From the NCBI RefSeq assembly GCF_000423465.1, contig NZ_KE384021.1, positions 677,459-741,458 on the forward strand: DNA of 64,000 bases. The letters run 5' to 3'. Positions 1 to 64,000 of the stretch are shown piece after piece (position 1 is the stretch's first letter; every line of letters begins with the position of its first letter). The notes beneath the pieces are model-generated. The model did no database searches. It was given only the letters and a program-made list of their open reading frames with translations, and was not told the origin of the DNA. Source of the stretch: Propionicicella superfundia DSM 22317 (GTDB lineage: Bacteria > Actinomycetota > Actinomycetes > Propionibacteriales > Propionibacteriaceae). The position numbers and the translations under genes were made by a program.

Positions 1-114
1 ATGGGGGCCGCGGTAGTCGGGGATGCCGGAGTCGGTGCTGATGCCGGCGCCGGTCAGCGCCACCCAGCGAGCGTCGCGGAGAAGAGAGGTGAGGTCGGAG
101 ATGGATACGGGCAC
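1..114 (-). CDS. NAD-dependent protein deacylase (sirtuin), N-terminal fragment
   Basis: Only the first 38 codons lie in the window; the gene runs off the left edge. The reverse strand reads GAGISTDSGIPDYRG, the NAD-binding signature of Sir2/CobB sirtuins, about 22 residues after the start as is usual. Sirtuins remove acyl groups from protein lysines using NAD+ in the cytosol. I chose the GTG at 114 because a TATAAC hexamer lies exactly 6 nt upstream (positions 121-126), so the mRNA is probably leaderless. An in-frame ATG at 195 would add 27 residues of low-complexity Arg/Gly sequence and is less likely. Family assignment is secure; substrate class is unknown. Confidence 0.85.
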   Translation of the reverse strand, partial: MPVSISDLTSLLRDARWVALTGAGISTDSGIPDYRGPH

Positions 115-489
115 GCTTCGGTTATACCTCACCGAACCGCACCCCGCCCGGGCGCCGCGACCGGACGCGACCCGGGGGTCAGTGCGTGTCTTCATGATGA
201 GAACTGGCCTTGCCCATCCTTCGATGTACCTTCATGTCTGAGCCCGCCCACGGCGCGTCTACCCGGTAAGGGCGCGCCCAGCCCGCAGTCGGTGGGGGTG
301 GCTGCCCGCTCAAGCCGGGCCGGGTCCGAGAGAAGCCCTCGCGCTACGGGGGCGATGAGCCTCTCGCTGCGAGACGCGCCCTAGTAGTGTCATGCGTGGA
401 CAGGCGTTCAGGGGTTCGGGCGCTCACGCCGCGGGCGAAGCGCCGGCCGCCGCGAGGGCTTGAGCCGGAGACCGACGGGAGGCGACCCT
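115..489. other. Intergenic region between divergent sirtuin and membrane-protein genes
   Basis: 375 bases without a supportable gene. Open frames here (for example plus strand 1-384) are long only because stop codons are rare in GC-rich DNA, and they have no family resemblance. The region holds the sirtuin -10 element and, at 477-482, the GGGAGG ribosome-binding site of the next gene. I see no tRNA or other recognisable RNA. Confidence 0.5.
121..126 (-). promoter_or_regulatory. -10 hexamer of a leaderless promoter for the sirtuin
   Basis: TATAAC on the minus strand, followed by 6 nt and then the GTG start. Transcription would begin at or beside the start codon. No convincing -35 is visible. 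Confidence 0.55.
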
Positions 490-1248
490 GTGACCAGCGA
501 CCCGCGTGGACACGAGCAGGAGCCGCCGGTCGGCATGCCCGATTTCGTCGCGCCGACGAGCAGCGCCTGGGCGGCCGGTCTCGGCCCCGCGGGCACACCA
601 GGGCCCGAGACCGGTGCCGACCGCGCCGTCCCGCCCCCGCAGCAGCCCACGCCGCCCTCGGCGGCACCCGCCCCGCAGCCGGCTCCGGCCGTCGCGTACC
701 CCGGGCCCGGCACCGGCACGCCCGCCACGGCCTATCCGGCGCCGTTCGGACCACCCGGGAGCGGTGCGGCCCAGCCGGGCTGGGCCGCACCCGCCGGGCC
801 TCCGGCAGGAGCGAACGGGCCCGCCGAGCGCGTCGGACGCGGACTCGCCGCCATGGCGGGCGCGATTCTGCCGGGTCTCGTCGCCGCCTGGTATCTGGCC
901 GGCATCGGGCTCCTCCGGCTCGCGGCATACGTCGCGATGGCCTGGCTGGCCACGACGCTGTACCGGCTGGCGGCGGGCAGCCGGCCGCAGCGGGGCCGGA
1001 TCGCGGTCGGCATCGTCTTGGCGGTGGCGACGCTGGCGTACTGGTTCTTGGTGACGGCGGAGCCGTGGTGGGCCTTCGGGAGCGCGTTCGAGTTCGCCGA
1101 GCGGCTCACCTTCACCCTCTCCATGGGCTTCGCGGCAGACAACGCAGCGACGAACGCCGGTTCCCTCATCGTCTTCGGCATCGCCTACGCCGTGTGCCTG
1201 AGCGTCTTCGTGGTCCGCTCGGCGCCCGTGCGCCGCAGCTCCTGGTGA
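490..1248 (+). CDS. Proline-rich membrane protein, function unknown
   Basis: 252 residues. The start is GTG 490, placed 7 nt after a perfect GGGAGG ribosome-binding site (477-482). Residues 1 to about 110 are a Pro/Ala/Gly-rich, low-complexity cytoplasmic-type region. The rest contains about four hydrophobic helices (around 120-140, 142-160, 172-192 and 226-245). I recognise no catalytic motif or named family. Pro-rich N-terminus plus small membrane domain is a common actinobacterial architecture (compare the unrelated protein at 2368-3066). It stands alone, divergent from the sirtuin and upstream of the aldolase. Confidence 0.7.
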   Translation: MTSDPRGHEQEPPVGMPDFVAPTSSAWAAGLGPAGTPGPETGADRAVPPPQQPTPPSAAPAPQPAPAVAYPGPGTGTPATAYPAPFGPPGSGAAQPGWAAPAGPPAGANGPAERVGRGLAAMAGAILPGLVAAWYLAGIGLLRLAAYVAMAWLATTLYRLAAGSRPQRGRIAVGIVLAVATLAYWFLVTAEPWWAFGSAFEFAERLTFTLSMGFAADNAATNAGSLIVFGIAYAVCLSVFVVRSAPVRRSSW

Positions 1249-1361
1249 GCCTCCGGGCCCGTGCGGGGAGCCTCCGCACGGTCCGCCGGTAGGCCCGGTT
1301 CGCGCCGAGCGCGCAGATGCTGGTTCTCCCGGGCGCCCCGGTCGCGACCGGCGGGCAAATC

Positions 1362-1367
1362 TACACT
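1362..1367 (+). promoter_or_regulatory. Candidate -10 element for the aldolase gene
   Basis: TACACT lies about 55 nt upstream of the aldolase start, and the gene has its own ribosome-binding site, so this mRNA would have a short leader. No good -35 is visible. The same hexamer occurs at 41129-41134 before the giant repeat protein. Confidence 0.35.
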
Positions 1368-1421
1368 GGCGATCGAAACTGACCCTTCGACATTTCCGCT
1401 CTGCGTGACAAAGGAGTACAC

Positions 1422-2282
1422 ATGCTCATCGGCTTGAAGGAAGCCCTCGAGTTCGGCGAGAAGAACAACTGCGGCATCGCGTCGATCAACACCCCGACGC
1501 TCGAGATGCTGGTGGCGACGATCAAGGTGGCGGAGCGGCACAACATCCCGCTGATCATTCAGCACGCCGAGGTCCACGAGTCGGTCAACACGATCGAGAA
1601 CATCGGGCCCGCGATGGTCGAGCTGGCCAAGCGCTCCAGCGCCCCCCTCGTCGTGCACGTCGACCACGGCGAGACGTTCGACTACGTGAAGCGTGGCTTC
1701 GACGTCGGCTTCAACTCCGCCATGTACGACGGCTCGCGCCTGCCCTACGAGGAGAACCTGGCGACCACGAAGCGGGTCGTCGCCCTCGCCAACGAGTACG
1801 GCTACGGCATCGAGGCCGAGCTCGGCGTCATGCCCGGCCGTGAGGACGGCGCCGACTCGACCACCGGCATCGGCGACGAGTCGCTCTACACCGATCCCGA
1901 CCTGGCTGCGGAGTTCGTCGCGCAGACCGGCGTCACGGCGCTGGCATGCTCCTTCGGCACCGTCCACGGGCTGTACAAGGCCGACCCGAAGATCAACTAC
2001 GAGCTCATCTCGACGCTGCGGCAGCGCACCGGCGTGCCGATCGTCATGCACGGCGGATCCGGCTTGAGCCCGGCGGAGTACCGCGAGTGCATCTCCCGCG
2101 GGGTGAAGAAGATCAACTACTACACCTACGCCGACAAGGCCGCGCTCGAAGCCGTCAAGCAACTGCTCGTCGACAAGCCCGACACGTACGTGTTCGTCGC
2201 CGCGGCGGTGGCGGCCGGTCTCGCCATCGAGAAGAACATCGACACCCTCGTCCAGTGCCTGTACGAGGGCCATGTGAACTGA
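1422..2282 (+). CDS. Class II fructose/tagatose-bisphosphate aldolase
   Basis: 286 residues, the usual size of short class II (GatY/KbaY/FbaA-type) aldolases. These zinc enzymes reversibly cleave a ketose 1,6-bisphosphate into dihydroxyacetone phosphate and glyceraldehyde 3-phosphate. The motif HVDHGE (residues 79-84) gives the catalytic Asp81 and zinc ligand His82. EAELG (131-135) and His182 and His210 (in MHGGSG) complete the metal site. AAGGAG (1411-1416) sits 5 nt before the ATG. A strong terminator follows, so it is monocistronic. The sequence cannot decide between fructose and tagatose substrates; a glycolytic or gluconeogenic role beside ppdK in the same genome is plausible. Confidence 0.9.
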   Translation: MLIGLKEALEFGEKNNCGIASINTPTLEMLVATIKVAERHNIPLIIQHAEVHESVNTIENIGPAMVELAKRSSAPLVVHVDHGETFDYVKRGFDVGFNSAMYDGSRLPYEENLATTKRVVALANEYGYGIEAELGVMPGREDGADSTTGIGDESLYTDPDLAAEFVAQTGVTALACSFGTVHGLYKADPKINYELISTLRQRTGVPIVMHGGSGLSPAEYRECISRGVKKINYYTYADKAALEAVKQLLVDKPDTYVFVAAAVAAGLAIEKNIDTLVQCLYEGHVN

Positions 2283-2289
2283 TCTGCGA

Positions 2290-2324
2290 GGAAAGGGCGT
2301 GCGGATGCTCCGCACGCCCTTTCC
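2290..2324 (+). terminator. Rho-independent terminator after the aldolase gene
   Basis: A perfect 16-bp inverted repeat (2290-2305 and 2309-2324) with a 3-nt TGC loop, 8 nt after the stop codon. The trailing TTAT is short. It may serve both strands, since the next gene converges from the right. Confidence 0.8.
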
Positions 2325-2367
2325 TTATGCCCTTCGGGTGGGTCGCTATGCGCGTCTCGGGCGGCGC

Positions 2368-3066
2368 TCAGCGGTATCTCGGAAGCGGGCCGTAGGCGAT
2401 CCGCTCGGGGAGCGCGACACGCGTCACCTTCCATTCCCGGAAGGCGGTCCATGCGTTGAAGTAGCGCCGGCACGGCGGCAGCCACACGACGAGGGCGGCG
2501 AGCGCGGCAGGCGCGATGCTCGCGGCCGCGAGCGGCGTGAGCATCAGCGAGAGCAGCGAGACCGCGGCCGCGGCGATCGCGCCCCAGCGGGTCCAGTCCG
2601 CTCCTGAGAAGGCGTGGTAGCCGACGAACGCGGTCGCCCCGCCGACGCCGGCGGCGACGACGGCGTTGATGATCGAGAACGCCACGCGAACCCACGAGCC
2701 GGGATCTGTCTGCATCCGGGCGTTGATCCAGGACGCCTCGGCGAACGCGGGGATCGAGTTCCACATCACCAGGGCGAGTGCGACGGCCACGATGGCGGTG
2801 GCGGCGAGTCCGAGCCCGGCCGCGACCCAGATGAGGATCGGACGGCGCGGCTCGCCGGTGCGCGGACTGAGCGGGGAGCGGTCCCGCGGGGTCTCGTCGG
2901 GCGGAGGAAGCGTGGCGATGCCTCCGTCGACCGGCATCGCGACCATCCCGGCCGGTGCGGGAGACCCGGGCGCCGGGGGTGTCACCGAGGTGGCCGGGAT
3001 GGTCGGTACCGGTGGTCCGGGACGGGACATGGCGGCGTCGGACGACTCGGCCGGTGGCAGGCTCAT
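2368..3066 (-). CDS. Proline-rich membrane protein, function unknown
   Basis: 232 residues, ATG 3066 preceded by GGAG about 6 nt upstream. Residues 1-75 are Pro/Thr/Ala-rich and disordered. Hydrophobic helices follow at about 77-100, 127-150, 160-185 and 186-200, ending in a basic C-terminus. I recognise no family. The gene converges on the aldolase and lies just downstream of the CoA-transferase terminator, so it probably has its own promoter. It shares only general layout with the protein at 490-1248. Confidence 0.7.
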   Translation of the reverse strand: MSLPPAESSDAAMSRPGPPVPTIPATSVTPPAPGSPAPAGMVAMPVDGGIATLPPPDETPRDRSPLSPRTGEPRRPILIWVAAGLGLAATAIVAVALALVMWNSIPAFAEASWINARMQTDPGSWVRVAFSIINAVVAAGVGGATAFVGYHAFSGADWTRWGAIAAAAVSLLSLMLTPLAAASIAPAALAALVVWLPPCRRYFNAWTAFREWKVTRVALPERIAYGPLPRYR

Positions 3067-3102
3067 GCGCGCTCCTTTCGGAAGTCCAGCTTAGAACGTG
3101 CC

Positions 3103-3138
3103 GGTGGCCGCCCAGGACGCGCGTCCCGGACGGCCACC
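3103..3138 (-). terminator. Terminator hairpin after the CoA-transferase gene
   Basis: An 8-bp outer stem (3103-3110 with 3131-3138) extends inward with two mismatches to a GCGC loop. It starts 20 nt downstream of the CoA-transferase stop. There is no T-tract. Confidence 0.55.
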
Positions 3139-3158
3139 TGGCCTGTATCGGGTATGGA

Positions 3159-4670
3159 TCAGGCGGGAAGCATCGTGCCGGTCTCCAGGAACCGGACATG
3201 CCAACTCAGCGCCTGCCGCAGGTCGTGCGGCGTCTGCTGGCCGTTCGCGGTCTTCGTCGCATGGTCGAAGTACTCCTGCAGCATGTCCTTGTAGGCCGGA
3301 TGCGCGCAGTTCTCGATGATCTTCTTCGCGCGCCTCCGCGGTGCGAGCCCCCGCAGGTCGGCGAGGCCCTGCTCGGTGATGAGCACCTGCACGTCATGCT
3401 CGGTGTGGTCGTGGTGCGACACCATCGGCACGATGCACGAGATCGCGCCGCCCTTGGCCACCGACGGCGTGACGAACGCCGAGATGTACGCGTTGCGGGT
3501 GAAGTCGGCCGAACCGCCGATGCCGTTCTGCATGCGCGAGCCCATGACGTGGGTCGAGTTCACGTTGCCGTAGATGTCGGCCTCGATCATGCCGTTGCAC
3601 GCGATGACGCCGAGGCGGCGGATCATCTCGGGATGGTTCGAGATCTCCTGCGGCCGGAGGATGATCTTGTGCGCGTAGTCCTGCGCCTCGCGGTTCATCT
3701 TCGCGGCGTACTCGGGCGACAGCGAGAAGGCCGTGGCGGACGCGACCGTCATCTTGCCGGCGTCCAGCAGGTCGACCATGCCGTCCTGGATCACCTCGGT
3801 GTACGAGGTGAGCTGCTCGAACGGGCCCTCCATGAGGCCCACGAGCACGGCGTTGGCGACGTTCCCGACCCCGGACTGGAGCGGGAGCAGGTTCTTCGGC
3901 AGCCGCCCCTGCTTGACCTCGTTCTGCAGGAAGTCGAGCAGGTACCCGGCGATCTTCTCGGAGTCGGCGTCGGCCGCCTTGAACGGTGTGTTGCGATCCT
4001 CGTGGTCGGTCTCGACGACGGCGATGACCTTCTCGGGGTTGATGTTGAAGACGGGCTGGCCGATGCGGTCACCGACGCTGGTGATCATGACCGGCTTGCG
4101 GTCGGGTGGGAGGCGGGTGCCGTAGTAGACGTCGTGCATCCCCTCCAGACCCTCGCTCTGCCAGGAGTTCACCTCGAGGATGACCTTGTCGGCCAGGTCC
4201 AGGAACGACTTGTTGTTGCCGACCGACGACGACGGGACGGCGGTTCCGTCCTCCTTGATGGACGTGACCTCGATGATGGCGAGGTCGAGCTTTCCCAGCG
4301 CGCCCGCCCACACCATCGGGGCCAGGTGGGACAGGTGGATGTCGGCATAGTCGGACGTGCCGTCGTTGATCTTGCGGCGCATCATGGGGTCGGACTGGTA
4401 CGGGGTGCGGAACTTGATCCCGTCGACCTCGGCGAGCGCCGTGTCCAGCTCAGGAGCCGTGGACGCGCCGGTCCAGACGCCGATCTTGAACTCCTCGCCG
4501 CGATCGTGGGCTTCGGCGATCCGGGCCGCAATGGCGCCGGGCAGCAGCTTGGGGTAACCGGAGCCGGTGAACCCGCTCATGCCGACATTCATGTCGTGTT
4601 TGACGAACTTCGCTGCTTCTTCGGCCGTGGTGAGTTTGGCTCGAAGAGCAGCGTTCGCGATTCGCGTCAT
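3159..4670 (-). CDS. Succinyl-CoA:acetate CoA-transferase / acetyl-CoA hydrolase family
   Basis: 503 residues, typical length of class I CoA-transferases of the AarC/ScpC type, which move CoA between succinate, acetate or propionate and end the propionate fermentation or acetate-resistant TCA variants. Visible landmarks are QSGVGNVANAV (265-275) and YTEVIQDGM (290-298), whose Glu292 matches the CoA-carrying glutamate of the family. Further on are EADIYGNVNSTHVMGS and NGIGGSADF, the latter the Gly-rich oxyanion loop. GAAGGG precedes the ATG. The DUF1015 gene ends 38 bp upstream on the same strand, so the two may be cotranscribed. The exact acyl specificity cannot be read from sequence. Confidence 0.9.
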   Translation of the reverse strand: MTRIANAALRAKLTTAEEAAKFVKHDMNVGMSGFTGSGYPKLLPGAIAARIAEAHDRGEEFKIGVWTGASTAPELDTALAEVDGIKFRTPYQSDPMMRRKINDGTSDYADIHLSHLAPMVWAGALGKLDLAIIEVTSIKEDGTAVPSSSVGNNKSFLDLADKVILEVNSWQSEGLEGMHDVYYGTRLPPDRKPVMITSVGDRIGQPVFNINPEKVIAVVETDHEDRNTPFKAADADSEKIAGYLLDFLQNEVKQGRLPKNLLPLQSGVGNVANAVLVGLMEGPFEQLTSYTEVIQDGMVDLLDAGKMTVASATAFSLSPEYAAKMNREAQDYAHKIILRPQEISNHPEMIRRLGVIACNGMIEADIYGNVNSTHVMGSRMQNGIGGSADFTRNAYISAFVTPSVAKGGAISCIVPMVSHHDHTEHDVQVLITEQGLADLRGLAPRRRAKKIIENCAHPAYKDMLQEYFDHATKTANGQQTPHDLRQALSWHVRFLETGTMLPA

Positions 4671-4708
4671 TGCTGGACCCTTCTACAGATTCTGAACTAC
4701 GAGACAGG

Positions 4709-5914
4709 CTACCGGGACGGGTTGTCGACTTGGGACGGTTGGGCAATCTCCCGGATCGTGAGCCCGGTCTGCAACTTCGGCGTGAAGAAGGTCGACTTCG
4801 GGGGCATCAGCAATCCTTCGCGAGCCGTCGTGACGATCTCGGCCACAGAGGTGGGACGGATGAGGACGGCGGCCGAGAACCGACCGCCGGACAGGGCTTC
4901 GACGACCTCCGCGACGCCGTGCTGGTACGTGACGTGTGCGTCCAGTCCGTCCAGCGCGCGTTCCAGCCGGGCGCCGTCGAGGTCCCGGACCCCGTCGAAC
5001 GCATCGGCACGGGGAGCCAGCCACTCGGTCGAGCCGTCCGGCGCGACGAGCAGCAACCGCCCGGACTCGTCCATCCGACGCAGCGCTGCGGCGTCGGGGG
5101 ACGGGCCCGGGGAGAGATCGAAGCAGGCCGCCAGGGCCACCCGGAGATCGGCGAACGGAACGCCGGCGTACAGACGGTGGATGGCGGCGACACTGAGCTG
5201 GTCGGCGACCAGCTCGTTCAGGAAGGCCAGCGTGGTGTCCGCGCCGCCGGGATCCGCTGCGGCCTCCCGCTCGGCCCGGTAGGTCTGGGCCACGCCGTAG
5301 CGGTGGTGCCCGTCGGCGATGAGCACGGCGTCGCGCGCGACGATCTGTTCGATCGCCGCCAATCGCGCAGGATCGGTGACCCGCTCGACGATGTGCGTCA
5401 CGCCGTCCTCCGTGAGGATGCCCACCGGTTCTCCCGGTTTCTCCAACGCTGCCGTCAATCCCTCGGCGAGCGACAGTCCCCAGACGGGGGACAGATTGGC
5501 GCGCGTCGCACGGGTGAGGTCGAGTCGATCGGTCGACGCCTTGGGTGTGATGCGCTCGTGGGGCAGCACCTGCTGCTCGGCGTAGTCGTACACCCCGAGC
5601 GCCCCGAGCACGCCCGATGTCTGCCGTGTGGCGCCGGTGGGGTCGGTGAAGCGCATCCGGTAGATCGTGAACGACGGGCGCTCGTCGCGGACGAGGACGC
5701 CGGTGCGCACCCACTCCCGCAACGTCGCCGCGGCGGCCTCATAGCTGCCCGGGTCGCCGCTCGGCACGTCCACGTGGACGATGTTGTGCGGGTCGCGGGC
5801 GGCGAGAGCCGTGACATCGGCCTCGGACAGGACGTCGTACGGCGGTGCGGTCACGGCGCTCAGGTCCGATCCGGGGGCGTAGCGGAGCGCGGGGAACGGG
5901 AAGAATCGCGGCAT
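4709..5914 (-). CDS. DUF1015 family protein
   Basis: 401 residues. It matches the DUF1015 family by APPYDVL near residue 26, PHNIVHVDVP, the LPHERITPKAS...DRLDL block and IADGHHRYGVA. The family is uncharacterised; in many anaerobes it sits near serine or 3-phosphoglycerate metabolism, which cannot be checked here. I place the start at ATG 5914 rather than the TTG three codons upstream, because a TAGGTT hexamer ends 7 nt before this ATG (a leaderless arrangement). It lies upstream of the CoA-transferase on the same strand with a 38-bp gap. Confidence 0.8.
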   Translation of the reverse strand: MPRFFPFPALRYAPGSDLSAVTAPPYDVLSEADVTALAARDPHNIVHVDVPSGDPGSYEAAAATLREWVRTGVLVRDERPSFTIYRMRFTDPTGATRQTSGVLGALGVYDYAEQQVLPHERITPKASTDRLDLTRATRANLSPVWGLSLAEGLTAALEKPGEPVGILTEDGVTHIVERVTDPARLAAIEQIVARDAVLIADGHHRYGVAQTYRAEREAAADPGGADTTLAFLNELVADQLSVAAIHRLYAGVPFADLRVALAACFDLSPGPSPDAAALRRMDESGRLLLVAPDGSTEWLAPRADAFDGVRDLDGARLERALDGLDAHVTYQHGVAEVVEALSGGRFSAAVLIRPTSVAEIVTTAREGLLMPPKSTFFTPKLQTGLTIREIAQPSQVDNPSR

Positions 5915-5921
5915 GACCGCC

Positions 5922-5927
5922 AACCTA
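5922..5927 (-). promoter_or_regulatory. -10 hexamer of a leaderless promoter for the DUF1015 gene
   Basis: TAGGTT on the minus strand, 7 nt before ATG 5914. No Shine-Dalgarno sequence is present. Confidence 0.45.
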
Positions 5928-6048
5928 TCGGAGCCACGGTGCCGAGCACGGCCGGTCCTGTCCGATCCAGCCGCTGCGCATTCCTGGCCGCCCTGTGCCT
6001 GGCCGATCGAGGCGGCGCGGAGGGCCGCACCTGCTGCCGACGGGCGTC

Positions 6049-7437
6049 TCAGGCGAGGTACTCGGCGAGCCGGCGACGCGCGGGGACCGGCTCGAATCCC
6101 GTGGCGGCGAGCTTGTCAAGGTCGAGCGTGCTGTTCCGCGGCCGAGGCGCCACCCCTGCGCGCCCGGCGACGTAGTCCTCGGTGGAGATCGGTGTCACGT
6201 CGCCGCGATCCCGTCCGCACAGTTCGAACACGTCGGCCGCGATGTCGGCCCACGACTGCACCGGTCCGGAGTTGGTCACGTTGTACACCCCGGCGGGTGC
6301 CTGCACAAAGAGCAGATGGACGATCGCGGCCGCCAGGTCGGGGGCGTAGGTGAGACGGCCCGTCTGGTCGGCGACGACGCGCGCGGGGCGACCCGACCGC
6401 GCCAGCCCCTCCATCGTCCGCACGAAGTTGCGGCCGTCGCCGAACACCCAGCTCGTGCGCACGATGTGGTACCGGTCGCCGAGCGTGGCGACGAGGGCGT
6501 CCCCCGCGGCCTTCGACTGCCCGTACGCGCCCAGCGGCGCGGGCGCCTCGTCCTCGGGATGGGATCTCCGCGTTCCGTCGAACACGTATTCGCTGGACGG
6601 CTGGACGAGATGGATCCGGTGTCGTCGCGCGATCTCGACCAGGCGCGCGACGGCGGTGACGTTGGTCGCCCAGCACGCCGCGCGCCCGGCGTTCGTCTCC
6701 GCCGCGTCGACGGCCGTGTAGGCGGCGGCGTTGACGATCGTCGCGACGCCGCGCCAGTCGTACCCGGCCACCGCGGCGGGATCGCCCAGGTCGAGGTCGT
6801 CCCGGGTCAGCGCGACGGCCCCGGGCAGCAGCGCGCGCAGCGCCCTGCCGAGCTGGCCGTTCGCCCCCAGCACGACCGTCGTCCTCGGCGGGACCCCTGT
6901 GACGTCGCGCAGCCGCGGATGGGTTCGGTCCGCGTCGGACACGATGGCCTCCGCCAGGGGGATCGGCCACGGCACGGCGACCTGCTCGTCGGCGAGGTTC
7001 ACATAGGCGTACGACGAGCGCGCGGCGGGGCTCCAGTGGTCGTTGACGAGGTACGTGTAGACCGTGTCGGGCGCCAGCGACTGGAAGCCGTTCGCAACCC
7101 CTCGCGGCACGAACACGGCCGTCTCGGGGCCGCACTCGAACGACACGCTCCGGCCGAAGCCCGGTCCGGGCCGCAGGTCCACCCAGGCGCCGAAGATGCG
7201 CCCGGCCGCGACGGAGACGAGCTTGTCCCACGGCTCGGCGTGCAGTCCGCGGGTCGTGCCGCGGTCGGCGTTGAAACTCTGGTTGGCCTGGACGGGGCCG
7301 AAATCGGGCAGGCCGAGCGCCGTCATCTTCTCCCGTTGCCAAGCCTCCTTGAACCATCCCCGAGCGTCGCCGTGGACGGGCAGCGTCAGCCGGAGGAGAC
7401 CCGGGATCGCGGTGTGCTGCAGGGACAGGTCAGCCAT
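6049..7437 (-). CDS. rmlCD: Fused dTDP-4-dehydrorhamnose 3,5-epimerase / dTDP-4-dehydrorhamnose reductase
   Basis: 462 residues joining two enzymes of dTDP-L-rhamnose synthesis that are usually separate. Residues 1 to about 165 are an RmlC cupin; its catalytic His is in TTRGLHAEPWDK (His66), where classical RmlC reads RGxHxQ. Residues 185-462 are RmlD, an NAD(P)H-dependent short-chain dehydrogenase with GANGQLG (191-197) and the catalytic YGQSK (305-309). The fusion gives epimerisation and reduction in one chain and is known from several actinobacteria. RmlB lies upstream on the same strand and RmlA is divergent, so all four activities are present. TACGCT 6 nt before the ATG suggests its own leaderless transcript. 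Confidence 0.92.
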   Translation of the reverse strand: MADLSLQHTAIPGLLRLTLPVHGDARGWFKEAWQREKMTALGLPDFGPVQANQSFNADRGTTRGLHAEPWDKLVSVAAGRIFGAWVDLRPGPGFGRSVSFECGPETAVFVPRGVANGFQSLAPDTVYTYLVNDHWSPAARSSYAYVNLADEQVAVPWPIPLAEAIVSDADRTHPRLRDVTGVPPRTTVVLGANGQLGRALRALLPGAVALTRDDLDLGDPAAVAGYDWRGVATIVNAAAYTAVDAAETNAGRAACWATNVTAVARLVEIARRHRIHLVQPSSEYVFDGTRRSHPEDEAPAPLGAYGQSKAAGDALVATLGDRYHIVRTSWVFGDGRNFVRTMEGLARSGRPARVVADQTGRLTYAPDLAAAIVHLLFVQAPAGVYNVTNSGPVQSWADIAADVFELCGRDRGDVTPISTEDYVAGRAGVAPRPRNSTLDLDKLAATGFEPVPARRRLAEYLA

Positions 7438-7443
7438 ACAGCG

Positions 7444-7449
7444 AGCGTA
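7444..7449 (-). promoter_or_regulatory. -10 hexamer of a leaderless promoter for rmlCD
   Basis: TACGCT on the minus strand, exactly 6 nt before ATG 7437. The gene has no Shine-Dalgarno sequence. Confidence 0.4.
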
Positions 7450-7474
7450 TCGGGCGCGCGGCAGGTGCCGTGGG

Positions 7475-8191
7475 TCAGCCCGTGACCTGGCTGGACGGGG
7501 GAGCCGTGATCGTCACCGGCTCGTTGAACTTGCTGTTCGTGACGTCGGAGACCGTCTTGATGTCGGAGACCGTGGACGTCATCTGGTAGCGGACCGTCCG
7601 GTCGTGCTCGTCGAGCCAGACCTTGTAGCCGCCGAGTTCGGCGCTCGCGTCCGACGGGAGTTCCACGGTCAGCTCGAAGACGCGGGCGGTGGCGCCGTTC
7701 ACCGTCTCCTCCCCGGTGTACACGGCCTTGGTGAGGTACTCCAGGTACTTGTCCTGCTGCTGGATCGCCCCGGACACGCTGGTGTCGGATGCGTCCTTGG
7801 TCCACGTCTTGGCGCCGTCGTCGGAGATGTAGGTGACGCCGTCGATGAGGATGTAGTCGAGGGACTGCTCGCCCGACTTCTGCGTGAGGGTCAGCGACAC
7901 CGCCGGCTTGTCGGGGTTGCTCCGATCCACGTCGCCCACGACGTCGGCGGCCAGTTCGCCCTCCATGGTCATCGTCACGTGCATGGTCTTGACCGAGTCG
8001 GACCCTGCCTGCATCTTCGCGGTGAGGAGCGCCGTGTCGACGGACTGCCCCGGCGTGTACGACTCGGCCGGCGCACTGGTCTGCGTGGGGCTGCTGGCGC
8101 CGGTCTGCGCGGCGCCGCCCGGCGCGCTGCACCCGCCGAGGGCGAGTGCGATGGCGAGGCCGGCCGCGCCGACGAGGGCTTTTGTGCGCAT
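7475..8191 (-). CDS. LppX/LprAFG-like lipoprotein
   Basis: 238 residues. A lipoprotein signal peptide ends in the lipobox LGGC (Cys21), so the protein should be anchored to the outer face of the membrane. The following 25 residues are a Ser/Thr/Ala linker. The rest has the alternating beta pattern (DYILIDGVTYISDDG, YKVWLDEHDRTVRYQM) of the LppX/LprG fold, whose characterised members carry lipids or lipoglycans. GGAAG lies 9 nt before the ATG. It sits between rmlB and rmlCD on the same strand. A role in moving a surface glycolipid would fit the locus but is inference. Confidence 0.75.
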   Translation of the reverse strand: MRTKALVGAAGLAIALALGGCSAPGGAAQTGASSPTQTSAPAESYTPGQSVDTALLTAKMQAGSDSVKTMHVTMTMEGELAADVVGDVDRSNPDKPAVSLTLTQKSGEQSLDYILIDGVTYISDDGAKTWTKDASDTSVSGAIQQQDKYLEYLTKAVYTGEETVNGATARVFELTVELPSDASAELGGYKVWLDEHDRTVRYQMTSTVSDIKTVSDVTNSKFNEPVTITAPPSSQVTG

Positions 8192-8278
8192 GGTGTCACT
8201 TCCGTCTTCGGGATCGAGAGCCCGCCCAGTCTCGCAGGCCAGGGGGTCGTCGCCGCCGCCGGCGTGTGGTCCTGCCGG

Positions 8279-9286
<1,008 letters not shown>

Positions 9287-9308
9287 TGTCCTGTGATTCA
9301 CTGCCCCT

Positions 9309-10199
9309 ATGCGCGGCATCATTCTCGCTGGCGGTTCGGGGACGCGCCTCCATCCGATCACGATGGCGAACAGCAAGCAGCTCGTCCCCGTCTATGACAA
9401 GCCGATGATCTATTACCCCTTGTCAACGCTGATCCTTGCCGGTATCCAGGACGTATTGGTGATCAATACGCCGCATGAGCAGGAGTCCTTCCAGCGGCTG
9501 CTCGGCGACGGGTCCGCGTTCGGGATCAACATCAGCTACGCGGTGCAGCCCGAGCCGAAGGGACTCGCGCAGGCGTTCACCATCGGCGCGGATTTCGTCG
9601 CCGGAGGCCCGTCCTGCCTGGTGCTCGGCGACAACATCTTCTTCGGGCAGGGCCTCGGCACGAACCTGGCCCGTGTCGCGGAGGGTCTCGACGGGGCCCT
9701 CATCTTCGCCTATCGCGTCGCGAACCCGACGGCGTACGGCGTCGTCGAGATCGATGCCGAGGGGCGCGCGCTGTCGATCGAGGAGAAGCCCGCCCGGCCT
9801 CGATCCCCGTTCGCGGTGCCCGGTCTCTACTTCTACGACGAGCAGGTCGTCGACGTTGCGCGAAGCCTGCAACCGTCGCCGCGCGGGGAGTACGAGATCA
9901 CCGACGTGAATCGCGCCTACCTGGCGCAGGGGCGACTGCACGTCGATGTGCTTCCGCGAGGCACGGCCTGGCTCGACACGGGGACGTTCGACTCGTTGAA
10001 CGATGCGAGCAACTTCGTCCGCACGATCCAGGCCAGGCAGGACCTTCTCGTCGGCTGCCCGGAGGAGGTGGCCTGGCGCAGGGGGTTCCTCTCCGACGAG
10101 GCGCTCGCCGAGCGAGGCCGGGCGCTCGGCAAGTCGGGCTACGGCGACTACCTGCTGAAGCTCCTGGCGGACGACGACTGGCCGGTGCCGGCGCGGTAG
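9309..10199 (+). CDS. rmlA: Glucose-1-phosphate thymidylyltransferase
   Basis: 296 residues. It joins dTTP and glucose 1-phosphate to make dTDP-glucose, the first step of the rhamnose pathway. The nucleotide-binding loop GGSGTRLHP is at residues 8-16, followed by [38 protein letters not shown] and [10 protein letters not shown] are family blocks, and the length is standard. It is divergent from rmlB across 34 bp that must contain both promoters. I see no Shine-Dalgarno before the ATG. The downstream region carries inverted repeats rather than a simple terminator. Confidence 0.95.
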
Positions 10200-10236
10200 C
10201 TCGGCCCGGGCGTCGAGCACCTCGTGTGAGAACGCC

Positions 10237-10290
10237 GTCTCGCGAGACGCTGTACCCGTCGGTACAGATTGTCCGTAGTTGCCCGACGGG
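10237..10290. promoter_or_regulatory. Nested inverted repeats downstream of rmlA
   Basis: Three dyads overlap. GTCTCGCGAGAC (10237-10248) is a perfect palindrome. CTGTACC/GGTACAG (10250-10256 and 10261-10267) has a 4-nt loop. CCCGTCGG (10255-10262) pairs with CCGACGGG (10283-10290). The last two share bases and cannot form together. They could be an rmlA terminator, an operator for the promoter just downstream, or an RNA switch; the sequence does not decide. Confidence 0.4.
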
Positions 10291-10296
10291 TATATT
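10269..10296 (+). promoter_or_regulatory. Candidate upstream promoter of the glycan-initiating transferase
   Basis: TTGTCC (10269-10274), 16-nt spacer, TATATT (10291-10296). The spacer contains the right arm of an inverted repeat (10283-10290), which could be an operator. Confidence 0.4.
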
Positions 10297-10371
10297 TCGG
10301 TGCTATCTGTATCACAAGCGACTGTGTCGTCTCATGAGCGGTAGTCAGTTCATTCTTCGACAAGGGCAAGC

Positions 10372-10400
10372 TTGATAGGGCTTGTGCTTTGGCCTAGATT
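10372..10400 (+). promoter_or_regulatory. Candidate sigma-70-type promoter of the glycan-initiating transferase
   Basis: TTGATA (10372-10377), an optimal 17-nt spacer, then TAGATT (10395-10400). This is the best two-box promoter match seen in the window. The start site would be near 10407, giving a leader of about 115 nt. Confidence 0.6.
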
Positions 10401-10409
10401 CAAGAGCGC

Positions 10410-10524
10410 AGTGCGGTAGGTAACACTCCCGAGGGGAGGCCGGTTTTGCCGGTCTGGGAGTGGGGCGCCGCACTCACCTCGATCCGGGGGGTTCGAGGTC
10501 TGACCAATCGTTCGGGGGGACGAT
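10410..10524 (+). promoter_or_regulatory. Structured 5' leader of the sugar transferase mRNA
   Basis: Three successive stem-loops fit between the predicted start site and the start codon. The first is a long hairpin: AGTGCGG/CCGCACT (10410-10416, 10468-10474) enclosing CACTCCC/GGGAGTG (10424-10430, 10456-10462) and a CCGG/CCGG tip. The second is ACCTCGA/TCGAGGT (10476-10482, 10493-10499). The third is ATCGT/ACGAT (10507-10511, 10520-10524), whose loop holds the G-rich ribosome-binding site and whose 3' arm contains the first two bases of the ATG. It could control translation. It matches no riboswitch class I recognise. The whole 10200-10522 gap is otherwise gene-free. Confidence 0.45.
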
Positions 10525-11980
10525 GGTATCTGTAGTGTCTGATGTCTCGACCGTCCTGAGTTCACGGACGACGAGGGCCGGTGCGTATTCGAACAGTGCC
10601 ACTGTCCCTCTGCTTGTGGCTGGCGATCTCGCCACCATCGCACTCAGCACCTTTGCGGCGCTGTTGGCGCGCCATGTGATCACCGCTGAGGGATGGGTGG
10701 GCGTCGTGCGCCCCATCGATCTGGTGATCGGCGTCCTGTGGCTGCTGTTCCTGACGCTGATGGGCACCTACCGCGTGCGCTACCGCCTTCACGGCATGGA
10801 GGAGTACCGACGTGTCGCCACGGCCGGACTTGCCACCGCGGCCGCCATGGGCGTGTTCTCGTACCTGGCCATGCACGATCTGTCCAGGGCGTTCTTCCTG
10901 TGCCTGTTCGCGATCGGCATCCCGGCCCTGCTCACGGAGCGGATGCTGGCCCGCCGCATCGGGCACTGGCTGCGCGCGAAGGCCTACCTGTCCGAGGACG
11001 TGATCGTCGCCGGTGACCCCGGCAGGATCGACGAGATCGTCGCCGTGCTGCGGCGTGAGCGGACGCTGGGCTTCCGGGTCCTCGGGGCACTCGTCCGGGC
11101 CGACAGCACGACCGTGGGCGACGTCAACGGCATCCCGATCCTCGGCACGCTGGACGACGCGAGCAGGGTCGCCGAGCGCGCCGGCGCCGGGGCGGTGATC
11201 TTCTGCGAGGGCTCCTTCGAGAGCAGCGCGGACTTCCGCCGCTCCGCGTGGAGGTTCGAGAACTCCCGCGCGCAGATGATGGTCGTTCCGGGCGTCACCG
11301 ACGTGGCGGCGGGCCGGCTCAACATGCGGCCGATCGCCGGCATGTCCCTCATCCAGGTCGATCAGCCGCAGGCGATGCAGGCCGGCAAGCTGTTCAAGCG
11401 GGTCTTCGACATCGTCGCGACGTCCGCCCTGGTCGTCCTGGCGTCGCCGATCATGCTGGCCACCGCGATCGCGATCAAGATCGAGGACGGCGGGAAGGTC
11501 ATGTACCGGCAGACCCGAGTGGGCCGCAACGGGGAGCTGTTCTGGTGCTACAAGTTCCGCAGCATGGTCCCCGATGCCGACAAGCTCCTCTCGGGCCTGC
11601 AGGCGCTCAACGAGGGCAACGGCGTGTTGTTCAAGATGTGCCAGGATCCGCGCGTGACGCGGGTCGGCCGGTTCATCCGCCGCTTCTCGATCGATGAGAT
11701 CCCGCAGTTCTTCAACGTGCTGCGCGGCGAGATGAGCCTGATCGGTCCGCGGCCGGCCCTCCCGAACGAGGTGGCGAAGTACGAGCCGGACGTTCTGCGT
11801 CGGCTGGCGGTCCGCCCGGGGCTGACGGGTCTGTGGCAGGTGTCGGGCCGCTCCGACCTGAGCTGGAACGAGTCGGTCCGCCTCGACCTGTACTACGTCG
11901 ACAACTGGTCGATGGTGTCCGACGTCGCGATCCTCGCGAAGACGCTTCGTGCGGTCGTCCGGTCCCGTGGTGCCTACTGA
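10523..11980 (+). CDS. Polyprenyl glycosylphosphotransferase (WbaP/CpsE-type initiating sugar transferase)
   Basis: 485 residues from ATG 10523, with the G-run 10514-10519 as ribosome-binding site. Four to five N-terminal membrane helices (about residues 28-140) are followed by a Rossmann-like CoA_binding_3 region (about 150-280). The C-terminal bacterial sugar transferase domain contains KRVFDIVATSAL, IDEIPQFFNVLRGEMSLIGPRPALPNEV-type sequence and GLTGLWQVSGRS. Such enzymes move a hexose 1-phosphate from a nucleotide sugar to undecaprenyl phosphate at the inner membrane face and start each polysaccharide repeat. It is therefore the likely first enzyme of this locus. The transferred sugar is not readable. 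A terminator follows. Confidence 0.9.
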   Translation: MVSVVSDVSTVLSSRTTRAGAYSNSATVPLLVAGDLATIALSTFAALLARHVITAEGWVGVVRPIDLVIGVLWLLFLTLMGTYRVRYRLHGMEEYRRVATAGLATAAAMGVFSYLAMHDLSRAFFLCLFAIGIPALLTERMLARRIGHWLRAKAYLSEDVIVAGDPGRIDEIVAVLRRERTLGFRVLGALVRADSTTVGDVNGIPILGTLDDASRVAERAGAGAVIFCEGSFESSADFRRSAWRFENSRAQMMVVPGVTDVAAGRLNMRPIAGMSLIQVDQPQAMQAGKLFKRVFDIVATSALVVLASPIMLATAIAIKIEDGGKVMYRQTRVGRNGELFWCYKFRSMVPDADKLLSGLQALNEGNGVLFKMCQDPRVTRVGRFIRRFSIDEIPQFFNVLRGEMSLIGPRPALPNEVAKYEPDVLRRLAVRPGLTGLWQVSGRSDLSWNESVRLDLYYVDNWSMVSDVAILAKTLRAVVRSRGAY

Positions 11981-12011
11981 CGGACAGGACTGATCCGCGC
12001 CTCGCACAAAT

Positions 12012-12052
12012 CGACGGCGCTGTGGGACCCGGGCGGGTCTGCAGCGCCGTCG
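12012..12052. terminator. Hairpin terminator after the sugar transferase gene
   Basis: An 11-bp stem CGACGGCGCTG/CAGCGCCGTCG (12012-12022, 12042-12052) with a second inner stem GACCC/GGGTC. It begins 32 nt after the stop. There is no T-tract. It lies between convergent genes. Confidence 0.6.
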
Positions 12053-12126
12053 TCCAATTCCGTCGTTCTCCTTCCTGCATGCGTGGCGCCGGACGCCATG
12101 ATGGGACTGGAGCTCAATCGGAGGAG

Positions 12127-12293
12127 ACCGCCACGTTGCGCGGCATACGAGGCGGGGTGTTCCGCCCGTTGCGAGCTGACCGCCAGGTTGTTCGGGGTAT
12201 GCGGCGCCGATCCGCTGTCGTATGCCTCACAACCTGGCGGTCGGCTCTTCCCGGCCGGGCACCCGGGGCCGGTATGCCATGCAACCTGGCGGT
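12127..12293. repeat. Cluster of four ~22-bp REP-like repeats between convergent genes
   Basis: Consensus ACCGCCAGGTTGNNNGGCATAC. Copies lie at 12127-12148 (plus, one mismatch), 12179-12202 (plus, diverged right half), 12220-12241 (inverted) and 12272-12293 (inverted). The second and third copies form a perfect 14-bp inverted repeat (12178-12191, 12229-12242). The 370-bp gap 11981-12350 contains nothing else I can support apart from the terminator. Such repeats between convergent genes are typical of dispersed extragenic palindromes. Confidence 0.6.
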
Positions 12294-12350
12294 GAGACGG
12301 TCTCGTGTGCCCGCGGGGAGGCGGCCCGGAGCGCGCCGGGTCGCATCGCC

Positions 12351-13205
12351 TCAGCCCCGCGCGATGGTCCCCGCCCAGGCCGCGACGCCGAGAAGCGCCA
12401 GTGACGTGACGACCTCGGCGGCACCGATGACGGCGGGCCGCAGCGGACGGCGACGGGACAGCAGGGGGAGGGCGGCGGCGCGGGCGGTGAGGACGATCCA
12501 GAGCGCGAACCAGGCGAACGGCTGCCCGAGGCCGACCCCGACGCCGGCCACGGCCGTCCATGCCGCGTGCCAGCCGACGGAGGCGGCGAGCCAGCCGGTC
12601 GATCGCCGTTGCCGGATGAGCGACTTCACGGAGAACACGGTTCCGCCGAGGTAGCCGAAGGTGAGCGCGGTCGCCCACACCGCCGCGGGCGGCGCCGGTG
12701 CGGGCGAGAACGGATCGGGCCGGACCGCGACCAGCAGGAGCAGCGAACAGGCCAGTGCTGTGGCGAGCCCGCTCGCCAACCCCCGGCCGGCGCCGCGGCG
12801 TGTGTACCACCAGGCGATCGCCGGACCGACGGCGAGCACGACGCACCACACGAGGATCTCCGGCCCGGTGAGGACGACGAGCGCGAGGGCGGCCACCACA
12901 GTGACGGCGCCGTACACGGCCGCCGGCCGCAGCGCAGCGCCGCGTCGGGCGGGCGGCATCCGCACCCACCACGAGAGGGCGTTGAAGCAGAAGTAGCCGG
13001 ACACCGCGCACACCAGCAGCACGGCCTGGAACGGGGCGGCAGGGCCGATCAGGGCGCCCGCCGCGACCGGCACGATCAGCCAGGCCCACGCCCCGTGCTC
13101 GTGAGGCACCCACAGCATGCGGTTGGTGCGCCGACGGGATCGGCTCGCTCGAGGATCGGCGGGGCGCACCGGTCCGTCCAGGTCCGGTCGGGGTGTCGTC
13201 GTCAC
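12351..13205 (-). CDS. YwiC-like membrane protein
   Basis: 284 residues from GTG 13205. After a basic, Pro/Arg-rich N-terminus comes WVPHEHGAWAWLIVP (residues 32-46), the signature of the YwiC-like family, followed by eight to nine hydrophobic helices. The family is uncharacterised; Bacillus ywiC lies by anaerobic genes, which gives no function here. A TAGGAT hexamer 6 nt before the GTG suggests a leaderless transcript and supports this start. Starting at Met30 would leave only the conserved core and is the alternative. It converges with the sugar transferase and lies downstream of galE on the same strand. Confidence 0.8.
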   Translation of the reverse strand: MTTTPRPDLDGPVRPADPRASRSRRRTNRMLWVPHEHGAWAWLIVPVAAGALIGPAAPFQAVLLVCAVSGYFCFNALSWWVRMPPARRGAALRPAAVYGAVTVVAALALVVLTGPEILVWCVVLAVGPAIAWWYTRRGAGRGLASGLATALACSLLLLVAVRPDPFSPAPAPPAAVWATALTFGYLGGTVFSVKSLIRQRRSTGWLAASVGWHAAWTAVAGVGVGLGQPFAWFALWIVLTARAAALPLLSRRRPLRPAVIGAAEVVTSLALLGVAAWAGTIARG

Positions 13206-13211
13206 GCGGCC

Positions 13212-13217
13212 ATCCTA
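13212..13217 (-). promoter_or_regulatory. -10 hexamer of a leaderless promoter for the YwiC-like gene
   Basis: TAGGAT on the minus strand, 6 nt before GTG 13205. An AGGA inside it could alternatively act as a weak ribosome-binding site. Confidence 0.45.
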
Positions 13218-13270
13218 TGAAGTCGCCATCCTGGGAGCAGTACGGTCGCCCGCGCGGGTGGAGGCGTCGG

Positions 13271-14254
13271 TCAGGACGTGAGCGAGAGCCCGAGCGAGGC
13301 CCTCCGCGCCCGCCATGCCGAGGCGACCATGTCGGCCACGTCGTGGCGCATCACCCAGTCGAGGTCTCGGGCGGCCAGATCGCCGCGTGCCACGATCCGG
13401 GCGGGATCGCCGGGCCGGCGCGGTGCGATCTCGGGGGTGAAGCCGATCCCGGTCACCTGCGCGACGGCGTCCATGATCTGGCGCACCGACAGGCCCGTTC
13501 CGCTGCCGAGGTTGTAGGCGCGCGCCAGCGGTTTCCCGGCGGCCAGTGCCTGGGCGGCCGCCACGTGCGAGATGGCGAGATCCCCGACGTGCACGTAGTC
13601 GCGTACGCAGGTCCCGTCGGGCGTGGGGTAGTCGATCCCGTTGATCCGCGGCGTGCGTCCGTCGAGGAGCGCGTCGATGACGATCGGGAACAGATTGTGC
13701 GGACTCACGTCCCACACCTCGTCGGTGCCGGAGCCGACGACGTTGAAGTAGCGCAGCGACACCGAGCGGAAACCCTCCGTCGCCCGCTCCTGGTCGGCCA
13801 GCAACCACTCGCCGATGAGCTTCGACTCCCCGTAGGGCGACTCGGGGTGCAGGGGGGCGTCCTCGGTGACGATCTCGGTGTCGGGCGTCCCGTAGACGGA
13901 CGCGCTCGACGAGAACACGACCTTCTGGACGTCGGCCTCCTGCGCGGCCTCCAGCACGCTGACCATGCCGGTGACGTTCTCGCGGTAGGTGTGCAGCGGC
14001 CGCTCCACCGAGACGCCTGCGTACTTGAAGCCTGCCACGTGGATGATGCCGTCGACCGCGTGCTCGGTCAGCGCGCGCGTGACGGCCGTCGTGTCGTTCA
14101 CGTCGGCCTCGATCAGCGGGACGCCGGCGGGCACGAAGCGGGCGAGTCCCGTGACGAGGTTGTCCAGGGCGACGGGCTCCAACCCCGCGTTCTGCAGTGC
14201 ACGGACGATATGGGCTCCGATGTACCCGGCACCTCCGGTGACCAGCCAACTCAC
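13271..14254 (-). CDS. galE: UDP-glucose 4-epimerase
   Basis: 327 residues from GTG 14254, with AGGAGGAG just upstream. It interconverts UDP-glucose and UDP-galactose, using bound NAD. GGAGYIG lies at residues 7-13, HVAGFKYAGVSVERPL and SSSASVYGTP are GalE blocks, and Tyr/Lys of YGESK complete the active site. LRYFNVVGSG and RDYVHVGDLA are also typical. It probably supplies UDP-galactose (or UDP-GalNAc) to the surface polysaccharide. It is close to the ABC exporter genes on the same strand (32-bp gap), suggesting one operon running from about 17700 down to 13271. Confidence 0.93.
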   Translation of the reverse strand: MSWLVTGGAGYIGAHIVRALQNAGLEPVALDNLVTGLARFVPAGVPLIEADVNDTTAVTRALTEHAVDGIIHVAGFKYAGVSVERPLHTYRENVTGMVSVLEAAQEADVQKVVFSSSASVYGTPDTEIVTEDAPLHPESPYGESKLIGEWLLADQERATEGFRSVSLRYFNVVGSGTDEVWDVSPHNLFPIVIDALLDGRTPRINGIDYPTPDGTCVRDYVHVGDLAISHVAAAQALAAGKPLARAYNLGSGTGLSVRQIMDAVAQVTGIGFTPEIAPRRPGDPARIVARGDLAARDLDWVMRHDVADMVASAWRARRASLGLSLTS

Positions 14255-14286
14255 GTTGTTCTCCTCCTCTTGTCGACCTGAGCGTG

Positions 14287-15060
14287 TCAGGGATTCGCGT
14301 CGAGCTCGGCGTTGTATTCGTCCAGGACGTCGTCCATGTCGCCGTCGGCGACGAGGGCGCCGTTGCGCAGATACAGGCCGCGCCTGCAGAAGCGTCTCAG
14401 ATCGGGTTCGGCATGGGACACGAGAAACAGCGTGCGTCCCTCCTCCAGGAGGTTCTCCATCCGCGCATAGCACTTGTCCCGGAAGGCCCGGTCGCCGACG
14501 GCCAGCACCTCGTCGACGAGGATGATGGGCTCGTCCAGCGTGGTGATGACGGCGAAGCCGAGCCGCACCTTCATCCCGGAGGAGAAGTGGCGGTACGGCG
14601 TGTCGAGGCCGGCCCGCACCTGGGGGCCCGCGAAGTCGACGATCTCTTCGAACCGCTCGTCGACCCGCTCGCGGCTCAGGCCGTGCAGCCCGGCCGTCAG
14701 ATAGACGTTCTCGCGGGCGGTGAGGGCGCCGAGGAAGCCGCCGGTCAGCTCGATGAGGGGGGCGACGCCTTGAGCCACATTCACCGATCCCTCGTCGGGG
14801 AGCAGGACCCCGGCGATGATCTTCAGGAGTGTCGACTTGCCCCCGCCGTTTCCGCCGACCAGCCCGACCGCCTCGCCCGCCTGGATGTCGAAGGACACGT
14901 TGCGCAGCGCCCAGAAGGAGTCCTTCGGCGAGGTCGACTTGCCTTTGAAGACCAGCTCGCGGATCGACATGTTCCGCTTCCGCGAGCGGAGGAACTCGAT
15001 GCCGATGTCGCGGGCCGTGATGACCGGATCGGGCGTCGTGGAACCGGGATGGTCGCTCAT
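14287..15060 (-). CDS. Polysaccharide/teichoic acid ABC exporter, ATP-binding protein
   Basis: 257 residues. It powers export of a lipid-linked glycan across the membrane with the permease next to it. The N-terminus reads [23 protein letters not shown] as in TagH/Wzt/RfbB-type ATPases. Walker A is [10 protein letters not shown] (68-77), the signature is [12 protein letters not shown] and Walker B is [11 protein letters not shown]. At 257 residues it has no C-terminal carbohydrate-binding extension of the Wzt type, so export need not depend on a capped chain end. Its ATG overlaps the permease stop by one base (TGATG), so translation is coupled. Confidence 0.92.
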
Positions 15061-15851
15061 CAGATCTCCTTCAGCACGGTCTTCTCCATGCGCGAGAAGA
15101 TGAGCCATCCGAGGCCGAGCAGGATCGCCGTCCCGACGACGCCCGACAGCACCGAGTTCCAGTTGACCGGGTTCGGGAAGAGCCCGGCACGGTAGAACTC
15201 GAGGATCCCCGTCATCGGATTCGCATAGAAGATGAGCCGCAGCCATTCGGGCACGTGGTTGAGCGTGAAGATGATGGGCGTCAGGTAGAAGAGGATCCGC
15301 AGGACGATCCGGATCAGCGGCTGCATGTCGGTGACGATGACGGTGACCGGGGCGAGGATGAGGCCGACGCCGAGGCACAGCGCGGCCTGCAGCAGCAGGC
15401 CGATCGGCAGGTACACGACCTCCCAGTCGAGGTGCGCATGGCCCTGGAAGTAGTAGATGACCCAGAAGAGGACCAGCACCGGCATGGAGAGGAGGAACTC
15501 GACGCCCTTCGACAGCACCAGGCGCAGCACCCACAGGACCCGCGGCAGATTCGTCGACTTCACCAGAAGGGCCTGCGAGGTGAGCGCCCGGGTCGACTCC
15601 GAAACCGCCGCGTTGAACCACTGCCAGGGCAGGATGCCCGAGAGCAGGAACAGGAAGTACGGGCTGTAGCCGGCGTCGGACCTCTTGAAGATCACCACGA
15701 ACAGCATGTAGTAGATGAGGGCGGAGGCGAGCGGATCGATGACCGTCCACAGGTATCCGAGGAAGCTCGACGAGTAGCGGACCTTGAGGTCGCGGGACAC
15801 GAGGATCCGCAGGATCTTGATGTGGTCCCCGAGGGACTTGGGCGAACTCAT
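15060..15851 (-). CDS. Polysaccharide ABC exporter, permease (ABC-2 type)
   Basis: 263 residues with six hydrophobic helices. The N-terminus [25 protein letters not shown] is the amphipathic entry motif of TagG/Wzm/KpsM-type permeases, and FYLTPIIF and [12 protein letters not shown] are later family blocks. It forms the channel for the lipid-linked glycan together with the ATPase encoded directly downstream. The ATG at 15851 overlaps the stop of the preceding glycosyltransferase by 4 bp (ATGA). The arrangement glycosyltransferase-permease-ATPase-galE is compact, with overlaps throughout. Confidence 0.92.
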
Positions 15852-16840
15852 CGGCCGAACTCCAGCCCCGACGGTTCCACAGTGGGCGGCAGATACGTGT
15901 CCAGGAGGGCGCGCTGTCGCGGTGACAAGAGCTCGTCGAGCACTGCCAGTTCCTTTCCCCCGACGCGGTACGCGGGCAACCGAAAGATGGCGGCCAGGTT
16001 CAGCAGGGCTGTCGATGTCGCCCCGAGAACGACCGCGGACGATGTTATCCGAGGGTCCAACTCGGCCGGCACGGTCCCGGGAAGGACATCCCACTGTGCG
16101 TAGCGGGATGCGTCCTCGGCGGGATGCGGTCGCACCGCGAAGGTGTACCCCGCGGCGGTGCAGGCCGCGGCGACCTCGGCGATGTGGCGGCGGTACGCCA
16201 CGTCGGTGACCGTGCCGAGTTCCACCCACGGCTGGGTGAGGAAGACCGCACGATCGACGGGCGCGGAGCGGGCGGGCCGGCGGAACTCGTCCGCGACCGG
16301 CTCGTGGAGGCGCCATCCGGCGGGCGTGTCGGTGTACAGGGCCCAGCGTTCGTCGACGAGGAGTCGTTTGGCCGCGGCGCCGGCGACCGCGCGGGCGGTG
16401 GACCACACGGCGCCCCCGCCCTCCCGCCGCCACGCGTCGCGGCGGGACCGCCAGTCGCCGTAGCTGCCCAGCCCCTCGTCGGTGACGACGACGGCGATCC
16501 GGCGTGCGGGGTTGGCCGCCCGCAGTCGGAGCCACGGTTTGATGCCGGGAGCGCCGATCGCGAGGTAGACCAGGCGCTCGTCCGGGGACGCCCACACACG
16601 TCCCGCTCCGGTCGGGGAGATGCGTGTCAGCCGCGGATCCGATGGAAACAGCCTGTCCAGGTCGCCGGGCGTGACCGGAGCGGCCCCGAGGAAACCGCCC
16701 AGGCCCCCGTCGACGACCGTCACCGGGGCGGGGTCCGCGGCGAGCTGCGCGCGCAGCCACGACGCCGCATAGACCACATGCGCCTGGCTGCGGACGCCCG
16801 ACAGGAAGACCCGCAGCGGCCGGGGACCGGTATGGGACAT
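15848..16840 (-). CDS. Putative nonulosonic acid (sialic/pseudaminic acid) transferase
   Basis: 330 residues from ATG 16840, which overlaps the preceding stop (TGATG). Three short motifs of bacterial sialyltransferases are visible in order: D/E-D/E-G as TDEGLGSY (120-127), HP in VRPHPAED (236-243), and the Ser/Thr motif ATSTALLN (274-281). Overall similarity to any one family (GT52, polysialyltransferase) is not obvious to me by eye. Since the locus encodes a complete pseudaminic acid pathway and this gene is coupled to the exporter, transfer of CMP-pseudaminic acid to the glycan is the best guess. A different CMP-sugar or a Kdo-like transfer is possible. Confidence 0.6.
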
Positions 16841-17703
16841 CAGACGATCGGGGGCCGGCCGAGACGGGTCATCCGCCACGCCGTGCGCCACGACATGGGA
16901 CGCCGCTCACCGGCGTCGGTCCGCCACCCTTCGACGAAGCCGCGGAACCACACGGCCAGCGGCCCGGGCCTGCGCACCCGGACGACGGTGGCGAGCGTCC
17001 ACACCCCGAGGTACAGCGGGATCAGGGGCGCGGGCAGGTTGCGGCGCGCCACCCACACGCGGTTGCGTGCGTTCATGCGGTAGAACACCGCGTGCCGGGT
17101 CGCCGCGGTGGCGGGATGGTGGACGACGACGGACGGCTCGTAGCGGATCCGCCACCCCGCGTCCAGCAGCCGCATGGCGATGTCGACGCCCTCGTGGCCG
17201 TAGAAGAAGTGCCCGGGCCAGCCGCCGACCTCGTCGAAGGCGGTGCGCCGGATCATGCACAGGGCCTCCCAGAAGACCGCCGCCTCGCCGCCTCGCGCGT
17301 CGGGCCCCACCCGCAGGCGGGGCACCCAGCGTCGTGGCGTCGGGCGTCCGTACGGATCGGCGCCGCGCGGTTGGACGACCGCGACGGCGGGATCGGCGGC
17401 GAGCACCGCGGCCATCCGGGCGAGGACGTCGGACGTCGGCAGGGACGCGTCGTCGTCGTAGAAGAACACGTACTCCCCGCGTGCCTCGCGTGCCCCCACG
17501 TTGCGTCCCTCGGGGATGCCGACGTTCTCGGGCAGATGCACCGTGCGCACCCAGGCGGGCAGCCCCTCGGGCTCCCACCCGTTGCCCACGACGACGCAGT
17601 CGACGTCGACGCGTGCCTGGTCGCGAAGGGTGGCCAGGGCGGTCGCCAACTCGTCCGGGCGGTTACCCATGGAGAGCACCACGGCGGCGATCGTCGGCGT
17701 CAT
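16840..17703 (-). CDS. Glycosyltransferase family 2
   Basis: 287 residues from ATG 17703 (AAGGGAG just upstream; an in-frame ATG at 17724 is the alternative). It has a GT-A fold: IAAVVLSMGNRP at the N-terminus, EGRNVGAREARGEYVFFYDDDA with the metal-binding DDD near residue 80, and FFYGHEGVDIAMRLLDAGWRIRYEP, where the acceptor-site ED-like pair reads EGVD. A single basic or hydrophobic C-terminal region follows. It should transfer a nucleotide-activated sugar (rhamnose would fit) onto the growing lipid-linked glycan on the cytosolic side. It is translationally coupled to the next gene. Confidence 0.85.
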   Translation of the reverse strand: MTPTIAAVVLSMGNRPDELATALATLRDQARVDVDCVVVGNGWEPEGLPAWVRTVHLPENVGIPEGRNVGAREARGEYVFFYDDDASLPTSDVLARMAAVLAADPAVAVVQPRGADPYGRPTPRRWVPRLRVGPDARGGEAAVFWEALCMIRRTAFDEVGGWPGHFFYGHEGVDIAMRLLDAGWRIRYEPSVVVHHPATAATRHAVFYRMNARNRVWVARRNLPAPLIPLYLGVWTLATVVRVRRPGPLAVWFRGFVEGWRTDAGERRPMSWRTAWRMTRLGRPPIV

Positions 17704-17735
17704 CGTGCTCCCTTCGTCGGACATGAGCGCTTCCG

Positions 17736-18164
17736 TCACGGTACTACGCCGCGGAGGCGACCGAAGCACGCCACGAGGTCGCCCTCCCGCACCACGAGGG
17801 CGTCCACGGCGGAGGGGACCGGAACAGGCAGGCCGCGCGCCGCGAGGGTGAGGACCGGGGTCCGGGTGAGCTTCGCGACGACCTCGGCGGTGACCCATGC
17901 CTCCCAGAACTCCTCGGCCGGACCGTGCCAGCGGGCGGCGAGGTGCGGAGGCGGCACGGCGCGTCGCTCCACGTCGACGGCGAACGTGCCGTCGAGGCCG
18001 TGGCGCCAGCATGCCTGCGTGCCGTCGGGCAGGTACGAATGGAGGCCCCGGCACGCCGGCACGGGCAGATGCGCCCCCCGGGCACCGGAGGCCGCCGGTG
18101 CCGTGAACGTCAGCCGGGCGAGGTCCGCGGCGGCAGCCCAGCCGGCCGGGTCAGATCCCGCCAC
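17736..18164 (-). CDS. Small 4'-phosphopantetheinyl-transferase-like protein
   Basis: 142 residues from GTG 18164, overlapping the end of the reductase gene. Two short blocks match the Sfp/AcpS superfamily in the right order and spacing: FAVDVERR (Asp64, Glu66, the magnesium-binding pair) and FWEAWVTAEVVAKL (Glu94, Lys98, for the canonical W-x-x-KE-x-x-x-K). The Lys before Glu94 is Ala here, and the protein is shorter than the usual 200-240 residues. It may prime the adjacent acyl carrier protein with phosphopantetheine, or be a degenerate relative. The neighbourhood (carrier protein, AMP ligase, reductase) is the strongest support. Confidence 0.5.
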   Translation of the reverse strand: MAGSDPAGWAAAADLARLTFTAPAASGARGAHLPVPACRGLHSYLPDGTQACWRHGLDGTFAVDVERRAVPPPHLAARWHGPAEEFWEAWVTAEVVAKLTRTPVLTLAARGLPVPVPSAVDALVVREGDLVACFGRLRGVVP

Positions 18165-18897
18165 CGCCGTCGAGGACGATCACCTGGCCGTTGACGTTCG
18201 TGTCGGCGAAGAGCAGCATCTCGACGACGGGCACGACGTTCGCCGGTTCGACGAGCCGGCCCGACGGGGTGCGGCGGGTGATGGTGTCCAACTGGTTCGG
18301 CCCGAGGACCGAGCTCATCTCGGAGGCGAAGAAGCCCGGGGCGACCGAGTTCACCAGGACCCGGCCGTGCATCTCGCGGGCCAGGGCCCGCGTGGCGGCG
18401 TCGAGCCCGCCCTTGGTGGCCGAGTAGGCGACGAGGCCGGCGTAGCCGCGCTGTGCGCAGATCGACGTGACGTTGACCACGCGGCCTCGCCCGCCGCGGC
18501 TCATGATGTGCCGCAGCACGGCACGGGTGAGCACGAGCGGTGCGGTGAGGTTCGTCGAGATGATCGCGTCGATGCGCTCGGGAGACGTGTGCACGTGCAG
18601 GCTGTCCTGCCCGATCGCGGCGTTGTTCACCAGCGCGTCGATCGGGCCCAGATGCGCGGCGGCGTCCTTGATGAACCGCGTCGCTGCCGCGGCGTCGGTG
18701 GCGTCGACCGACCCGACGAACACCCGGTCGGGGTACGTCTCGGCGAGTTCGGTCATCCCGGGGGTGACCGTGCGGGCGAAGGCGGCGACCTTCGCGCCCT
18801 TGTCGAGCACGCTGCGGACGATCGTGAGGCCGAGGCCGCGCGACCCTCCGGAGACGAGGACGCAGGTGGCGGGGCCGATGGGTTCTGTATCAGACAT
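18151..18897 (-). CDS. 3-oxoacyl-ACP reductase-like short-chain dehydrogenase
   Basis: 248 residues, a complete classical SDR. The cofactor loop SGGSRGLG is near residue 16, NNAAIG follows, and the catalytic Ser is in NVTSICAQRG with Tyr and Lys in YSATK. It resembles FabG, which reduces 3-oxoacyl-carrier-protein to 3-hydroxyacyl-carrier-protein with NADPH. It lies between an AMP ligase plus carrier protein and a PPTase-like gene, with overlaps at both ends. Reducing a carrier-bound 3-oxoacyl group is therefore more likely than acting on a sugar, though a sugar reductase cannot be excluded. Confidence 0.8.
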   Translation of the reverse strand: MSDTEPIGPATCVLVSGGSRGLGLTIVRSVLDKGAKVAAFARTVTPGMTELAETYPDRVFVGSVDATDAAAATRFIKDAAAHLGPIDALVNNAAIGQDSLHVHTSPERIDAIISTNLTAPLVLTRAVLRHIMSRGGRGRVVNVTSICAQRGYAGLVAYSATKGGLDAATRALAREMHGRVLVNSVAPGFFASEMSSVLGPNQLDTITRRTPSGRLVEPANVVPVVEMLLFADTNVNGQVIVLDGGGGI

Positions 18898-20110
18898 CGC
18901 TCTTCAGGCTTTCGGAGATGGGGACGGAATCGAGCATGCGGAACCGCCGCGGCACGGCGTACTCCGCGAGACGGGCCGCGCACCACTGCGCGAGGCCGGC
19001 CTCGGTGACCGACGGGTCGGACAGGACGACATCGGCGGCGACGACGGTCCCGACGAGCGGGGCCCTGCGGCCCTTGACCGCCGCCCAGGCGACACCGGGG
19101 TGCGACAGCAGGACCTCGCGCACCTGTGCGGCGGAGACCTTGGAGCCGCCGACGTTGATCTCGTCCGTCGCCAGCCGACCCGTGATGAGCACACGGTCGT
19201 CAACGATCTGGACCCGATCTCCGGTGTGCAGTTCGGCGTCGATCCCCGCCCCTCTGTGGGGCGAGGCGATGAGCAGTTCGTCCCCGTCGACCCGCAGCCG
19301 CGGGCGACCGGGGGCGTCCCGGTCGAGCCAGGCGGCGGGGAACCCGGCGCGGCCGTCGTGGACGGCGATCGCCGCGCCGGCCTCCGACGAGGCGTAGATC
19401 CACGAGACACGCGCGGCGGGGAATGCCTCGTGGACGAGGTCGAGGACGCCCTGATCGACGGGCTCACCGCCGAGCGTCACCTGCTGGAGGCCGACCTCGC
19501 GCAGCGTCTCGCCGCTGCGCAGCAGCGCCTGCCGCCAGAAGGTGGGGGTGCCGGAGGCGGCGGTGACGCCGTGCCTGCGCGCGAGTTCGGGCCACCGCTC
19601 GAAGTCCTGCGGGCTCACGAACACGATGTCCTGTCCGGGCAGGTTCAACGACAGGGTGACGACCTGCCACCAGGCGTACGCGCCCGGCGTGTACGGGCAC
19701 AGCCAGGTGCGCGGCGGCTGCTGGCCGCCCACGGTGGTGAGGGACGCCAGCGTGTGTCCGACCCGCTTCGGGCGCCCGGTGGTGCCCGACGTCAGCAGCC
19801 ACACGCGATCCGCCTCGGGCGGACGGGGCGTCGGGGACGCGGTGACCTCGATGTCGTCGCCGGCGAGGTGCACGACCGCGAGACCCGCATCGAGCAGGCT
19901 GTCGACGAGACCGGGCTCGGCGCGCGACGCCGCCGCGACGAGCGTCTCGCGCGACCCCGTCGCATGCGTCCACACCACGCGCGCGGCGTCGAGGTCGTCG
20001 GCGACGAACACGGCGGCCGCCCCCGGCAGGTCGACGAGGGCGAGATCCTGCCATGTCGTCGTCGTGTCGCCGCTGACGATCCGGTTGGCGGCTCCGGCGG
20101 GCAGCGTCAT
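18890..20110 (-). CDS. AMP-forming acyl ligase (adenylate-forming enzyme), compact
   Basis: 406 residues, short compared with the usual 500-550. The ATP-binding loop LTSGTTGRPKRV (about 105-116), YASSEAG (the motif usually ending in E), HTGDRVQIVDDRVLITGR with the conserved Asp, NVGGSKVSAAQVREVL and a C-terminal ISESLKSDV with the catalytic Lys are present. It should activate a carboxylic acid as the adenylate and load it on the carrier protein encoded just upstream (4-bp ATGA overlap). The shortened N-terminal domain leaves the substrate open; a short acyl group is a guess. Confidence 0.82.
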   Translation of the reverse strand: MTLPAGAANRIVSGDTTTTWQDLALVDLPGAAAVFVADDLDAARVVWTHATGSRETLVAAASRAEPGLVDSLLDAGLAVVHLAGDDIEVTASPTPRPPEADRVWLLTSGTTGRPKRVGHTLASLTTVGGQQPPRTWLCPYTPGAYAWWQVVTLSLNLPGQDIVFVSPQDFERWPELARRHGVTAASGTPTFWRQALLRSGETLREVGLQQVTLGGEPVDQGVLDLVHEAFPAARVSWIYASSEAGAAIAVHDGRAGFPAAWLDRDAPGRPRLRVDGDELLIASPHRGAGIDAELHTGDRVQIVDDRVLITGRLATDEINVGGSKVSAAQVREVLLSHPGVAWAAVKGRRAPLVGTVVAADVVLSDPSVTEAGLAQWCAARLAEYAVPRRFRMLDSVPISESLKSDV

Positions 20111-20358
20111 GCTGTGAGCAGTTGGTCGATGAAGTCGAGGACGTCGCCGACCGTGCGGATCTCGCGCAGCCCGGGGGCGTCGAAGTTCAGTTCGGCGTCG
20201 ACCTCGTCCTCGACGCGCAGCGCCAGTTCGGAGAAGTCGAGGGAACGGAAACCGATCTCGTCCAGCGGCGTCGTGTCGCCGGCGGGGAGAGTCTTCCCCT
20301 GCTTGGTCAAGACGTCGGCCATCATCCCCCGCACCTCGTCGCGGCTCAGATCGCTCAT
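20107..20358 (-). CDS. Acyl carrier protein
   Basis: 83 residues, the standard size. The phosphopantetheine attachment site is Ser39 in IGFRSLDFSEL (family motif D/G-x-SLD-x-x-EL). It opens the four-gene set transcribed leftwards: carrier protein, AMP ligase, reductase, PPTase-like protein, with overlapping ends at each junction. It is separate from a primary fatty-acid synthase (no ketosynthase or malonyl transferase nearby), so it probably carries one acyl group for a dedicated purpose. It is divergent from pseH, 113 bp away. Confidence 0.88.
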   Translation of the reverse strand: MSDLSRDEVRGMMADVLTKQGKTLPAGDTTPLDEIGFRSLDFSELALRVEDEVDAELNFDAPGLREIRTVGDVLDFIDQLLTA

Positions 20359-20380
20359 GGGTTCCTGCCTCTGGAATTAG

Positions 20381-20406
20381 CTGTGAGTAACTGCTGTGGG
20401 TAGCTG
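20381..20406. repeat. 13-bp tandem repeat in the divergent acpP-like/pseH promoter region
   Basis: CTGTGAGTAACTG followed directly by CTGTGGGTAGCTG (11 of 13 identical). The gap 20359-20471 must hold promoters for both the carrier-protein set and the pseHI genes; a TAGTCT/TAGACT hexamer lies at 20411-20416 on either strand. The repeat could be a regulator site. Confidence 0.35.
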
Positions 20407-20471
20407 TTGTAGTCTAGCGACGATCGTCCGCCCGGCCCGGTAGCGGGGCGGGCGCCAGCACGGGAGGCACG

Positions 20472-20972
20472 ATGCTACGTCCGGCGACGGACTCCGACTC
20501 GGCCGATGTCCTGCGGTGGCGGAACCATCCCGACGTGCGGGCGGTGTCCCTCACGCAGCATGTCATCGGCACCGCCGAACACACCGCCTGGTGGGAACGG
20601 ACCATGGTCGACCCGACACGACGGGTCCTCATCTACGAACGCGCCGGGGCGCCCGCCGGCGTCGTGACGTTCTTCGACATCGACGCCGCCGCGCACACGG
20701 CCTGGTGGGGCTACTACCTGGACAACGAGGGCCTCACCGCGGCGGGCGCCCTGTTCCCGGCGTGGATCCAGATCCAGCGGGACGCCGTGAAGTACGCCCG
20801 CGACGTCCTCGGCCTGCGCGAACTGCACGCGGAGACACTCGGCTCCAACGACTCGGTGCGCCAGGTCAACTCTCGGCAGGGCTTCGAGGAGGTCGAGACG
20901 ACCCGGCGCGAGATCGGCGGCCGGACGGTCGACGTCATCCACACCGTCAAGCGATTCGAGGAGGGCGCATGA
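20472..20972 (+). CDS. pseH: PseH-like N-acetyltransferase (GNAT)
   Basis: 166 residues. In pseudaminic acid synthesis PseH acylates N4 of UDP-4-amino-4,6-dideoxy-beta-L-AltNAc, using acetyl-CoA. The N-terminus LRPATDSDSADVLRWRNHPDVR and the late block HAETLGSNDSVRQVNSRQGFEEV are typical of this GNAT branch. GGGAGG precedes the ATG by 4 nt. Its stop overlaps the pseI start (ATGA). Assignment rests on fold plus tight coupling to pseI. Since an acyl-carrier-protein set starts 113 bp away, the donor might be an acyl-ACP with a longer acyl group instead of acetyl-CoA; this is inference. Confidence 0.78.
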   Translation: MLRPATDSDSADVLRWRNHPDVRAVSLTQHVIGTAEHTAWWERTMVDPTRRVLIYERAGAPAGVVTFFDIDAAAHTAWWGYYLDNEGLTAAGALFPAWIQIQRDAVKYARDVLGLRELHAETLGSNDSVRQVNSRQGFEEVETTRREIGGRTVDVIHTVKRFEEGA

Positions 20973-22024
20973 ACGCCGCCAGCATCGAGATCGGGGGCGT
21001 CCGTGTGGGCGCGGACGCGCCTCCCTTCATCATCGCCGAGATGAGCGGGAACCACGACGGCTCGTTGGACAAGGCGTTGCAGATCGTCGATGCCGCGGCC
21101 GAGGCCGGGGCGCACGCGATCAAGCTGCAGACCTACACGGCCGACACGATCACCATCGACGCCGACACCCCCGACTTCCGCATCTCCAAGGGGCATGCCC
21201 TGTGGGGCCAGCGACGCCTGTACGACCTGTACGACGAGGCGCATACGCCGTGGGAGTGGCACGAGCCGATCTTCGCGCGGGCGCGCGAACTGGGCATTCT
21301 CGCGTTCTCCAGCCCGTTCGACCCGACCGCGGTGGCGTTCCTCGCCGACCTGGACGTCCCGGCGTACAAGATCGCTTCCAGCGAGATCGTGGACCTGCCG
21401 CTGATCCGCACCGCGGCGGCCGTGGGCAGGCCGATCATCATCTCGACGGGGATGGCGTCGATCGCTGAGATCGATGCCGCCGTGACCGCCGCTCGCGGCG
21501 TCGGCAACGACCAGATCATCGTGCTCGGTTGCACGGCCGACTACCCGGCCGACCCGGCGTCGGCGAACCTGCGGTCGCTGCCGGTGCTCGCCGATGCGTT
21601 CGGGACGCTCGTCGGCCTGTCCGATCACACGATGGGCATCGGCGTGGCCGTCGCCTCGGTCGCCTTCGGCGCCTGCGTCATCGAGAAGCACGTCACGGTG
21701 TCGAGGGACGGTGGCGGGGTCGATTCGGCGTTCTCCCTGGAGCCCGACGAACTCGCCGCGCTCGTCGCCGAGACCGATGTCGCCCGGCAGGCGCTCGGCA
21801 GCGCGCGGATCGGTGCCAAGCCGTCCGAGCGAGAAGGGCTGCGTTTCCGCCGCTCGTTGTTCGTCACGCGCGATGTCCGCGCGGGCGAACCCGTGTCCGC
21901 CGACAATGTGCGGTCGATCCGGCCGGCGGGAGGGCTCGCGCCCGATCTGTTCGCCACGGTCTCGGGACGCCTCTTCCGGGTCGATGCTGCGAAGGGGACG
22001 CCACTCACCTGGGACCTGCTCTGA
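20969..22024 (+). CDS. pseI: Pseudaminic acid synthase
   Basis: 351 residues of the NeuB family. It condenses phosphoenolpyruvate with the 6-deoxy-2,4-diacetamido-hexose released by PseG to form pseudaminic acid. The N-terminus PFIIAEMSGNHDGSLDKAL is the PseI/NeuB start, AGAHAIKLQTYTADT follows, and YKIASSEIVDLPLI and IISTGMAS are barrel motifs. HTMGIGVAVASVAFGACVIEKHVTVSRD is near residue 225. The last 60 residues are an SAF antifreeze-like domain (GLRFRRSLFVTRDVRAGEPV). 'MSGNHDGSLDKAL' favours PseI over NeuB or LegI, and the pathway genes nearby agree. Confidence 0.9.
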   Translation: MNAASIEIGGVRVGADAPPFIIAEMSGNHDGSLDKALQIVDAAAEAGAHAIKLQTYTADTITIDADTPDFRISKGHALWGQRRLYDLYDEAHTPWEWHEPIFARARELGILAFSSPFDPTAVAFLADLDVPAYKIASSEIVDLPLIRTAAAVGRPIIISTGMASIAEIDAAVTAARGVGNDQIIVLGCTADYPADPASANLRSLPVLADAFGTLVGLSDHTMGIGVAVASVAFGACVIEKHVTVSRDGGGVDSAFSLEPDELAALVAETDVARQALGSARIGAKPSEREGLRFRRSLFVTRDVRAGEPVSADNVRSIRPAGGLAPDLFATVSGRLFRVDAAKGTPLTWDLL

Positions 22025-22125
22025 CACGGGTTTCGCCCGATCCGACCGCGCCTCGCCGGAGCGCAGGCCGGCGCGCTCGGCCGCCGACCGGGTTCCGTGC
22101 CGTCGGCGTCTGGACGTGGCTGGCG

Positions 22126-23544
22126 GTGGTCGGGACCTGGGGCGTGCTCTTCCCGCGGATGGTGCCGGTGGTGACCCTCGACCGCGGGATCTTCGTGTCC
22201 GTGGCCGAACGCCTCCTGGCGGGAGACGTCCTCTACCGGGACGTGTGGGACAACAAGGATCCGCTCTTCTATTACACGATCGCGTTGGGGCGGGCCGTCT
22301 CGCCGCTGATGGACATCGTGCTGGAGATGGCGTGGGTCGCGCTCACGGGTGTCGGTGTCGCGCTGATCGCGCGGTTCCTGGGGGCACGCCTGCGGATGTG
22401 CGTCGTCGCGGGTTTCGTCATGACGCCGCTGGTGCTCACCGGACCGTTGTACTTCCCGGGAAACTCCCACCTGCCTGCTGTCGCCGTGGCGACGCTTTCC
22501 GTGGCGCTCGCGCTGCAGGAGCGCTACCTGCCGGCGGGTGTCCTCGTGGCAGTCACGTTCTTCCTGAAGCTCGTCGTGACCCCCGCCCTGATCCTGCCGC
22601 TCGTCGTCATCGTGGCGGTTCGCAGACAGTGGCGCGGACTGGCATGGGGCGCACTGGGCGCTCTGCTCGGGGGCGGCGTGATGGTCGCGGTTCTCGTGGT
22701 CCGGCAGGAGTTGGTGCCCTATCTCGGGATGCTGAGCGCCAATGTCGGCTATTCGTCCTCGGTCCTGCTGAACTCCAGCCTGCCGGCTCCGCTCGCGCAC
22801 TTCGCACGGCTCCGCACCCCCGCGTACGGGATCCTGGCGGCGGCGCTGATCCTCACCGTCGTCCTGGGTGCGGTTCGCTGGCGTCGGGCCCGAGCCGGTG
22901 TCACGGGCGTCTTCTCGCTTGTCACCCTGTCGGTGATCGCGGCGGTCGTTGCGGCCACCGCCGTGCTGGCGGTGACCGGCCTGTGGGTCCAGCATCTCTT
23001 GATCTACGGCTTTGCCGCCGCACTGGCCGCCGCCCTCCTCGCGGCGCTCGTCGACGAGCGGTTGGGATCGCGGCCGCTCGCGTCCCTGGCGGTGCTGGTC
23101 GTCGCGGCGGTGCTGCTCGCCGGAGGACCCCTGGCCGCCATCTACCCGACTCTTCCGCCGGACAAGGCGATCAGGATGCTGACCAGTACCCCCCGGGAGG
23201 CGCAGGTGATCCTCCAGACCGGGGAACCGGCGTCGTACGCCCGATTGGGCAGTAACGACGACCGCGGACACGCGGTCGGCCTGGGTGCGTGGCACCTGGC
23301 ATGCCCACGGTTCCACCAGTACCGGTTCGACTCGCAGTCGAGCCTGGATACAGTGACGCGCTGCCTCCCGAAGGCCGACGTGGTTTACGTCTCCACGTCG
23401 TTCGCCCCCAAGACGAGTTCCCTAGGAGGCAGCTCTGTGTGGAACCCATGGGTGGCTCGCACAGAACAGGTACTGCGTGCGGACTTCACCTGCGCGGCGC
23501 TGGACGACGGCGCGAGGATTTGCGTCCGCAAGGAGCGTTCGTGA
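22126..23544 (+). CDS. GT39-like multi-pass membrane glycosyltransferase, start uncertain
   Basis: About 472 residues if begun at GTG 22126. After a first helix comes TLDRGIFVSVAERLLAGDVLYRDVWDNKDPLFYY, with the acidic residue of the first extracellular loop seen in ArnT/PMT-type enzymes that use polyprenyl-linked sugars. About ten further hydrophobic helices follow, then an extracytoplasmic tail with two Cys pairs. The open frame runs back to before 22021 but has no ATG, GTG or TTG there. The usable starts are GTG 22126, GTG 22144 or ATG 22159, none with a clear ribosome-binding site; a CTG at 22021 overlapping the pseI stop is possible. Acceptor and donor are unknown. Confidence 0.6.
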   Translation: MVGTWGVLFPRMVPVVTLDRGIFVSVAERLLAGDVLYRDVWDNKDPLFYYTIALGRAVSPLMDIVLEMAWVALTGVGVALIARFLGARLRMCVVAGFVMTPLVLTGPLYFPGNSHLPAVAVATLSVALALQERYLPAGVLVAVTFFLKLVVTPALILPLVVIVAVRRQWRGLAWGALGALLGGGVMVAVLVVRQELVPYLGMLSANVGYSSSVLLNSSLPAPLAHFARLRTPAYGILAAALILTVVLGAVRWRRARAGVTGVFSLVTLSVIAAVVAATAVLAVTGLWVQHLLIYGFAAALAAALLAALVDERLGSRPLASLAVLVVAAVLLAGGPLAAIYPTLPPDKAIRMLTSTPREAQVILQTGEPASYARLGSNDDRGHAVGLGAWHLACPRFHQYRFDSQSSLDTVTRCLPKADVVYVSTSFAPKTSSLGGSSVWNPWVARTEQVLRADFTCAALDDGARICVRKERS

Positions 23545-23743
23545 TGGCGGCCCGATCGCTCCGGGCGGGGAGAGGCACGCGCGCGACCCGCTCGTCACCG
23601 CTGACACGGGCCGTGGGCTGATGCACCAGGCTTCCTGCCGGAATCCATGTCGGTTTGGCCCGCGCCCGCCCGGTTGTGTCTGACGGTGGGGGGAAATACC
23701 GCTACTGTCACTTCGACAGCACTCAGATCCGTGGAGGATGAAC

Positions 23744-26404
23744 GTGGCTAGGCCAAAACCGAGAGAAGCAGACAACCAAGTCTATGGGCCCTCCTTCAAC
23801 CGGATGTGCGGACTGGCCGAGGGCTACTGGCAATCGAACACACTCGCTGCGGGGCAGGCGATCGTGCTGGTCGATCTCCTCTACCAGGACGTTCGTGTAG
23901 CGATCCGTGTGCTAACGATGGCTGCGTCGCTCCAACGTGATCGGCATGTGCGGCTCGTGGGTTTGGTGGGTCCCGACAAGCATTGGCGCGACGAAATCTG
24001 GGGCTACTACGATGTCGACCGGCTTAAGCAGTTGGCGCAGGCGTACGGGGTGGAGGAGTTCATCGACCTCGGCCGCGTGGTGGAGGATTCCTTGGAGGGT
24101 TCCGCTTCTTTCACTCTGGGTGGTGAAGAGGTGTTGATCCCCGGCGAGTCTGGTATATCTCGGCAAACGTTCTCTGAGATCGCAGAGGCGACGCAATTAC
24201 GTGCTCTGCGTATTCCCAAGATCACCCCAGAGGTGCTAGATAACCAAGAGTATCGGGCACTCCAGAAGCGTTGTGAGCATTTCTCTCGCGTGTGGGACGC
24301 GCTGATGCAGCTCGATGTCGTAGCGTTTGTGGCCAGTCATATCGACTATCATCAGTGGGGCTTCGGCGTTGAGGCGGCAATGCGGCACGGTGTCGAGATC
24401 TACCATCTGCAATCGACGGGATCGTTCAAGGCGTACGCATTGTTCCCTGAGATGTTGCACGACGGATACAGCGCCCGGATGGTGTGGACGGAACAAATTG
24501 CAGACTTTTTCGAGGAGCACGTGTGGCCCGCGAGGGAGATCCTCGCGCGCTCGGCTGAACTCACCGCGTATCGGTCCAAGACGAATCAGGGGCGACCGTC
24601 ATGGTGGCGTGGCGGCGGCAGCGTGTCGCACCTGGATTTCAGCACTCCTGAGGAGCGCGATTCGATCCGTTCGCTCGGGATGGCGCAGCTAGGTCTCGAT
24701 TCTCGGAAGCCCGTGGTCGCAGTGTTCAATCACGCCGTTTCGGATGCGGTTCACTCCAACTACGAGGTTTTCGACAACCTTGCCGACTGGTTCGATGCGA
24801 CGCTACGATTCGCCGCTGGGCACCCAGAGGTGAATTGGTTGCTTGTGGATCATCCCGCGCAGGCCCACTATGATGGTACGGAATGGTTCGAACGTCTTGC
24901 AGAAGAGTACGACGATGTCGACCATATGGCTTTCATCTCCAGCATGGATGTGTCGAAGAATGTCATGTGGAGCCTTGTCGACACCGCCGTCACGGTGCGC
25001 GGCAGCGTCTCGAACGAGTTTCCCGCCTATGGTGTGCCAGCGATTCAGGCCGGGTGGTCGGAGTGGAGTCATTGCGGGTTCTCGCAACGCGCGGACACCC
25101 AGGACGAGTATTGGCAGCTTCTCAATGACAACATCGCGGCACTGCTGCGAGGAGAGACCCTCATCTCCGAGGAGCAGGTGATGCGGGCACGTCTGTGGTT
25201 GTGGTTCTATCGGGCGGGTGCGGACGTGGCATCGCCGATCGTGCCGCACTGGGAGATGCTGCAAGGCGTGGAGTTGCACCAGAACATGTCTGTTGCGTTC
25301 GGGCATGTGGAGGCCGACGCGGACGCCGCACTGGTCGCGGTGCGTCGCCTTCTTCAGCGCCGCGACCCGCTGCTGACCAGGGTCGATTTTCACGTGGACG
25401 TCCCGGCCCTAGCGGACTCGTTGGGCGTTGTCGATCATTCTGTGGGCGCACCAGGATGTGGCGTGACGACCGTTTTTGACAATCCGGCGGAGCCGCTGGA
25501 ACTTCCGGGAAGAGTCGAGTCGGGGCAGGACCCTTCGCTCGTTGTCGTCGACGGCTTCGCGCGCGGACAGGCTGTCGTCGGCCGTGCGGTTCGAGGTCGC
25601 ATCCTTCTCGGTATCAAGACGGGCGGCACACAGCGGGACCTGATCGTTACCGCCGAACTCATGATTGACGTCCAGACCCACCGATGGTACGCCGAGCGCC
25701 ACCCTGATGCCGAGATGTTGGATTCCCGAGGGCCCCGGTGCATTCGTGTGAGATGCCACGATGCGATTGTGGCCGGGGTTGTGCTGGTCGGCGAGCGGAC
25801 CAGACAGACAATCACCTTCCGAGTGCCGGCGGCAGCGGTCGATGACGGAAGTCTGCTGCTCATCGAGTTCAGCGACGCGGCCGAGGGAGAACCCGGCGCG
25901 ACGACTGACCCTCTCTGCGGTGTCTGCATCACAGCCATCGACTTCGCCGAATCCCGAGAGGCATCCGAGGAGCGCGTGGGTGCCATCACGTATGACGATC
26001 GCGTGCTCGTCCCGGGAACACCGCTCATGGGGGTCGCCCCAGGCGGCTCTACGCTGCGGTTCCGAGTCGTGGACAGCCCGCGTGTCACGGGGACGGCCAC
26101 GGGAGTACGCGGGAATCTGGCTCGCGCGAAGCGAAAGGTCGAGTTGCATGGACGCCGCGCCCTGCGCCGTGCACTGCCCCTACCTCGGCTGAGCGCCGAC
26201 AGCGTCTCAGCAACAGCCTGGGCGTCAGGCGGGGAAGCCCACCGTGTCGCGGCCCGGTTCCCGACGCCGGAGACCTGCGAGGTGAAACTTCCCTCGGGGG
26301 AAGGGGACGCGCCCGTGACGTACTTCCGCCTTTCGGTGCGCTCCGAGGCTTTGAGCCGCGCAGGGTACAGCCGGCATGTCCGCTGGGAGCGGGTGAGGTT
26401 GTGA
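23744..26404 (+). CDS. Large capsule-type glycosyltransferase, low GC, probably acquired
   Basis: 886 residues. GGAGG (23733-23737) lies 6 nt before GTG 23744 but directly touches the ATG at 23738, so I choose the GTG. Residues about 35-470 look like a GT-B capsule polysaccharide transferase: LVDHPAQAHY (an HP motif near 370) and TVRGSVSNEFPAYGVPAIQAG (near 417-437) resemble the KpsS-like donor site. Residues about 590-740 are a beta-rich region of unknown role and the C-terminus is basic. In three 60-base lines I counted by hand, GC is about 57-60% in the first half, against about 70% around it, suggesting recent transfer. A pseudaminic acid or other glycan transferase is likely; I cannot name the linkage. 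Confidence 0.6.
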   Translation: MARPKPREADNQVYGPSFNRMCGLAEGYWQSNTLAAGQAIVLVDLLYQDVRVAIRVLTMAASLQRDRHVRLVGLVGPDKHWRDEIWGYYDVDRLKQLAQAYGVEEFIDLGRVVEDSLEGSASFTLGGEEVLIPGESGISRQTFSEIAEATQLRALRIPKITPEVLDNQEYRALQKRCEHFSRVWDALMQLDVVAFVASHIDYHQWGFGVEAAMRHGVEIYHLQSTGSFKAYALFPEMLHDGYSARMVWTEQIADFFEEHVWPAREILARSAELTAYRSKTNQGRPSWWRGGGSVSHLDFSTPEERDSIRSLGMAQLGLDSRKPVVAVFNHAVSDAVHSNYEVFDNLADWFDATLRFAAGHPEVNWLLVDHPAQAHYDGTEWFERLAEEYDDVDHMAFISSMDVSKNVMWSLVDTAVTVRGSVSNEFPAYGVPAIQAGWSEWSHCGFSQRADTQDEYWQLLNDNIAALLRGETLISEEQVMRARLWLWFYRAGADVASPIVPHWEMLQGVELHQNMSVAFGHVEADADAALVAVRRLLQRRDPLLTRVDFHVDVPALADSLGVVDHSVGAPGCGVTTVFDNPAEPLELPGRVESGQDPSLVVVDGFARGQAVVGRAVRGRILLGIKTGGTQRDLIVTAELMIDVQTHRWYAERHPDAEMLDSRGPRCIRVRCHDAIVAGVVLVGERTRQTITFRVPAAAVDDGSLLLIEFSDAAEGEPGATTDPLCGVCITAIDFAESREASEERVGAITYDDRVLVPGTPLMGVAPGGSTLRFRVVDSPRVTGTATGVRGNLARAKRKVELHGRRALRRALPLPRLSADSVSATAWASGGEAHRVAARFPTPETCEVKLPSGEGDAPVTYFRLSVRSEALSRAGYSRHVRWERVRL

Positions 26405-26489
26405 CGAGCGACCGTGGGTCCGTCTAGGCTCGGATAGCTGTCGTAGGCCGATTCCAGAGCGTCGGCGACCATGAAACGAGGGATAGAGG

Positions 26490-28322
26490 ATGGTTTCGGA
26501 GCTGACCCCCGAAGCGCGAGGAGTACACATCATCGGCGGTGACATGTTCGCTTGGTCCGATTTCGTGGCACCCCCGGCAGAAGACCTTGGGGATGACGAC
26601 GACGATGATGACGATGACGATGAGGCCGACGACGACGATGACGATGAGCCCGAGGACGTCCCGATCGTCCCGGACCCCTCCGCGCTCTGGGCCAGCGTGC
26701 TCGGCGCGTCGCTCGCCGCAGCGAAGGGGAGGGTCCTGCTGATCGGCCCCGAGGCCGCTCGGTGCCTGCCGCTGGTGTCGACGCGGGCCAACGTCGACGT
26801 GCTGGTCCGCTCGCGCCTCGACTCGGCGATGCTGGTCGGCATCCACCCCCGGGCCAAGATCTGGTGCGGATCGGTCGCCCGCTTCGAGCCGGAGCATGAC
26901 TACGACCTGGTCGTGGGCCTGGACACGTTCGACGTGTTCTACTCCACCGACGAGGGCATGCGCCCCGAGCGCGAGACCGTCGACAGGGTGCGTGGCTGGG
27001 CCGGGGCCAAGGGGCGTCTCGTGCTGCGGATGACGAACCTGCTGGGCCTCGACCGGCTGCTCCAGGTGTCCCGGCCGGGCCAGTCGGTCTGGGACCACGC
27101 GGAGAGCGGCCTTGCCTACGAGGCCGCTGTCGCCCTCGATCCGGGCGCTGAGGTCGCTTTCGTCGCGGGCACTCCCTCCAGGCTGTTCATCACCGGCTCG
27201 GCGGCCACCGACCCGGACCTCGCAGGGCTGCTGACGCTCGCTGCGGCGTCCGTGTTCGCCGACGAGCAGGCAGACGCCCTGTCCCTCCAGGATCCCTGGG
27301 GTGTCGTCCCCGACGTGGTGCACAGCGGAGACCTGCTCCGGCTGGCCCCCGGCTGGCTGCTGACACGCGGCGTGCGCCTCCCGCGCCTCGCCTACGCGCC
27401 CGACGACCGTCTCGCCGGCACCTGGCAGCGTTCGTGGCGGCTCCAGGCGGACGAGGTCGGTGAGATCACCGGCGCCTCGGACACCAGGTCGATGGTCGGG
27501 CCGCTCATCCGCGAGGGCACGGCCGTCCTGGGCGGGTTGCGGGCCAGCGAGTCGCTGGAGGCCGTGTGGCGCCGCGCCGCAGCCACCGGGGAGTTCGAGA
27601 GACTCCGCGACGAGGTGGTCGTCTGGTCCGCCTGGCTGGCCACGCTTCCCGTGGAGCAGGCCTTCTTCGCCGCGCCCAGCAACTGCGTGCGCGACGAGGA
27701 GGGCGCGTTGTCCCTGCTGGACAGCACGTGGCGCTGGCAGTCCGGGCACCTGGACCTCGCCAAGGCGGTGTGCCTGCGCGAGTTCGCCGACAGGATCCTG
27801 ACGTCCGGGGCCACGCACCCGTGGCCCGCGTCGATCAGCCTCGACGCGGCATGGGAGAGCCTGACCCTCATGGCCGGCGTCGAACTCACCGACGACCTGC
27901 TGCGTGCGGTCGTGCAGCTCGGCGTCCGCATCGAGACGCTGCAGCTCGGCGTCGAGGTCGACGTCGCCGATGAGCTCGAGCGGCGCCTGGACGCGGGGCG
28001 TGCGGCGAGGCTGAGCCTCTCCAGTTCGTGGAGCAGGCTGGAGAGCCAGGCGGTGATCCACAAGCTCAACGCGCGACTGGTGCGCGACGAGGAGCAGCTT
28101 CGCTGGTGCAACACGCACATCAAGTGGCAGGACAAACAGCTCAACTCCGAGCGGCGTCATCTGGCGAGCATCCAGCGCTCCGTCCCGTACAAGATCGCCC
28201 GTGCGATGACCTGGCCCGGCCGCGCCGTCATCGCGGCAGGAAAGGGCGTCGTCGTACGCGCCCTGCCGCCGGGCGCATGGGACCGGATCGTCCGGTTCGC
28301 CAAGGCCAGGCTGAGGGGCTGA
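26490..28322 (+). CDS. SAM-methyltransferase-like protein with a poly-aspartate run
   Basis: 610 residues. Residues 35-54 are an acidic stretch (ten Asp, Glu-Ala, six Asp) encoded by GAY triplet repeats. Residues about 80-200 have a class I methyltransferase-like order: GRVLLIGPEA, NVDVLVRS, YDLVVGLDTFD, GAKGRLVLRMTN; the glycine-rich loop is poor, so activity is uncertain. The middle (about 200-500) is helical and unassigned. Residues about 525-575 look like a coiled coil followed by SVPYKIARAMTWPGR, a tail common in actinobacterial glycan-modifying proteins. It follows the capsule-type transferase (85-bp gap) and probably shares its transcript. Confidence 0.55.
   Translation: MVSELTPEARGVHIIGGDMFAWSDFVAPPAEDLGDDDDDDDDDDEADDDDDDEPEDVPIVPDPSALWASVLGASLAAAKGRVLLIGPEAARCLPLVSTRANVDVLVRSRLDSAMLVGIHPRAKIWCGSVARFEPEHDYDLVVGLDTFDVFYSTDEGMRPERETVDRVRGWAGAKGRLVLRMTNLLGLDRLLQVSRPGQSVWDHAESGLAYEAAVALDPGAEVAFVAGTPSRLFITGSAATDPDLAGLLTLAAASVFADEQADALSLQDPWGVVPDVVHSGDLLRLAPGWLLTRGVRLPRLAYAPDDRLAGTWQRSWRLQADEVGEITGASDTRSMVGPLIREGTAVLGGLRASESLEAVWRRAAATGEFERLRDEVVVWSAWLATLPVEQAFFAAPSNCVRDEEGALSLLDSTWRWQSGHLDLAKAVCLREFADRILTSGATHPWPASISLDAAWESLTLMAGVELTDDLLRAVVQLGVRIETLQLGVEVDVADELERRLDAGRAARLSLSSSWSRLESQAVIHKLNARLVRDEEQLRWCNTHIKWQDKQLNSERRHLASIQRSVPYKIARAMTWPGRAVIAAGKGVVVRALPPGAWDRIVRFAKARLRG
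26591..26646 (+). repeat. GAC/GAT trinucleotide repeat encoding poly-Asp
   Basis: Sixteen of nineteen consecutive codons are GAC or GAT, interrupted by GAG-GCC and followed by GAG-CCC. As the unit is 3 bp, slippage would change length without shifting frame. Confidence 0.8.
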
Positions 28323-28338
28323 CCCTCTCTGACGCGCC

Positions 28339-28366
28339 ACGGCCCCCACGTCGATGTGGGGGCCGT
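28339..28366. terminator. Bidirectional terminator between convergent genes
   Basis: A perfect 11-bp stem ACGGCCCCCAC/GTGGGGGCCGT (28339-28349, 28356-28366) around a 6-nt loop. It sits between the stops of the methyltransferase-like gene and the convergent gene at 28388. Confidence 0.75.
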
Positions 28367-28387
28367 CGCACGTTCACCGGGGGAGTG

Positions 28388-29239
28388 TCACTCCCATCCG
28401 AACCAGTAGCGGATCTCGGCCGGGCTCAGCATCTCTGCGGTGCCGAGCTCCTCCTGCGCGATTCGCAGTGCGTCGGCAGGCGGGACGAAGGGCTGGTCCA
28501 TCTCGGGCCACAGTCGCCGCTGCTTCTCGATTCCCCCCAGGACCGCGTGGTCGTTCTCGATCGCCATCGGGTCGCCGTAGACGCCGACATCGAGACCGAG
28601 GGAGGCCGCGTAGAGGAGGGCCGATCCCATCCGATTGCTGACGGCGCGGCCGTGGCGGAGGAGTTCGGTCATCTGCCGGTCGAGGAACCAGGGCTGGGTT
28701 CCCTTGTACATGAAGCCCCGCGTGCCGTGGGTGATGACGCGAACATCCTGCTTGACGTAGGCCTTGCGGATCTCCGGATCCCGGTACTCGTCCCAGTACA
28801 GGCACACGGTGATCGGCACGTCGCCCTCCACCCGGCGGACGTCGGCGAGCAGGTCCGCGTGCGAGCCCATCAGCCGCTGCTCCTCCCAGCCGTGGAAGGG
28901 ATAGACGATCACGCTGTTGCTGTCCGGCCGGCGCGGCTCGAGACGGCCGGTGAGCGACTGCAGGTACACCCACGGGGCACCCATGACGATGTGGTCGGTG
29001 TGGCCGAGCGCACGCCCGCGCCGGGCGACCGCCCTGGTCCACACGAACTTCTTGAATCCGGGCACGAGCGCCGTGCCGACCGCATAGCCGTCCCACAGGT
29101 TCCAGCCGTGCTGCACGAATCCGTCGATTCGAGGCGGACGCGGGGGCTCGTCACCCCAGACGTCCTCTCCACCTTCGAAGAGACCCGCGTAGCGGGCCAG
29201 GATGTGCGCGTGACCGTAGAAGTGATTCGCGTGATGCAC
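28388..29239 (-). CDS. Unassigned protein of the pseudaminic acid operon, possible glycosyltransferase
   Basis: 283 residues from GTG 29239, with GGAG 7 nt upstream. No named family is certain. Visible features are FVQHGWNLWDG near residue 42 (compare the WHG of CDP-polyol transferases), IVYPFHGWEE near 111, and HGTRGFMYKGTQPWFLDRQM followed by SNRMGSALLYAASLGLDVGVYGDPMA, a Ser-rich donor-site-like segment of the type seen in GT-B capsule enzymes. It starts 3 bp after pseC and is the last gene of the leftward pseB-pseC unit. The position suggests use of the product sugar, for example as transferase. That is inference. Confidence 0.5.
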   Translation of the reverse strand: MHHANHFYGHAHILARYAGLFEGGEDVWGDEPPRPPRIDGFVQHGWNLWDGYAVGTALVPGFKKFVWTRAVARRGRALGHTDHIVMGAPWVYLQSLTGRLEPRRPDSNSVIVYPFHGWEEQRLMGSHADLLADVRRVEGDVPITVCLYWDEYRDPEIRKAYVKQDVRVITHGTRGFMYKGTQPWFLDRQMTELLRHGRAVSNRMGSALLYAASLGLDVGVYGDPMAIENDHAVLGGIEKQRRLWPEMDQPFVPPADALRIAQEELGTAEMLSPAEIRYWFGWE

Positions 29240-29242
29240 GGG

Positions 29243-30370
29243 TCAGCTCCGAAGCGCGTGCCGCAGGGCGTCGATCACCTGGGACTGCTGGTCGTCGGTG
29301 AGGTCGGCGAACATCGGCAGGGAGATCTCCTCGGAGTAGAACCGTTCCGCGTTGGGACACATGCCGCGTCGGTAGCCCAGGTCTTCGAACACGGGGTGCC
29401 AGTACACGGGAATGTAGTTGACCTGCACGCCGATGCCGGCGGCGCGAAGCTTGTCGAACACCTCGCGGCGGCGCCCGTCGAGGATCCGCACCGGATAGAG
29501 GTGCCAGGTGGGATCGACCCCGTCGCGCACGGTGTGCGTGCGGACGCCGTCGATACCGGACAACTCCTCCTGGTAGCGGGCGAAGAGGTCGGCCCGGCGC
29601 GCCTTGAACCGGTCGAGCCGCCGCAACTGGCTCAGTCCCAGCGCGGCATGCACGTCGGAGAGCCGGTAGTTCAGACCCCACTCGTGGACCTCCTGGTGCC
29701 ACGGTCCCTCGTCGGGGTGCCGCATCCGGGAACGGTCGCGGACAAGGCCGATGAAATGGAACTCGTGAACCCGCTGCCCGACGGTCGGGTCGAGGCTCGC
29801 GACGGCCCCGCCTTCCGCGGTCGTCATGTTCTTCGTGGGGAAGAACGAGAACGTCGTGAGGTCGGCCAGCGACCCCACGGGACGCCCGTCGTCGGTCGAG
29901 CCGATGGAGTGGGCGGCGTCCTCCACCGTCACGGCTCCGACCCCGTGGGCGATCGCGTTGATCTCGTCCATCTCGGCCGGCTGCCCGGCGAAGTCGACGG
30001 CGGCGACCACCTGCGTGCGGTCGGTGACCACGGCCGACACCGCGGCCGGGTCGATGTTGGCCGTGCCCTCGTCGATGTCGGCGAAGACGACCTCGGCCCC
30101 GAGAGCGAGCGCGCTCGACGCCGTCGCGACGAACGTCATCGGGGTCGTCACGACCTGCGACCCCCGGGTGACACCCGCTCCGGCGTAGGCCATGTGCAGC
30201 GCAGCGGTCCCGGACGTCGCGGTGACCACGCGCGCCGCGCCGGTCCGATCCTGCAACGCCTCCTCGAACCGGCTCACCGCCGGCCCGGTGGTGAGCCAGT
30301 CGCTCCGCAGCACCTCGGCGACCGCCGCGATGTCGTCCTCGTCGATGGACTGGCGTCCGTAGGGGAGCAC
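29243..30370 (-). CDS. pseC: UDP-4-keto-6-deoxy-AltNAc aminotransferase
   Basis: 375 residues of the DegT/DnrJ/EryC1 PLP-dependent family. PseC transfers an amino group from glutamate to C4 of the PseB product. The N-terminus LPYGRQSIDEDDIAAVAEVLRSDWLTTGP is very close to PseC. Other landmarks are ATSGTAALH (PLP phosphate), VEDAAHSIGS with the ring-binding Asp and FFPTKNMTTAEGG with Lys180 for the Schiff base. It begins with GTG 30370, one base after the pseB stop, so the two are coupled. Confidence 0.92.
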   Translation of the reverse strand: MLPYGRQSIDEDDIAAVAEVLRSDWLTTGPAVSRFEEALQDRTGAARVVTATSGTAALHMAYAGAGVTRGSQVVTTPMTFVATASSALALGAEVVFADIDEGTANIDPAAVSAVVTDRTQVVAAVDFAGQPAEMDEINAIAHGVGAVTVEDAAHSIGSTDDGRPVGSLADLTTFSFFPTKNMTTAEGGAVASLDPTVGQRVHEFHFIGLVRDRSRMRHPDEGPWHQEVHEWGLNYRLSDVHAALGLSQLRRLDRFKARRADLFARYQEELSGIDGVRTHTVRDGVDPTWHLYPVRILDGRRREVFDKLRAAGIGVQVNYIPVYWHPVFEDLGYRRGMCPNAERFYSEEISLPMFADLTDDQQSQVIDALRHALRS

Positions 30371-30371
30371 G

Positions 30372-31358
30372 TCAGACCTCGGTCTCGAGGATCCGGGTGA
30401 TCTCCTCGCCCGAGAACCACTGATCGTTCTTGTCGGACGTGTAGTGGAAGCCCGCCGGGACCTGCTTCCCCTCGGCCGGGGACTCGTAGCCCCAGGTGGC
30501 GAGGTCGGGCTGCAGCACGTAGCGGGTGTCGCTGAGGAGCAGCGTCCGGCGTCCCTCCTCGGCCGAGATCATCTCCTCGTGCAGCTTCTCGCCCGGCCGG
30601 AGGCCGATCTCGTGCATCGGCGCGCCCGGCGCGATGGCCTGGGCGAGGTCGACGATCCTCATGCTGGGGATCCGCGGCACGTACAGCTCGCCGCCCTGCA
30701 TCCGGTCGAACGAGTCGAGCACGAACTGGACCGCCTGCGGCAAGGTGATGAAGAACCGCGTCATCCGGAAGTCGGTGATCGGCAGCGACTCTCCCGACGC
30801 GGCGAGCTTGCGGAAGAACGGGATGACCGAACCGCGCGAGCCCATCACGTTCCCGTACCGCACGACCGAGAACCGCGTCGGGTAACGGGCCGCGTAGTGG
30901 TTGCCCGAGATGAACAGCTTGTCGGCGGTGAGCTTGGTGGCCCCGTACAGGTTGATCGGGCTGGAGGCCTTGTCGGTGGACAGCGCGACGAGCTTCTGGA
31001 CACCGACGTCGATGGACGCCTCGATGACGTTCTGCGAGCCGATGACGTTCGTCTTCACGAACTCCCACGGGTTGTACTCGGCGGTGTCCACCTGCTTCAG
31101 CGCAGCCGCGTGGACGACGTACTCCACGCCGTGCATCGCGCGCATCAAGCGGTGCTGGTCGCGGATGTCGCCGATGAACCAGCGCAGCCGCGGATCGTTG
31201 TCGAACAACTGCCTGCACTCGTACTGCTTCAGCTCGTCCCGGCTGAACACCACGATCCGGCGCGGATTGATGTCTGTCAGCAGACGCTTGATCAGCGCCT
31301 TTCCGAACGAACCCGTACCGCCCGTGATAAGCACCGACGATCCCGTGAGCAGGCTCAT
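30372..31358 (-). CDS. pseB: UDP-GlcNAc 4,6-dehydratase (C5-inverting)
   Basis: 328 residues. PseB (FlaA1) starts the pathway by converting UDP-GlcNAc to UDP-2-acetamido-2,6-dideoxy-beta-L-arabino-hexos-4-ulose. NADP loop GGTGSFG (13-19), VVHAAALKQVDTAEYNPWEFVKTN, STDKASSPINLYGATK with Asp129, Lys130, Tyr138 and Lys142, and YGNVMGSRGSVIPFF are diagnostic for the inverting soluble enzyme. ATG 31358 is preceded by AAGGGA. It is the first gene of the leftward unit pseB-pseC-unassigned protein. The start is 121 bp from divergent pseG. Confidence 0.94.
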   Translation of the reverse strand: MSLLTGSSVLITGGTGSFGKALIKRLLTDINPRRIVVFSRDELKQYECRQLFDNDPRLRWFIGDIRDQHRLMRAMHGVEYVVHAAALKQVDTAEYNPWEFVKTNVIGSQNVIEASIDVGVQKLVALSTDKASSPINLYGATKLTADKLFISGNHYAARYPTRFSVVRYGNVMGSRGSVIPFFRKLAASGESLPITDFRMTRFFITLPQAVQFVLDSFDRMQGGELYVPRIPSMRIVDLAQAIAPGAPMHEIGLRPGEKLHEEMISAEEGRRTLLLSDTRYVLQPDLATWGYESPAEGKQVPAGFHYTSDKNDQWFSGEEITRILETEV

Positions 31359-31479
31359 GACCGATCCCTTCTCCGTCTTCGCGTACCGGTCGGGGCTCCA
31401 GAGCCTCCCGGCTGATCCTTCTGCGTCGCCGGTCAGATTAACATTCTGCGTCGTGACGAGTGTCCGTACGAGGCCCGCG
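31359..31479. promoter_or_regulatory. Divergent promoter region of pseB and pseG
   Basis: A relatively AT-rich 121-bp gap. For pseG, TAACAT (31439-31444) could be a -10 element, placing a start site near the in-frame GTG at 31453. For pseB only the ribosome-binding site is clear. Sharing this gap would let one regulator control both arms of the pathway. Confidence 0.35.
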
Positions 31480-32517
31480 ATGCGCGTGGCGATCCGCGTC
31501 GACGCCACTGTGGCCAACGGGGTGGGGCACGTCGTGCGCCAGCTCGCGCTCGCTGAGGAGCTTCGCGCCCGCGGCCACGAGGTGACCCTGCTCGGTGTCA
31601 GCGACGTGCCCTGGGCTCTGCGCCAGCTCGCGGCGCGGGGGCTGGGGTTCGTCGCCCCGGCACCGCCCCACGATGTCGGGAGGCAGGCGGCGGGCCTCGG
31701 CGCCGACGTGGCGATCATCGACGGCTACGCCGTTCCCGCTGCGACGGGGGAGGCGCTGAGGGCGGCGGGAATCCCGGTCGCGACGATGGTCGACGGCCGT
31801 TTCGGGGTCCATCAGCGCGCCGACCTGTACGTCGACCAGAACCTGAACGCCGTCCGGCTGCCGGAGCTGCCTGCCGCCGCGGAGTTCCTGGGCGGTCTCG
31901 GCTATGTCCTGCTGCGCGACCAGATCCGCGACCGGCGCGGCGTCGCATCGCCCACATCGGGGACGCCCCGCGTCCTCGTGGTGTTCGGCGGCACAGACGC
32001 CTACGGCGGCGCGCGCGTGCTCGTCCCGCTGCTGCTGGCGACCGGCGTGCCCGTCGAGGTGGTCGCCGTCACGGCCACCGAGGCGATCGCCGCCGAGCTC
32101 GCGGCGCTGCCCACCGGCGCCGGCCAGTCGATGGACGTGCACGGTCCGGTGGACGATCTCGGCGGGCTGGCCGTGACCTGCCACGCCGCGGTGAGCGCGG
32201 CCGGCACCACCGTGTGGGAACTGCTGTGCCTCGGACTGCCGACTGGCCTGGTGTGCGTCACCGAGAACCAGGAGTTCGGGTATCTGGAGGCAGGACGGAC
32301 GCGCGTCGCCGGGACGCCGGTGTGCGTCCCGGTCGGACGGCTGACCGAGCTGCGTGACGACGCGGCCGGCCGGGCCGAGGCCGTCGGGCGGCTGCGAGGC
32401 CTGCTGACCGACGCCCCGCTGCGGTCCGAGATGGCCGCCGCGGCGCGCACGCTGGTGGACGGCGACGGCCGGGTGCGCGTCGCCGACGCGGTGGAGCGTC
32501 TCGCAGCCGGCCGGTGA
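31480..32517 (+). CDS. pseG: UDP-2,4-diacetamido-2,4,6-trideoxy-beta-L-altropyranose hydrolase
   Basis: 345 residues. PseG removes UDP from the 2,4-diacetamido sugar so that PseI can use it. The start MRVAIRVDATVANGVGHVVRQLALAEELRARGHEV is the PseG/SpsG nucleotide-sugar loop, with the catalytic His of G-x-GH-x-x-R. Later VVFGGTD and SAAGTTVWELLCLGLPTGLV are GT-B-like UDP-binding blocks. I use ATG 31480 (ACGAGG upstream); GTG 31453 is in frame and possible. It is followed by the cytidylyltransferase gene 41 bp on. Confidence 0.9.
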   Translation: MRVAIRVDATVANGVGHVVRQLALAEELRARGHEVTLLGVSDVPWALRQLAARGLGFVAPAPPHDVGRQAAGLGADVAIIDGYAVPAATGEALRAAGIPVATMVDGRFGVHQRADLYVDQNLNAVRLPELPAAAEFLGGLGYVLLRDQIRDRRGVASPTSGTPRVLVVFGGTDAYGGARVLVPLLLATGVPVEVVAVTATEAIAAELAALPTGAGQSMDVHGPVDDLGGLAVTCHAAVSAAGTTVWELLCLGLPTGLVCVTENQEFGYLEAGRTRVAGTPVCVPVGRLTELRDDAAGRAEAVGRLRGLLTDAPLRSEMAAAARTLVDGDGRVRVADAVERLAAGR

Positions 32518-32545
32518 GCGACGGGCGCAGTCGCGCGCGGCACGC

Positions 32546-32551
32546 TACGTT
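32546..32551 (+). promoter_or_regulatory. -10 hexamer of a possible leaderless promoter for pseF
   Basis: TACGTT, 7 nt before ATG 32559. No Shine-Dalgarno sequence is present, so the gene may be read from here as well as from pseG. Confidence 0.35.
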
Positions 32552-32558
32552 GCTGGGT

Positions 32559-33965
32559 ATGACCGCCAGTCGCCGTACCCGCGTCGTGATCCAGTCCCGA
32601 TTGTCGTCCTCGCGCCTGCCCGGCAAGGCGCTCATGTCCATCGCGGGAATGCCGCTCATCGAGCTCGTCGCGCGCAGAGCGTCCCGCACCGGTGACGAGG
32701 TCGTCGTCGCCACGAGCGTGGAGGCGTACGACACCCGGATCGCCGATCATCTGGAGCGTGTCGGAATCCCGGTCGTGCGCGGTCCGCTGGACGACGTTCT
32801 CGGCCGCTTCGTGATGGCGACCGCCGACCTCGACCCCGACGACCGGGTCGTCCGCCTCACCGGCGACAACCCGATCGCCGACGCGGATCTGGTGCACGAG
32901 CTGCTGGACGCGATGGACGCGTCCGGCAATGCGTACGGCCGGGTCGACATCGACCGCGTGCCGGAGGGGCTGGGCGCGGAAGGCTTCTCCGTGCGCGACC
33001 TGCGGATCGCCGCCGAGCGCGCGACGGCTGCCTACGACCGCGAGCACGTCACGCCCTGGCTGCGGCGCGAACTCGGCGAGCTGCTGTTCGTGCCGGCGCA
33101 GAACCCGGGCGACCCGGTCGCCTATCGCTGCACGACCGACTGCCTCAACGACTACTACCGGATCTCGCGGCTGTTCGACGACGAGCCCGACCCGGTCGGC
33201 GTGCCGTGGGGCGCCCTGATCGGCAAGCTCAAGGCCGACGTCGACTCGGCCGGGCCGATGGTGCCCGTCACCGGCCTGCGCCCGCGGACGACGTCCCTGC
33301 TGCTCGGGACCCGCAACGTCGGGCGCCTGGGAGCCGATACGAGCCGTGACGGCGCGACCGTGCGCGACGTGTTCGTCAGCGCGGTGAACCGGGGACTGTC
33401 ACACGACGTCGCCGAGCCCGGGACGGTCGACATCGTGCGGCAGGGCACGCTGCCGGCCCTGCAACAGCGCCTCCGCACGATCCTGCGCCTCCCGGTGCTG
33501 GTCGGCGGCCTGTCCGGCAGCGCCCTCCACTACCAGGTGCGCACGGCGGTCGAGAACGGGTTCGCCCACCTCGCTCGCCGGTCGCTGGCGGCGGTGGTCT
33601 TCGGATCCGTCGCGAACGCGCTGGACGCCGACGCGACCGCCTGGGCGACGCTCGCGGAATACCGGGCGGACCAGTCGGTGGGCAAGATCGGCGTCTCGCT
33701 CGCGTCGCCTGCCGAACTGGGCGCACTCGGGCGGCTTCCGGGCGTCGACCTCGTCGTCGCCGATGTCGCCGACCGGGCCGACCTGGACGGCTACGCGGAG
33801 CTCGCGCGTCGCGGCGCGACCCGGCTGGCCGTGATCGGCGCACCGCACGACGAGCGGCTGCTGCACGCCGCGCTCGACGCGGAGTGGGTCGATGCGGTCG
33901 TGGTCAACCCGGTCACCGTGGCGCAGCTCGATGCGAGCATCCGCGCGGCGGCCGTCCACAGGTGA
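32559..33965 (+). CDS. pseF: PseF/SpsF-type cytidylyltransferase fused to an aldo/keto-reductase-like domain
   Basis: 468 residues. Residues 1 to about 235 are an SpsF-type CMP-sugar synthetase (VVIQSRLSSSRLPGKAL, VVVATSVEAYDTRIADHL, RGPLDDVLGRF, RLTGDNPIADADLV, REHVTPWL), which activates pseudaminic acid with CTP. Residues about 255-468 resemble an aldo/keto-reductase barrel: SLLLGTRNVGRLG at its start, and VGKIGVSLASPAELGALGRLPGVDLV, the V-x-x-IGVS strand of that fold. The catalytic Asp-Tyr-Lys-His tetrad cannot be recognised, so the domain is probably inactive or changed. ATG 32559 fits homology; GTG 32514, overlapping the pseG stop, is an alternative. Confidence 0.8.
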   Translation: MTASRRTRVVIQSRLSSSRLPGKALMSIAGMPLIELVARRASRTGDEVVVATSVEAYDTRIADHLERVGIPVVRGPLDDVLGRFVMATADLDPDDRVVRLTGDNPIADADLVHELLDAMDASGNAYGRVDIDRVPEGLGAEGFSVRDLRIAAERATAAYDREHVTPWLRRELGELLFVPAQNPGDPVAYRCTTDCLNDYYRISRLFDDEPDPVGVPWGALIGKLKADVDSAGPMVPVTGLRPRTTSLLLGTRNVGRLGADTSRDGATVRDVFVSAVNRGLSHDVAEPGTVDIVRQGTLPALQQRLRTILRLPVLVGGLSGSALHYQVRTAVENGFAHLARRSLAAVVFGSVANALDADATAWATLAEYRADQSVGKIGVSLASPAELGALGRLPGVDLVVADVADRADLDGYAELARRGATRLAVIGAPHDERLLHAALDAEWVDAVVVNPVTVAQLDASIRAAAVHR

Positions 33966-34153
33966 GCAGATCCGTTCTCGCGCTTCGGGCGTTGGGCCAT
34001 TCCGTGTCTCGGGCGCGCGACATTGGGTACGGTTGGGTCTGACAGTCACCCCTGAGTGCTGTAGGTCGCGCGTGCCCGCAGATCGCGGACGCCACGGACG
34101 TGCGTGGTCGGCGGAGCCTCGGGGATGCCCAGAAGACGAAGGAGTTTTTCTCG

Positions 34154-36802
34154 ATGACAGATACCCGCTACATCTACGACCTCAGCGAGGGCGACATCTC
34201 GCTGAAGAGCACTCTTGGGGGCAAGGGCGCCGGGATCGCGGAGATGAACCGGATCGGGGTTCCGGTTCCCGACGCCTTCACGGTGACGACGCAATCGTGC
34301 GTCGCCGCGATGGAGAACGACGGCAACTGGCCCGAGGGACTGGCCGAGCAGGTCGATGCGGCGCTGGCACGGCTCGAGGAGCGCACCGGGCTCAAGCTGG
34401 GCGATCCCGACAAGCCGTTGCTGGTGTCGGTGCGTTCGGGCGCGGTCGTCTCGATGCCCGGCATGATGGACACCATCCTCAACCTGGGCATCTCCGACGC
34501 ATCCGTCCCCGCCGTCGCCGCGCTCGCGGGCAATGAGCGCTTCGCCTACGACTGTTACCGCCGCTTCATCCAGATGTACGGCGAGGTCGTCGAGGGCGTC
34601 GCCCCGAACGTGTACGAGGACGCCCTCACCGAGCTCAAGAACGCTCGTGGCGTCGCGCAGGACACCGACCTGACGGCCGCCGACCTGAAGGAGCTCACCG
34701 AGACCTTCAAGACGCTGTCCAACGAGGCCCTCGGCGGCGCGTGGACGTCCGATCCTCGCGAGCAGCTCATCCGCGCCATCAACGCCGTCTTCAAGTCGTG
34801 GATGAACCCGCGCGCCGAGGTGTACCGCAAGGCGAACGGCATCTCCCGCCGGCTCGGCACGGCCGTCAACGTGCAGCAGATGGTGTTCGGCAACCGCGGC
34901 GACACCTCCGCGACCGGCGTCTGCTTCTCCCGCAACCCCGCGACCGGCACCAAGGAGCTCTACGGCGAGTTCCTCGTCAACGCGCAGGGTGAGGACGTCG
35001 TCGCCGGCATCCGGACGCCCCGTCCGCTGGCGGAGATGGAAGAGGTCCTGCCGGACGCGTTCCACGAGCTGCTCGACACGATGGAGAAGCTCGAACTGCA
35101 CAACCGCGACATGCAGGACATGGAGTTCACCGTCGAGGACGGCAAGCTCTACATGCTGCAGACCCGCAACGGCAAGCGGACCGCCGCTGCCGCTGTGAAG
35201 ATCGCCCGCGAGATGGTGGCCGAGGGGCTTCTCACCAAGGACGAGGCGCTGCTGCGCGTCGAGCCCGCCCAGTTGGACGCCCTGCTGCACCCGGGCATCG
35301 ACCCCAACAACACTGAGAAGCCGATCGTCAAGGGTCTCCCGGCCTCCCCGGGCGCGGCCGTCGGCGGCGTGTGCTTCTCGGCCGACGAGGCCGCCGAGCG
35401 CGGTAACCGCGGCGAGAAGATCATCCTCGTCCGCTTCGAGACGACCCCCGATGACATCCACGGCGTCATGGTCGCCCAGGGCGTCCTCACGGCGCATGGC
35501 GGCATGACGTCCCACGCGGCCGTCGTCGCACGCGGCATGGGCATCACCTGCGTGGCCGGTGCCACGGCGATCAAGATCGACCCGGCGGGCAAGAAGGTCA
35601 CGATCGACGGCGTGGACTACCACGACGGCGACGTCATCACCCTGAACGGCAGCACCGGCGAGGTGTTCGCCGGCGCCCTCACGCTCGTCCCGGCCGATCT
35701 CAACGAGGACTTCCTGAGCATCGTCGAGTGGGCCGACGAGACCCGCCGCCTCGGCGTCCGCGCCAACGCGGAGAACTTCGAGGACGCGTCCAAGGCCCGC
35801 GAGCTCGGCGCCGAAGGCATCGGCCTGGCCCGTACCGAGCACATGTTCATGGCTGCCGACCGGCTCCCGTCGGTCCGCAAGATGATCCTCGCCGAGAACG
35901 AGGAGCAGCGCGCCGCGGCTCTGGAGGAGATCCTGCCGATGCAGCAGGCCGACTTCGAGCAGATCTTCACGGCCATGAAGGGTCTGCCGGTGACCGTCCG
36001 GCTGCTCGATCCGCCGCTGCACGAGTTCCTGCCGAACCTCGTCGACCAGTCGCTGCTCGTGCAGAAGCTGGAGCTGACCGGGGCGCCGACCGAGCAGGTC
36101 GAGGCCGAGAAGGCGACGCTCGCGCAGGTCAAGCGGTTGCATGAGCAGAACCCGATGCTCGGCACGCGTGGCTGCCGCCTCGCGATGCTGTACCCGTCGA
36201 TCCCCGAGATGCAGGCCCGCGCCATCATCAAGGCGGCGCTCGCGGTCCTGGATCGTGAGGGCGAGACGGTGGGCGTCGAGATCATGATCCCGCTCGTGGC
36301 GTACCAGCAGGAGCTCTCCACGCAGCGCGAGATCGTGACGAAGGCGGTCGAGGAGGAGTTCGAGCTCGCCGGCAAGCGGCTCGACTACACGATCGGCACG
36401 ATGATCGAGTTGCCGCGCGCGGCCGTGTGCGCCAACGAGATCGCCGAGGTGGCCGACTTCTTCTCCTTCGGCACCAACGACCTCACCCAGACCGGCATCG
36501 GCATCTCCCGTGACGACGCCGAGCAGGGCTTCCTCGGGTACTACGTCGACACCGAGGTGCTGGCGGCGAACCCGTTCGAGACGATCGACCAGGACGGCGT
36601 GGGCGGTCTCGTGTCGCTGGGCGTGGAGCGCGGCCGTTCGGTCAAGCCCGATCTCAAGACCGGCGTCTGCGGCGAGCACGGCGGCGACCCGGCCTCGATC
36701 GAGTTCTTCCACAAGGCGGGGCTGAACTACGTGTCCTGCTCTCCGTACCGTGTGCCGATCGCCCGTCTCGCGGCGGCCCAGGCGGTGCTGAAGAACAAGT
36801 AA
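34154..36802 (+). CDS. ppdK: Pyruvate, phosphate dikinase
   Basis: 882 residues, full length. It interconverts ATP, phosphate and pyruvate with AMP, pyrophosphate and phosphoenolpyruvate; in fermenting actinobacteria it works in glycolysis or gluconeogenesis. The N-terminal ATP-grasp part has GGKGAGIAEM and SVRSGAVVSMPGMMDT. The swivelling His454 lies in GGMTSHAAVVARGMG, and the C-terminal PEP barrel has GTRGCRLA, FFSFGTNDLTQT and the catalytic Cys839 in CGEHGGDP. AAGGAG sits 9 nt before ATG 34154. A terminator follows, so it is a single-gene unit. Confidence 0.96.
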   Translation: MTDTRYIYDLSEGDISLKSTLGGKGAGIAEMNRIGVPVPDAFTVTTQSCVAAMENDGNWPEGLAEQVDAALARLEERTGLKLGDPDKPLLVSVRSGAVVSMPGMMDTILNLGISDASVPAVAALAGNERFAYDCYRRFIQMYGEVVEGVAPNVYEDALTELKNARGVAQDTDLTAADLKELTETFKTLSNEALGGAWTSDPREQLIRAINAVFKSWMNPRAEVYRKANGISRRLGTAVNVQQMVFGNRGDTSATGVCFSRNPATGTKELYGEFLVNAQGEDVVAGIRTPRPLAEMEEVLPDAFHELLDTMEKLELHNRDMQDMEFTVEDGKLYMLQTRNGKRTAAAAVKIAREMVAEGLLTKDEALLRVEPAQLDALLHPGIDPNNTEKPIVKGLPASPGAAVGGVCFSADEAAERGNRGEKIILVRFETTPDDIHGVMVAQGVLTAHGGMTSHAAVVARGMGITCVAGATAIKIDPAGKKVTIDGVDYHDGDVITLNGSTGEVFAGALTLVPADLNEDFLSIVEWADETRRLGVRANAENFEDASKARELGAEGIGLARTEHMFMAADRLPSVRKMILAENEEQRAAALEEILPMQQADFEQIFTAMKGLPVTVRLLDPPLHEFLPNLVDQSLLVQKLELTGAPTEQVEAEKATLAQVKRLHEQNPMLGTRGCRLAMLYPSIPEMQARAIIKAALAVLDREGETVGVEIMIPLVAYQQELSTQREIVTKAVEEEFELAGKRLDYTIGTMIELPRAAVCANEIAEVADFFSFGTNDLTQTGIGISRDDAEQGFLGYYVDTEVLAANPFETIDQDGVGGLVSLGVERGRSVKPDLKTGVCGEHGGDPASIEFFHKAGLNYVSCSPYRVPIARLAAAQAVLKNK

Positions 36803-36836
36803 GCCCGTCGCGGATCTCTCGATCCCCGGCATGTGA

Positions 36837-36877
36837 CCGGCCCGGTCCCCTTCGCGGGGTCCGGGCCGGCCCGTTTT
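36837..36877 (+). terminator. Rho-independent terminator of ppdK
   Basis: A GC-rich stem (36837-36850 with 36856-36869, one T-T mismatch) with a TTCGC loop, followed by CCCGTTTT. It starts 34 nt after the stop codon. Confidence 0.85.
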
Positions 36878-36883
36878 CCCGGC

Positions 36884-37064
36884 GGCGACGCCCTCGTGAC
36901 TACGCTCCGGCCGGGAAGCTACCGGGGGACCGGTAGCGTCCTGACCTCGGCGTAGCGAGGCCACGAGGGCGTCGCCGCGTGGCTACGCTCCGGCCGGGAA
37001 GCTACCGGGGGACCGGTAGCGTCCTGACCTCGGCGTAGCGAGGTGGGCTTTGGCGTAGCTACGC
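36884..37064. repeat. Tandem 61-bp repeat with internal hairpins and flanking inverted repeats
   Basis: Two identical 61-bp copies (36900-36960 and 36983-37043) are separated by 22 bp. Each contains the hairpin GCTACCG-N6-CGGTAGC and ends with GGCGTAGCGAGG. A 15-bp inverted repeat (36884-36898, 36962-36976) encloses the first copy, and a 12-bp palindrome GCGTAGCTACGC follows at 37053-37064. There is no open frame with support. The rest of the 36803-37303 gap holds the ppdK terminator on the left and an AT-richer stretch (about 37100-37290) with the promoter of the next gene, which I cannot pin down. Confidence 0.75.
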
Positions 37065-37303
37065 GAGGCACGTCCGTCCATGGTTCATGGGACGCGCGAC
37101 GCGTTACGGAATCGTTAGAATCTTGACCGATCTGCTGCGGGCAAGCGGAATCTTATTGTGACTAGTCGGTATCAACGAAGAAACTCATGTTTCTTGAGGG
37201 TCGAGTAGTGCATGCGAGACGCCGTCCGCATACGATGGATACACGAAGAGGGGGGTCTTCGTGATGATGGAAGCACACGTTCTACGCAAGGGAGATGTCG
37301 ACG

Positions 37304-37783
37304 ATGATGTCGACCGTCGAGCATGAAGTACCGGAACTGCGGGAGTTCCTGACCGAGGTCGCCACGGAGCGGACCGTACCGGGCACCGTCGGGGTGGTCG
37401 TCCTCCCCGACGCGGACGAGTGGGCGGCACCCCTCGTCCTGGCCGCCGCCGCCGACTGCGACAGTGTCCATGTCTTCGTGACAAGGTCCGATGAGGTGCA
37501 GCAGGTCACGACCTGGATCGCTCACCTTCCGCACGCCGACCGGATCCGCGTCCACGCGGCGCACGACCTCGTCGCGGCGATGCCGTCGCTGACCGAGTTG
37601 AAGTGCCTGCGGAGCGTGCTCGGGCCGGCGCTCGGAGTCACGCATGTGTATGTCCCGGCCGGGATCGGGCCCGGCTGGCGGCGGTGGCTGGAATGTGGAC
37701 AGGCCGACGAGCCGCCGATCAACGTCGTGGAGGTCGTCCTGCCGCAGGCAGGAGCGCCCGCCGAGTCCCTGATGGGGGTGTGA
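37304..37783 (+). CDS. Truncated CitC-like (citrate lyase ligase-related) protein
   Basis: 159 residues from ATG 37304. AAGGGAG (37288-37294) touches the ATG at 37295 and is 9 nt from 37304. It matches the C-terminal nucleotidyltransferase half of CitC: VLAAAADCDSVHVFV (for a CD-x-LHVFVV block), PSLTELK (for FP-x-YFLK), LGPALGVTHVYV (for APALGITHRFV) and EPPINVVEVVLP. The N-terminal acetyltransferase-like domain is absent, the nucleotide-binding T-x-GH is replaced by WAAP, and the ISAS-x-VR end is lost. CitC acetylates the citrate lyase carrier protein; this version is probably inactive or repurposed. It overlaps citX. Confidence 0.6.
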   Translation: MMSTVEHEVPELREFLTEVATERTVPGTVGVVVLPDADEWAAPLVLAAAADCDSVHVFVTRSDEVQQVTTWIAHLPHADRIRVHAAHDLVAAMPSLTELKCLRSVLGPALGVTHVYVPAGIGPGWRRWLECGQADEPPINVVEVVLPQAGAPAESLMGV

Positions 37784-38334
37784 AGGTGATGTGGGCCGAA
37801 GAACGCGGGCCGGTGGCGGTCGAGCAGATCGTCGCGGCGCGGGATCGTCGCAAGACCGCGCGCCGGCGCATGATCGCCGACCACGGGCTCCCGGTGGTGT
37901 GCCTGACGCTCGTCAGCCCGGGTCCTGTGAAGTGGTGGTCCTGGACGGAGCGCGTCTTCGGAGTTGCCGAGGCGGAGTTGCGCCGGGCGTTCGGTGATCG
38001 CGGCTGGATGGTGCGCGAGTGGGAGGATCAGCGTCCCACGACCGGGCCCGAGGCGCAGATCGCGGTGAACGCGAGCCCGTGGGAGATCAAGCGTGTCCTG
38101 CTGAAACTGGAGGACACCCATCTGCTCGGGCGGCTGTGGGACATGGACGTCATCACGACCGACGGACTGGTGCTCGACAGGGCCAAGATCGGAATCCGCC
38201 CGCGGCGCTGCCTGGTGTGCACCACCGACGCGGACACCTGCACCCGGACCGACGCGCATCCCGACGACGCGCTTCTGAAGGCCGTCGACCAGATTCTCGC
38301 GCGGGCCGAGGCCACGACGGGGGTTCTGCGCTGA
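37780..38334 (+). CDS. citX: Apo-citrate lyase phosphoribosyl-dephospho-CoA transferase
   Basis: 184 residues from GTG 37780, overlapping the stop of the CitC-like gene (ATG 37789 is the alternative). CitX attaches the 2'-(5''-phosphoribosyl)-3'-dephospho-CoA prosthetic group to the acyl carrier subunit of citrate lyase. LVSPGPVK, HLLGRLWDMDVITTDG and RPRRCLVC...TCTRTDAH (the Cys/His-rich end) are clear family landmarks. The lyase subunits citDEF and citG are not in this window. Either they lie elsewhere or the pair modifies something else. Confidence 0.88.
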   Translation: MKVMWAEERGPVAVEQIVAARDRRKTARRRMIADHGLPVVCLTLVSPGPVKWWSWTERVFGVAEAELRRAFGDRGWMVREWEDQRPTTGPEAQIAVNASPWEIKRVLLKLEDTHLLGRLWDMDVITTDGLVLDRAKIGIRPRRCLVCTTDADTCTRTDAHPDDALLKAVDQILARAEATTGVLR

Positions 38335-38353
38335 GCCGCTGCGCTCACACTTC

Positions 38354-38372
38354 GGGAAGGCTTGCCTAACCC
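38354..38372. promoter_or_regulatory. DtxR/IdeR-like iron box upstream of the siderophore-interacting protein
   Basis: The minus strand reads GGGTTAGGCAAGCCTTCCC, close to the actinobacterial iron-box core (TTAGGTTAGGCTAACC type). It overlaps the expected -35 region of the next gene, so iron-loaded regulator would repress it. Confidence 0.5.
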
Positions 38373-38375
38373 GAG

Positions 38376-38381
38376 TACTGT
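38376..38381 (+). promoter_or_regulatory. -10 hexamer of a leaderless promoter for the siderophore-interacting protein
   Basis: TACTGT, 7 nt before ATG 38389. No ribosome-binding site is present. It directly follows the iron box. Confidence 0.45.
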
Positions 38382-38388
38382 TCGCGGA

Positions 38389-39204
38389 ATGGAGCACGAG
38401 CGCCGCAACGCGCGGGTCTGGAGAGTCAGCGTCGAGGGGTCCGAGCAGGTGAGCTCGGATCTGATACGCGTCAACCTGACGGGTCCCGAACTGGCGGAGT
38501 TTCCCGATCTGCCGTTCACCGATCACTACGTGAAGCTGCTCTTTCCGCCGCCCGGAGCGCCGTACGGCATGCCCGTGGACCCCGACGCGGTCCGCGAGGC
38601 CTATCCCCGCGAGCTGTGGCCCGTGATGCGGACCTACACCATCCGCTCCTTCGATCGCGGCGCCCGGCGGATGGCGATCGACTTCGTCGTCCACGGAGAG
38701 CGCGGGCTCGCGGGTCCGTGGGCGGCCGGGGCCCGGCCCGGGGACGAGATCTCCTTCCGCGGGCCCGGCGGCGCGTGGGGTCCGCCGCCCGTGGCCGACG
38801 CCGTGATCCTCGCAGGTGACGAGTCGGCACTGCCGGCCATCGCCGCCGCGCTGGAGCGGCTCGATCCGGGTGTGGGCGCGGTGGTCTTCGCCGAGGTGGG
38901 CGACGCCGGCGACGAGTTCGCGCTCCCGGCGCACCCGCGGGCCGAGGTCTGCTGGGTGCACCGGGATCGCGGCGAGTCGCTGGAGGAGACGATCGTGGGG
39001 GCCGACCTGCCCGGCGGGGTCGTTCACGCCTTCGTCCACGGCAACGCCGACATGATGCGTCCTGTCCGGAGGCATCTCCTCGTCGAGCGCGGGCTGCCGC
39101 GGGAGCGGACGTCCATCTCCGGCTACTGGCGCACCGGGCAGACGGAGGACGTGTGGCAGGCGACCAAGCGCGAGTTCAACGCGTCCCTCGAAGCCGATCT
39201 GTAA
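38389..39204 (+). CDS. Siderophore-interacting protein (FAD-dependent ferric-siderophore reductase)
   Basis: 271 residues. The N-terminal FAD_binding_9 domain has RTYTIRSF (the FAD-binding R-x-Y-T/S) and the C-terminal SIP domain has VILAGDESALPAI, AFVHGNADMMRPVRRHL and SISGYWRTGQTEDVWQATKREF. Such proteins reduce Fe(III) in imported siderophores in the cytosol so the iron is released. The start ATG 38389 is favoured over the upstream TTG because the iron box and -10 element occupy that region. It appears to stand alone, without a siderophore transporter nearby. Confidence 0.92.
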   Translation: MEHERRNARVWRVSVEGSEQVSSDLIRVNLTGPELAEFPDLPFTDHYVKLLFPPPGAPYGMPVDPDAVREAYPRELWPVMRTYTIRSFDRGARRMAIDFVVHGERGLAGPWAAGARPGDEISFRGPGGAWGPPPVADAVILAGDESALPAIAAALERLDPGVGAVVFAEVGDAGDEFALPAHPRAEVCWVHRDRGESLEETIVGADLPGGVVHAFVHGNADMMRPVRRHLLVERGLPRERTSISGYWRTGQTEDVWQATKREFNASLEADL

Positions 39205-39257
39205 CGCGACGCCTCGGCTGAGGGACAATATCCTCACGAGACTCGGGAGGAACGTCC

Positions 39258-41084
39258 ATGACCGAACGGAACGGGCGCTGGCGCGCCACCTATTCGCCGG
39301 GGCCCTGGGTCGTCCTGTCGGGGCCGACGCTCCTCGTGGTGATGCCGCCCGCCGCGCCGAAGCATTCCGAGCTGATCCAGGGCATGTGGGCCTCGGTCGT
39401 CGCGTCGGGCAGCGTGTTCGACCTGACCGAGACGCTCACGAGGGTACGCATCGACGCGCTGCCCGACTTCGGCGCCTTCTTCTGGGCCGACGGAGGCATG
39501 CGGTCACTGCTGCGCGGCAGCATCGCGGTCCGCGATGCCGACTCGGGTGCCGTCCTGGCGACGGGAGACGGAGTCCAGACCTGGTCCGAGATCGGTCTCG
39601 GAGACGTCCTGCGGTTCGACGTCACGATGACGCCGGGGATCCAGGACGGACTCCGGCTGCCGCTCGTCACCGGAGCGGTGACCGCCGGCGAGGTCCATCT
39701 CGACTGCACCGACGAGGCGCGGCTGGTCTTCCCCGAGCGATCCGGCGCGGAGCCGGACGAACCGGCGCGCGAGGAGCCGCTCGCGGACGAACCCGTCGCC
39801 GAGCCCGCGGACGCCGCCGGTGCGGAGCCGGAGGACGACGACGCCGAGCCCTTCGCGCCGGCCGATCTGGACCTGCCGTCGACCGCTGCGCCCGACCCCG
39901 AGCCGACATCCTTCGACACCGAGTACAGCACCCCGTCCGCCCCGGCTCCGTCGACCTTCGACGTCGAGGGCCGGACGGAGCTCCTGCCGACCGCGTCCCT
40001 GGAGGTCGGGGCTCCGGTCCCGCAGGCATCACCGTTCGTCGTGCCGCCCCCGCCCGGTGCCGAGGCAGGAGCAGCCCTGCCCGCGAGCACGGCCCTCGGC
40101 GCGGCGGCCGCCGCCGGAGTCGCAGCGGCACCGCCCGGTCCGCAGCCCCCGGCGCCTCCCGGCCGGCCCGCGCTTCCCGACCCGGCGGGGGATCCGGGTG
40201 GGTGGGGAGCCCCGCCGAGCACGGACATCGCGCCCGGCGGCGCACCGCCCGCGCCGTCACTGCCCGCGGGGGTTCCCGCGCAGGTTCCCTACGGCGTCCC
40301 GCCCGGATCCGCGCCTGCGCAGGCATCACCCGAGAGCTCGCCGGTGCCACATCCCGCGCCGGGGGATGAAGGACATCCTTCCGGGCAGCCGTCACCGGCC
40401 CAGCCGGGCCGCTGGGAGCCGCTCGGCGCGGCCACACCACCGCCCCCGGGCGTCGCGAGCCCGCCGCCGCAGGCTCCCGCCGGCGGGATCATCTCCGGCC
40501 TGCCGTCGTTCGGGACCCCGCCCCCTGCGGTGCAGACGACGGACTCGGCCTCCGAACACGACGGGGAGACGATCTTCGCGACCGGCATAGCGGCCACGCA
40601 CAAGGCGGGCGTTCCGACCTCGCCCCGCAACGACCTGGTGCTGGCCGCGATGTGCGGCCTGCAGCATCCCAATCCGCCCGACGCCAGGGTGTGCGCACGA
40701 TGCGGCGGTGCGGTCGACGGATCCTCGCCCCGCCTGGTCGCTCTGCCGGTGCTGGCCGTGCTGCGGGCATCCACCGGACAGTCGGCCGAGGTCGGCGGCG
40801 TCGTCCTCGTCGGGCGAGCGCCGCAAGCGACGCCGTCCGAGCACGACGCCGTCCTGCTCAGCGTGCCCAGCCCGAGCCAGGACATCAGCCGCACCCACCT
40901 GCGCGTCGCTGCGGTGCAGTGGGAGGTCGTCGTCACCGACCTGCATTCGACAAACGGGACGGTGCTCGTCCGCCCGGGCGAACAGCCGGTGCGGATGGCG
41001 CCCGGCGAACCCGTGGCGGTCGGAATCGGAACGATCCTCGATCTGGGCGACGGCGTCGCGATCCGCGTGGACCAACCCCTGTGA
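39258..41084 (+). CDS. FHA-domain protein with zinc ribbon and long Pro-rich linker
   Basis: 608 residues, GGGAGG before the ATG. Residues about 1-160 are an unassigned N-terminal domain (beta-rich, WVVLSGPTLLVVMPP). Residues about 165-455 are a Pro/Ala/acidic linker. Four cysteines (CGLQHPNPPDARVCARCG, with the first at about 463) suggest a zinc ribbon. The FHA domain follows (about 490-600), with ISRTHLRV and STNGTVLV, which bind phosphothreonine. It heads a cluster with the repeat protein, MoxR, DUF58 and an RDD-FHA protein. Such clusters usually lie beside Ser/Thr kinase and phosphatase genes, which are not in this window. Confidence 0.85.
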   Translation: MTERNGRWRATYSPGPWVVLSGPTLLVVMPPAAPKHSELIQGMWASVVASGSVFDLTETLTRVRIDALPDFGAFFWADGGMRSLLRGSIAVRDADSGAVLATGDGVQTWSEIGLGDVLRFDVTMTPGIQDGLRLPLVTGAVTAGEVHLDCTDEARLVFPERSGAEPDEPAREEPLADEPVAEPADAAGAEPEDDDAEPFAPADLDLPSTAAPDPEPTSFDTEYSTPSAPAPSTFDVEGRTELLPTASLEVGAPVPQASPFVVPPPPGAEAGAALPASTALGAAAAAGVAAAPPGPQPPAPPGRPALPDPAGDPGGWGAPPSTDIAPGGAPPAPSLPAGVPAQVPYGVPPGSAPAQASPESSPVPHPAPGDEGHPSGQPSPAQPGRWEPLGAATPPPPGVASPPPQAPAGGIISGLPSFGTPPPAVQTTDSASEHDGETIFATGIAATHKAGVPTSPRNDLVLAAMCGLQHPNPPDARVCARCGGAVDGSSPRLVALPVLAVLRASTGQSAEVGGVVLVGRAPQATPSEHDAVLLSVPSPSQDISRTHLRVAAVQWEVVVTDLHSTNGTVLVRPGEQPVRMAPGEPVAVGIGTILDLGDGVAIRVDQPL

Positions 41085-41128
41085 CTCGCCTCCCGCAGTC
41101 AGTCCTGTCTTTGCCCGATCCGCGCTCC

Positions 41129-41134
41129 TACACT
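41129..41134 (+). promoter_or_regulatory. Candidate -10 element for the giant repeat protein operon
   Basis: TACACT lies about 97 nt upstream of the start at 41231. The -35 (TGTCTT, 41106-41111, 17-nt spacing) is weak. Confidence 0.35.
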
Positions 41135-41230
41135 GGTGGATCCCCACAAAGGTGGGACATGCGAGGAGTCGGGAGGCGACCTCAAGCCCGTTAGGCTGGT
41201 CCGGTCGGGTTCCTCGGGGGAGGGTTGCAG

Positions 41231-44200
41231 ATGGCGGCGCGCACGCGCAAGAGACTGTGGACCGCGCTGACGGACGCCTGGTCGGGCATCGTCGTCGGTG
41301 TGGTCGGCGTCGCGCTGCTGGCTGCGGCCGTGACCTCGCCCGGCTTCTCGGTGGCCGACGTGTCCCTCCACGACGGCGCCGTGTACGTGGTCAAGTCCGA
41401 GTCGCGTCTCGTGGGCCAGCTCAACTCCGAGGTCGACGAGCTCGCGACCGCCGTGCGGGCGGCCGACCAGGCGTACACCGTGCTGCAGTCCGGTGACACC
41501 GTGCTGTTGCAGTCCACCTCGTCCAACCAGATCCAGCAACTCGACTTCGCCAGGGGCGTCCCGGGCTCGCCGGTCCAACTGCCGGCGGCGGCCTCGGTGA
41601 GCCTCGGCAAGGACACCATCGCGGTCGTCAACCCGACCGACGGACGCATGTGGACCGGCGACATCGCAGGCGTGCTCGCCATCGACTTCGCGCAGGCCCC
41701 CGCGCAGATCGACCTCGGCGAGGGCGGTCTGGCGACCGTCACCGCACGAGGCCGGGCGATCGGGCTCTCCCTGCGTGACCAGGCCATCGTCCGGCTCGTG
41801 GACGGCGAGATCGTCCGGACGAAGCTCCCCTGGCAGATCCAGGCGCCGTACAACGTCCAGCTCAGCGCCGTCGGAGACAAGGCCGTGGTCCTCGACCGCG
41901 GCAGCCAGCAGGTGTGGATCGAGGGCGACGCGCAACCCCTCACCGTGCCGGGCGGCGGATCCGCGCAACTGGCGTCCCCGACCGATCAGGTCGTCCAGGG
42001 CTCCGAGACCGCGCGGGCGGTGCTGGCCAACGCGTCGGGTCTGGTGGGTGTGGGCAGCAGCCGGCTGTTCTCGCTGGTGAGCGGCGTGAGTGCCACACCG
42101 GGCGTGCCACTGGTGGCGAACGGCTGTGCCTACGGCGTGTTCGCGAACGGGCGCTTCGCGAAGCTGTGCTCCGATGGCCAGTCGCAACTCATCGACATTC
42201 CGCAGTACGTCGACGGCGACCTGCCCGTGTTCCGCGCCAACCGCGGTGTGGTCGTCCTCAACGCGTCGCGCGTCGGCTACATCTGGATGGTCGACGAGGG
42301 CATGAAGCTCATCACCGACTGGAAGCGGGTCACTCCGTCCGAGGCCGAACAGGGCGACGAGGACGACGACCAGGAGACCACAGTCGTCCCGCCCGACCGG
42401 GACACCGTCAATCACCCGCCTGTGGCCGTGGACGATCCCAAGCTCGCGGCCCGCGCCGGGCGCACCACGCTGCTGCCGATCCGGGACAACGACTACGACC
42501 CAGACGGGGACATCATCACGATCCTGGGGCCGCCCAGCACCAACCAGGGCACGCTCTCGCTCATCCGGGGTGGCACGGCGATCCAGCTCTACCTGCCCGT
42601 GACGGCCACAGGCACCGTCACGTTCACCTACACGATCTCCGACGGTCGCGATCGCACGGCCACCGCGACCGCCACGGTGAAGGTCCTTCCCCAATACCAG
42701 AGCCGGTCCAACGCGGCGCCGGTGCAGACCACGTCCGACCCCCTCGTCGTGGCGCTCGGCTCCTCGGTCTCAAAACGCGTCCTGCTCGACTGGTCCGATC
42801 CCGACGGCGACGATCTCGTGCTCGTCGGCGCCAGGGTCGTCGACGGCGACGACGAGGTCGACTTCACCCCTGAGGGCGTTCTCAACTACCAGGACGTCGG
42901 GACGCGGCCCGGGCGCAAGGAGGTGGAGGTCACCGTCAGCGACGGCTACGCCACCACGACCGGTGTGGTCGTCGTCGACGCGCGCAAGGGGAGGGACATC
43001 CAGCCTGTCGCCAACGGCGACTACTACTCCACGACAGTGAACCAGGAGATCACGCTCAAGCCGTTGGAGAACGACGTGGGGGCGAATCTGAAGCTCGCCC
43101 GGGTCACGCGTGAGGGATCCGACTTCACCGCCGAGGCCAACTACCAGGACAACACCATCCGGTTCACCACCGCGAAAGCCGGCACGTACTACCTCCGCTA
43201 CGTCGTCACGAACGGCTACGGCTCGACGGGCATCATCCGTGTCGACGTCATCGCACCGGTCGCGCAGAATCGGGCGCCGATCGCCGCGCGCGACGTGGCG
43301 CTGCTCCCCGAAGGCGGGTCGGTGCTCGTCGACCCGCTGGCCAACGACGAGGATCCCGACGGCGACGTCCTCGTCATCCAGTCCGTCAGCACGAACCCGG
43401 CGCTGACCGTCAAGATGGACCAGCGACACCTGTTGCGCATCAGCGCGATCACCGAACCGTCCGAGCCCATCACCCTGACCTACAAGGTGTCCGACGGCGT
43501 GAACTCGGTCACGGGCACGGTCGTGGTGATCCCGGCTCCCTCGGGGGCGAAGGTGACGCCGGTCGCCGTGACCGACGAGATCACCGTCCGGGCGGGGGAC
43601 ACGGCCACGGTCAACGTGCTGCGCAACGACTACTCGCCGATCGGGCTCGATCTGCAGGTGGACACCGAGCTGGTCCAGAGCCCCGGCGTCGCGTGGGTGG
43701 ACGGCGAGACCGTGCGGTTCACGGCCCCCGGAACCGCCGGCCAGTACCGCGCGGTCTACCGCATCCACGACTCCCGCGGGCAGGAGGCGTCGGCGCAGGT
43801 GAAGTTCAACGTCGTCGCGTCCGACGTGGAGAATCAGGCGCCCAAACCCGAGGTGGTGACGGGGCGGGTTCTGGAGAACTCGATCACCAAGATCCCGATC
43901 CCGCTGGAGGGGATCGACCCGAACGGCGACTCCGTGCGGCTGCTTGGCCTCAACACCGGGCCGACCCGGGGCCGCATCGTGTCGGTGGGGGAGCGGTGGA
44001 TCGAGTACCAGTCCTACGACTCCACAGGCACCGACTCCTTCGAGTACCAGGTGACCGACAGCCGCGGCGCTGTGGGCGTGGGCACGATCCGCGTCGGCAT
44101 CGTCCCGCGGGACTCCGACGTCAACACGCCCCCGGTCGCCGGAGAGGACGTCATCCGCACGCGTCCTGGCCGCACGGTCCGACTCTCGGTGCTGTCCAAC

Positions 44201-47200
44201 GACTCCGACCCCGACGGGGAATCGATCTCGCTGCGCAGCGACGGGCTGCTGTTCCCGTTCGAGGTCGACATCGTCGACGACACCGACCTGACCTTCACCG
44301 TCCCGTCCGAGGCCGGCGAGTACAGCGGCCAGTACACGGTGACGGATGCTCGCGGCCGCACGTCCACCGGTGTCGTGCGCGTCATCAGCGATCCCGAGGC
44401 GCCGCTGCTGGCTCCGGTCGTGCGGGACGACCAGGTCCTCGCCGGCGACGTCGTGGGCAAGACGGTCGTCGACGTCCCCGTGCTGGACAACGACTACGAC
44501 CCCGACGGGGCGCAGAGTGCGCTGAAGATCTCCATCCCGGGCGGTGACACCGACACCGCCAGCGTCCCGGACGGGACAGGCACACCGGTCGTGCGCGTCC
44601 GGATCGGCCCGACGATGCGGCTTGTCCGCTACGAGGTGACCGACGCCGACGGGCAGCGGGCCTGGGCCGTCATCATCGTGCCGGGTGCGGCCGACATGGT
44701 GCCCGCCGCGAAATCGGACGCGCCGGCGCTGCAGGTCGTGGCCGGCGAGACGATCTCGATCGCGCTGGGCGACTACGTCGTCGGCACGCAGGGACGCGTC
44801 GTGTCCCTTGTCAGCGAGGATCGCATCTGGGCAACCAACGGGCAGGCGACCGGCGTGGGCCCGCGCACGGTCGAGTTCTCCGCGCGCAGCAACTACATCG
44901 GTCCCGCCTCGGTCGTGTTCGAGGTCACCGACGGCCGCAGCGCCTCCGACACGACCGGGAAGAAGGCCGTCATCTCCCTCCCGATCCAGGTGCTGTCCCG
45001 GCCGACGGCCGACGGCGGAGGCGACGACGACGCCGACCGGCTCGACAATCCGCCCACCGTGGCCGGGACGATCACCGTCGACATCGGGCAGGGGGAGCCC
45101 GAGAAGTCGGTCGAACTCGCCCAGTACGTGTCCGATCCCGACGGCGACGCGATCTCCTTCGAGCAGTTCTCCGGAGGCGACGTGGCCGGTGTCGCGGTCC
45201 GGTTCTCGGGTGACTGGTCCGTCGTGTCGGCGACGGCCGAGCTGACGGCGGCCCCGGGGGCGAAGGCCACGTACACGGGTTCGGTCACCGACGGCCGGGG
45301 CGGCCGGGCCTCCATCACGGTCGAGTTCGTCGTCGTGGAGTCGACGCGGCCGCGCCCGACCGTGACCGACGACGCCGTCGTGGGCGACCAGGGCCGGCCG
45401 AGCGTCGTGGCGGCACTGGCGAACGACCGCAGCAACCTGCTCGGTGACACGACGCTGGTCATCGTCGCCGCCGAGGTCGTCAGCGGCTCGGGGACCGTGT
45501 CCCACACCGCCGACGCCGTCACGATCACGCCGGCCGACGACTACGTCGGCGAACTGCGGGTGCGCTACAGCGTCCAGGACGGGACGAAGTCGGTGCGGCG
45601 GCAGGTCGACGGGTACGTGATCGTCACGGTCCGCGGTACGCCCAGCCGTCCCGGTGTCGCCGTGCTGAACCAGGTCGGCAACACCACGCTGGACGTGACC
45701 TGGAGTGCCAGCGTCCCGAACGGGCACCCGATCCAGAAGTACGTCGTCACGGCCACCGCGCCCGGCAGCACCGTCACGCAGGACTGCGCCGCGACGACCT
45801 GCACGATCCGGAACCTGCGCAACGGGTCCAGGTACCGGCTGACCGTGGCCGCGGTGAACGCGCTGGGATCATCCGAATCGTCGGCCGCATCGGCGGAGAT
45901 GATGCCCGACGTGCTCCCCTCGGCTCCGGCGGCGCCGTCCCTGACGGCCGCGGACGGCCAGATCACCGTGACCTGGTCGGTGCCCGCCAACGAGGGAACC
46001 GCGATCGAGTCGTACACCCTGCTCCTCACCGGGGACACGACCGTCCGGGAAGTCATCCGCAGCGGCGAGGCCGCGTTCACCACCCGCACCCACACCTTCA
46101 CCGGGCTCACCAACGGCACCCAGTACAGCGTGGCCCTGCTGGCGACCAACCAGGCAGGCGACAGCCCCTACGGGCCGGCAGCCTCCGAGGTGCCCGCGGC
46201 CCCGCCGAGTTCCCCGACCGGTGTCGAGGCGAGCGACGACTCCTCGGCCATCAACGGGCGTTCGGCCCGGGTGTCGTGGGGCGCGCCGGCGGCGACCAAC
46301 GGCGCCCCTGTGACGGAGTACCTCGTGTACGCCAACGGCGAGCTCAACACGACCGTTCCGGGGACGCAGACCTCGGCGACCATCGCGCTCAGTGGAAACG
46401 GCGATGTCGCGATCGCGGTGTCCGCGCGCAACAAGGCCGGTGAGGGAGCCCGTTCGGCGGGGGTCACCGTGACGGTCTTCGGGGCGCCGAGCGCACCGAC
46501 CAGCTTCGACTTCACGACCGGAGACCGGTCGGTGACGCTCACCGCCGTGAACGTGCCCGCGAACGGCCGCGCCGGGGATCGCCTCCGGGTACGTGTCGAG
46601 CAGGCCGACGGGACCGTGGTGCGCACCGACGACGACGTCGTCCTGCCGTGGAGGGTCGGCGGACTGACCGGCGGGCAGGAGTACCGGTTCGTCGCGTCCG
46701 CATGCGCCGGTTCCAAGTGCGGTCCCGAGGGGAACTCGCCGCTCATCGACGTCTACTCCGCGCCCGAGCCGCCACGGCTCCAGGTTGTCGGCGTGACCGC
46801 GGCGAACGCGCTGATGGTGCGCTGGACGGCACCGACGGAGGAGCAGGCGAACGGGAACACCTCCGTCGAGACCTACGTGAACTGGGGTGCGGGCGACGTG
46901 CGCGTGAGCGGGTACTTCGGCACCACCTGGGCCTCGGAGATCACCGTGGACGCGGCCAGGGACATCACCGCGTACACGATCGGCAACCACGGCCTGCGGT
47001 CGCGAGAGGCCGTCGTCCACGTCGAGGTTCCGATGTCCGACCTCACAGTGGCGTCGCGGAGAGTCATCACGTTCACCCTCAGCCACCAGTCCGCCGGTAC
47101 CGTGTCGTGTGAGGCGAACGGACCGGGATCGTTCCGCCAGTCTTTCGATGTGACGATCCTCGAAGGATCCGGCAGCGGACGGTTCGAGGCGAGTGACGCC

Positions 47201-47263
47201 CTGGCGGCGGGCGCATGGACCATCACCTGCGGCGTCATGACGCGCTCGGTGAGCGTCCCCTGA
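41231..47263 (+). CDS. Giant membrane-anchored Ig-like/fibronectin type III repeat protein
   Basis: 2010 residues from ATG 41231 (GAGGG 6-7 nt upstream). One hydrophobic segment (about 19-40) should anchor it, with nearly everything outside. Residues about 45-370 have a propeller-like repeated beta pattern. About ten Ig/cadherin-like repeats follow (roughly 385-1470), many carrying NDYDPDGD or DPDGD loops typical of calcium-binding Big_9/tandem-95 repeats. Fibronectin type III domains follow (about 1475-1870: VTWS-x-N-G-x-x-I-x-x-Y patterns). There is no C-terminal sorting signal. It is the first gene before moxR-DUF58-transglutaminase-fold. A cell-envelope or adhesion scaffold is likely; ligand unknown. 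Confidence 0.85.
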   Translation: MAARTRKRLWTALTDAWSGIVVGVVGVALLAAAVTSPGFSVADVSLHDGAVYVVKSESRLVGQLNSEVDELATAVRAADQAYTVLQSGDTVLLQSTSSNQIQQLDFARGVPGSPVQLPAAASVSLGKDTIAVVNPTDGRMWTGDIAGVLAIDFAQAPAQIDLGEGGLATVTARGRAIGLSLRDQAIVRLVDGEIVRTKLPWQIQAPYNVQLSAVGDKAVVLDRGSQQVWIEGDAQPLTVPGGGSAQLASPTDQVVQGSETARAVLANASGLVGVGSSRLFSLVSGVSATPGVPLVANGCAYGVFANGRFAKLCSDGQSQLIDIPQYVDGDLPVFRANRGVVVLNASRVGYIWMVDEGMKLITDWKRVTPSEAEQGDEDDDQETTVVPPDRDTVNHPPVAVDDPKLAARAGRTTLLPIRDNDYDPDGDIITILGPPSTNQGTLSLIRGGTAIQLYLPVTATGTVTFTYTISDGRDRTATATATVKVLPQYQSRSNAAPVQTTSDPLVVALGSSVSKRVLLDWSDPDGDDLVLVGARVVDGDDEVDFTPEGVLNYQDVGTRPGRKEVEVTVSDGYATTTGVVVVDARKGRDIQPVANGDYYSTTVNQEITLKPLENDVGANLKLARVTREGSDFTAEANYQDNTIRFTTAKAGTYYLRYVVTNGYGSTGIIRVDVIAPVAQNRAPIAARDVALLPEGGSVLVDPLANDEDPDGDVLVIQSVSTNPALTVKMDQRHLLRISAITEPSEPITLTYKVSDGVNSVTGTVVVIPAPSGAKVTPVAVTDEITVRAGDTATVNVLRNDYSPIGLDLQVDTELVQSPGVAWVDGETVRFTAPGTAGQYRAVYRIHDSRGQEASAQVKFNVVASDVENQAPKPEVVTGRVLENSITKIPIPLEGIDPNGDSVRLLGLNTGPTRGRIVSVGERWIEYQSYDSTGTDSFEYQVTDSRGAVGVGTIRVGIVPRDSDVNTPPVAGEDVIRTRPGRTVRLSVLSNDSDPDGESISLRSDGLLFPFEVDIVDDTDLTFTVPSEAGEYSGQYTVTDARGRTSTGVVRVISDPEAPLLAPVVRDDQVLAGDVVGKTVVDVPVLDNDYDPDGAQSALKISIPGGDTDTASVPDGTGTPVVRVRIGPTMRLVRYEVTDADGQRAWAVIIVPGAADMVPAAKSDAPALQVVAGETISIALGDYVVGTQGRVVSLVSEDRIWATNGQATGVGPRTVEFSARSNYIGPASVVFEVTDGRSASDTTGKKAVISLPIQVLSRPTADGGGDDDADRLDNPPTVAGTITVDIGQGEPEKSVELAQYVSDPDGDAISFEQFSGGDVAGVAVRFSGDWSVVSATAELTAAPGAKATYTGSVTDGRGGRASITVEFVVVESTRPRPTVTDDAVVGDQGRPSVVAALANDRSNLLGDTTLVIVAAEVVSGSGTVSHTADAVTITPADDYVGELRVRYSVQDGTKSVRRQVDGYVIVTVRGTPSRPGVAVLNQVGNTTLDVTWSASVPNGHPIQKYVVTATAPGSTVTQDCAATTCTIRNLRNGSRYRLTVAAVNALGSSESSAASAEMMPDVLPSAPAAPSLTAADGQITVTWSVPANEGTAIESYTLLLTGDTTVREVIRSGEAAFTTRTHTFTGLTNGTQYSVALLATNQAGDSPYGPAASEVPAAPPSSPTGVEASDDSSAINGRSARVSWGAPAATNGAPVTEYLVYANGELNTTVPGTQTSATIALSGNGDVAIAVSARNKAGEGARSAGVTVTVFGAPSAPTSFDFTTGDRSVTLTAVNVPANGRAGDRLRVRVEQADGTVVRTDDDVVLPWRVGGLTGGQEYRFVASACAGSKCGPEGNSPLIDVYSAPEPPRLQVVGVTAANALMVRWTAPTEEQANGNTSVETYVNWGAGDVRVSGYFGTTWASEITVDAARDITAYTIGNHGLRSREAVVHVEVPMSDLTVASRRVITFTLSHQSAGTVSCEANGPGSFRQSFDVTILEGSGSGRFEASDALAAGAWTITCGVMTRSVSVP

Positions 47264-47282
47264 GACAGAAGGATCACAAGAC

Positions 47283-48254
47283 ATGGCAATGACCCCTGAT
47301 CAGGCGCGGTGGTTCGCCGACACGTTCGCGGCGGTCGTCCGCAACATCGAGCGCGCGATCATGGGGAAGACCGAGGCGATCCGGATCGCGGTGACCTGCA
47401 TGCTCGCCGAGGGACACCTCCTGCTCGAGGACGTTCCCGGGACCGGCAAGACGACCCTGGCCAGGGCCATCGCGCAGACCGTGCAGGGAACGAGCAACCG
47501 CATCCAGTTCACGCCCGACCTGCTGCCCTCGGACGTGACCGGCGTCACGATCTACGACCAGAAGACGGGCGAGTTCGAGTTCCACCAGGGCCCGGTCTTC
47601 GCCTCCATCGTCCTGGCCGACGAGATCAACAGGGCCTCGCCCAAGACGCAGTCCGCGCTGCTGGAGGTCATGGAGGAGGCCCGGGTCACCGTCGACGGCA
47701 GGACCTATTCGACGGGCCAGCCGTTCATGGTCATCGCGACCCAGAACCCGATCGAGCAGGCCGGAACGTACCGGCTGCCCGAGGCGCAACTCGACCGGTT
47801 CCTCATGAAGACCATGCTCGGTCATCCCGATCGGGAGAACACGCTGCGCATCCTCGCCAGCGGCGGCTCGCGCCCGCGTTCGGCGGCGCTGCCCCCCGTC
47901 ATCACGACGCAGGCCGTCGCCGAGATGTCGCAGTTGGCATCCTCGGTCCACATCGACACGTCGGTGTTCGACTACGTCGCCCGGATCGTCGAGGAGACGC
48001 GTGCCTCGGCCGACGTGCGATTGGGGTCCTCCGTGCGCGGCGGGCTGGCCCTCGTGCGTGCGTCGCGCGTCTGGGCGGCATCTCACGGGCGGCATTTCGT
48101 GGTGCCCGACGACATCAAGGTCCTCGCCATTCCCTGCCTGGCGCACCGGCTGGTGATGGATCCCGAGTCCGAGTTCAACGGTGTGACGGCCATCGACGTG
48201 ATGACGAAGATCATCGGTGGCGTCGCGCCGCCGACGGAGCGCGTCGCGACATGA
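47283..48254 (+). CDS. MoxR-family AAA+ ATPase
   Basis: 323 residues, AGAAGGA before the ATG. Walker A is DVPGTGKTTLARA (near residue 50), Walker B is VLADEINRASPKTQ, and IATQNPIEQAGTYRLPEAQLDRFLM gives sensor 1 and the arginine finger region. MoxR ATPases act as chaperones, often maturing protein complexes with von Willebrand or DUF58 partners. Its stop overlaps the DUF58 gene (ATGA), so the two are made together, and the giant repeat protein is 19 bp upstream. Confidence 0.93.
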   Translation: MAMTPDQARWFADTFAAVVRNIERAIMGKTEAIRIAVTCMLAEGHLLLEDVPGTGKTTLARAIAQTVQGTSNRIQFTPDLLPSDVTGVTIYDQKTGEFEFHQGPVFASIVLADEINRASPKTQSALLEVMEEARVTVDGRTYSTGQPFMVIATQNPIEQAGTYRLPEAQLDRFLMKTMLGHPDRENTLRILASGGSRPRSAALPPVITTQAVAEMSQLASSVHIDTSVFDYVARIVEETRASADVRLGSSVRGGLALVRASRVWAASHGRHFVVPDDIKVLAIPCLAHRLVMDPESEFNGVTAIDVMTKIIGGVAPPTERVAT

Positions 48255-49498
48255 CCGCGGCGAGCACCTCTTCGGGTTGGCAGCCCGCGACGGGCACCGC
48301 CACCGGCGGGGAGCTCGCGTCGCGGATGCGCGCCGTGGCCGCGAAGGTGTCCTCGGTCCTCGGGCTGCGGACCGCCGGCTGGTGGGTGTTCGCGCTCGCC
48401 GCCGTCCTGCTGATGGGCGGAGCGGGGCTCGGATGGGCCGAGCTCACCTACGCCGGGTTGTTCTGCCTGGTCCTCGGCGCGATCGCCCTGACGTTCACGA
48501 TCGGCCGGCCCCGCTACGCCGTTCGCGTCAGCCTGGAGCAGCCGCACGTCGTGGTCGGGCAGCGCGCCGGGGGGTCGGTGGAGATCGTCAACCGGACGCG
48601 GCGGTTCTCGCTGCCTTCGCGCATGGACATCCCGGTGGCTGCCGAACGCGCGTCGTTCGCCGTGCCCCTGCTCCAGGCGGGCAGGGGTTTCCGTGCGGAG
48701 TTCGACGTTCCCACCGACCGGCGCGCCGTCATCGAGGTCGGGCCGGCGCAGTCGATCCAGGGCGACCCGTTCGGCCTCGCGGGCCGCAGCGCGGAGTGGA
48801 CGGACGTGCTGGAGCTCTACGTCCACCCGCGGACCGTCTCGCTCCCTGCCCGCCAGGCCGGCTTCGTGCACGATCTCGAGGGACAGGCGACATCCTTCGT
48901 CACCAACTCCGACATGTCGTTCCACGCGCTACGGGAGTACGAGCCGGGTGACGACCGCCGCCACGTCCACTGGAAGTCGAGCGCCCGGACCGGGCGCCTC
49001 ATGGTGCGCCAGTTCGAAGAGACCCGCCAGAGTCGCGTGTGCGTGGCGATCGACGTGTCCGAGTCCTCGTATGCGACCCGAGACGATTTCGAGTTGGCCA
49101 TCAGCGTCGGGGCCTCCGTCGCGCTGCAGGCGTTCCGCGAGGACAACCCCCTCGCCCTGATCACCGGCACCGAACTGATCCCGGTCCTGTCGGCGATGCG
49201 CACCCTCGACGAGATGTGCCGGATCGAGCCGGCCGCCTCGGGCTCGCCGCTCGACGTGGTGGAGGTCGTCCTCGACTACGAGGCGGCCGCGTCGGTGGTC
49301 GTGTGGATCACCGGCGGGCGGGTGCCGCAGCGCACCGTGCGCAAGGCGAGCACGAAGTTCGACGCGGACGTCCGCGTCGTCGCGGTGCGCGTGGACGAGC
49401 GAGCGGCGCTGAGCGTGCGCACGATCGCCAACGTGACCTACATTCGTCTCGCCGACCTGGAGGACCTGCCACGCGCGATGCGGAGGGCCGCTCAATGA
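48251..49498 (+). CDS. DUF58 family membrane protein
   Basis: 415 residues. Two N-terminal membrane helices (about 43-80) are followed by a beta domain and the DUF58 core: REYEPGDDRRHVHWKSSARTGRLMVRQFE (about 225-255). A von Willebrand-like region comes next, with VCVAIDVSESS as a MIDAS-like D-x-S-x-S motif. The family usually works with MoxR and a transglutaminase-fold protein. Both ends overlap neighbours by 4 bp (ATGA), so stoichiometric synthesis is likely. The biochemical role is unknown. Confidence 0.9.
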   Translation: MTAASTSSGWQPATGTATGGELASRMRAVAAKVSSVLGLRTAGWWVFALAAVLLMGGAGLGWAELTYAGLFCLVLGAIALTFTIGRPRYAVRVSLEQPHVVVGQRAGGSVEIVNRTRRFSLPSRMDIPVAAERASFAVPLLQAGRGFRAEFDVPTDRRAVIEVGPAQSIQGDPFGLAGRSAEWTDVLELYVHPRTVSLPARQAGFVHDLEGQATSFVTNSDMSFHALREYEPGDDRRHVHWKSSARTGRLMVRQFEETRQSRVCVAIDVSESSYATRDDFELAISVGASVALQAFREDNPLALITGTELIPVLSAMRTLDEMCRIEPAASGSPLDVVEVVLDYEAAASVVVWITGGRVPQRTVRKASTKFDADVRVVAVRVDERAALSVRTIANVTYIRLADLEDLPRAMRRAAQ

Positions 49499-51855
49499 GG
49501 CCGGTCCGTGTTCCTCGGTGGCGGCGCGACGATGCCGCGCCGCGTCGTGTCCTCTCCCCGCTCGCCGCACCGGCACCCGGCACGTGGCTGAGCGAGCGCG
49601 GCCGCGATCGCCGTGTGCGGCTCGCGGTCGACGTGGGCGTCATGACCCTGCTGTGTGTCCTCGCGACGATGACGTTCGTCCTCGCGTACGGCTCCGGCAT
49701 GGTCTGGGCGGCGGCGCTGGGCGGCACCGCGATCGGCGTCGGCGCGGGGGTCGCCGGGGCATTCCGGCGGTGGCGGTCCGTCACGATCGCCGGGGTGCTG
49801 GTGGGCTGCTATTTCGCGTTCGGAGGGGCTCTGGCCATGCCGAGCACCACGATCGCCGGCGTCGTCCCGACCGCTCGGACGATTCAGGGCCTCGCCACCG
49901 GGGCGGTGCAGGCATGGCGGGCGTCCCTCACACTGGATCCGCCGATCGGCGAGACCGGAAGCCTGCTCGTCGTGCCGCTGATCAGCCTCATGCTGGCGGG
50001 TGCCGGCAGCATCTCGATCGCCCTGCGGACCCGACGGACGGGGCTGGCGTGGCTGCCGCCCGCCGCGGCCGGCGTGGTCGGCGTCGCCTTCGGCACGGCG
50101 TCGTCGTTCCAGCCGCTGCTGGTCGGGCTCGGATTCGCCGTCGTGACCGTGCTGTGGACGAGCCTGCGCCGCCTCCGCCGGGGTCGTGTCCTGGTTCGCG
50201 ACAAGACGACCGTGTCGTGGACCGGGGTGCTGCTGGGCGTCCCCGTGCTGCTGGTCGCCGTCCTGAGCGTGGCGCTCCTTGGACCGCTCGTCGCCCCCGG
50301 AGCCCACCGCGCGAACCTGCGCGAGGCCGTCGAGTCTCCGCTGGACCTCACCGTCTACCCGAGCCCGCTGCAGGCGTTTCGTGCCAACATCTCCGAGCAC
50401 AAGGACGACACGTTGCTGACCGTGTCGGGGCTGCCGGCGGGTGCGCGGGTGAGGATCGCGACGATGGACGCCTACGACGGTTTCAGCATGCGGGTCGCAG
50501 ACAGCGACACCCCGGGCACCGATGCCGGTCAGTTCAAGCGGGTCGGGGCGGAGATCGACACGGTGTCCGGCTCGGCGGCCACACCGGTCACGATACGGAT
50601 CGACGACTACACCGGACCGTGGGTGCCGACGGTGGGCGAGACCCGCGCCATCTCGTTCGCCGGGGACCGGGCGCTCAGTCTTGCCGACTCGTTCTTCTAC
50701 AACAAGGCGTCGGGCACCGGCATCGACACGGAGGGACTGCGGTCCGGCGACTCGTACACCGTGCAGGCCGTCGTGGACGCGCAGCCCACGGCCGACCGGA
50801 TCCGGCTCGCCGGGCAGGGCTCGTTCGATCTGCCGCAGGCGGACCCGATCCCCGATGTCGCCCGCGACCTCGCGCAGCGGTGGTCGGGCAATGCCTCGAC
50901 GTCCGGCCAGGTCGCCCTCAACCTCGTGACGCGCCTGCAGCAGGGGTACTTCTCCCATGGCGTCGAGAAGGACGAGGCGACCTCGGCGGCCGGTCACTCG
51001 TACGAGCGCATCCAGGCGCTGCTCTCGGATGTCAACCGGATGATCGGCGACGACGAGCAGTACTCGGTGGCGATGGCCCTGATGGCGCGGCATCTCGGGA
51101 TCCCCTCACGGGTCGTCTATGGGTACACTCCGTCCGGCGACGGCGGAAGCATCGCGATCCGAGGGAAGGACGTCTCCGCGTGGGTCGAGCTGTACCTCGA
51201 TGGTCTCGGGTGGGTCACGTTCGACCCGACCCCCGACGAGGACCGTGTGCCGAAGACCGAGGACGATCCCGACCAGGCGAAGCCGCGACCGCAGGTGGAG
51301 AACCCGCCCCCGCCGCCGCAGCGTCCCGACCGGCTGCCGCCCGACAACGCCGATCCGCAGCCTCCGCAGGGCCAGCAGGACGATCCCTGGAGCATCGACT
51401 GGCGCCTGGTGGCGGGCATCACGGCCGGGGTGGGCATCCCCCTGCTGCTCATCGTCGTGCCGATCGCCCTCGTCGTGGGCACGAAGCTGCGCCGTCGAAG
51501 AGCCCGCATGAACGCCGAGGTCATCGCCAACAGGGTGGCGGGTGGCTGGGCGGAGCTGACCGACCGGGCGAGGGACCTCGGTTCCACCCCGTCGCCGTTC
51601 GCGACGCGCACCGAGCAGGCCGCGTCGATCGCCGAGCGGCTGCCGCGGGTGTCGGACGGCGCCGATCCCCAGGTTCTGGCCCGGCTGGCCGACACGACCG
51701 TGTTCGGTCCCGAGGCCGTGTCGGAGGCGCAGGCGGTCACCTACTGGGCGGGGGTCGACCGCGCGGCGAAGGGGATGACAGCGTCGGTGCCTCGATGGCG
51801 ACGCCCGCTGGCCTGGCTGTCCCTGCGTTCGCTCCGGCGATTCCGAACGCGGTGA
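49495..51855 (+). CDS. TgpA-like transglutaminase-fold membrane protein lacking catalytic Cys and His
   Basis: 786 residues. Six or so N-terminal helices (to about residue 265), an extracytoplasmic region with the transglutaminase core (about 455-585), a Pro-rich linker, one more helix (about 635-660) and a cytoplasmic tail. The core reads GDDEQYSVAMALMARHLGIPSRVVYGY where active enzymes have G-x-CEQ-F-A. The Cys is Asp520. The usual HAWVE reads SAWVEL, so the His is Ser561. Only Asp577 of FDPTP remains. The fold is therefore kept and the peptidase/transferase chemistry lost; a binding or scaffold role with MoxR, DUF58 and the giant protein is inferred. Confidence 0.88.
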   Translation: MRPVRVPRWRRDDAAPRRVLSPLAAPAPGTWLSERGRDRRVRLAVDVGVMTLLCVLATMTFVLAYGSGMVWAAALGGTAIGVGAGVAGAFRRWRSVTIAGVLVGCYFAFGGALAMPSTTIAGVVPTARTIQGLATGAVQAWRASLTLDPPIGETGSLLVVPLISLMLAGAGSISIALRTRRTGLAWLPPAAAGVVGVAFGTASSFQPLLVGLGFAVVTVLWTSLRRLRRGRVLVRDKTTVSWTGVLLGVPVLLVAVLSVALLGPLVAPGAHRANLREAVESPLDLTVYPSPLQAFRANISEHKDDTLLTVSGLPAGARVRIATMDAYDGFSMRVADSDTPGTDAGQFKRVGAEIDTVSGSAATPVTIRIDDYTGPWVPTVGETRAISFAGDRALSLADSFFYNKASGTGIDTEGLRSGDSYTVQAVVDAQPTADRIRLAGQGSFDLPQADPIPDVARDLAQRWSGNASTSGQVALNLVTRLQQGYFSHGVEKDEATSAAGHSYERIQALLSDVNRMIGDDEQYSVAMALMARHLGIPSRVVYGYTPSGDGGSIAIRGKDVSAWVELYLDGLGWVTFDPTPDEDRVPKTEDDPDQAKPRPQVENPPPPPQRPDRLPPDNADPQPPQGQQDDPWSIDWRLVAGITAGVGIPLLLIVVPIALVVGTKLRRRRARMNAEVIANRVAGGWAELTDRARDLGSTPSPFATRTEQAASIAERLPRVSDGADPQVLARLADTTVFGPEAVSEAQAVTYWAGVDRAAKGMTASVPRWRRPLAWLSLRSLRRFRTR

Positions 51856-51889
51856 CGACACGGTGAATCACGCGGGAGGAGGGAAACCC

Positions 51890-53170
51890 ATGGTCGCAAG
51901 TCCTCTGCCGACCGGTGTCGAGGTCGGCGGGCTCGGGAAGCGGTTCGTCGCGCAGGTGATCGACGGGCTGGTGCCGGCCGTCCTGGGCGGCGTGTGGACG
52001 GCCGTCGCAGTGTCGGATCCCTCCTTCGGTGCGCTGCTCGTCGCCTCGGTCGCGTGCGGACTGGGCGGGGTGGCGTACGCCTTCCTGCTGTGGTGGATGT
52101 TCGCCGCGCGAGCCGCCGGCCCCGGCATGCGGATCATGAGGCTTCAGCTCCTCGGCATCGCCGACGGGCTGCCGGTCGGCTGGGGCCGCTTCTTCCTGCG
52201 GCAGCTCGTTCTGTTCGCCTGCGGGGTGACCGGGATCGGCCTGATCGCCCTTGTGGTGCAGGTCGTCCTGCACCCGCTGCACCAGGGCTGGCACGATCTC
52301 GCGGCCGGGTCCGTCGTCGTCGCCCAGCGGGTGAGGCCGCCGGTGTCGGCCCGGGCCGTGTCGTCGCGCGGCCCCTTGTCGTCGGCATCGGCGAGTTCGA
52401 CCGCCGTGCTTCCCGCGAACCCGGAGAGCCGGCAGCGGCCGGCCGGACCGTGGAGCGACTGGGACGCGCTCTCGGCCGGGACGTTCGCTCCCGGCCCGGA
52501 ACAGCCCGGACCGATCACCGGGGTCCCGGACGGCGTGTCCCACGGGCAGGAGCCGCCGCTCGCGACCGCCGTGCCGCCGGGTGCCTGGGGTGCGGCGCCC
52601 GCCGCCCCGCCCTGGGCCGCCGATCCGCCGGTCCCGTCGGCGCCCCTGCCCGCGCGGGCCCCGGGGGTCCCGTCGGCGGAGAGGTCTCCGGCCCCGAGCG
52701 CCTCGCCGCCGTGGTCCCGGCCGCCGGCCTCGTCCGCCCGTCCCTGGGGAGCCCCCGTTCCGCGGGCCGCGGTGGCGGCGTCGACGGAGGACGACTACGG
52801 CTCGACGCGGCTCGCACGTCCCGCGGCCGGAGCCGGCTCCTGGACCGTCCGTCTCGACGACGGGCGGGAGATCGTGCTCACGGGCACGATCCTGCTCGGA
52901 CGGGACCCCGTCGCGCGGGACGGCGAGGACATCACCGGACTGGTGAGCATCGGCGCGGACGGCAAGATGGTCTCGAAGACGCACCTCGCCGTGGGGGTCG
53001 ACCAGCGGGGCGTCTATGTCGTCGACAGGGGATCGACGAACGGAACCGCCATCGCGAGATCCAGCGGGATGTACGAACCGTGCGCGCCGGGCGACCGTGT
53101 GCGGGTGAGGGGCGGTCAGGTCGTCTCGTTCGGCGACCACACCTTCGAGGTTCGCCGCACACCGCGCTGA
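51890..53170 (+). CDS. RDD-family membrane protein with C-terminal FHA domain
   Basis: 426 residues from ATG 51890, with GGAGGAGGG upstream (the GTG at 51863 has none). The N-terminal RDD domain (about 8-145) has three helices and LGKRFVAQVIDGLVP and AAGPGMRIMRLQL blocks. A long Pro/Ala/Ser linker (about 160-325) follows. The FHA domain (about 330-420) shows ILLGRDPV, SKTHLAVGV and DRGSTNGTAIA, a phosphothreonine-binding set. Together with the FHA protein at 39258 it brackets the cluster and suggests control by a Ser/Thr kinase outside the window. Confidence 0.88.
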   Translation: MVASPLPTGVEVGGLGKRFVAQVIDGLVPAVLGGVWTAVAVSDPSFGALLVASVACGLGGVAYAFLLWWMFAARAAGPGMRIMRLQLLGIADGLPVGWGRFFLRQLVLFACGVTGIGLIALVVQVVLHPLHQGWHDLAAGSVVVAQRVRPPVSARAVSSRGPLSSASASSTAVLPANPESRQRPAGPWSDWDALSAGTFAPGPEQPGPITGVPDGVSHGQEPPLATAVPPGAWGAAPAAPPWAADPPVPSAPLPARAPGVPSAERSPAPSASPPWSRPPASSARPWGAPVPRAAVAASTEDDYGSTRLARPAAGAGSWTVRLDDGREIVLTGTILLGRDPVARDGEDITGLVSIGADGKMVSKTHLAVGVDQRGVYVVDRGSTNGTAIARSSGMYEPCAPGDRVRVRGGQVVSFGDHTFEVRRTPR

Positions 53171-53233
53171 ACGCCTGTCCGGCGTTGTCGGAGCCGCGGG
53201 CTAGGCTTCCAAGGACCCCGACGTGAGGATGTC

Positions 53234-54409
53234 ATGATCGAGTTCGCGCATGTGACGAAGTCCTACGGGCGCGACGCGCCCGCCGTCTCCGATCTGAGCC
53301 TGGTGATCCCCGCGCATCGGACGACGGTGATCGTCGGCCCGTCCGGGTGCGGAAAGACGACGACGCTCCGCATGATCAACCGCATGCTGGAGCCGAACGC
53401 CGGGGAGATCCGCTGGGACGGGCGGCCCCTGAACACCCTGGGCAAGACCGAGTTGCGTCGCAGCATGGGGTATGTCATCCAATCGGGCGGGTTGTTTCCC
53501 CACCGGACGGTGGCCGCCAACATCGCGACCGTCCCGCGCCTGCTTCATTGGGACTCCCGCCGGATCGCCGGGCGGGTGAGGGAGCTCATGGAGCTCACCG
53601 AACTTCCCGAGTCGCTGGCCGACCGGTACCCGGCGGAGCTGTCCGGGGGGCAGCAGCAGCGGGTGGGGGTCGCCAGGGGGCTGGCCGCCGATCCCGACGT
53701 CCTCCTCATGGATGAGCCGTTCTCGGCGGTCGACCCGGTGGTCCGCGCCGGTCTGCAGGATCTCGTGCGGGGGCTGCAGCGGGAGCTCGACAAGACGATC
53801 GTGATGATCACGCACGATCTCGACGAGGCGATCCGCATGGGCGATCAGGTCGCCATCATGAAAGATGGTGCGATCGTGCAGGCCGGGCCGCCGGCCGAGA
53901 TCCTCGACGAACCGGCCACCGATTTCGTGCGCGAGTTCATCGGGCGGGATCGAGGATATCGAGGGCTGGGCTTCGCCGCGGCGGCGGGGTTGCGGCTCAC
54001 GGCCGTCGACACGACCCGAGCGCCCGGGACGGCCACCACCGAGCGGCCGGTCCTCGTGCTGGACGCCCGAGGCCGTCCTGTGGGCTGGGTCGATCCGCGC
54101 CTGCCCGGAGGCACGATGGATCTCGGCACCGTGTTCGACCCGGCGACCGACTCCCTTCGCGTCGCGCTCGATGCCGCGCTCAGCTCCCCGGTCGGTCGTG
54201 CCGTCGCGGTGGCCGGGCCGGCGGCCCGCTATGCGGGCGTCGTCACCATCGCCGACCTGCTGACCGCCGTCGCCACGCATCGTGACGACCTGGCCGAGTC
54301 GCGGGCCGAGCGCGCAGCACACCGGGAGGTCGCCGTCGCAGAGCCGGCGGAACCCGTCTCCGGGCCGGGTCCGGTCGATGACGGGGTCGTCCCGGAGGCA
54401 TCGTCGTGA
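53234..54409 (+). CDS. opuCA: OpuC-type osmoprotectant ABC transporter, ATP-binding protein
   Basis: 391 residues. It drives uptake of glycine betaine, carnitine or choline. Walker A GPSGCGKTT, the Q-loop VIQSGGLFPH, signature LSGGQQQRVGVARGLA and Walker B VLLMDEPFSAVDP are intact. After residue 240 come two CBS-like segments, typical of OpuA/OpuC ATPases, which sense ionic strength, and a short acidic tail. It is the first of four overlapping genes. A GAGG lies upstream of the ATG. Substrate choice cannot be read here. Confidence 0.92.
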   Translation: MIEFAHVTKSYGRDAPAVSDLSLVIPAHRTTVIVGPSGCGKTTTLRMINRMLEPNAGEIRWDGRPLNTLGKTELRRSMGYVIQSGGLFPHRTVAANIATVPRLLHWDSRRIAGRVRELMELTELPESLADRYPAELSGGQQQRVGVARGLAADPDVLLMDEPFSAVDPVVRAGLQDLVRGLQRELDKTIVMITHDLDEAIRMGDQVAIMKDGAIVQAGPPAEILDEPATDFVREFIGRDRGYRGLGFAAAAGLRLTAVDTTRAPGTATTERPVLVLDARGRPVGWVDPRLPGGTMDLGTVFDPATDSLRVALDAALSSPVGRAVAVAGPAARYAGVVTIADLLTAVATHRDDLAESRAERAAHREVAVAEPAEPVSGPGPVDDGVVPEASS

Positions 54410-55059
54410 ACTGGGCCTGGATCCAGGACAATCGCGGGATGCTCGCGGGCCTGTTGTGGACCCACGTCGTGCAGTCGGTCGTCCCGGTGCTGGCCGCGCT
54501 CGTGATCTCCATCCCGCTCGGCCGTCTTGTGTACCGGGGTGGGCGGGCCGTGCAGGGCGTGGTGCTGGCGGTTCTGGGGGTCGTCTACTCCATCCCGTCC
54601 CTCGCTCTCTTCGTCGCCCTTCCCGTCGTGCTCGGCACGCGGATCCTCGATCCCGTGAACGTCATGGTGGCCCTGACGATCTACTGCGTCGCCCTGCTCG
54701 TGCGCAGTGTCGTCGACGGCTTCTCCGGCGTCCCGCCCGCGGTGCGCAGTTCGGCCGAGGCGATGGGCTTCGGTCCCTTCCGGCGGGTGTGGGCGGTCGA
54801 GCTGCCGCTGGCCGTCCCCGTGATCGTCGGCGGTCTGCGGGTGGCCACGGTGTCGAACATCGCGCTCGTGAGCGTCGGTGCCGTGATCGGGCAGGGCGCG
54901 CTCGGGCGTCTCTTCGACCAGGGGTTCGAAGACGGGTTCCTCACGCCGATCCTCGTCGGTCTCGTCCTCAGCGTGGCCCTCGCCCTGGTCGCGGATGCGG
55001 CGATCCTTCTCGGACAGCGCCTCGCGGCGCCCTGGCTGGCGAGGGGGCGGGTGTCGTGA
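54406..55059 (+). CDS. opuCB: OpuC-type ABC transporter permease 1
   Basis: 217 residues from GTG 54406, overlapping the ATPase stop (GTGA). Five hydrophobic helices and the ProW/OpuCB permease block SSAEAMGFGPFRRVWAVELPLAVPVIVGGLR, the EAA-type loop that contacts the ATPase. VYSIPSLALFVALP is also typical. It pairs with the second permease gene to form the translocation path. Confidence 0.9.
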   Translation: MNWAWIQDNRGMLAGLLWTHVVQSVVPVLAALVISIPLGRLVYRGGRAVQGVVLAVLGVVYSIPSLALFVALPVVLGTRILDPVNVMVALTIYCVALLVRSVVDGFSGVPPAVRSSAEAMGFGPFRRVWAVELPLAVPVIVGGLRVATVSNIALVSVGAVIGQGALGRLFDQGFEDGFLTPILVGLVLSVALALVADAAILLGQRLAAPWLARGRVS

Positions 55060-55751
55060 ACCTCTTCGGCTATCTCGGCGATGCGGCGAACTGGGCGGGC
55101 CCGGGCGGGATCTGGGAGCGGATCGGCGAGCACATGGGCTACGTCGCCGTGTCGTTGCTCGTGGCGATGATCATCGGAATCCCCGTCGGCGCCGCCGTGG
55201 GGCACTACCGGCGCGGCCAGGTGCTCGTCGTGCAGACGTCGAACGCGGCCCGCTCGATCCCGACGCTCGGCCTGCTCGTGCTCGTCGTCACGTTGATGGG
55301 AACGGGCCTGGTCCCTGTCGTTCTCGCCCTCACCGTCCTCGCCGTCCCTCCGGTGCTGAACGCCGCCGCCGTGGGCTTCCGCGATTGCGACCCCGACGCC
55401 GTTCACGCCGCCCGCGCGCTGGGCATGACACCGTGGCAGGTCGTCACCGGCGTGGAGCTGCCACTGGCGTTGCCGCTGGTCGTCTCCGGGGTGCGCAGCG
55501 CCGCGCTGCAGCTCATCGCCACGGCGACCGTCGCGGCCATGGCGGCGTCCGGAGGGCTCGGCCGACTCATCGTCGACGGCCAGCTCCTCGGACCGAGCGG
55601 GTATCCGGAGATGTTCGCCGGGGCGGTTATCGTTGGCGTACTCGCCATCGCGGTCGACCTGCTGTTGGGGGCGATCGGGTGGATCCTGAGGATGGTCACC
55701 TACCGACGTGGTCGCCTCACACTGACGACGGAGAGGCAAGTGGCGGTATGA
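55056..55751 (+). CDS. opuCD: OpuC-type ABC transporter permease 2
   Basis: 231 residues from GTG 55056, overlapping the previous stop (GTGA). Hydrophobic helices with AARSIPTLGLLVLVVTLMG and the coupling loop HAARALGMTPWQVVTGVELPLALPLVVSGVR. Similar to the first permease in topology but distinct in sequence, as in OpuC systems with two different permeases. It overlaps the substrate-binding gene at its end (ATGA). Confidence 0.9.
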   Translation: MNLFGYLGDAANWAGPGGIWERIGEHMGYVAVSLLVAMIIGIPVGAAVGHYRRGQVLVVQTSNAARSIPTLGLLVLVVTLMGTGLVPVVLALTVLAVPPVLNAAAVGFRDCDPDAVHAARALGMTPWQVVTGVELPLALPLVVSGVRSAALQLIATATVAAMAASGGLGRLIVDGQLLGPSGYPEMFAGAVIVGVLAIAVDLLLGAIGWILRMVTYRRGRLTLTTERQVAV

Positions 55752-56656
55752 AACGAGTAGTGGCAGCACTGTCCGCGCTCCTGATGGCCCTCGCCCTGGG
55801 CGGGTGCGCGACGAACAACCCCCTCGGCGACGCGACGACGTCGCCTGCGGACGGAGCGCGGATCGTCGTGGGTTCCGCGAACTTCACCGAGTCCGAGATC
55901 CTCGCCGAGATCTATGCGGGCGCGCTGCGAGCCAAGGGCATCGACGCGACCACGCAGACCCGCATCGGCTCACGGGAGGTGTATCTGCAGGCGCTCAAGG
56001 ACGGCTCGATCGCGCTGGTTCCCGAGTACACCGGAAACCTGCTGCAGTACATCGATTCCAGCAGCCCGGCGCGCACCGCCGAAGAGATCGAGAAGGCGTT
56101 GCCCGAGGCCGTCGGCCCCGACCTGGCGATCCTCGATCCCTCGGCGGCGACCGACCAGGACGTGTACGTCGTGACGAAGACGCTCGCGGACGCGGAGGGG
56201 CTGGTGTCGTTGCGCGATCTCTCGGACAAGGCGTCGGACTGGGTGCTGGGCGGGCCGTCCGAGCTGGAGGGCCGCCCGTACGGTCCGCAGGGCCTCACCG
56301 ACGTCTACAACGTGACGTTCAAGCAGTTCAAGGCCTACAACTCGCAGGCTGTGAAGATCAAGGATCTGCAGGACGACAAGATCCAGGTGGCGACGTTCTT
56401 CACGACCGACGCGGCGCTCGCGGGCGACGAGTTCGTTCAGCTCGCCGATCCCGAGATGATGATCCTGCCGCAGAACGTCGTCCCGCTGGCGGCGGCGTCG
56501 GTGGCCCAGAACTCCACGGCGACCGACGCGATCAACGCCGTGCAGGCGGCGCTCACGACGTCCGAACTGCTCGCGCTCAACCGGTCGGTCGACACCGACC
56601 ATCGATCCGCAGCGGATGTCGCTGCCGAGTGGCTGTCGGGCAAGGGGCTGGGCTAG
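55748..56656 (+). CDS. opuCC: OpuC-type substrate-binding lipoprotein
   Basis: 302 residues. A lipoprotein signal ends in LGGC (Cys20). RIVVGSANFTESEILAEIYAGALRAKGIDA and ALVPEYTGNLLQYI are OpuAC-type ligand-domain motifs. The pattern fits QAT (quaternary amine) binding proteins that bind betaine, carnitine or choline through an aromatic box, whose residues I cannot confirm by eye. It closes a four-gene operon with overlaps at every junction, followed by a terminator. Confidence 0.92.
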   Translation: MKRVVAALSALLMALALGGCATNNPLGDATTSPADGARIVVGSANFTESEILAEIYAGALRAKGIDATTQTRIGSREVYLQALKDGSIALVPEYTGNLLQYIDSSSPARTAEEIEKALPEAVGPDLAILDPSAATDQDVYVVTKTLADAEGLVSLRDLSDKASDWVLGGPSELEGRPYGPQGLTDVYNVTFKQFKAYNSQAVKIKDLQDDKIQVATFFTTDAALAGDEFVQLADPEMMILPQNVVPLAAASVAQNSTATDAINAVQAALTTSELLALNRSVDTDHRSAADVAAEWLSGKGLG

Positions 56657-56674
56657 GCCCGGAGCCCGGTTCGC

Positions 56675-56702
56675 GGGGCCGCGCCCGTCCGGGTGCGGCC
56701 CC
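56675..56702. terminator. Bidirectional terminator between opuC operon and deoC
   Basis: An 8-bp stem GGGGCCGC/GCGGCCCC (56675-56682, 56695-56702) extended by a CCC/GGG tip. It lies between convergent stops at 56656 and 56709. No T-tract. Confidence 0.65.
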
Positions 56703-56708
56703 TGCCGG

Positions 56709-57368
56709 TCACTCGGGGGCGCCGTCCAGAACGGCCTTCGTGCTCGACAGGCCGAGCCGTGTCGCTCCGGCCTCGATCATGGCGACGGCGTCGTCCCACG
56801 TCCGGATGCCTCCCGACGCCTTCACGCCGAGCCGTCCGCCGACCGTGCGCGCCATGAGCTCCACCGCGTGGATCGTGGCGCCGCCGGCCGGGTGGAACCC
56901 GGTGGACGTCTTCACGAAGTCGGCACCGGCCGCCTCGGCCGCGTTGCACGCGGCGATGATCTCCTCGTCGGTGAGCGCCGCGGACTCGATGATGACCTTC
57001 AGCACGTGCGGGTCGGGCACGGCAGCCTTGACGGCGGCGATCTCTTCGCGGACCGCGTCGGGACGGCCGTCCTTGAGAAGGCCGATGTCGATCACCATGT
57101 CGATCTCGTCGGCACCCGCTGCGACCGCGCCGGCGGCCTCGGCGGCCTTGATCGCGGCCGTGTGCTTGCCCGACGGGAACCCGGCCACGACGGCGAGCAG
57201 GACGTCGCCGGTGTCGGCGGTGAGGGGGATCATGTTGGGCGAGACGCAGATGGAGTAGGTGCCCAGTTCCCTGGCCTCGGCGAGCAGCGCGTTCACGTCC
57301 GCGGGCGTGGCGTCGGTCTTGAGCAGGGTGTGGTCGACATAGGTCGCGAGTTGGGCACGGGTGAGCAT
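56709..57368 (-). CDS. deoC: Deoxyribose-phosphate aldolase
   Basis: 219 residues. It splits 2-deoxyribose 5-phosphate into acetaldehyde and glyceraldehyde 3-phosphate in deoxynucleoside breakdown. AAGGAGGAAG sits just before ATG 57368. The N-terminus [12 protein letters not shown], the Schiff-base Lys in FVKTSTGF and the second Lys in [10 protein letters not shown] are all present. No other nucleoside catabolic gene is adjacent. Confidence 0.95.
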
Positions 57369-57506
57369 TTCTTCCTCCTTGAGAGTGCGTCCGGCATGCA
57401 CCTGAGAGCCTAACCCGCGGGCCGCGCCCCGTCCGCGGGCGAGACGACGAACGCTCTCATGCGGCCAGGTTGCGCGGGGCGTCGCCCGACCGATAGAGCT
57501 GATCCT

Positions 57507-58112
57507 GTGCCCGATCTCCAGCTCTTCTGGTCCACCTTGCTGACCCTGTTCGTCATCCTGGATCCGCCGGGGCTGTTGCCGGTCTTCCTGGGTCTCACCG
57601 CCGCGTTGCCCGCCCGGGAGCGCAACCGGGCCGCCCTGCGGGCGTCGCTCGTCGCGATCGGGGTGATCGCCGCGTTCGCGATCTTCGGCCGCTACATCCT
57701 CGACTACCTGCACATCTCGGTGGAGGCGATGCAGGTCTCGGGAGGGTTCCTGCTGCTGCTGGTGGCGCTGCAACTGCTGATGGGCGCCGAGTCGGGTCTC
57801 GGCGAGACGGACGGTACCAACGTGGCCATCGTCCCGCTGGGCACTCCCTTGCTGGCCGGCCCGGGCGCGATCGTCGCGACGATGCTGGCGGTGAACCGCG
57901 CGGGCGGACCGGTCGGCTACCTGCTCGTGGCGGCCGCCCTGGCAGGGGCGATCGCGCTCGTCTACCTGTTCCTGCGATTCGCGGGGGGAATCCGCCTGCT
58001 GCTACGGGATTCGGGAACCGTGCTGGCGTCGCGGATCGCCGGCCTGCTGCTGTCGGCGATCGCCGTGCAGATGATCGCCGACGGCGTGTTCGGCATGATC
58101 GCCGCTCACTGA
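57507..58112 (+). CDS. MarC/UPF0056 family membrane protein
   Basis: 201 residues from GTG 57507 with six hydrophobic helices. [17 protein letters not shown] and [18 protein letters not shown] are family signatures. The MarC family is of unknown function (it was wrongly linked to multiple antibiotic resistance). It is divergent from deoC and converges with the glucosaminidase gene; I see no strong ribosome-binding site. Confidence 0.85.
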
Positions 58113-58128
58113 GACCCGCCGTGCCCGC

Positions 58129-59577
58129 TCAGGCGAAGAGCTTGGCCCAGGTGACGAGCCAGACAGCACCCCCGCCGGGGCCGTAGTTGCGCTTGTTGAA
58201 TGCCGTCACCTGCTGGACGGTGCGAGTGTCCCAGGCTCCCCAGATCTTCGTGCTGTACCCCTTCCCGTTGAGGAGGGCCTGGAGGGCCGCGACGCGTTGA
58301 TTCGCGGGGGTCTTGGTGAGCTTCGCGGCGAGCAGCCGCAGCATCTGGGGCGTGGCCACGCCTGTCACGGAGAGGCCGACGCGGCGCTGGTAGCCCTTGA
58401 CCGCCGCGAGGGTGCGCGCGTCGAAGCGCCCGCTGAAGCTCACCGAGAAGCCCTCGGCGAGGAGGAGCCGCTGGAGCGCGATGATCCGGAAACCGGTCTG
58501 GCCCGAGCGCAGGGTGGTGAACGGCATGTCGAAGCGGTACAGCGTGTTGGACCGCATGTACGGCAGCACGGCCGAGAAGTAGGCGGATCCGCCGTAGCCG
58601 ACCTTGGCGACGGTCTTCAGATAGGTCTCGGGCGCGGTGCGGAGACTCCTCGTCGCCGCGTAGCGGGAGTCCGTGGCGTACAGGGTCGCGGCGTCGGCGA
58701 TCGAGGCCGCGGCGTTCCCGTACATCCGGTACTTCGTTGTCACGATCTTCCCGTTGACCGAGGAGAAGACGGTGTAGCACCCGGTCTGGTAGGGGCTCTT
58801 CTTCGAGGTGCACGTGAGACCGAAGTAGTTCCTGGTCTTCTTCACCAGCGTCGACAGCCCGTAGTTCGTGTGGTAGGCCGCTTGCGCGAGGAGAACCGAC
58901 GCCGGCACGCCACGCAGGTAGTGGTGCGACTGGGCCGCGCTCGAGAGCGAGGAGAAGAAGGACGACTTCTGCGCGGCCGTCGCCGTCACCTTCGGCTCCG
59001 CCGGCGTCAGGTTGTACTGGTACAGGTTGTACGTCTTCATGATCGAGATCACCGTCGACGCATAGGTCGGATCGGTGGCGTATCCGGCCTTGGCGACCTC
59101 GCGGATGAACTGATCGGGATTGGTCGTGTACGCGAACGCCTTCGAATAACGCGATGCCGTGGTCAGCAGCCGGCTGTGATCCGCGAACGAGTTGAGGACG
59201 CTGGAGTAGGTGCGGAAGCTCGCCTTCTCGGTGCGCGGGGTCGCCGGCGTGCCGTAGTACTCGGTCGTGGTGAGCGTGACGCAGCCGCTCTGGTACGGCG
59301 ACTTCGTGGAGGTGCACTTGATGCCGAAGTAGTTGTTGTACTTCGCGGCGAGGTTCGACCGGCCCCACCCGGACTCGAGGATCGCCTGGCCCATCGTCAC
59401 CGACGCGGGCACCTCCGACAGCGCCTGGTTCTCCTGGGCTGCGGCGGTGATCTTCGAGATGAAGGCCTGCTGAGTGGTCTGGGCGTCGGCCGGGGAGGGC
59501 AGGAGCCAGACACTCGCGGTGGCGGCGAGCGCCAGCGTGGTGACGGCCGCGGAGAATGCGCGCACGGGGTTCTTCAC
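58129..59577 (-). CDS. Secreted protein with tandem glucosaminidase domains and peptidoglycan-binding repeats
   Basis: 482 residues from GTG 59577. TATTAC 6 nt upstream suggests leaderless translation. A Sec signal peptide ends near PSPADAQ (about residue 32). The first glucosaminidase-fold domain (about 35-190) has the catalytic Glu68 in AILESGWGRS and a Cys pair (88, 99). The second (about 203-345) is a clear duplicate (SPYQTGC, NYFGL) but has His236 in place of the Glu, so is probably inactive. Two repeats after 355 (GFRIIALQRLLLAEGFSVSFSGRFDARTLAAVKGYQ type) are peptidoglycan-binding-like. It should cleave or bind cell-wall glycan chains outside the cell. Confidence 0.85.
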   Translation of the reverse strand: MKNPVRAFSAAVTTLALAATASVWLLPSPADAQTTQQAFISKITAAAQENQALSEVPASVTMGQAILESGWGRSNLAAKYNNYFGIKCTSTKSPYQSGCVTLTTTEYYGTPATPRTEKASFRTYSSVLNSFADHSRLLTTASRYSKAFAYTTNPDQFIREVAKAGYATDPTYASTVISIMKTYNLYQYNLTPAEPKVTATAAQKSSFFSSLSSAAQSHHYLRGVPASVLLAQAAYHTNYGLSTLVKKTRNYFGLTCTSKKSPYQTGCYTVFSSVNGKIVTTKYRMYGNAAASIADAATLYATDSRYAATRSLRTAPETYLKTVAKVGYGGSAYFSAVLPYMRSNTLYRFDMPFTTLRSGQTGFRIIALQRLLLAEGFSVSFSGRFDARTLAAVKGYQRRVGLSVTGVATPQMLRLLAAKLTKTPANQRVAALQALLNGKGYSTKIWGAWDTRTVQQVTAFNKRNYGPGGGAVWLVTWAKLFA

Positions 59578-59583
59578 ACGTGA

Positions 59584-59589
59584 GTAATA
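59584..59589 (-). promoter_or_regulatory. -10 hexamer of a leaderless promoter for the glucosaminidase gene
   Basis: TATTAC on the minus strand, 6 nt before GTG 59577. No Shine-Dalgarno sequence. Confidence 0.5.
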
Positions 59590-59723
59590 TCTGACCTCCC
59601 GCGGCCGGGACCAGCCGTGATTTTGCCGCGTCCTTCGCAGGTCTGCCCGGGATCCCTGTGCGCGTAGGGAAGACGGCCATGCTCCACCTGTCTCGACCAT
59701 CGGTTGAGATCTGGGCTCGTTTC

Positions 59724-59746
59724 GACGCCGGGCGACGGTCGGCGTC
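59724..59746 (-). terminator. Possible terminator of the two-component operon
   Basis: A 7-bp stem GACGCCG/CGGCGTC (59724-59730, 59740-59746), 18 nt downstream of the histidine kinase stop. No clear T-tract. Confidence 0.4.
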
Positions 59747-59764
59747 CCGCGAGCCGCAGCGGGT

Positions 59765-61234
59765 TCAGAGCAGCGCCACCGTCGTGTCCGGCGCGGAGCG
59801 CGGGAGCGTGATGATGAAGGACGTCCGCACGCCCGGCTCGCTCTCGACCCCCACCGTGCCCCCGTGGGCCCGCACCACGGCCTTGACGATCGCCAGGCCG
59901 AGCCCTGTGCTGGAGCCGGAGGTCCGCACGCGGCTCGCCTCGCCTCGCATGAACCGCTCGAACACCCTGCCGAGGATCTCGGGCGGGATGCCCGGACCGT
60001 CGTCGGTCACGCGGATCTCCACGGTCTCGGGGGTCGCCGCGACGCTGGTGTGGACCTTCGTCCCGGCCGGGGTGTGCGTGCGGGCGTTCGTCAGGAGGTT
60101 GGCGACGATCTGGTGCAGGCGGTTCCCGTCCGCGGCCAGGAACACGGGCTCGTCGGGCGCGCTGAACGTCCAGTCGTGGTCGGGACCGGCCGCCCGTGCA
60201 TCGGCGACGGCGTTGATGACGATCTCCGACGCGTCCACCTCGGAGCGCTCTATGGCCGGGCCTGTGTCGAGCCGGGCGAGCAGCAGCAGGTCGTTGACCA
60301 GCTCGCTCATCCGGTCCGACTCGGACTCGATGCGCTCCAGGGCGTAGCGGGTGTCGGGAGTGTTCGAGTCGCGGTCTCGACGGGTCAACTCGGCGTAGCC
60401 GCGGATCGAGGCCAGCGGGTTGCGCAGTTCGTGTGACGCATCGGCCACGAACTGCCGAACCCTCGTCTCGCTCTCCTGCCGTACCGCGAGGGCGTTCTCG
60501 ACGTTGTCGAGCATGAGGTTGAACGCCTTGCCGACGCTGCCCACCTCGGTGTGCGGGTCGGCGTCGGCCTCGCTCACCCGGGTCCCGATGGACACCTCGC
60601 CTCGCTCCAGGTTGAGCTGGGAGACCGTGGTCGCCGCGGCCGCCAGCCGGTTGAGCGGCCGTAGGGACCGGACCACGATGGTCCGGGCGATGAGGACGGA
60701 GATGGTCACCGTCGCGATGATGAGCACTGCCTGGGTGACCACCACGGTCGTCATGGTCTCGGTGAGCGCCTTCATCGGCAGCCCGACAACGATGGCCCCT
60801 CCGGTGGGCAGGATGCTCACGCGCACCCTGTACAGGCCCAGACCCGGCAGGTCGGCGTTCTGCTTGGCGGTCGTGGTCCGCGCCGCCATCAGCGCGGTGA
60901 CGTCGTCGCCGTTCAGGGACACCCAGCCGTCGTCGGTGAGCCGCCCCTGCGCCGTCGCGGTGCCGGTCGAGTCGATCTCGACGGCGACCGTGCCGATCTG
61001 TTGCCCGACACCGGCACCTGGCGGCTGCGTCCCGTTCTCGGGGTTGTCGCGGGTGATCCGGGCGAAGGTCGAATCGAGGCGATCGTCCAGTTCGGAGACC
61101 ATGACCTGGTAGGTCGTGACGCTCGTCAGGAGGCCGAGCAGCACGGTGCCGAGGGCGACGAGCACCGCGACCTGGAGCACGAGCTTGCGCCCGAGGGTTC
61201 CTCGGCCGAGGGCGGGTGGCGGAGCAGAGGTCAT
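59765..61234 (-). CDS. Sensor histidine kinase, MprB/TcrY-like
   Basis: 489 residues. Two membrane helices (about 18-40 and 163-185) enclose a 120-residue extracytoplasmic sensor. HAMP region (about 185-250) follows, then the phosphoacceptor His268 in VADASHELRNPL, then the ATPase domain with NLLTNARTHTP (N box), DDGPGIPPE (G1) and STGLGLAIVKAVV (G2). It should sense an envelope signal and phosphorylate the regulator encoded upstream, with which it overlaps by 4 bp (ATGA). The signal is unknown. Confidence 0.93.
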   Translation of the reverse strand: MTSAPPPALGRGTLGRKLVLQVAVLVALGTVLLGLLTSVTTYQVMVSELDDRLDSTFARITRDNPENGTQPPGAGVGQQIGTVAVEIDSTGTATAQGRLTDDGWVSLNGDDVTALMAARTTTAKQNADLPGLGLYRVRVSILPTGGAIVVGLPMKALTETMTTVVVTQAVLIIATVTISVLIARTIVVRSLRPLNRLAAAATTVSQLNLERGEVSIGTRVSEADADPHTEVGSVGKAFNLMLDNVENALAVRQESETRVRQFVADASHELRNPLASIRGYAELTRRDRDSNTPDTRYALERIESESDRMSELVNDLLLLARLDTGPAIERSEVDASEIVINAVADARAAGPDHDWTFSAPDEPVFLAADGNRLHQIVANLLTNARTHTPAGTKVHTSVAATPETVEIRVTDDGPGIPPEILGRVFERFMRGEASRVRTSGSSTGLGLAIVKAVVRAHGGTVGVESEPGVRTSFIITLPRSAPDTTVALL

Positions 61235-61965
61235 TCGGCGGGCTTCAGCATGTATCCCGCGCCGCGCAGAGTGTGGATCATCGGCCGGCGGCCGACGTCG
61301 ATCTTCTTGCGGAGGTAGGAGATGTAGAGTTCCACGACGTTCGCCTGGCCGCCGAAGTCGTAGTTCCAGACCCGGTCCAGGATCTGCGCCTTCGACAGCA
61401 CGCGGCGCGGATTGCGCATGAGATAGCGCAGGAGCTCGAACTCGGTGGCTGTCAGGTGGATGTCGGTGCCGCCGCGACTCACCTCATGACTGTCCTCGTC
61501 CAGCACGAGGTCGCCCACGATGAGCTGACTCTCGGATCGGATGAGGCTCGCGCCGGTCCGCCGCAGCAGGGCACGCAGGCGGGCGATGAGCTCTTCGAGG
61601 CTGAAGGGCTTGGTGACGTAGTCGTCGCCGCCGGCCGTCAGGCCGCCGATGCGGTCCTCGACAGCGTCCTTCGCGGTCAGGAAGATGACGGGCACCTCGG
61701 GTTGGGAGGCGCGGATCCGGCGCATGACCTCAAGCCCGTCGAAGTCGGGCAGCATCATGTCGAGGACGATCGCATCCGGTCTGGTCTGGGACGCGGCCTT
61801 GACCGCGGCCGTGCCGCTGGCCGCGGTCGTGACCTCCCAGCCCTCGTAGCGCATGGCCATGGAGAGCAGTTCGGTGATCGACTGCTCGTCGTCGACGGTC
61901 AGCACCCTGATGGGGCTGCCATCCGGGCGCGTAAGGGATTGTGGGGTCCCCGCTGTGTGAGTCAT
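61231..61965 (-). CDS. OmpR/PhoB-family response regulator, MprA/TcrX-like
   Basis: 244 residues from ATG 61965. Receiver domain with VDDE (25-28), phosphoacceptor Asp69 in IVLDMMLPD, Thr in FLTAKD and Lys in VTKPFSLEEL. A winged-helix domain follows (VLDEDSHEVSRGG, TATEFELLRYLMRNPRRVLSKAQILDRVW, VELYISYLRKKID). It binds DNA and regulates transcription after phosphorylation by the kinase encoded next. A good promoter with direct CACAG repeats lies upstream, suggesting autoregulation. Confidence 0.94.
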   Translation of the reverse strand: MTHTAGTPQSLTRPDGSPIRVLTVDDEQSITELLSMAMRYEGWEVTTAASGTAAVKAASQTRPDAIVLDMMLPDFDGLEVMRRIRASQPEVPVIFLTAKDAVEDRIGGLTAGGDDYVTKPFSLEELIARLRALLRRTGASLIRSESQLIVGDLVLDEDSHEVSRGGTDIHLTATEFELLRYLMRNPRRVLSKAQILDRVWNYDFGGQANVVELYISYLRKKIDVGRRPMIHTLRGAGYMLKPAE

Positions 61966-62001
61966 GTGCCCAATCTGGTGGTCGACTATGAGTTGTCTCC
62001 A

Positions 62002-62031
62002 TGTAAAACCTGTGAATGGTCTGTGTGTCAA
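62002..62031 (-). promoter_or_regulatory. Promoter of the two-component operon
   Basis: On the minus strand, TTGACA (62031-62026) with TTTACA 18 nt on (62007-62002). Two CACAG repeats 11 nt apart fall between them and could be the regulator's own site. The promoter overlaps the last codons of the doxX gene. Confidence 0.5.
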
Positions 62032-62468
62032 GAGGTCAGGTCGGAATCGGCCTCCTCCCGGCGCCGCCTCCGGGAGACGCGCGCGCCGTCCACAGACGCC
62101 CTCCCGGCCCCCGCGCCGATGAGGACAAGGGCGAACGCGATCAGCGCGGCGTGATACTCCCAGCCGCCGTCGGCGACCCACGGTCCGCGGAAATAGGTGG
62201 TCCAGGCGATGGCGAGCCCGAACTCCACCACGAAGACCGCCGCCACGAGCGGGGTCAGCCAGCCGATCACGATGAGGAAGCCGCCGACGATCTCGAGCAC
62301 GACGGCGCCGTAGGCGAACAGGAGTGGCTGGGGCAGCCCGACGGCCTGCAGGTAGGCGGTCTGTGCGTCCATTCCCTCCAGGAAGAACCGGCGGACGCCG
62401 TGCATGATCATGAGGAGCCCGAAGCCCGTCCGGCCGAACAACAAGGCGATGTCGCGGAGCACCTGCAC
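62028..62468 (-). CDS. DoxX family membrane protein
   Basis: 146 residues from GTG 62468 with AAAGGA 6-7 nt upstream. Four hydrophobic helices; RTGFGLLMIMHGVRRF and LEIVGGFLIVIGWLTPL are DoxX motifs. Family members are linked to thiol or oxidative-stress membrane complexes in some actinobacteria. A charged Arg/Glu-rich C-terminus follows the last helix. It lies upstream of the two-component genes on the same strand (62-bp gap), but those have their own promoter. Confidence 0.85.
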   Translation of the reverse strand: MQVLRDIALLFGRTGFGLLMIMHGVRRFFLEGMDAQTAYLQAVGLPQPLLFAYGAVVLEIVGGFLIVIGWLTPLVAAVFVVEFGLAIAWTTYFRGPWVADGGWEYHAALIAFALVLIGAGAGRASVDGARVSRRRRREEADSDLTS

Positions 62469-62668
62469 GGCGGGTCCTTTCTGTCGTCGTGGACCAACGC
62501 TAGCTCCTCGGCCGGTCAGCGGGCCGAAGGGAGGCGCATGGTGTCGCGGGCGTTCTCACCGGACGCCGCGGGGCGGTCGGCGGGCCCGTCGCCTCACCGT
62601 GGAGCCGCCGCCGACGGGATTCCCGCGCGGGCCGGGCGGAGGGCGCGCGACCATGTGAGACTTGGCCC

Positions 62669-63802
62669 GTGACGACCTTCGATTTCGCGACCACCGGCCG
62701 CATCCTGTTCGGGCCCGGCCGGTCGGCCGAGCTGCCGTCCATCGTCGCCGGGATGGGCGAGCGCCCGTTCGTCGTGACCGGCTCCGATCCGACGCGGTAC
62801 GCGGCGATCCTGGGCGACCTGCAGGCGGGGTTCCGCGTCGCCGGCGAACCCACCGTCGAGGTGGTCCGGGATGCGCTCGCGGCCGCACGTGCGCAGGACG
62901 CGGACCTGGTCGTGGCGATCGGCGGCGGCTCGGTCATCGACACCTCCAAGGCCGTGGCGGCGTTGCTGGGCAACGGGGGAGACCCGCTCGACTACGCGGA
63001 GGTGATCGGCGCGGGCCGCACGCTGACCCGGCCGTCGGTGCCGCTCGTCGCCGTGCCGACGACGTCGGGCACGGGCAGCGAGGCGACCGCGAACGCCGTG
63101 GTGGGCTCGGTCGAGCACGGCGTCAAGGTCAGCCTGCGCTCGGTGCACATGCTGCCGGACGTCGCGCTGGTCGACCCGGAGCTCGTCGTCGACTGCCCGC
63201 CCCACGTGACGGCCTCGGCCGGCCTCGATGCGCTGACACAGTGCATCGAGCCCCTCGTGTCGCATCTCGCGACGCCGTTGACCGACGCGCTGTGTCGTGA
63301 GGGGCTGCGCCGGGCGGGGAGAGGGCTGCGACGCGCCTATGCCGACGGGGCGGATCTCGCCGCTCGCACCGATATGGCCATCTGCTCGCTGGTGAGCGGG
63401 ATGTCCTTGGCCAACGCCAAGCTCGGAGCCGTGCACGGTCTCGCCGGGCCGCTGGGCGGGATGATCTGGGCTCCGCACGGCTCGATCTGTGCCGCGCTGC
63501 TGCCGGCGGTGTGCCGGGTGAACATCGCGGCGCTGAAGAGCCGCGATGCCGGGAACGCGGCTCTGGCCCGCTACGCGGAGGTGGGCGAACTCCTCACCGG
63601 GACCGCGGATGCGGATGCCGGGATCGCCTGGATCGCCGAGACGGTCCGGATGCTCGGGATCGGCGGGCTCGGCTCGCTCGGACTGACCGAGGACCGGATC
63701 GACGAGGCCTGTGAGAAGGGCGCCGCGGCATCGAGCATGAAGGGCAATCCTCTCGTGCTGACCCACGAGGAGTTGCGCGAGATCATCGTCTCGTCCTGGT
63801 AG
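62669..63802 (+). CDS. Iron-containing alcohol dehydrogenase family protein
   Basis: 377 residues from GTG 62669 (no ribosome-binding site seen). NAD-binding GGGSVIDTSKAVA (about 94-106) and VPTTSGTGSEAT are group III dehydrogenase blocks. Metal-ligand regions are SAGLDALTQCIE, AKLGAVHGLAGPLGG and WAPHGSICA. The N-terminus FATTGRILFGPG is typical. Substrate is not readable: butanol, lactaldehyde, 1,3-propanediol and maleylacetate reductases share this fold. Confidence 0.9.
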   Translation: MTTFDFATTGRILFGPGRSAELPSIVAGMGERPFVVTGSDPTRYAAILGDLQAGFRVAGEPTVEVVRDALAAARAQDADLVVAIGGGSVIDTSKAVAALLGNGGDPLDYAEVIGAGRTLTRPSVPLVAVPTTSGTGSEATANAVVGSVEHGVKVSLRSVHMLPDVALVDPELVVDCPPHVTASAGLDALTQCIEPLVSHLATPLTDALCREGLRRAGRGLRRAYADGADLAARTDMAICSLVSGMSLANAKLGAVHGLAGPLGGMIWAPHGSICAALLPAVCRVNIAALKSRDAGNAALARYAEVGELLTGTADADAGIAWIAETVRMLGIGGLGSLGLTEDRIDEACEKGAAASSMKGNPLVLTHEELREIIVSSW

Positions 63803-63831
63803 GCGGCCCCGCTCCCGGCGATCGGCCGAGC

Positions 63832-63848
63832 CCGCGCCGGTCGCGCGG
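63832..63848. terminator. Possible terminator between convergent genes
   Basis: A short stem CCGCGC/GCGCGG with a 5-nt loop, between the stops at 63802 and 63854. GC-rich background makes this weak. Confidence 0.3.
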
Positions 63849-63853
63849 CACGA

Positions 63854-64000
63854 TCAGGCGACGACGACCTCGTTGGTGATGTCGACGTTGCCGCGGATCG
63901 CATGCGAGTACGGGCAGATGGTGTGCCCGACGGCGACGGCCTGCTCGGCGTCGGCCTGGGCGACACCGCCGCCGAATTCGGTGATCAGGTGGACGGTCAG
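63854..64000 (-). CDS. Organic hydroperoxide resistance (Ohr/OsmC family) protein, C-terminal fragment
   Basis: The last 48 codons; the gene begins beyond the right edge. HTICPYSHAIRGNVDIT is the Ohr signature with the second active-site Cys, and it ends NEVVVA. Ohr reduces organic hydroperoxides with dihydrolipoyl thiols in the cytosol. The first active-site Cys is outside the window. Confidence 0.85.
   Translation of the reverse strand: MTVHLITEFGGGVAQADAEQAVAVGHTICPYSHAIRGNVDITNEVVVA

Follow-up and report, generated by a model that had tools for sequence, protein, structure and literature searches.

Why would a cytidylyltransferase of nonulosonate biosynthesis carry a reductase-like domain that has no catalytic residues? 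This question is raised by P0001, a fusion protein encoded in a 64,000-nt stretch of Propionicicella superfundia DSM 22317 DNA (contig NZ_KE384021.1, positions 677,459 to 741,458; the window, to which coordinates refer unless a locus is named). A preliminary description, made from the sequence alone, had taken the N-terminal half for a normal cytidylyltransferase and the C-terminal half for an aldo/keto reductase (AKR)-like domain in which the Asp-Tyr-Lys-His tetrad could not be found. The protein and its two domains are:

32559..33965 (+): P0001, cytidylyltransferase fused to a degenerate AKR (pseudo-EpaA), 468 aa, from translation and family matches
32559..33254 (+): cytidylyltransferase domain, residues 1-232; motifs SRLSSSRLPGKAL, RLTGDNP and EHVTPW kept; PF02348, 4.8e-25
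33285..33962 (+): degenerate, shortened AKR barrel, residues 243-468, assigned by an hhalign probability of 97.4 and a low-confidence model with AKRs on top

The cytidylyltransferase of a complete pse cluster

The N-terminal assignment was borne out, as PF02348 matched residues 9-175 of P0001 with E = 4.8e-25 (89.1 bits, gathering cut-off 22.6). The PseF equivalog test with TIGR03584 failed (13.1 bits, cut-off 205.7), and because this score is so low, specificity for pseudaminate has to be judged from context: P0001 lies in a pse cluster, and nothing else in the genome (23 contigs, 3.62 Mb, 98% complete) matches PF02348. On these sequence data, P0001 most probably serves as the cluster's CMP-pseudaminic acid synthetase. 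It would share the presumed reaction and the pathway position with stand-alone PseF, from which it differs by its score far under the equivalog cut-off and by its extra domain. The gene starts 41 nt after a PseG-like gene and the pse cluster is complete:

31486..32517 (+): PseG-like UDP-sugar hydrolase; TIGR03590, 4e-33, under its cut-off
30372..31358 (-): PseB-like dehydratase; PF02719, 7.8e-97
29243..30370 (-): PseC-like aminotransferase; TIGR03588, 422.1 bits, cut-off 423.5
28388..29239 (-): 283-aa protein, possible transferase, without Pfam match; recurs in the pse clusters of relatives
20969..22024 (+): PseI-like synthase; phmmer against annotated pseI, 390 bits
20472..20972 (+): PseH-like N-acetyltransferase; PF13302, 1.3e-08

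No Pfam match at E <= 0.01 was obtained for the 283-aa protein, for an 888-aa protein (23738-26404, +) or for a 610-aa protein (26490-28322, +), the last with a long aspartate run close to its N-terminus. Among 17 related loci scanned, relatives of the 283-aa protein occurred in seven (L012, L045, L047, L049, L055, L056, L058) and relatives of the 610-aa protein in two (L045, L049); both proteins are candidate pseudaminyl transferases. Upstream of the pse genes, the region 15848-20358 (-) contains a polysialyltransferase-like gene (PF07388 just under cut-off) together with a cassette that encodes an acyl carrier protein, an AMP-ligase and a short-chain dehydrogenase and is possibly a sugar acylation system. 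The RNA fold 3' of the P0001 stop codon was unremarkable (z = 0.17).

A contig search with P0001 alone returned a single relative, and later sampling was done from genome collections. The C-terminal half was matched in 10 of 198 genomes of the same family, that of P. superfundia among them, with 44-62% whole-protein identity between P0001 and its relatives; conserved, co-linear proteins were present in three other genera of the family. In a sample of the phylum, 3 of 396 genomes were positive, one of them with a single-domain protein. The phage collection gave no match to the cytidylyltransferase-AKR fusion.

Descent of the C-terminal half from aldo/keto reductases

Searched against Pfam, the C-terminal half of P0001 gave no match up to E = 10, and the PF00248 gathering score was not reached. 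Its relatives were more informative. Five of 11 aligned family members, those with longer C-terminal halves, matched Aldo_ket_red PF00248 (best 1e-17), and a profile built from five longer C-terminal halves found solved AKRs (1ynp, 1.9e-07). When profiles were compared with eight intact AKR domains, the six shortest forms were aligned with an hhalign probability of 97.4 (E = 9.3e-12, 154 columns) and the longer degenerate forms reached 99.6 against intact AKR domains, compared with 0.3 for a dehydrogenase control profile. The Pfam AKR score fell gradually from 112 bits in an intact form (L025) through 62 (L005), 45 (L012, Luteipulveratus), 40 (L063), 29 (L087), 20 (L088) and 16 bits (L080) to none in L003, L089 and P0001.

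Structure prediction, which the preliminary description had proposed as a check, pointed in the same direction. Two AlphaFold models of P0001 from two-row alignments (P0001 and L012) were weak, with mean pLDDT values of 44.7 and 50.8, and the pair alignment behind the second is questionable over its final third. An alignment of four rows that included viral AKR-like proteins was misaligned and was left out of all results. With the second model Foldseek placed AKRs first (46 among the 50 matches listed, judged from their descriptions; E from 3.3e-4, TM to query 0.30-0.47). As the models are weak, these matches support the fold only jointly with the sequence evidence. VIA-align gave SmbA as the top row, tied with AKRs (Z 9.4 vs 8.9), and EAL-domain rows tied as well. 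As judged from sequence comparison, the C-terminal half of P0001 is an AKR by descent, and the proposed fusion of an AKR-derived barrel to a nonulosonate cytidylyltransferase is upheld by the profile alignment and by the PF00248-matching bridge sequences.

Repeated loss of the catalytic tetrad and shortening of the barrel

We classified 47 fused proteins, 45 of them genomic (including P0001) and two plasmid-borne (Marinovum pMaD10, Maritalea pHL2708Y3); genome G837, for which no locus was returned, was left out of the tetrad count. The complete Asp-Tyr-Lys-His (D-Y-K-H) tetrad was found in 11 of the 47 and in none of the other 36. Aligned to the tetrad-keeping relatives, P0001 has V, T or E (depending on the alignment), R and G at the four positions, which agrees with the missing tetrad of the preliminary description. 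The former catalytic sites are:

33402..33419 (+): former catalytic Asp/Tyr site, HDVAEP, residues 282-287, from alignments
33486..33488 (+): former catalytic Lys site, now R310, from the alignment
33603..33605 (+): former catalytic His site, now G349, from the alignment

Within the large degenerate clade (31 sequences, omitting L062, whose cytidylyltransferase domain is identical to that of L012, and L014, which has frame changes in its C-terminal half) Asp was kept in eight sequences, Lys in one, and Tyr and His in none. Tyr was kept in two of the three degenerate sequences nested within the intact clade.

It had also been stated that the overall length of an AKR is kept, and this did not hold: the C-terminal domain comprises 226 residues in P0001 vs 294-311 in the 11 intact fused domains. 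A strand-7 segment, RSxFLQGLL (V/A and F/Y varying), is present in 11/11 intact forms and deleted from P0001; in AKRs this segment forms the NAD(P)H cofactor side. Loss of reductase activity in the P0001 barrel is accordingly a well supported prediction from sequence. Both points on which the preliminary description could have fallen, absence of an AKR fold and an intact tetrad in a correct alignment, were checked and neither was found. Among the fused proteins, that of Maritalea myrionectae plasmid pHL2708Y3 (L060:3298-6045) is a 915-aa triple fusion in one frame, in which the cytidylyltransferase and an intact AKR are followed by a BNR (sialidase-type repeat) domain at the C-terminus (PF13088, 6e-13).

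In a tree of the cytidylyltransferase domain with 63 rows (the PseF of L061 and L044 were left out, having no start-motif match), all 47 fused proteins grouped apart from 16 single-domain ones (support 100/100). Three tetrad changes were needed on this tree: one in the large degenerate group, one in L087 and one in L088 plus L090, the latter two nested among the intact forms. Uniting all degenerate forms in one clade was disfavoured (AU p = 0.030). The tetrad is the ancestral state of AKRs, and the three changes thus represent at least three losses.

Probable relation to EpaA/EpaB and co-loss of the dehydrogenase

Prophages of Acinetobacter baumannii encode EpaA, a 542-aa protein with CTP_transf_3 at 5-192 and Aldo_ket_red at 239-525, and the 262-aa dehydrogenase EpaB, which together convert Pse5Ac7Ac to 8ePse5Ac7Ac in the capsule, as shown by NMR after complementation (available text of PMC12053666). 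P0001 resembles EpaA in having an N-terminal CTP_transf_3 and a C-terminal AKR domain in the same order, with similar boundaries and in the pseudaminic acid pathway, and its intact relatives stand beside an EpaB-like dehydrogenase. In contrast to EpaA, it has lost the tetrad, its barrel is about 80 residues shorter, its genome has no EpaB-like gene, and it is chromosomal and located inside a pse cluster. We infer the kinship of the two proteins from the order and coordinates of their domains and from the dehydrogenase next to the intact forms; EpaA (SBS22546.1) was not found in the phage and viral collections searched. A similar arrangement is described for the pse cluster of Vibrio B9-25K2, where an SpsF-type cytidylyltransferase-AKR fusion is followed by a dehydrogenase (PMC7371886). 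There, as in P. superfundia, the fused protein takes the place of the usual CMP-nonulosonate synthetase; unlike the P0001 locus, the Vibrio cluster has the dehydrogenase, and the available text of that paper reports no tetrad loss.

In the 11 loci with an intact fusion, a short-chain dehydrogenase directly adjoins it without exception. A profile built from eight such dehydrogenases was run on whole genomes in two sets (five of its eight rows came from genomes of the first set, none from the second). EpaB-like scores of 345-423 bits were obtained in 12 genomes, with everything else at or below 209 bits. An EpaB-like gene accompanied the intact fusion in 9/9 genomes (345-410 bits) and, by adjacency, in both named plasmids, and the degenerate fusion in 3 of 36 genomes (G167, G029, G132; 369-423 bits), a count that keeps both L012/G992 and L062/G894, maybe one species. 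The whole-genome search of G837, with its unclassified fusion, gave no EpaB-like dehydrogenase. Neither an EpaB-like dehydrogenase (best 138 bits) nor a separate EpaA-like AKR (best 57 bits) was detected in the genome of P. superfundia. In the sense of these comparisons, P0001 is built like EpaA, with cytidylyltransferase and AKR-derived domain in one chain, but fails the sequence-based tests for an active EpaA or AKR, and the EpaB-type partner is missing from its genome. Set against each other on the tree, tetrad loss and dehydrogenase loss gave three independent pairs, which in most pairings all ran in the expected direction (sign test p = 0.25, as three events cannot reach significance).

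The survey of fused and stand-alone versions near pse genes suggested in the preliminary description also brought up separate AKRs. G167, G029 and G132 each hold a separate EpaA-like AKR (275-412 bits); in G029 it has the D-Y-K-H residues and lies between PseG and the dehydrogenase, ahead of the dead fusion. On a Priestia plasmid a stand-alone cytidylyltransferase, an AKR and a dehydrogenase occur together in a full pse operon. The separate AKR gene of G167 (L054) contains a frame change; this one and those in L014 (G504) reflect either assembly error or recent gene loss.

Scans of viral contigs returned 2 + 27 loci, and no fused cytidylyltransferase-AKR was found among these 29. Two of them carry stand-alone, shortened AKR-like genes beside cytidylyltransferase and nonulosonate-type genes (L091:5764-6504 and L092:5926-6657), the L091 protein being without recognisable tetrad residues except a Tyr. 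The others (L093-L119) encode EpaB-like dehydrogenases scoring up to 252 bits, several of them near single-domain cytidylyltransferases.

Retention of the barrel and newly conserved positions

The C-terminal half comprises at least 202 residues in all 47 fused proteins save L014; in 35 of the 36 degenerate fusions the length was 202-321 residues, the exception again being L014 with its frame change. Every match beyond E = 1e-50 in the homologue searches extended well into the C-terminal half; single-domain members of the fused clade were thus not encountered, and no sampled member had dropped the domain. Estimated by a simple counting method, with codon bias not modelled and pairs that are not independent, dN/dS of the C-terminal half was 0.13-0.62 in 14 close degenerate pairs (below 1 in 14/14) and 0.16 and 0.33 in two intact pairs, and that of the cytidylyltransferase half was 0.07-0.43 across all 16 pairs. 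In the compared pairs the C-terminal value equalled or exceeded that of the cytidylyltransferase and reached 0.6 in P0001's own group, which indicates relaxed constraint. Mean pairwise identity in the 31-sequence clade was 0.32 (minimum 0.14) for the C-terminal half and 0.67 for the cytidylyltransferase. As read from these alignments, the reductase domain is repeatedly inactivated yet retained.

Sixteen C-terminal positions were at least 87% identical in the 31-sequence clade. Nine of them, conserved to 87-100%, are rare or absent in the intact enzymes (at most 3 of 11): R269 and P299 (31 of 31 each), E332 and G339 (30 each), R333 (29), W362 and Y368 (28 each) and A336 and R341 (27 each).

33363..33662 (+): residues 269-368, stretch with the nine positions (269, 299, 332, 333, 336, 339, 341, 362, 368), from the alignment

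P0001 itself has seven of the nine. In the weak model seven of the nine positions fall on helices and the other two just after one. Helices form the outside of a (beta/alpha)8 barrel, so the conserved residues appear to have shifted away from the barrel mouth. If the model is followed, the new positions are better explained by a contact surface than by a new active site.

Proposed function of the degenerate domain

We consider it likely that P0001 is a CMP-pseudaminic acid synthetase of EpaA-type descent in which the AKR is dead and the barrel persists in a non-catalytic capacity, probably as an interface or a structural part. In the intact form, the fused AKR and the neighbouring EpaB-type dehydrogenase would invert C-8 of pseudaminic acid, the dehydrogenase presumably oxidising C-8 and the AKR re-reducing it with the other stereochemistry. 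In the P0001 lineage the dehydrogenase is gone and the AKR has lost all four catalytic residues and the cofactor-side segment; C-8 would hence not be inverted, and the N-terminal domain, with a presumed activity on pseudaminic acid, would make plain CMP-pseudaminic acid. The residual barrel may touch the cytidylyltransferase domain or a second subunit, being retained through the newly conserved, mostly helix residues; this retained role is suggested by the positions on the predicted model. A more specific version, towards which we lean slightly less than away from it, is that the reductase has, far back in an actinobacterial clade, turned into a dedicated, non-catalytic partner on which the cytidylyltransferase depends, the selected residues having moved from mouth to helices and 8-epimerisation having been lost, in some relatives to be provided by a separate AKR-dehydrogenase pair.

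The preliminary description had left three options for the domain: a sugar-binding module, a regulatory module or a changed enzyme. The first two are no more than conceivable, and an interface or structural role fits better than either. Regulatory use of AKR-like barrels has precedents in SmbA and KidO, whose folds are AKR-related or of the TIM-barrel type and for which a reductase role is not established. Neither is fused to a cytidylyltransferase. In Caulobacter, the TIM-barrel protein SmbA has c-di-GMP and ppGpp as ligands (available text of PMC9944927). By analogy, the barrel of P0001 might be a regulatory sensor that governs the cytidylyltransferase in response to a bound small molecule (CMP-sugar, nucleotide messenger or nicotinamide). 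The tie of SmbA with AKRs in the structural comparison would suit such a sensor, as would the closest NCBIfam AKR model of the intact relatives, the regulator KidO (far under its cut-off), and an altered pocket common to many degenerate relatives, with E or D at the Asp site, D at Tyr and R at Lys. However, this pocket was not found in P0001's own group, and most of the newly conserved residues map to predicted helices and not to the mouth of the barrel; we regard a sensor as unlikely. Its SmbA-like, c-di-GMP-binding variant found no support in a motif check: RxxD is missing from the P0001 domain, and the commonest RxxD column occurs in 9 of 36 degenerate proteins.

It is similarly unlikely that the domain is a passive, functionless remnant that is slowly shrinking. 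Repeated shortening (202-243 residues in many forms), the divergence of the sequences and the upper dN/dS values would be expected of such a remnant. Against it, the domain persists in every sampled member of the fused clade, the frame is open in 35/36, dN/dS stays below 1 in every degenerate pair, and new positions are conserved in up to 31/31 sequences.

A changed enzyme would use new catalytic residues on the sugar, either ahead of its activation or once it is activated, and could draw on the newly conserved polar residues R269, E332, R341, W362 and Y368. These are mostly on predicted helices, P0001's group has no conserved acid/base pair at the former active site and the cofactor-side segment is deleted, which makes this option very improbable. 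A misreading or assembly artefact, with a C-terminal half that either has no AKR ancestry or is an AKR with a frameshift, might be suspected from the missing Pfam match of P0001 alone. It is refuted by the conserved, co-linear relatives in three other genera and by the longer, PF00248-matching forms that serve as a bridge; no AKR continuation follows downstream in another frame, and the probability of an artefact is close to nil.

In the literature searched, outside which most subscription journals lie, no description of a degenerate EpaA was found. To the preliminary description the analysis adds the intact EpaA-type parent, the accompanying loss of the EpaB-type dehydrogenase, the shortening of the barrel and the new conserved set, and an orphan domain is linked to an enzyme pair that was not characterised before 2025. 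For annotation, the 8-epimerising label should be reserved for fusions in which the tetrad is complete and which are accompanied by an EpaB-like gene. If the more specific version above, a reductase turned into a dedicated partner, is true, the state of the AKR and the EpaB-like gene would predict from the genome which bacteria make 8-epipseudaminic acid and which make pseudaminic acid. Should the retained role be confirmed, P0001 would clearly exemplify how a dead enzyme domain can be preserved for a structural purpose. The family illustrates how bacterial surface sugars may switch, by gain and loss, between pseudaminic acid and its 8-epimer.
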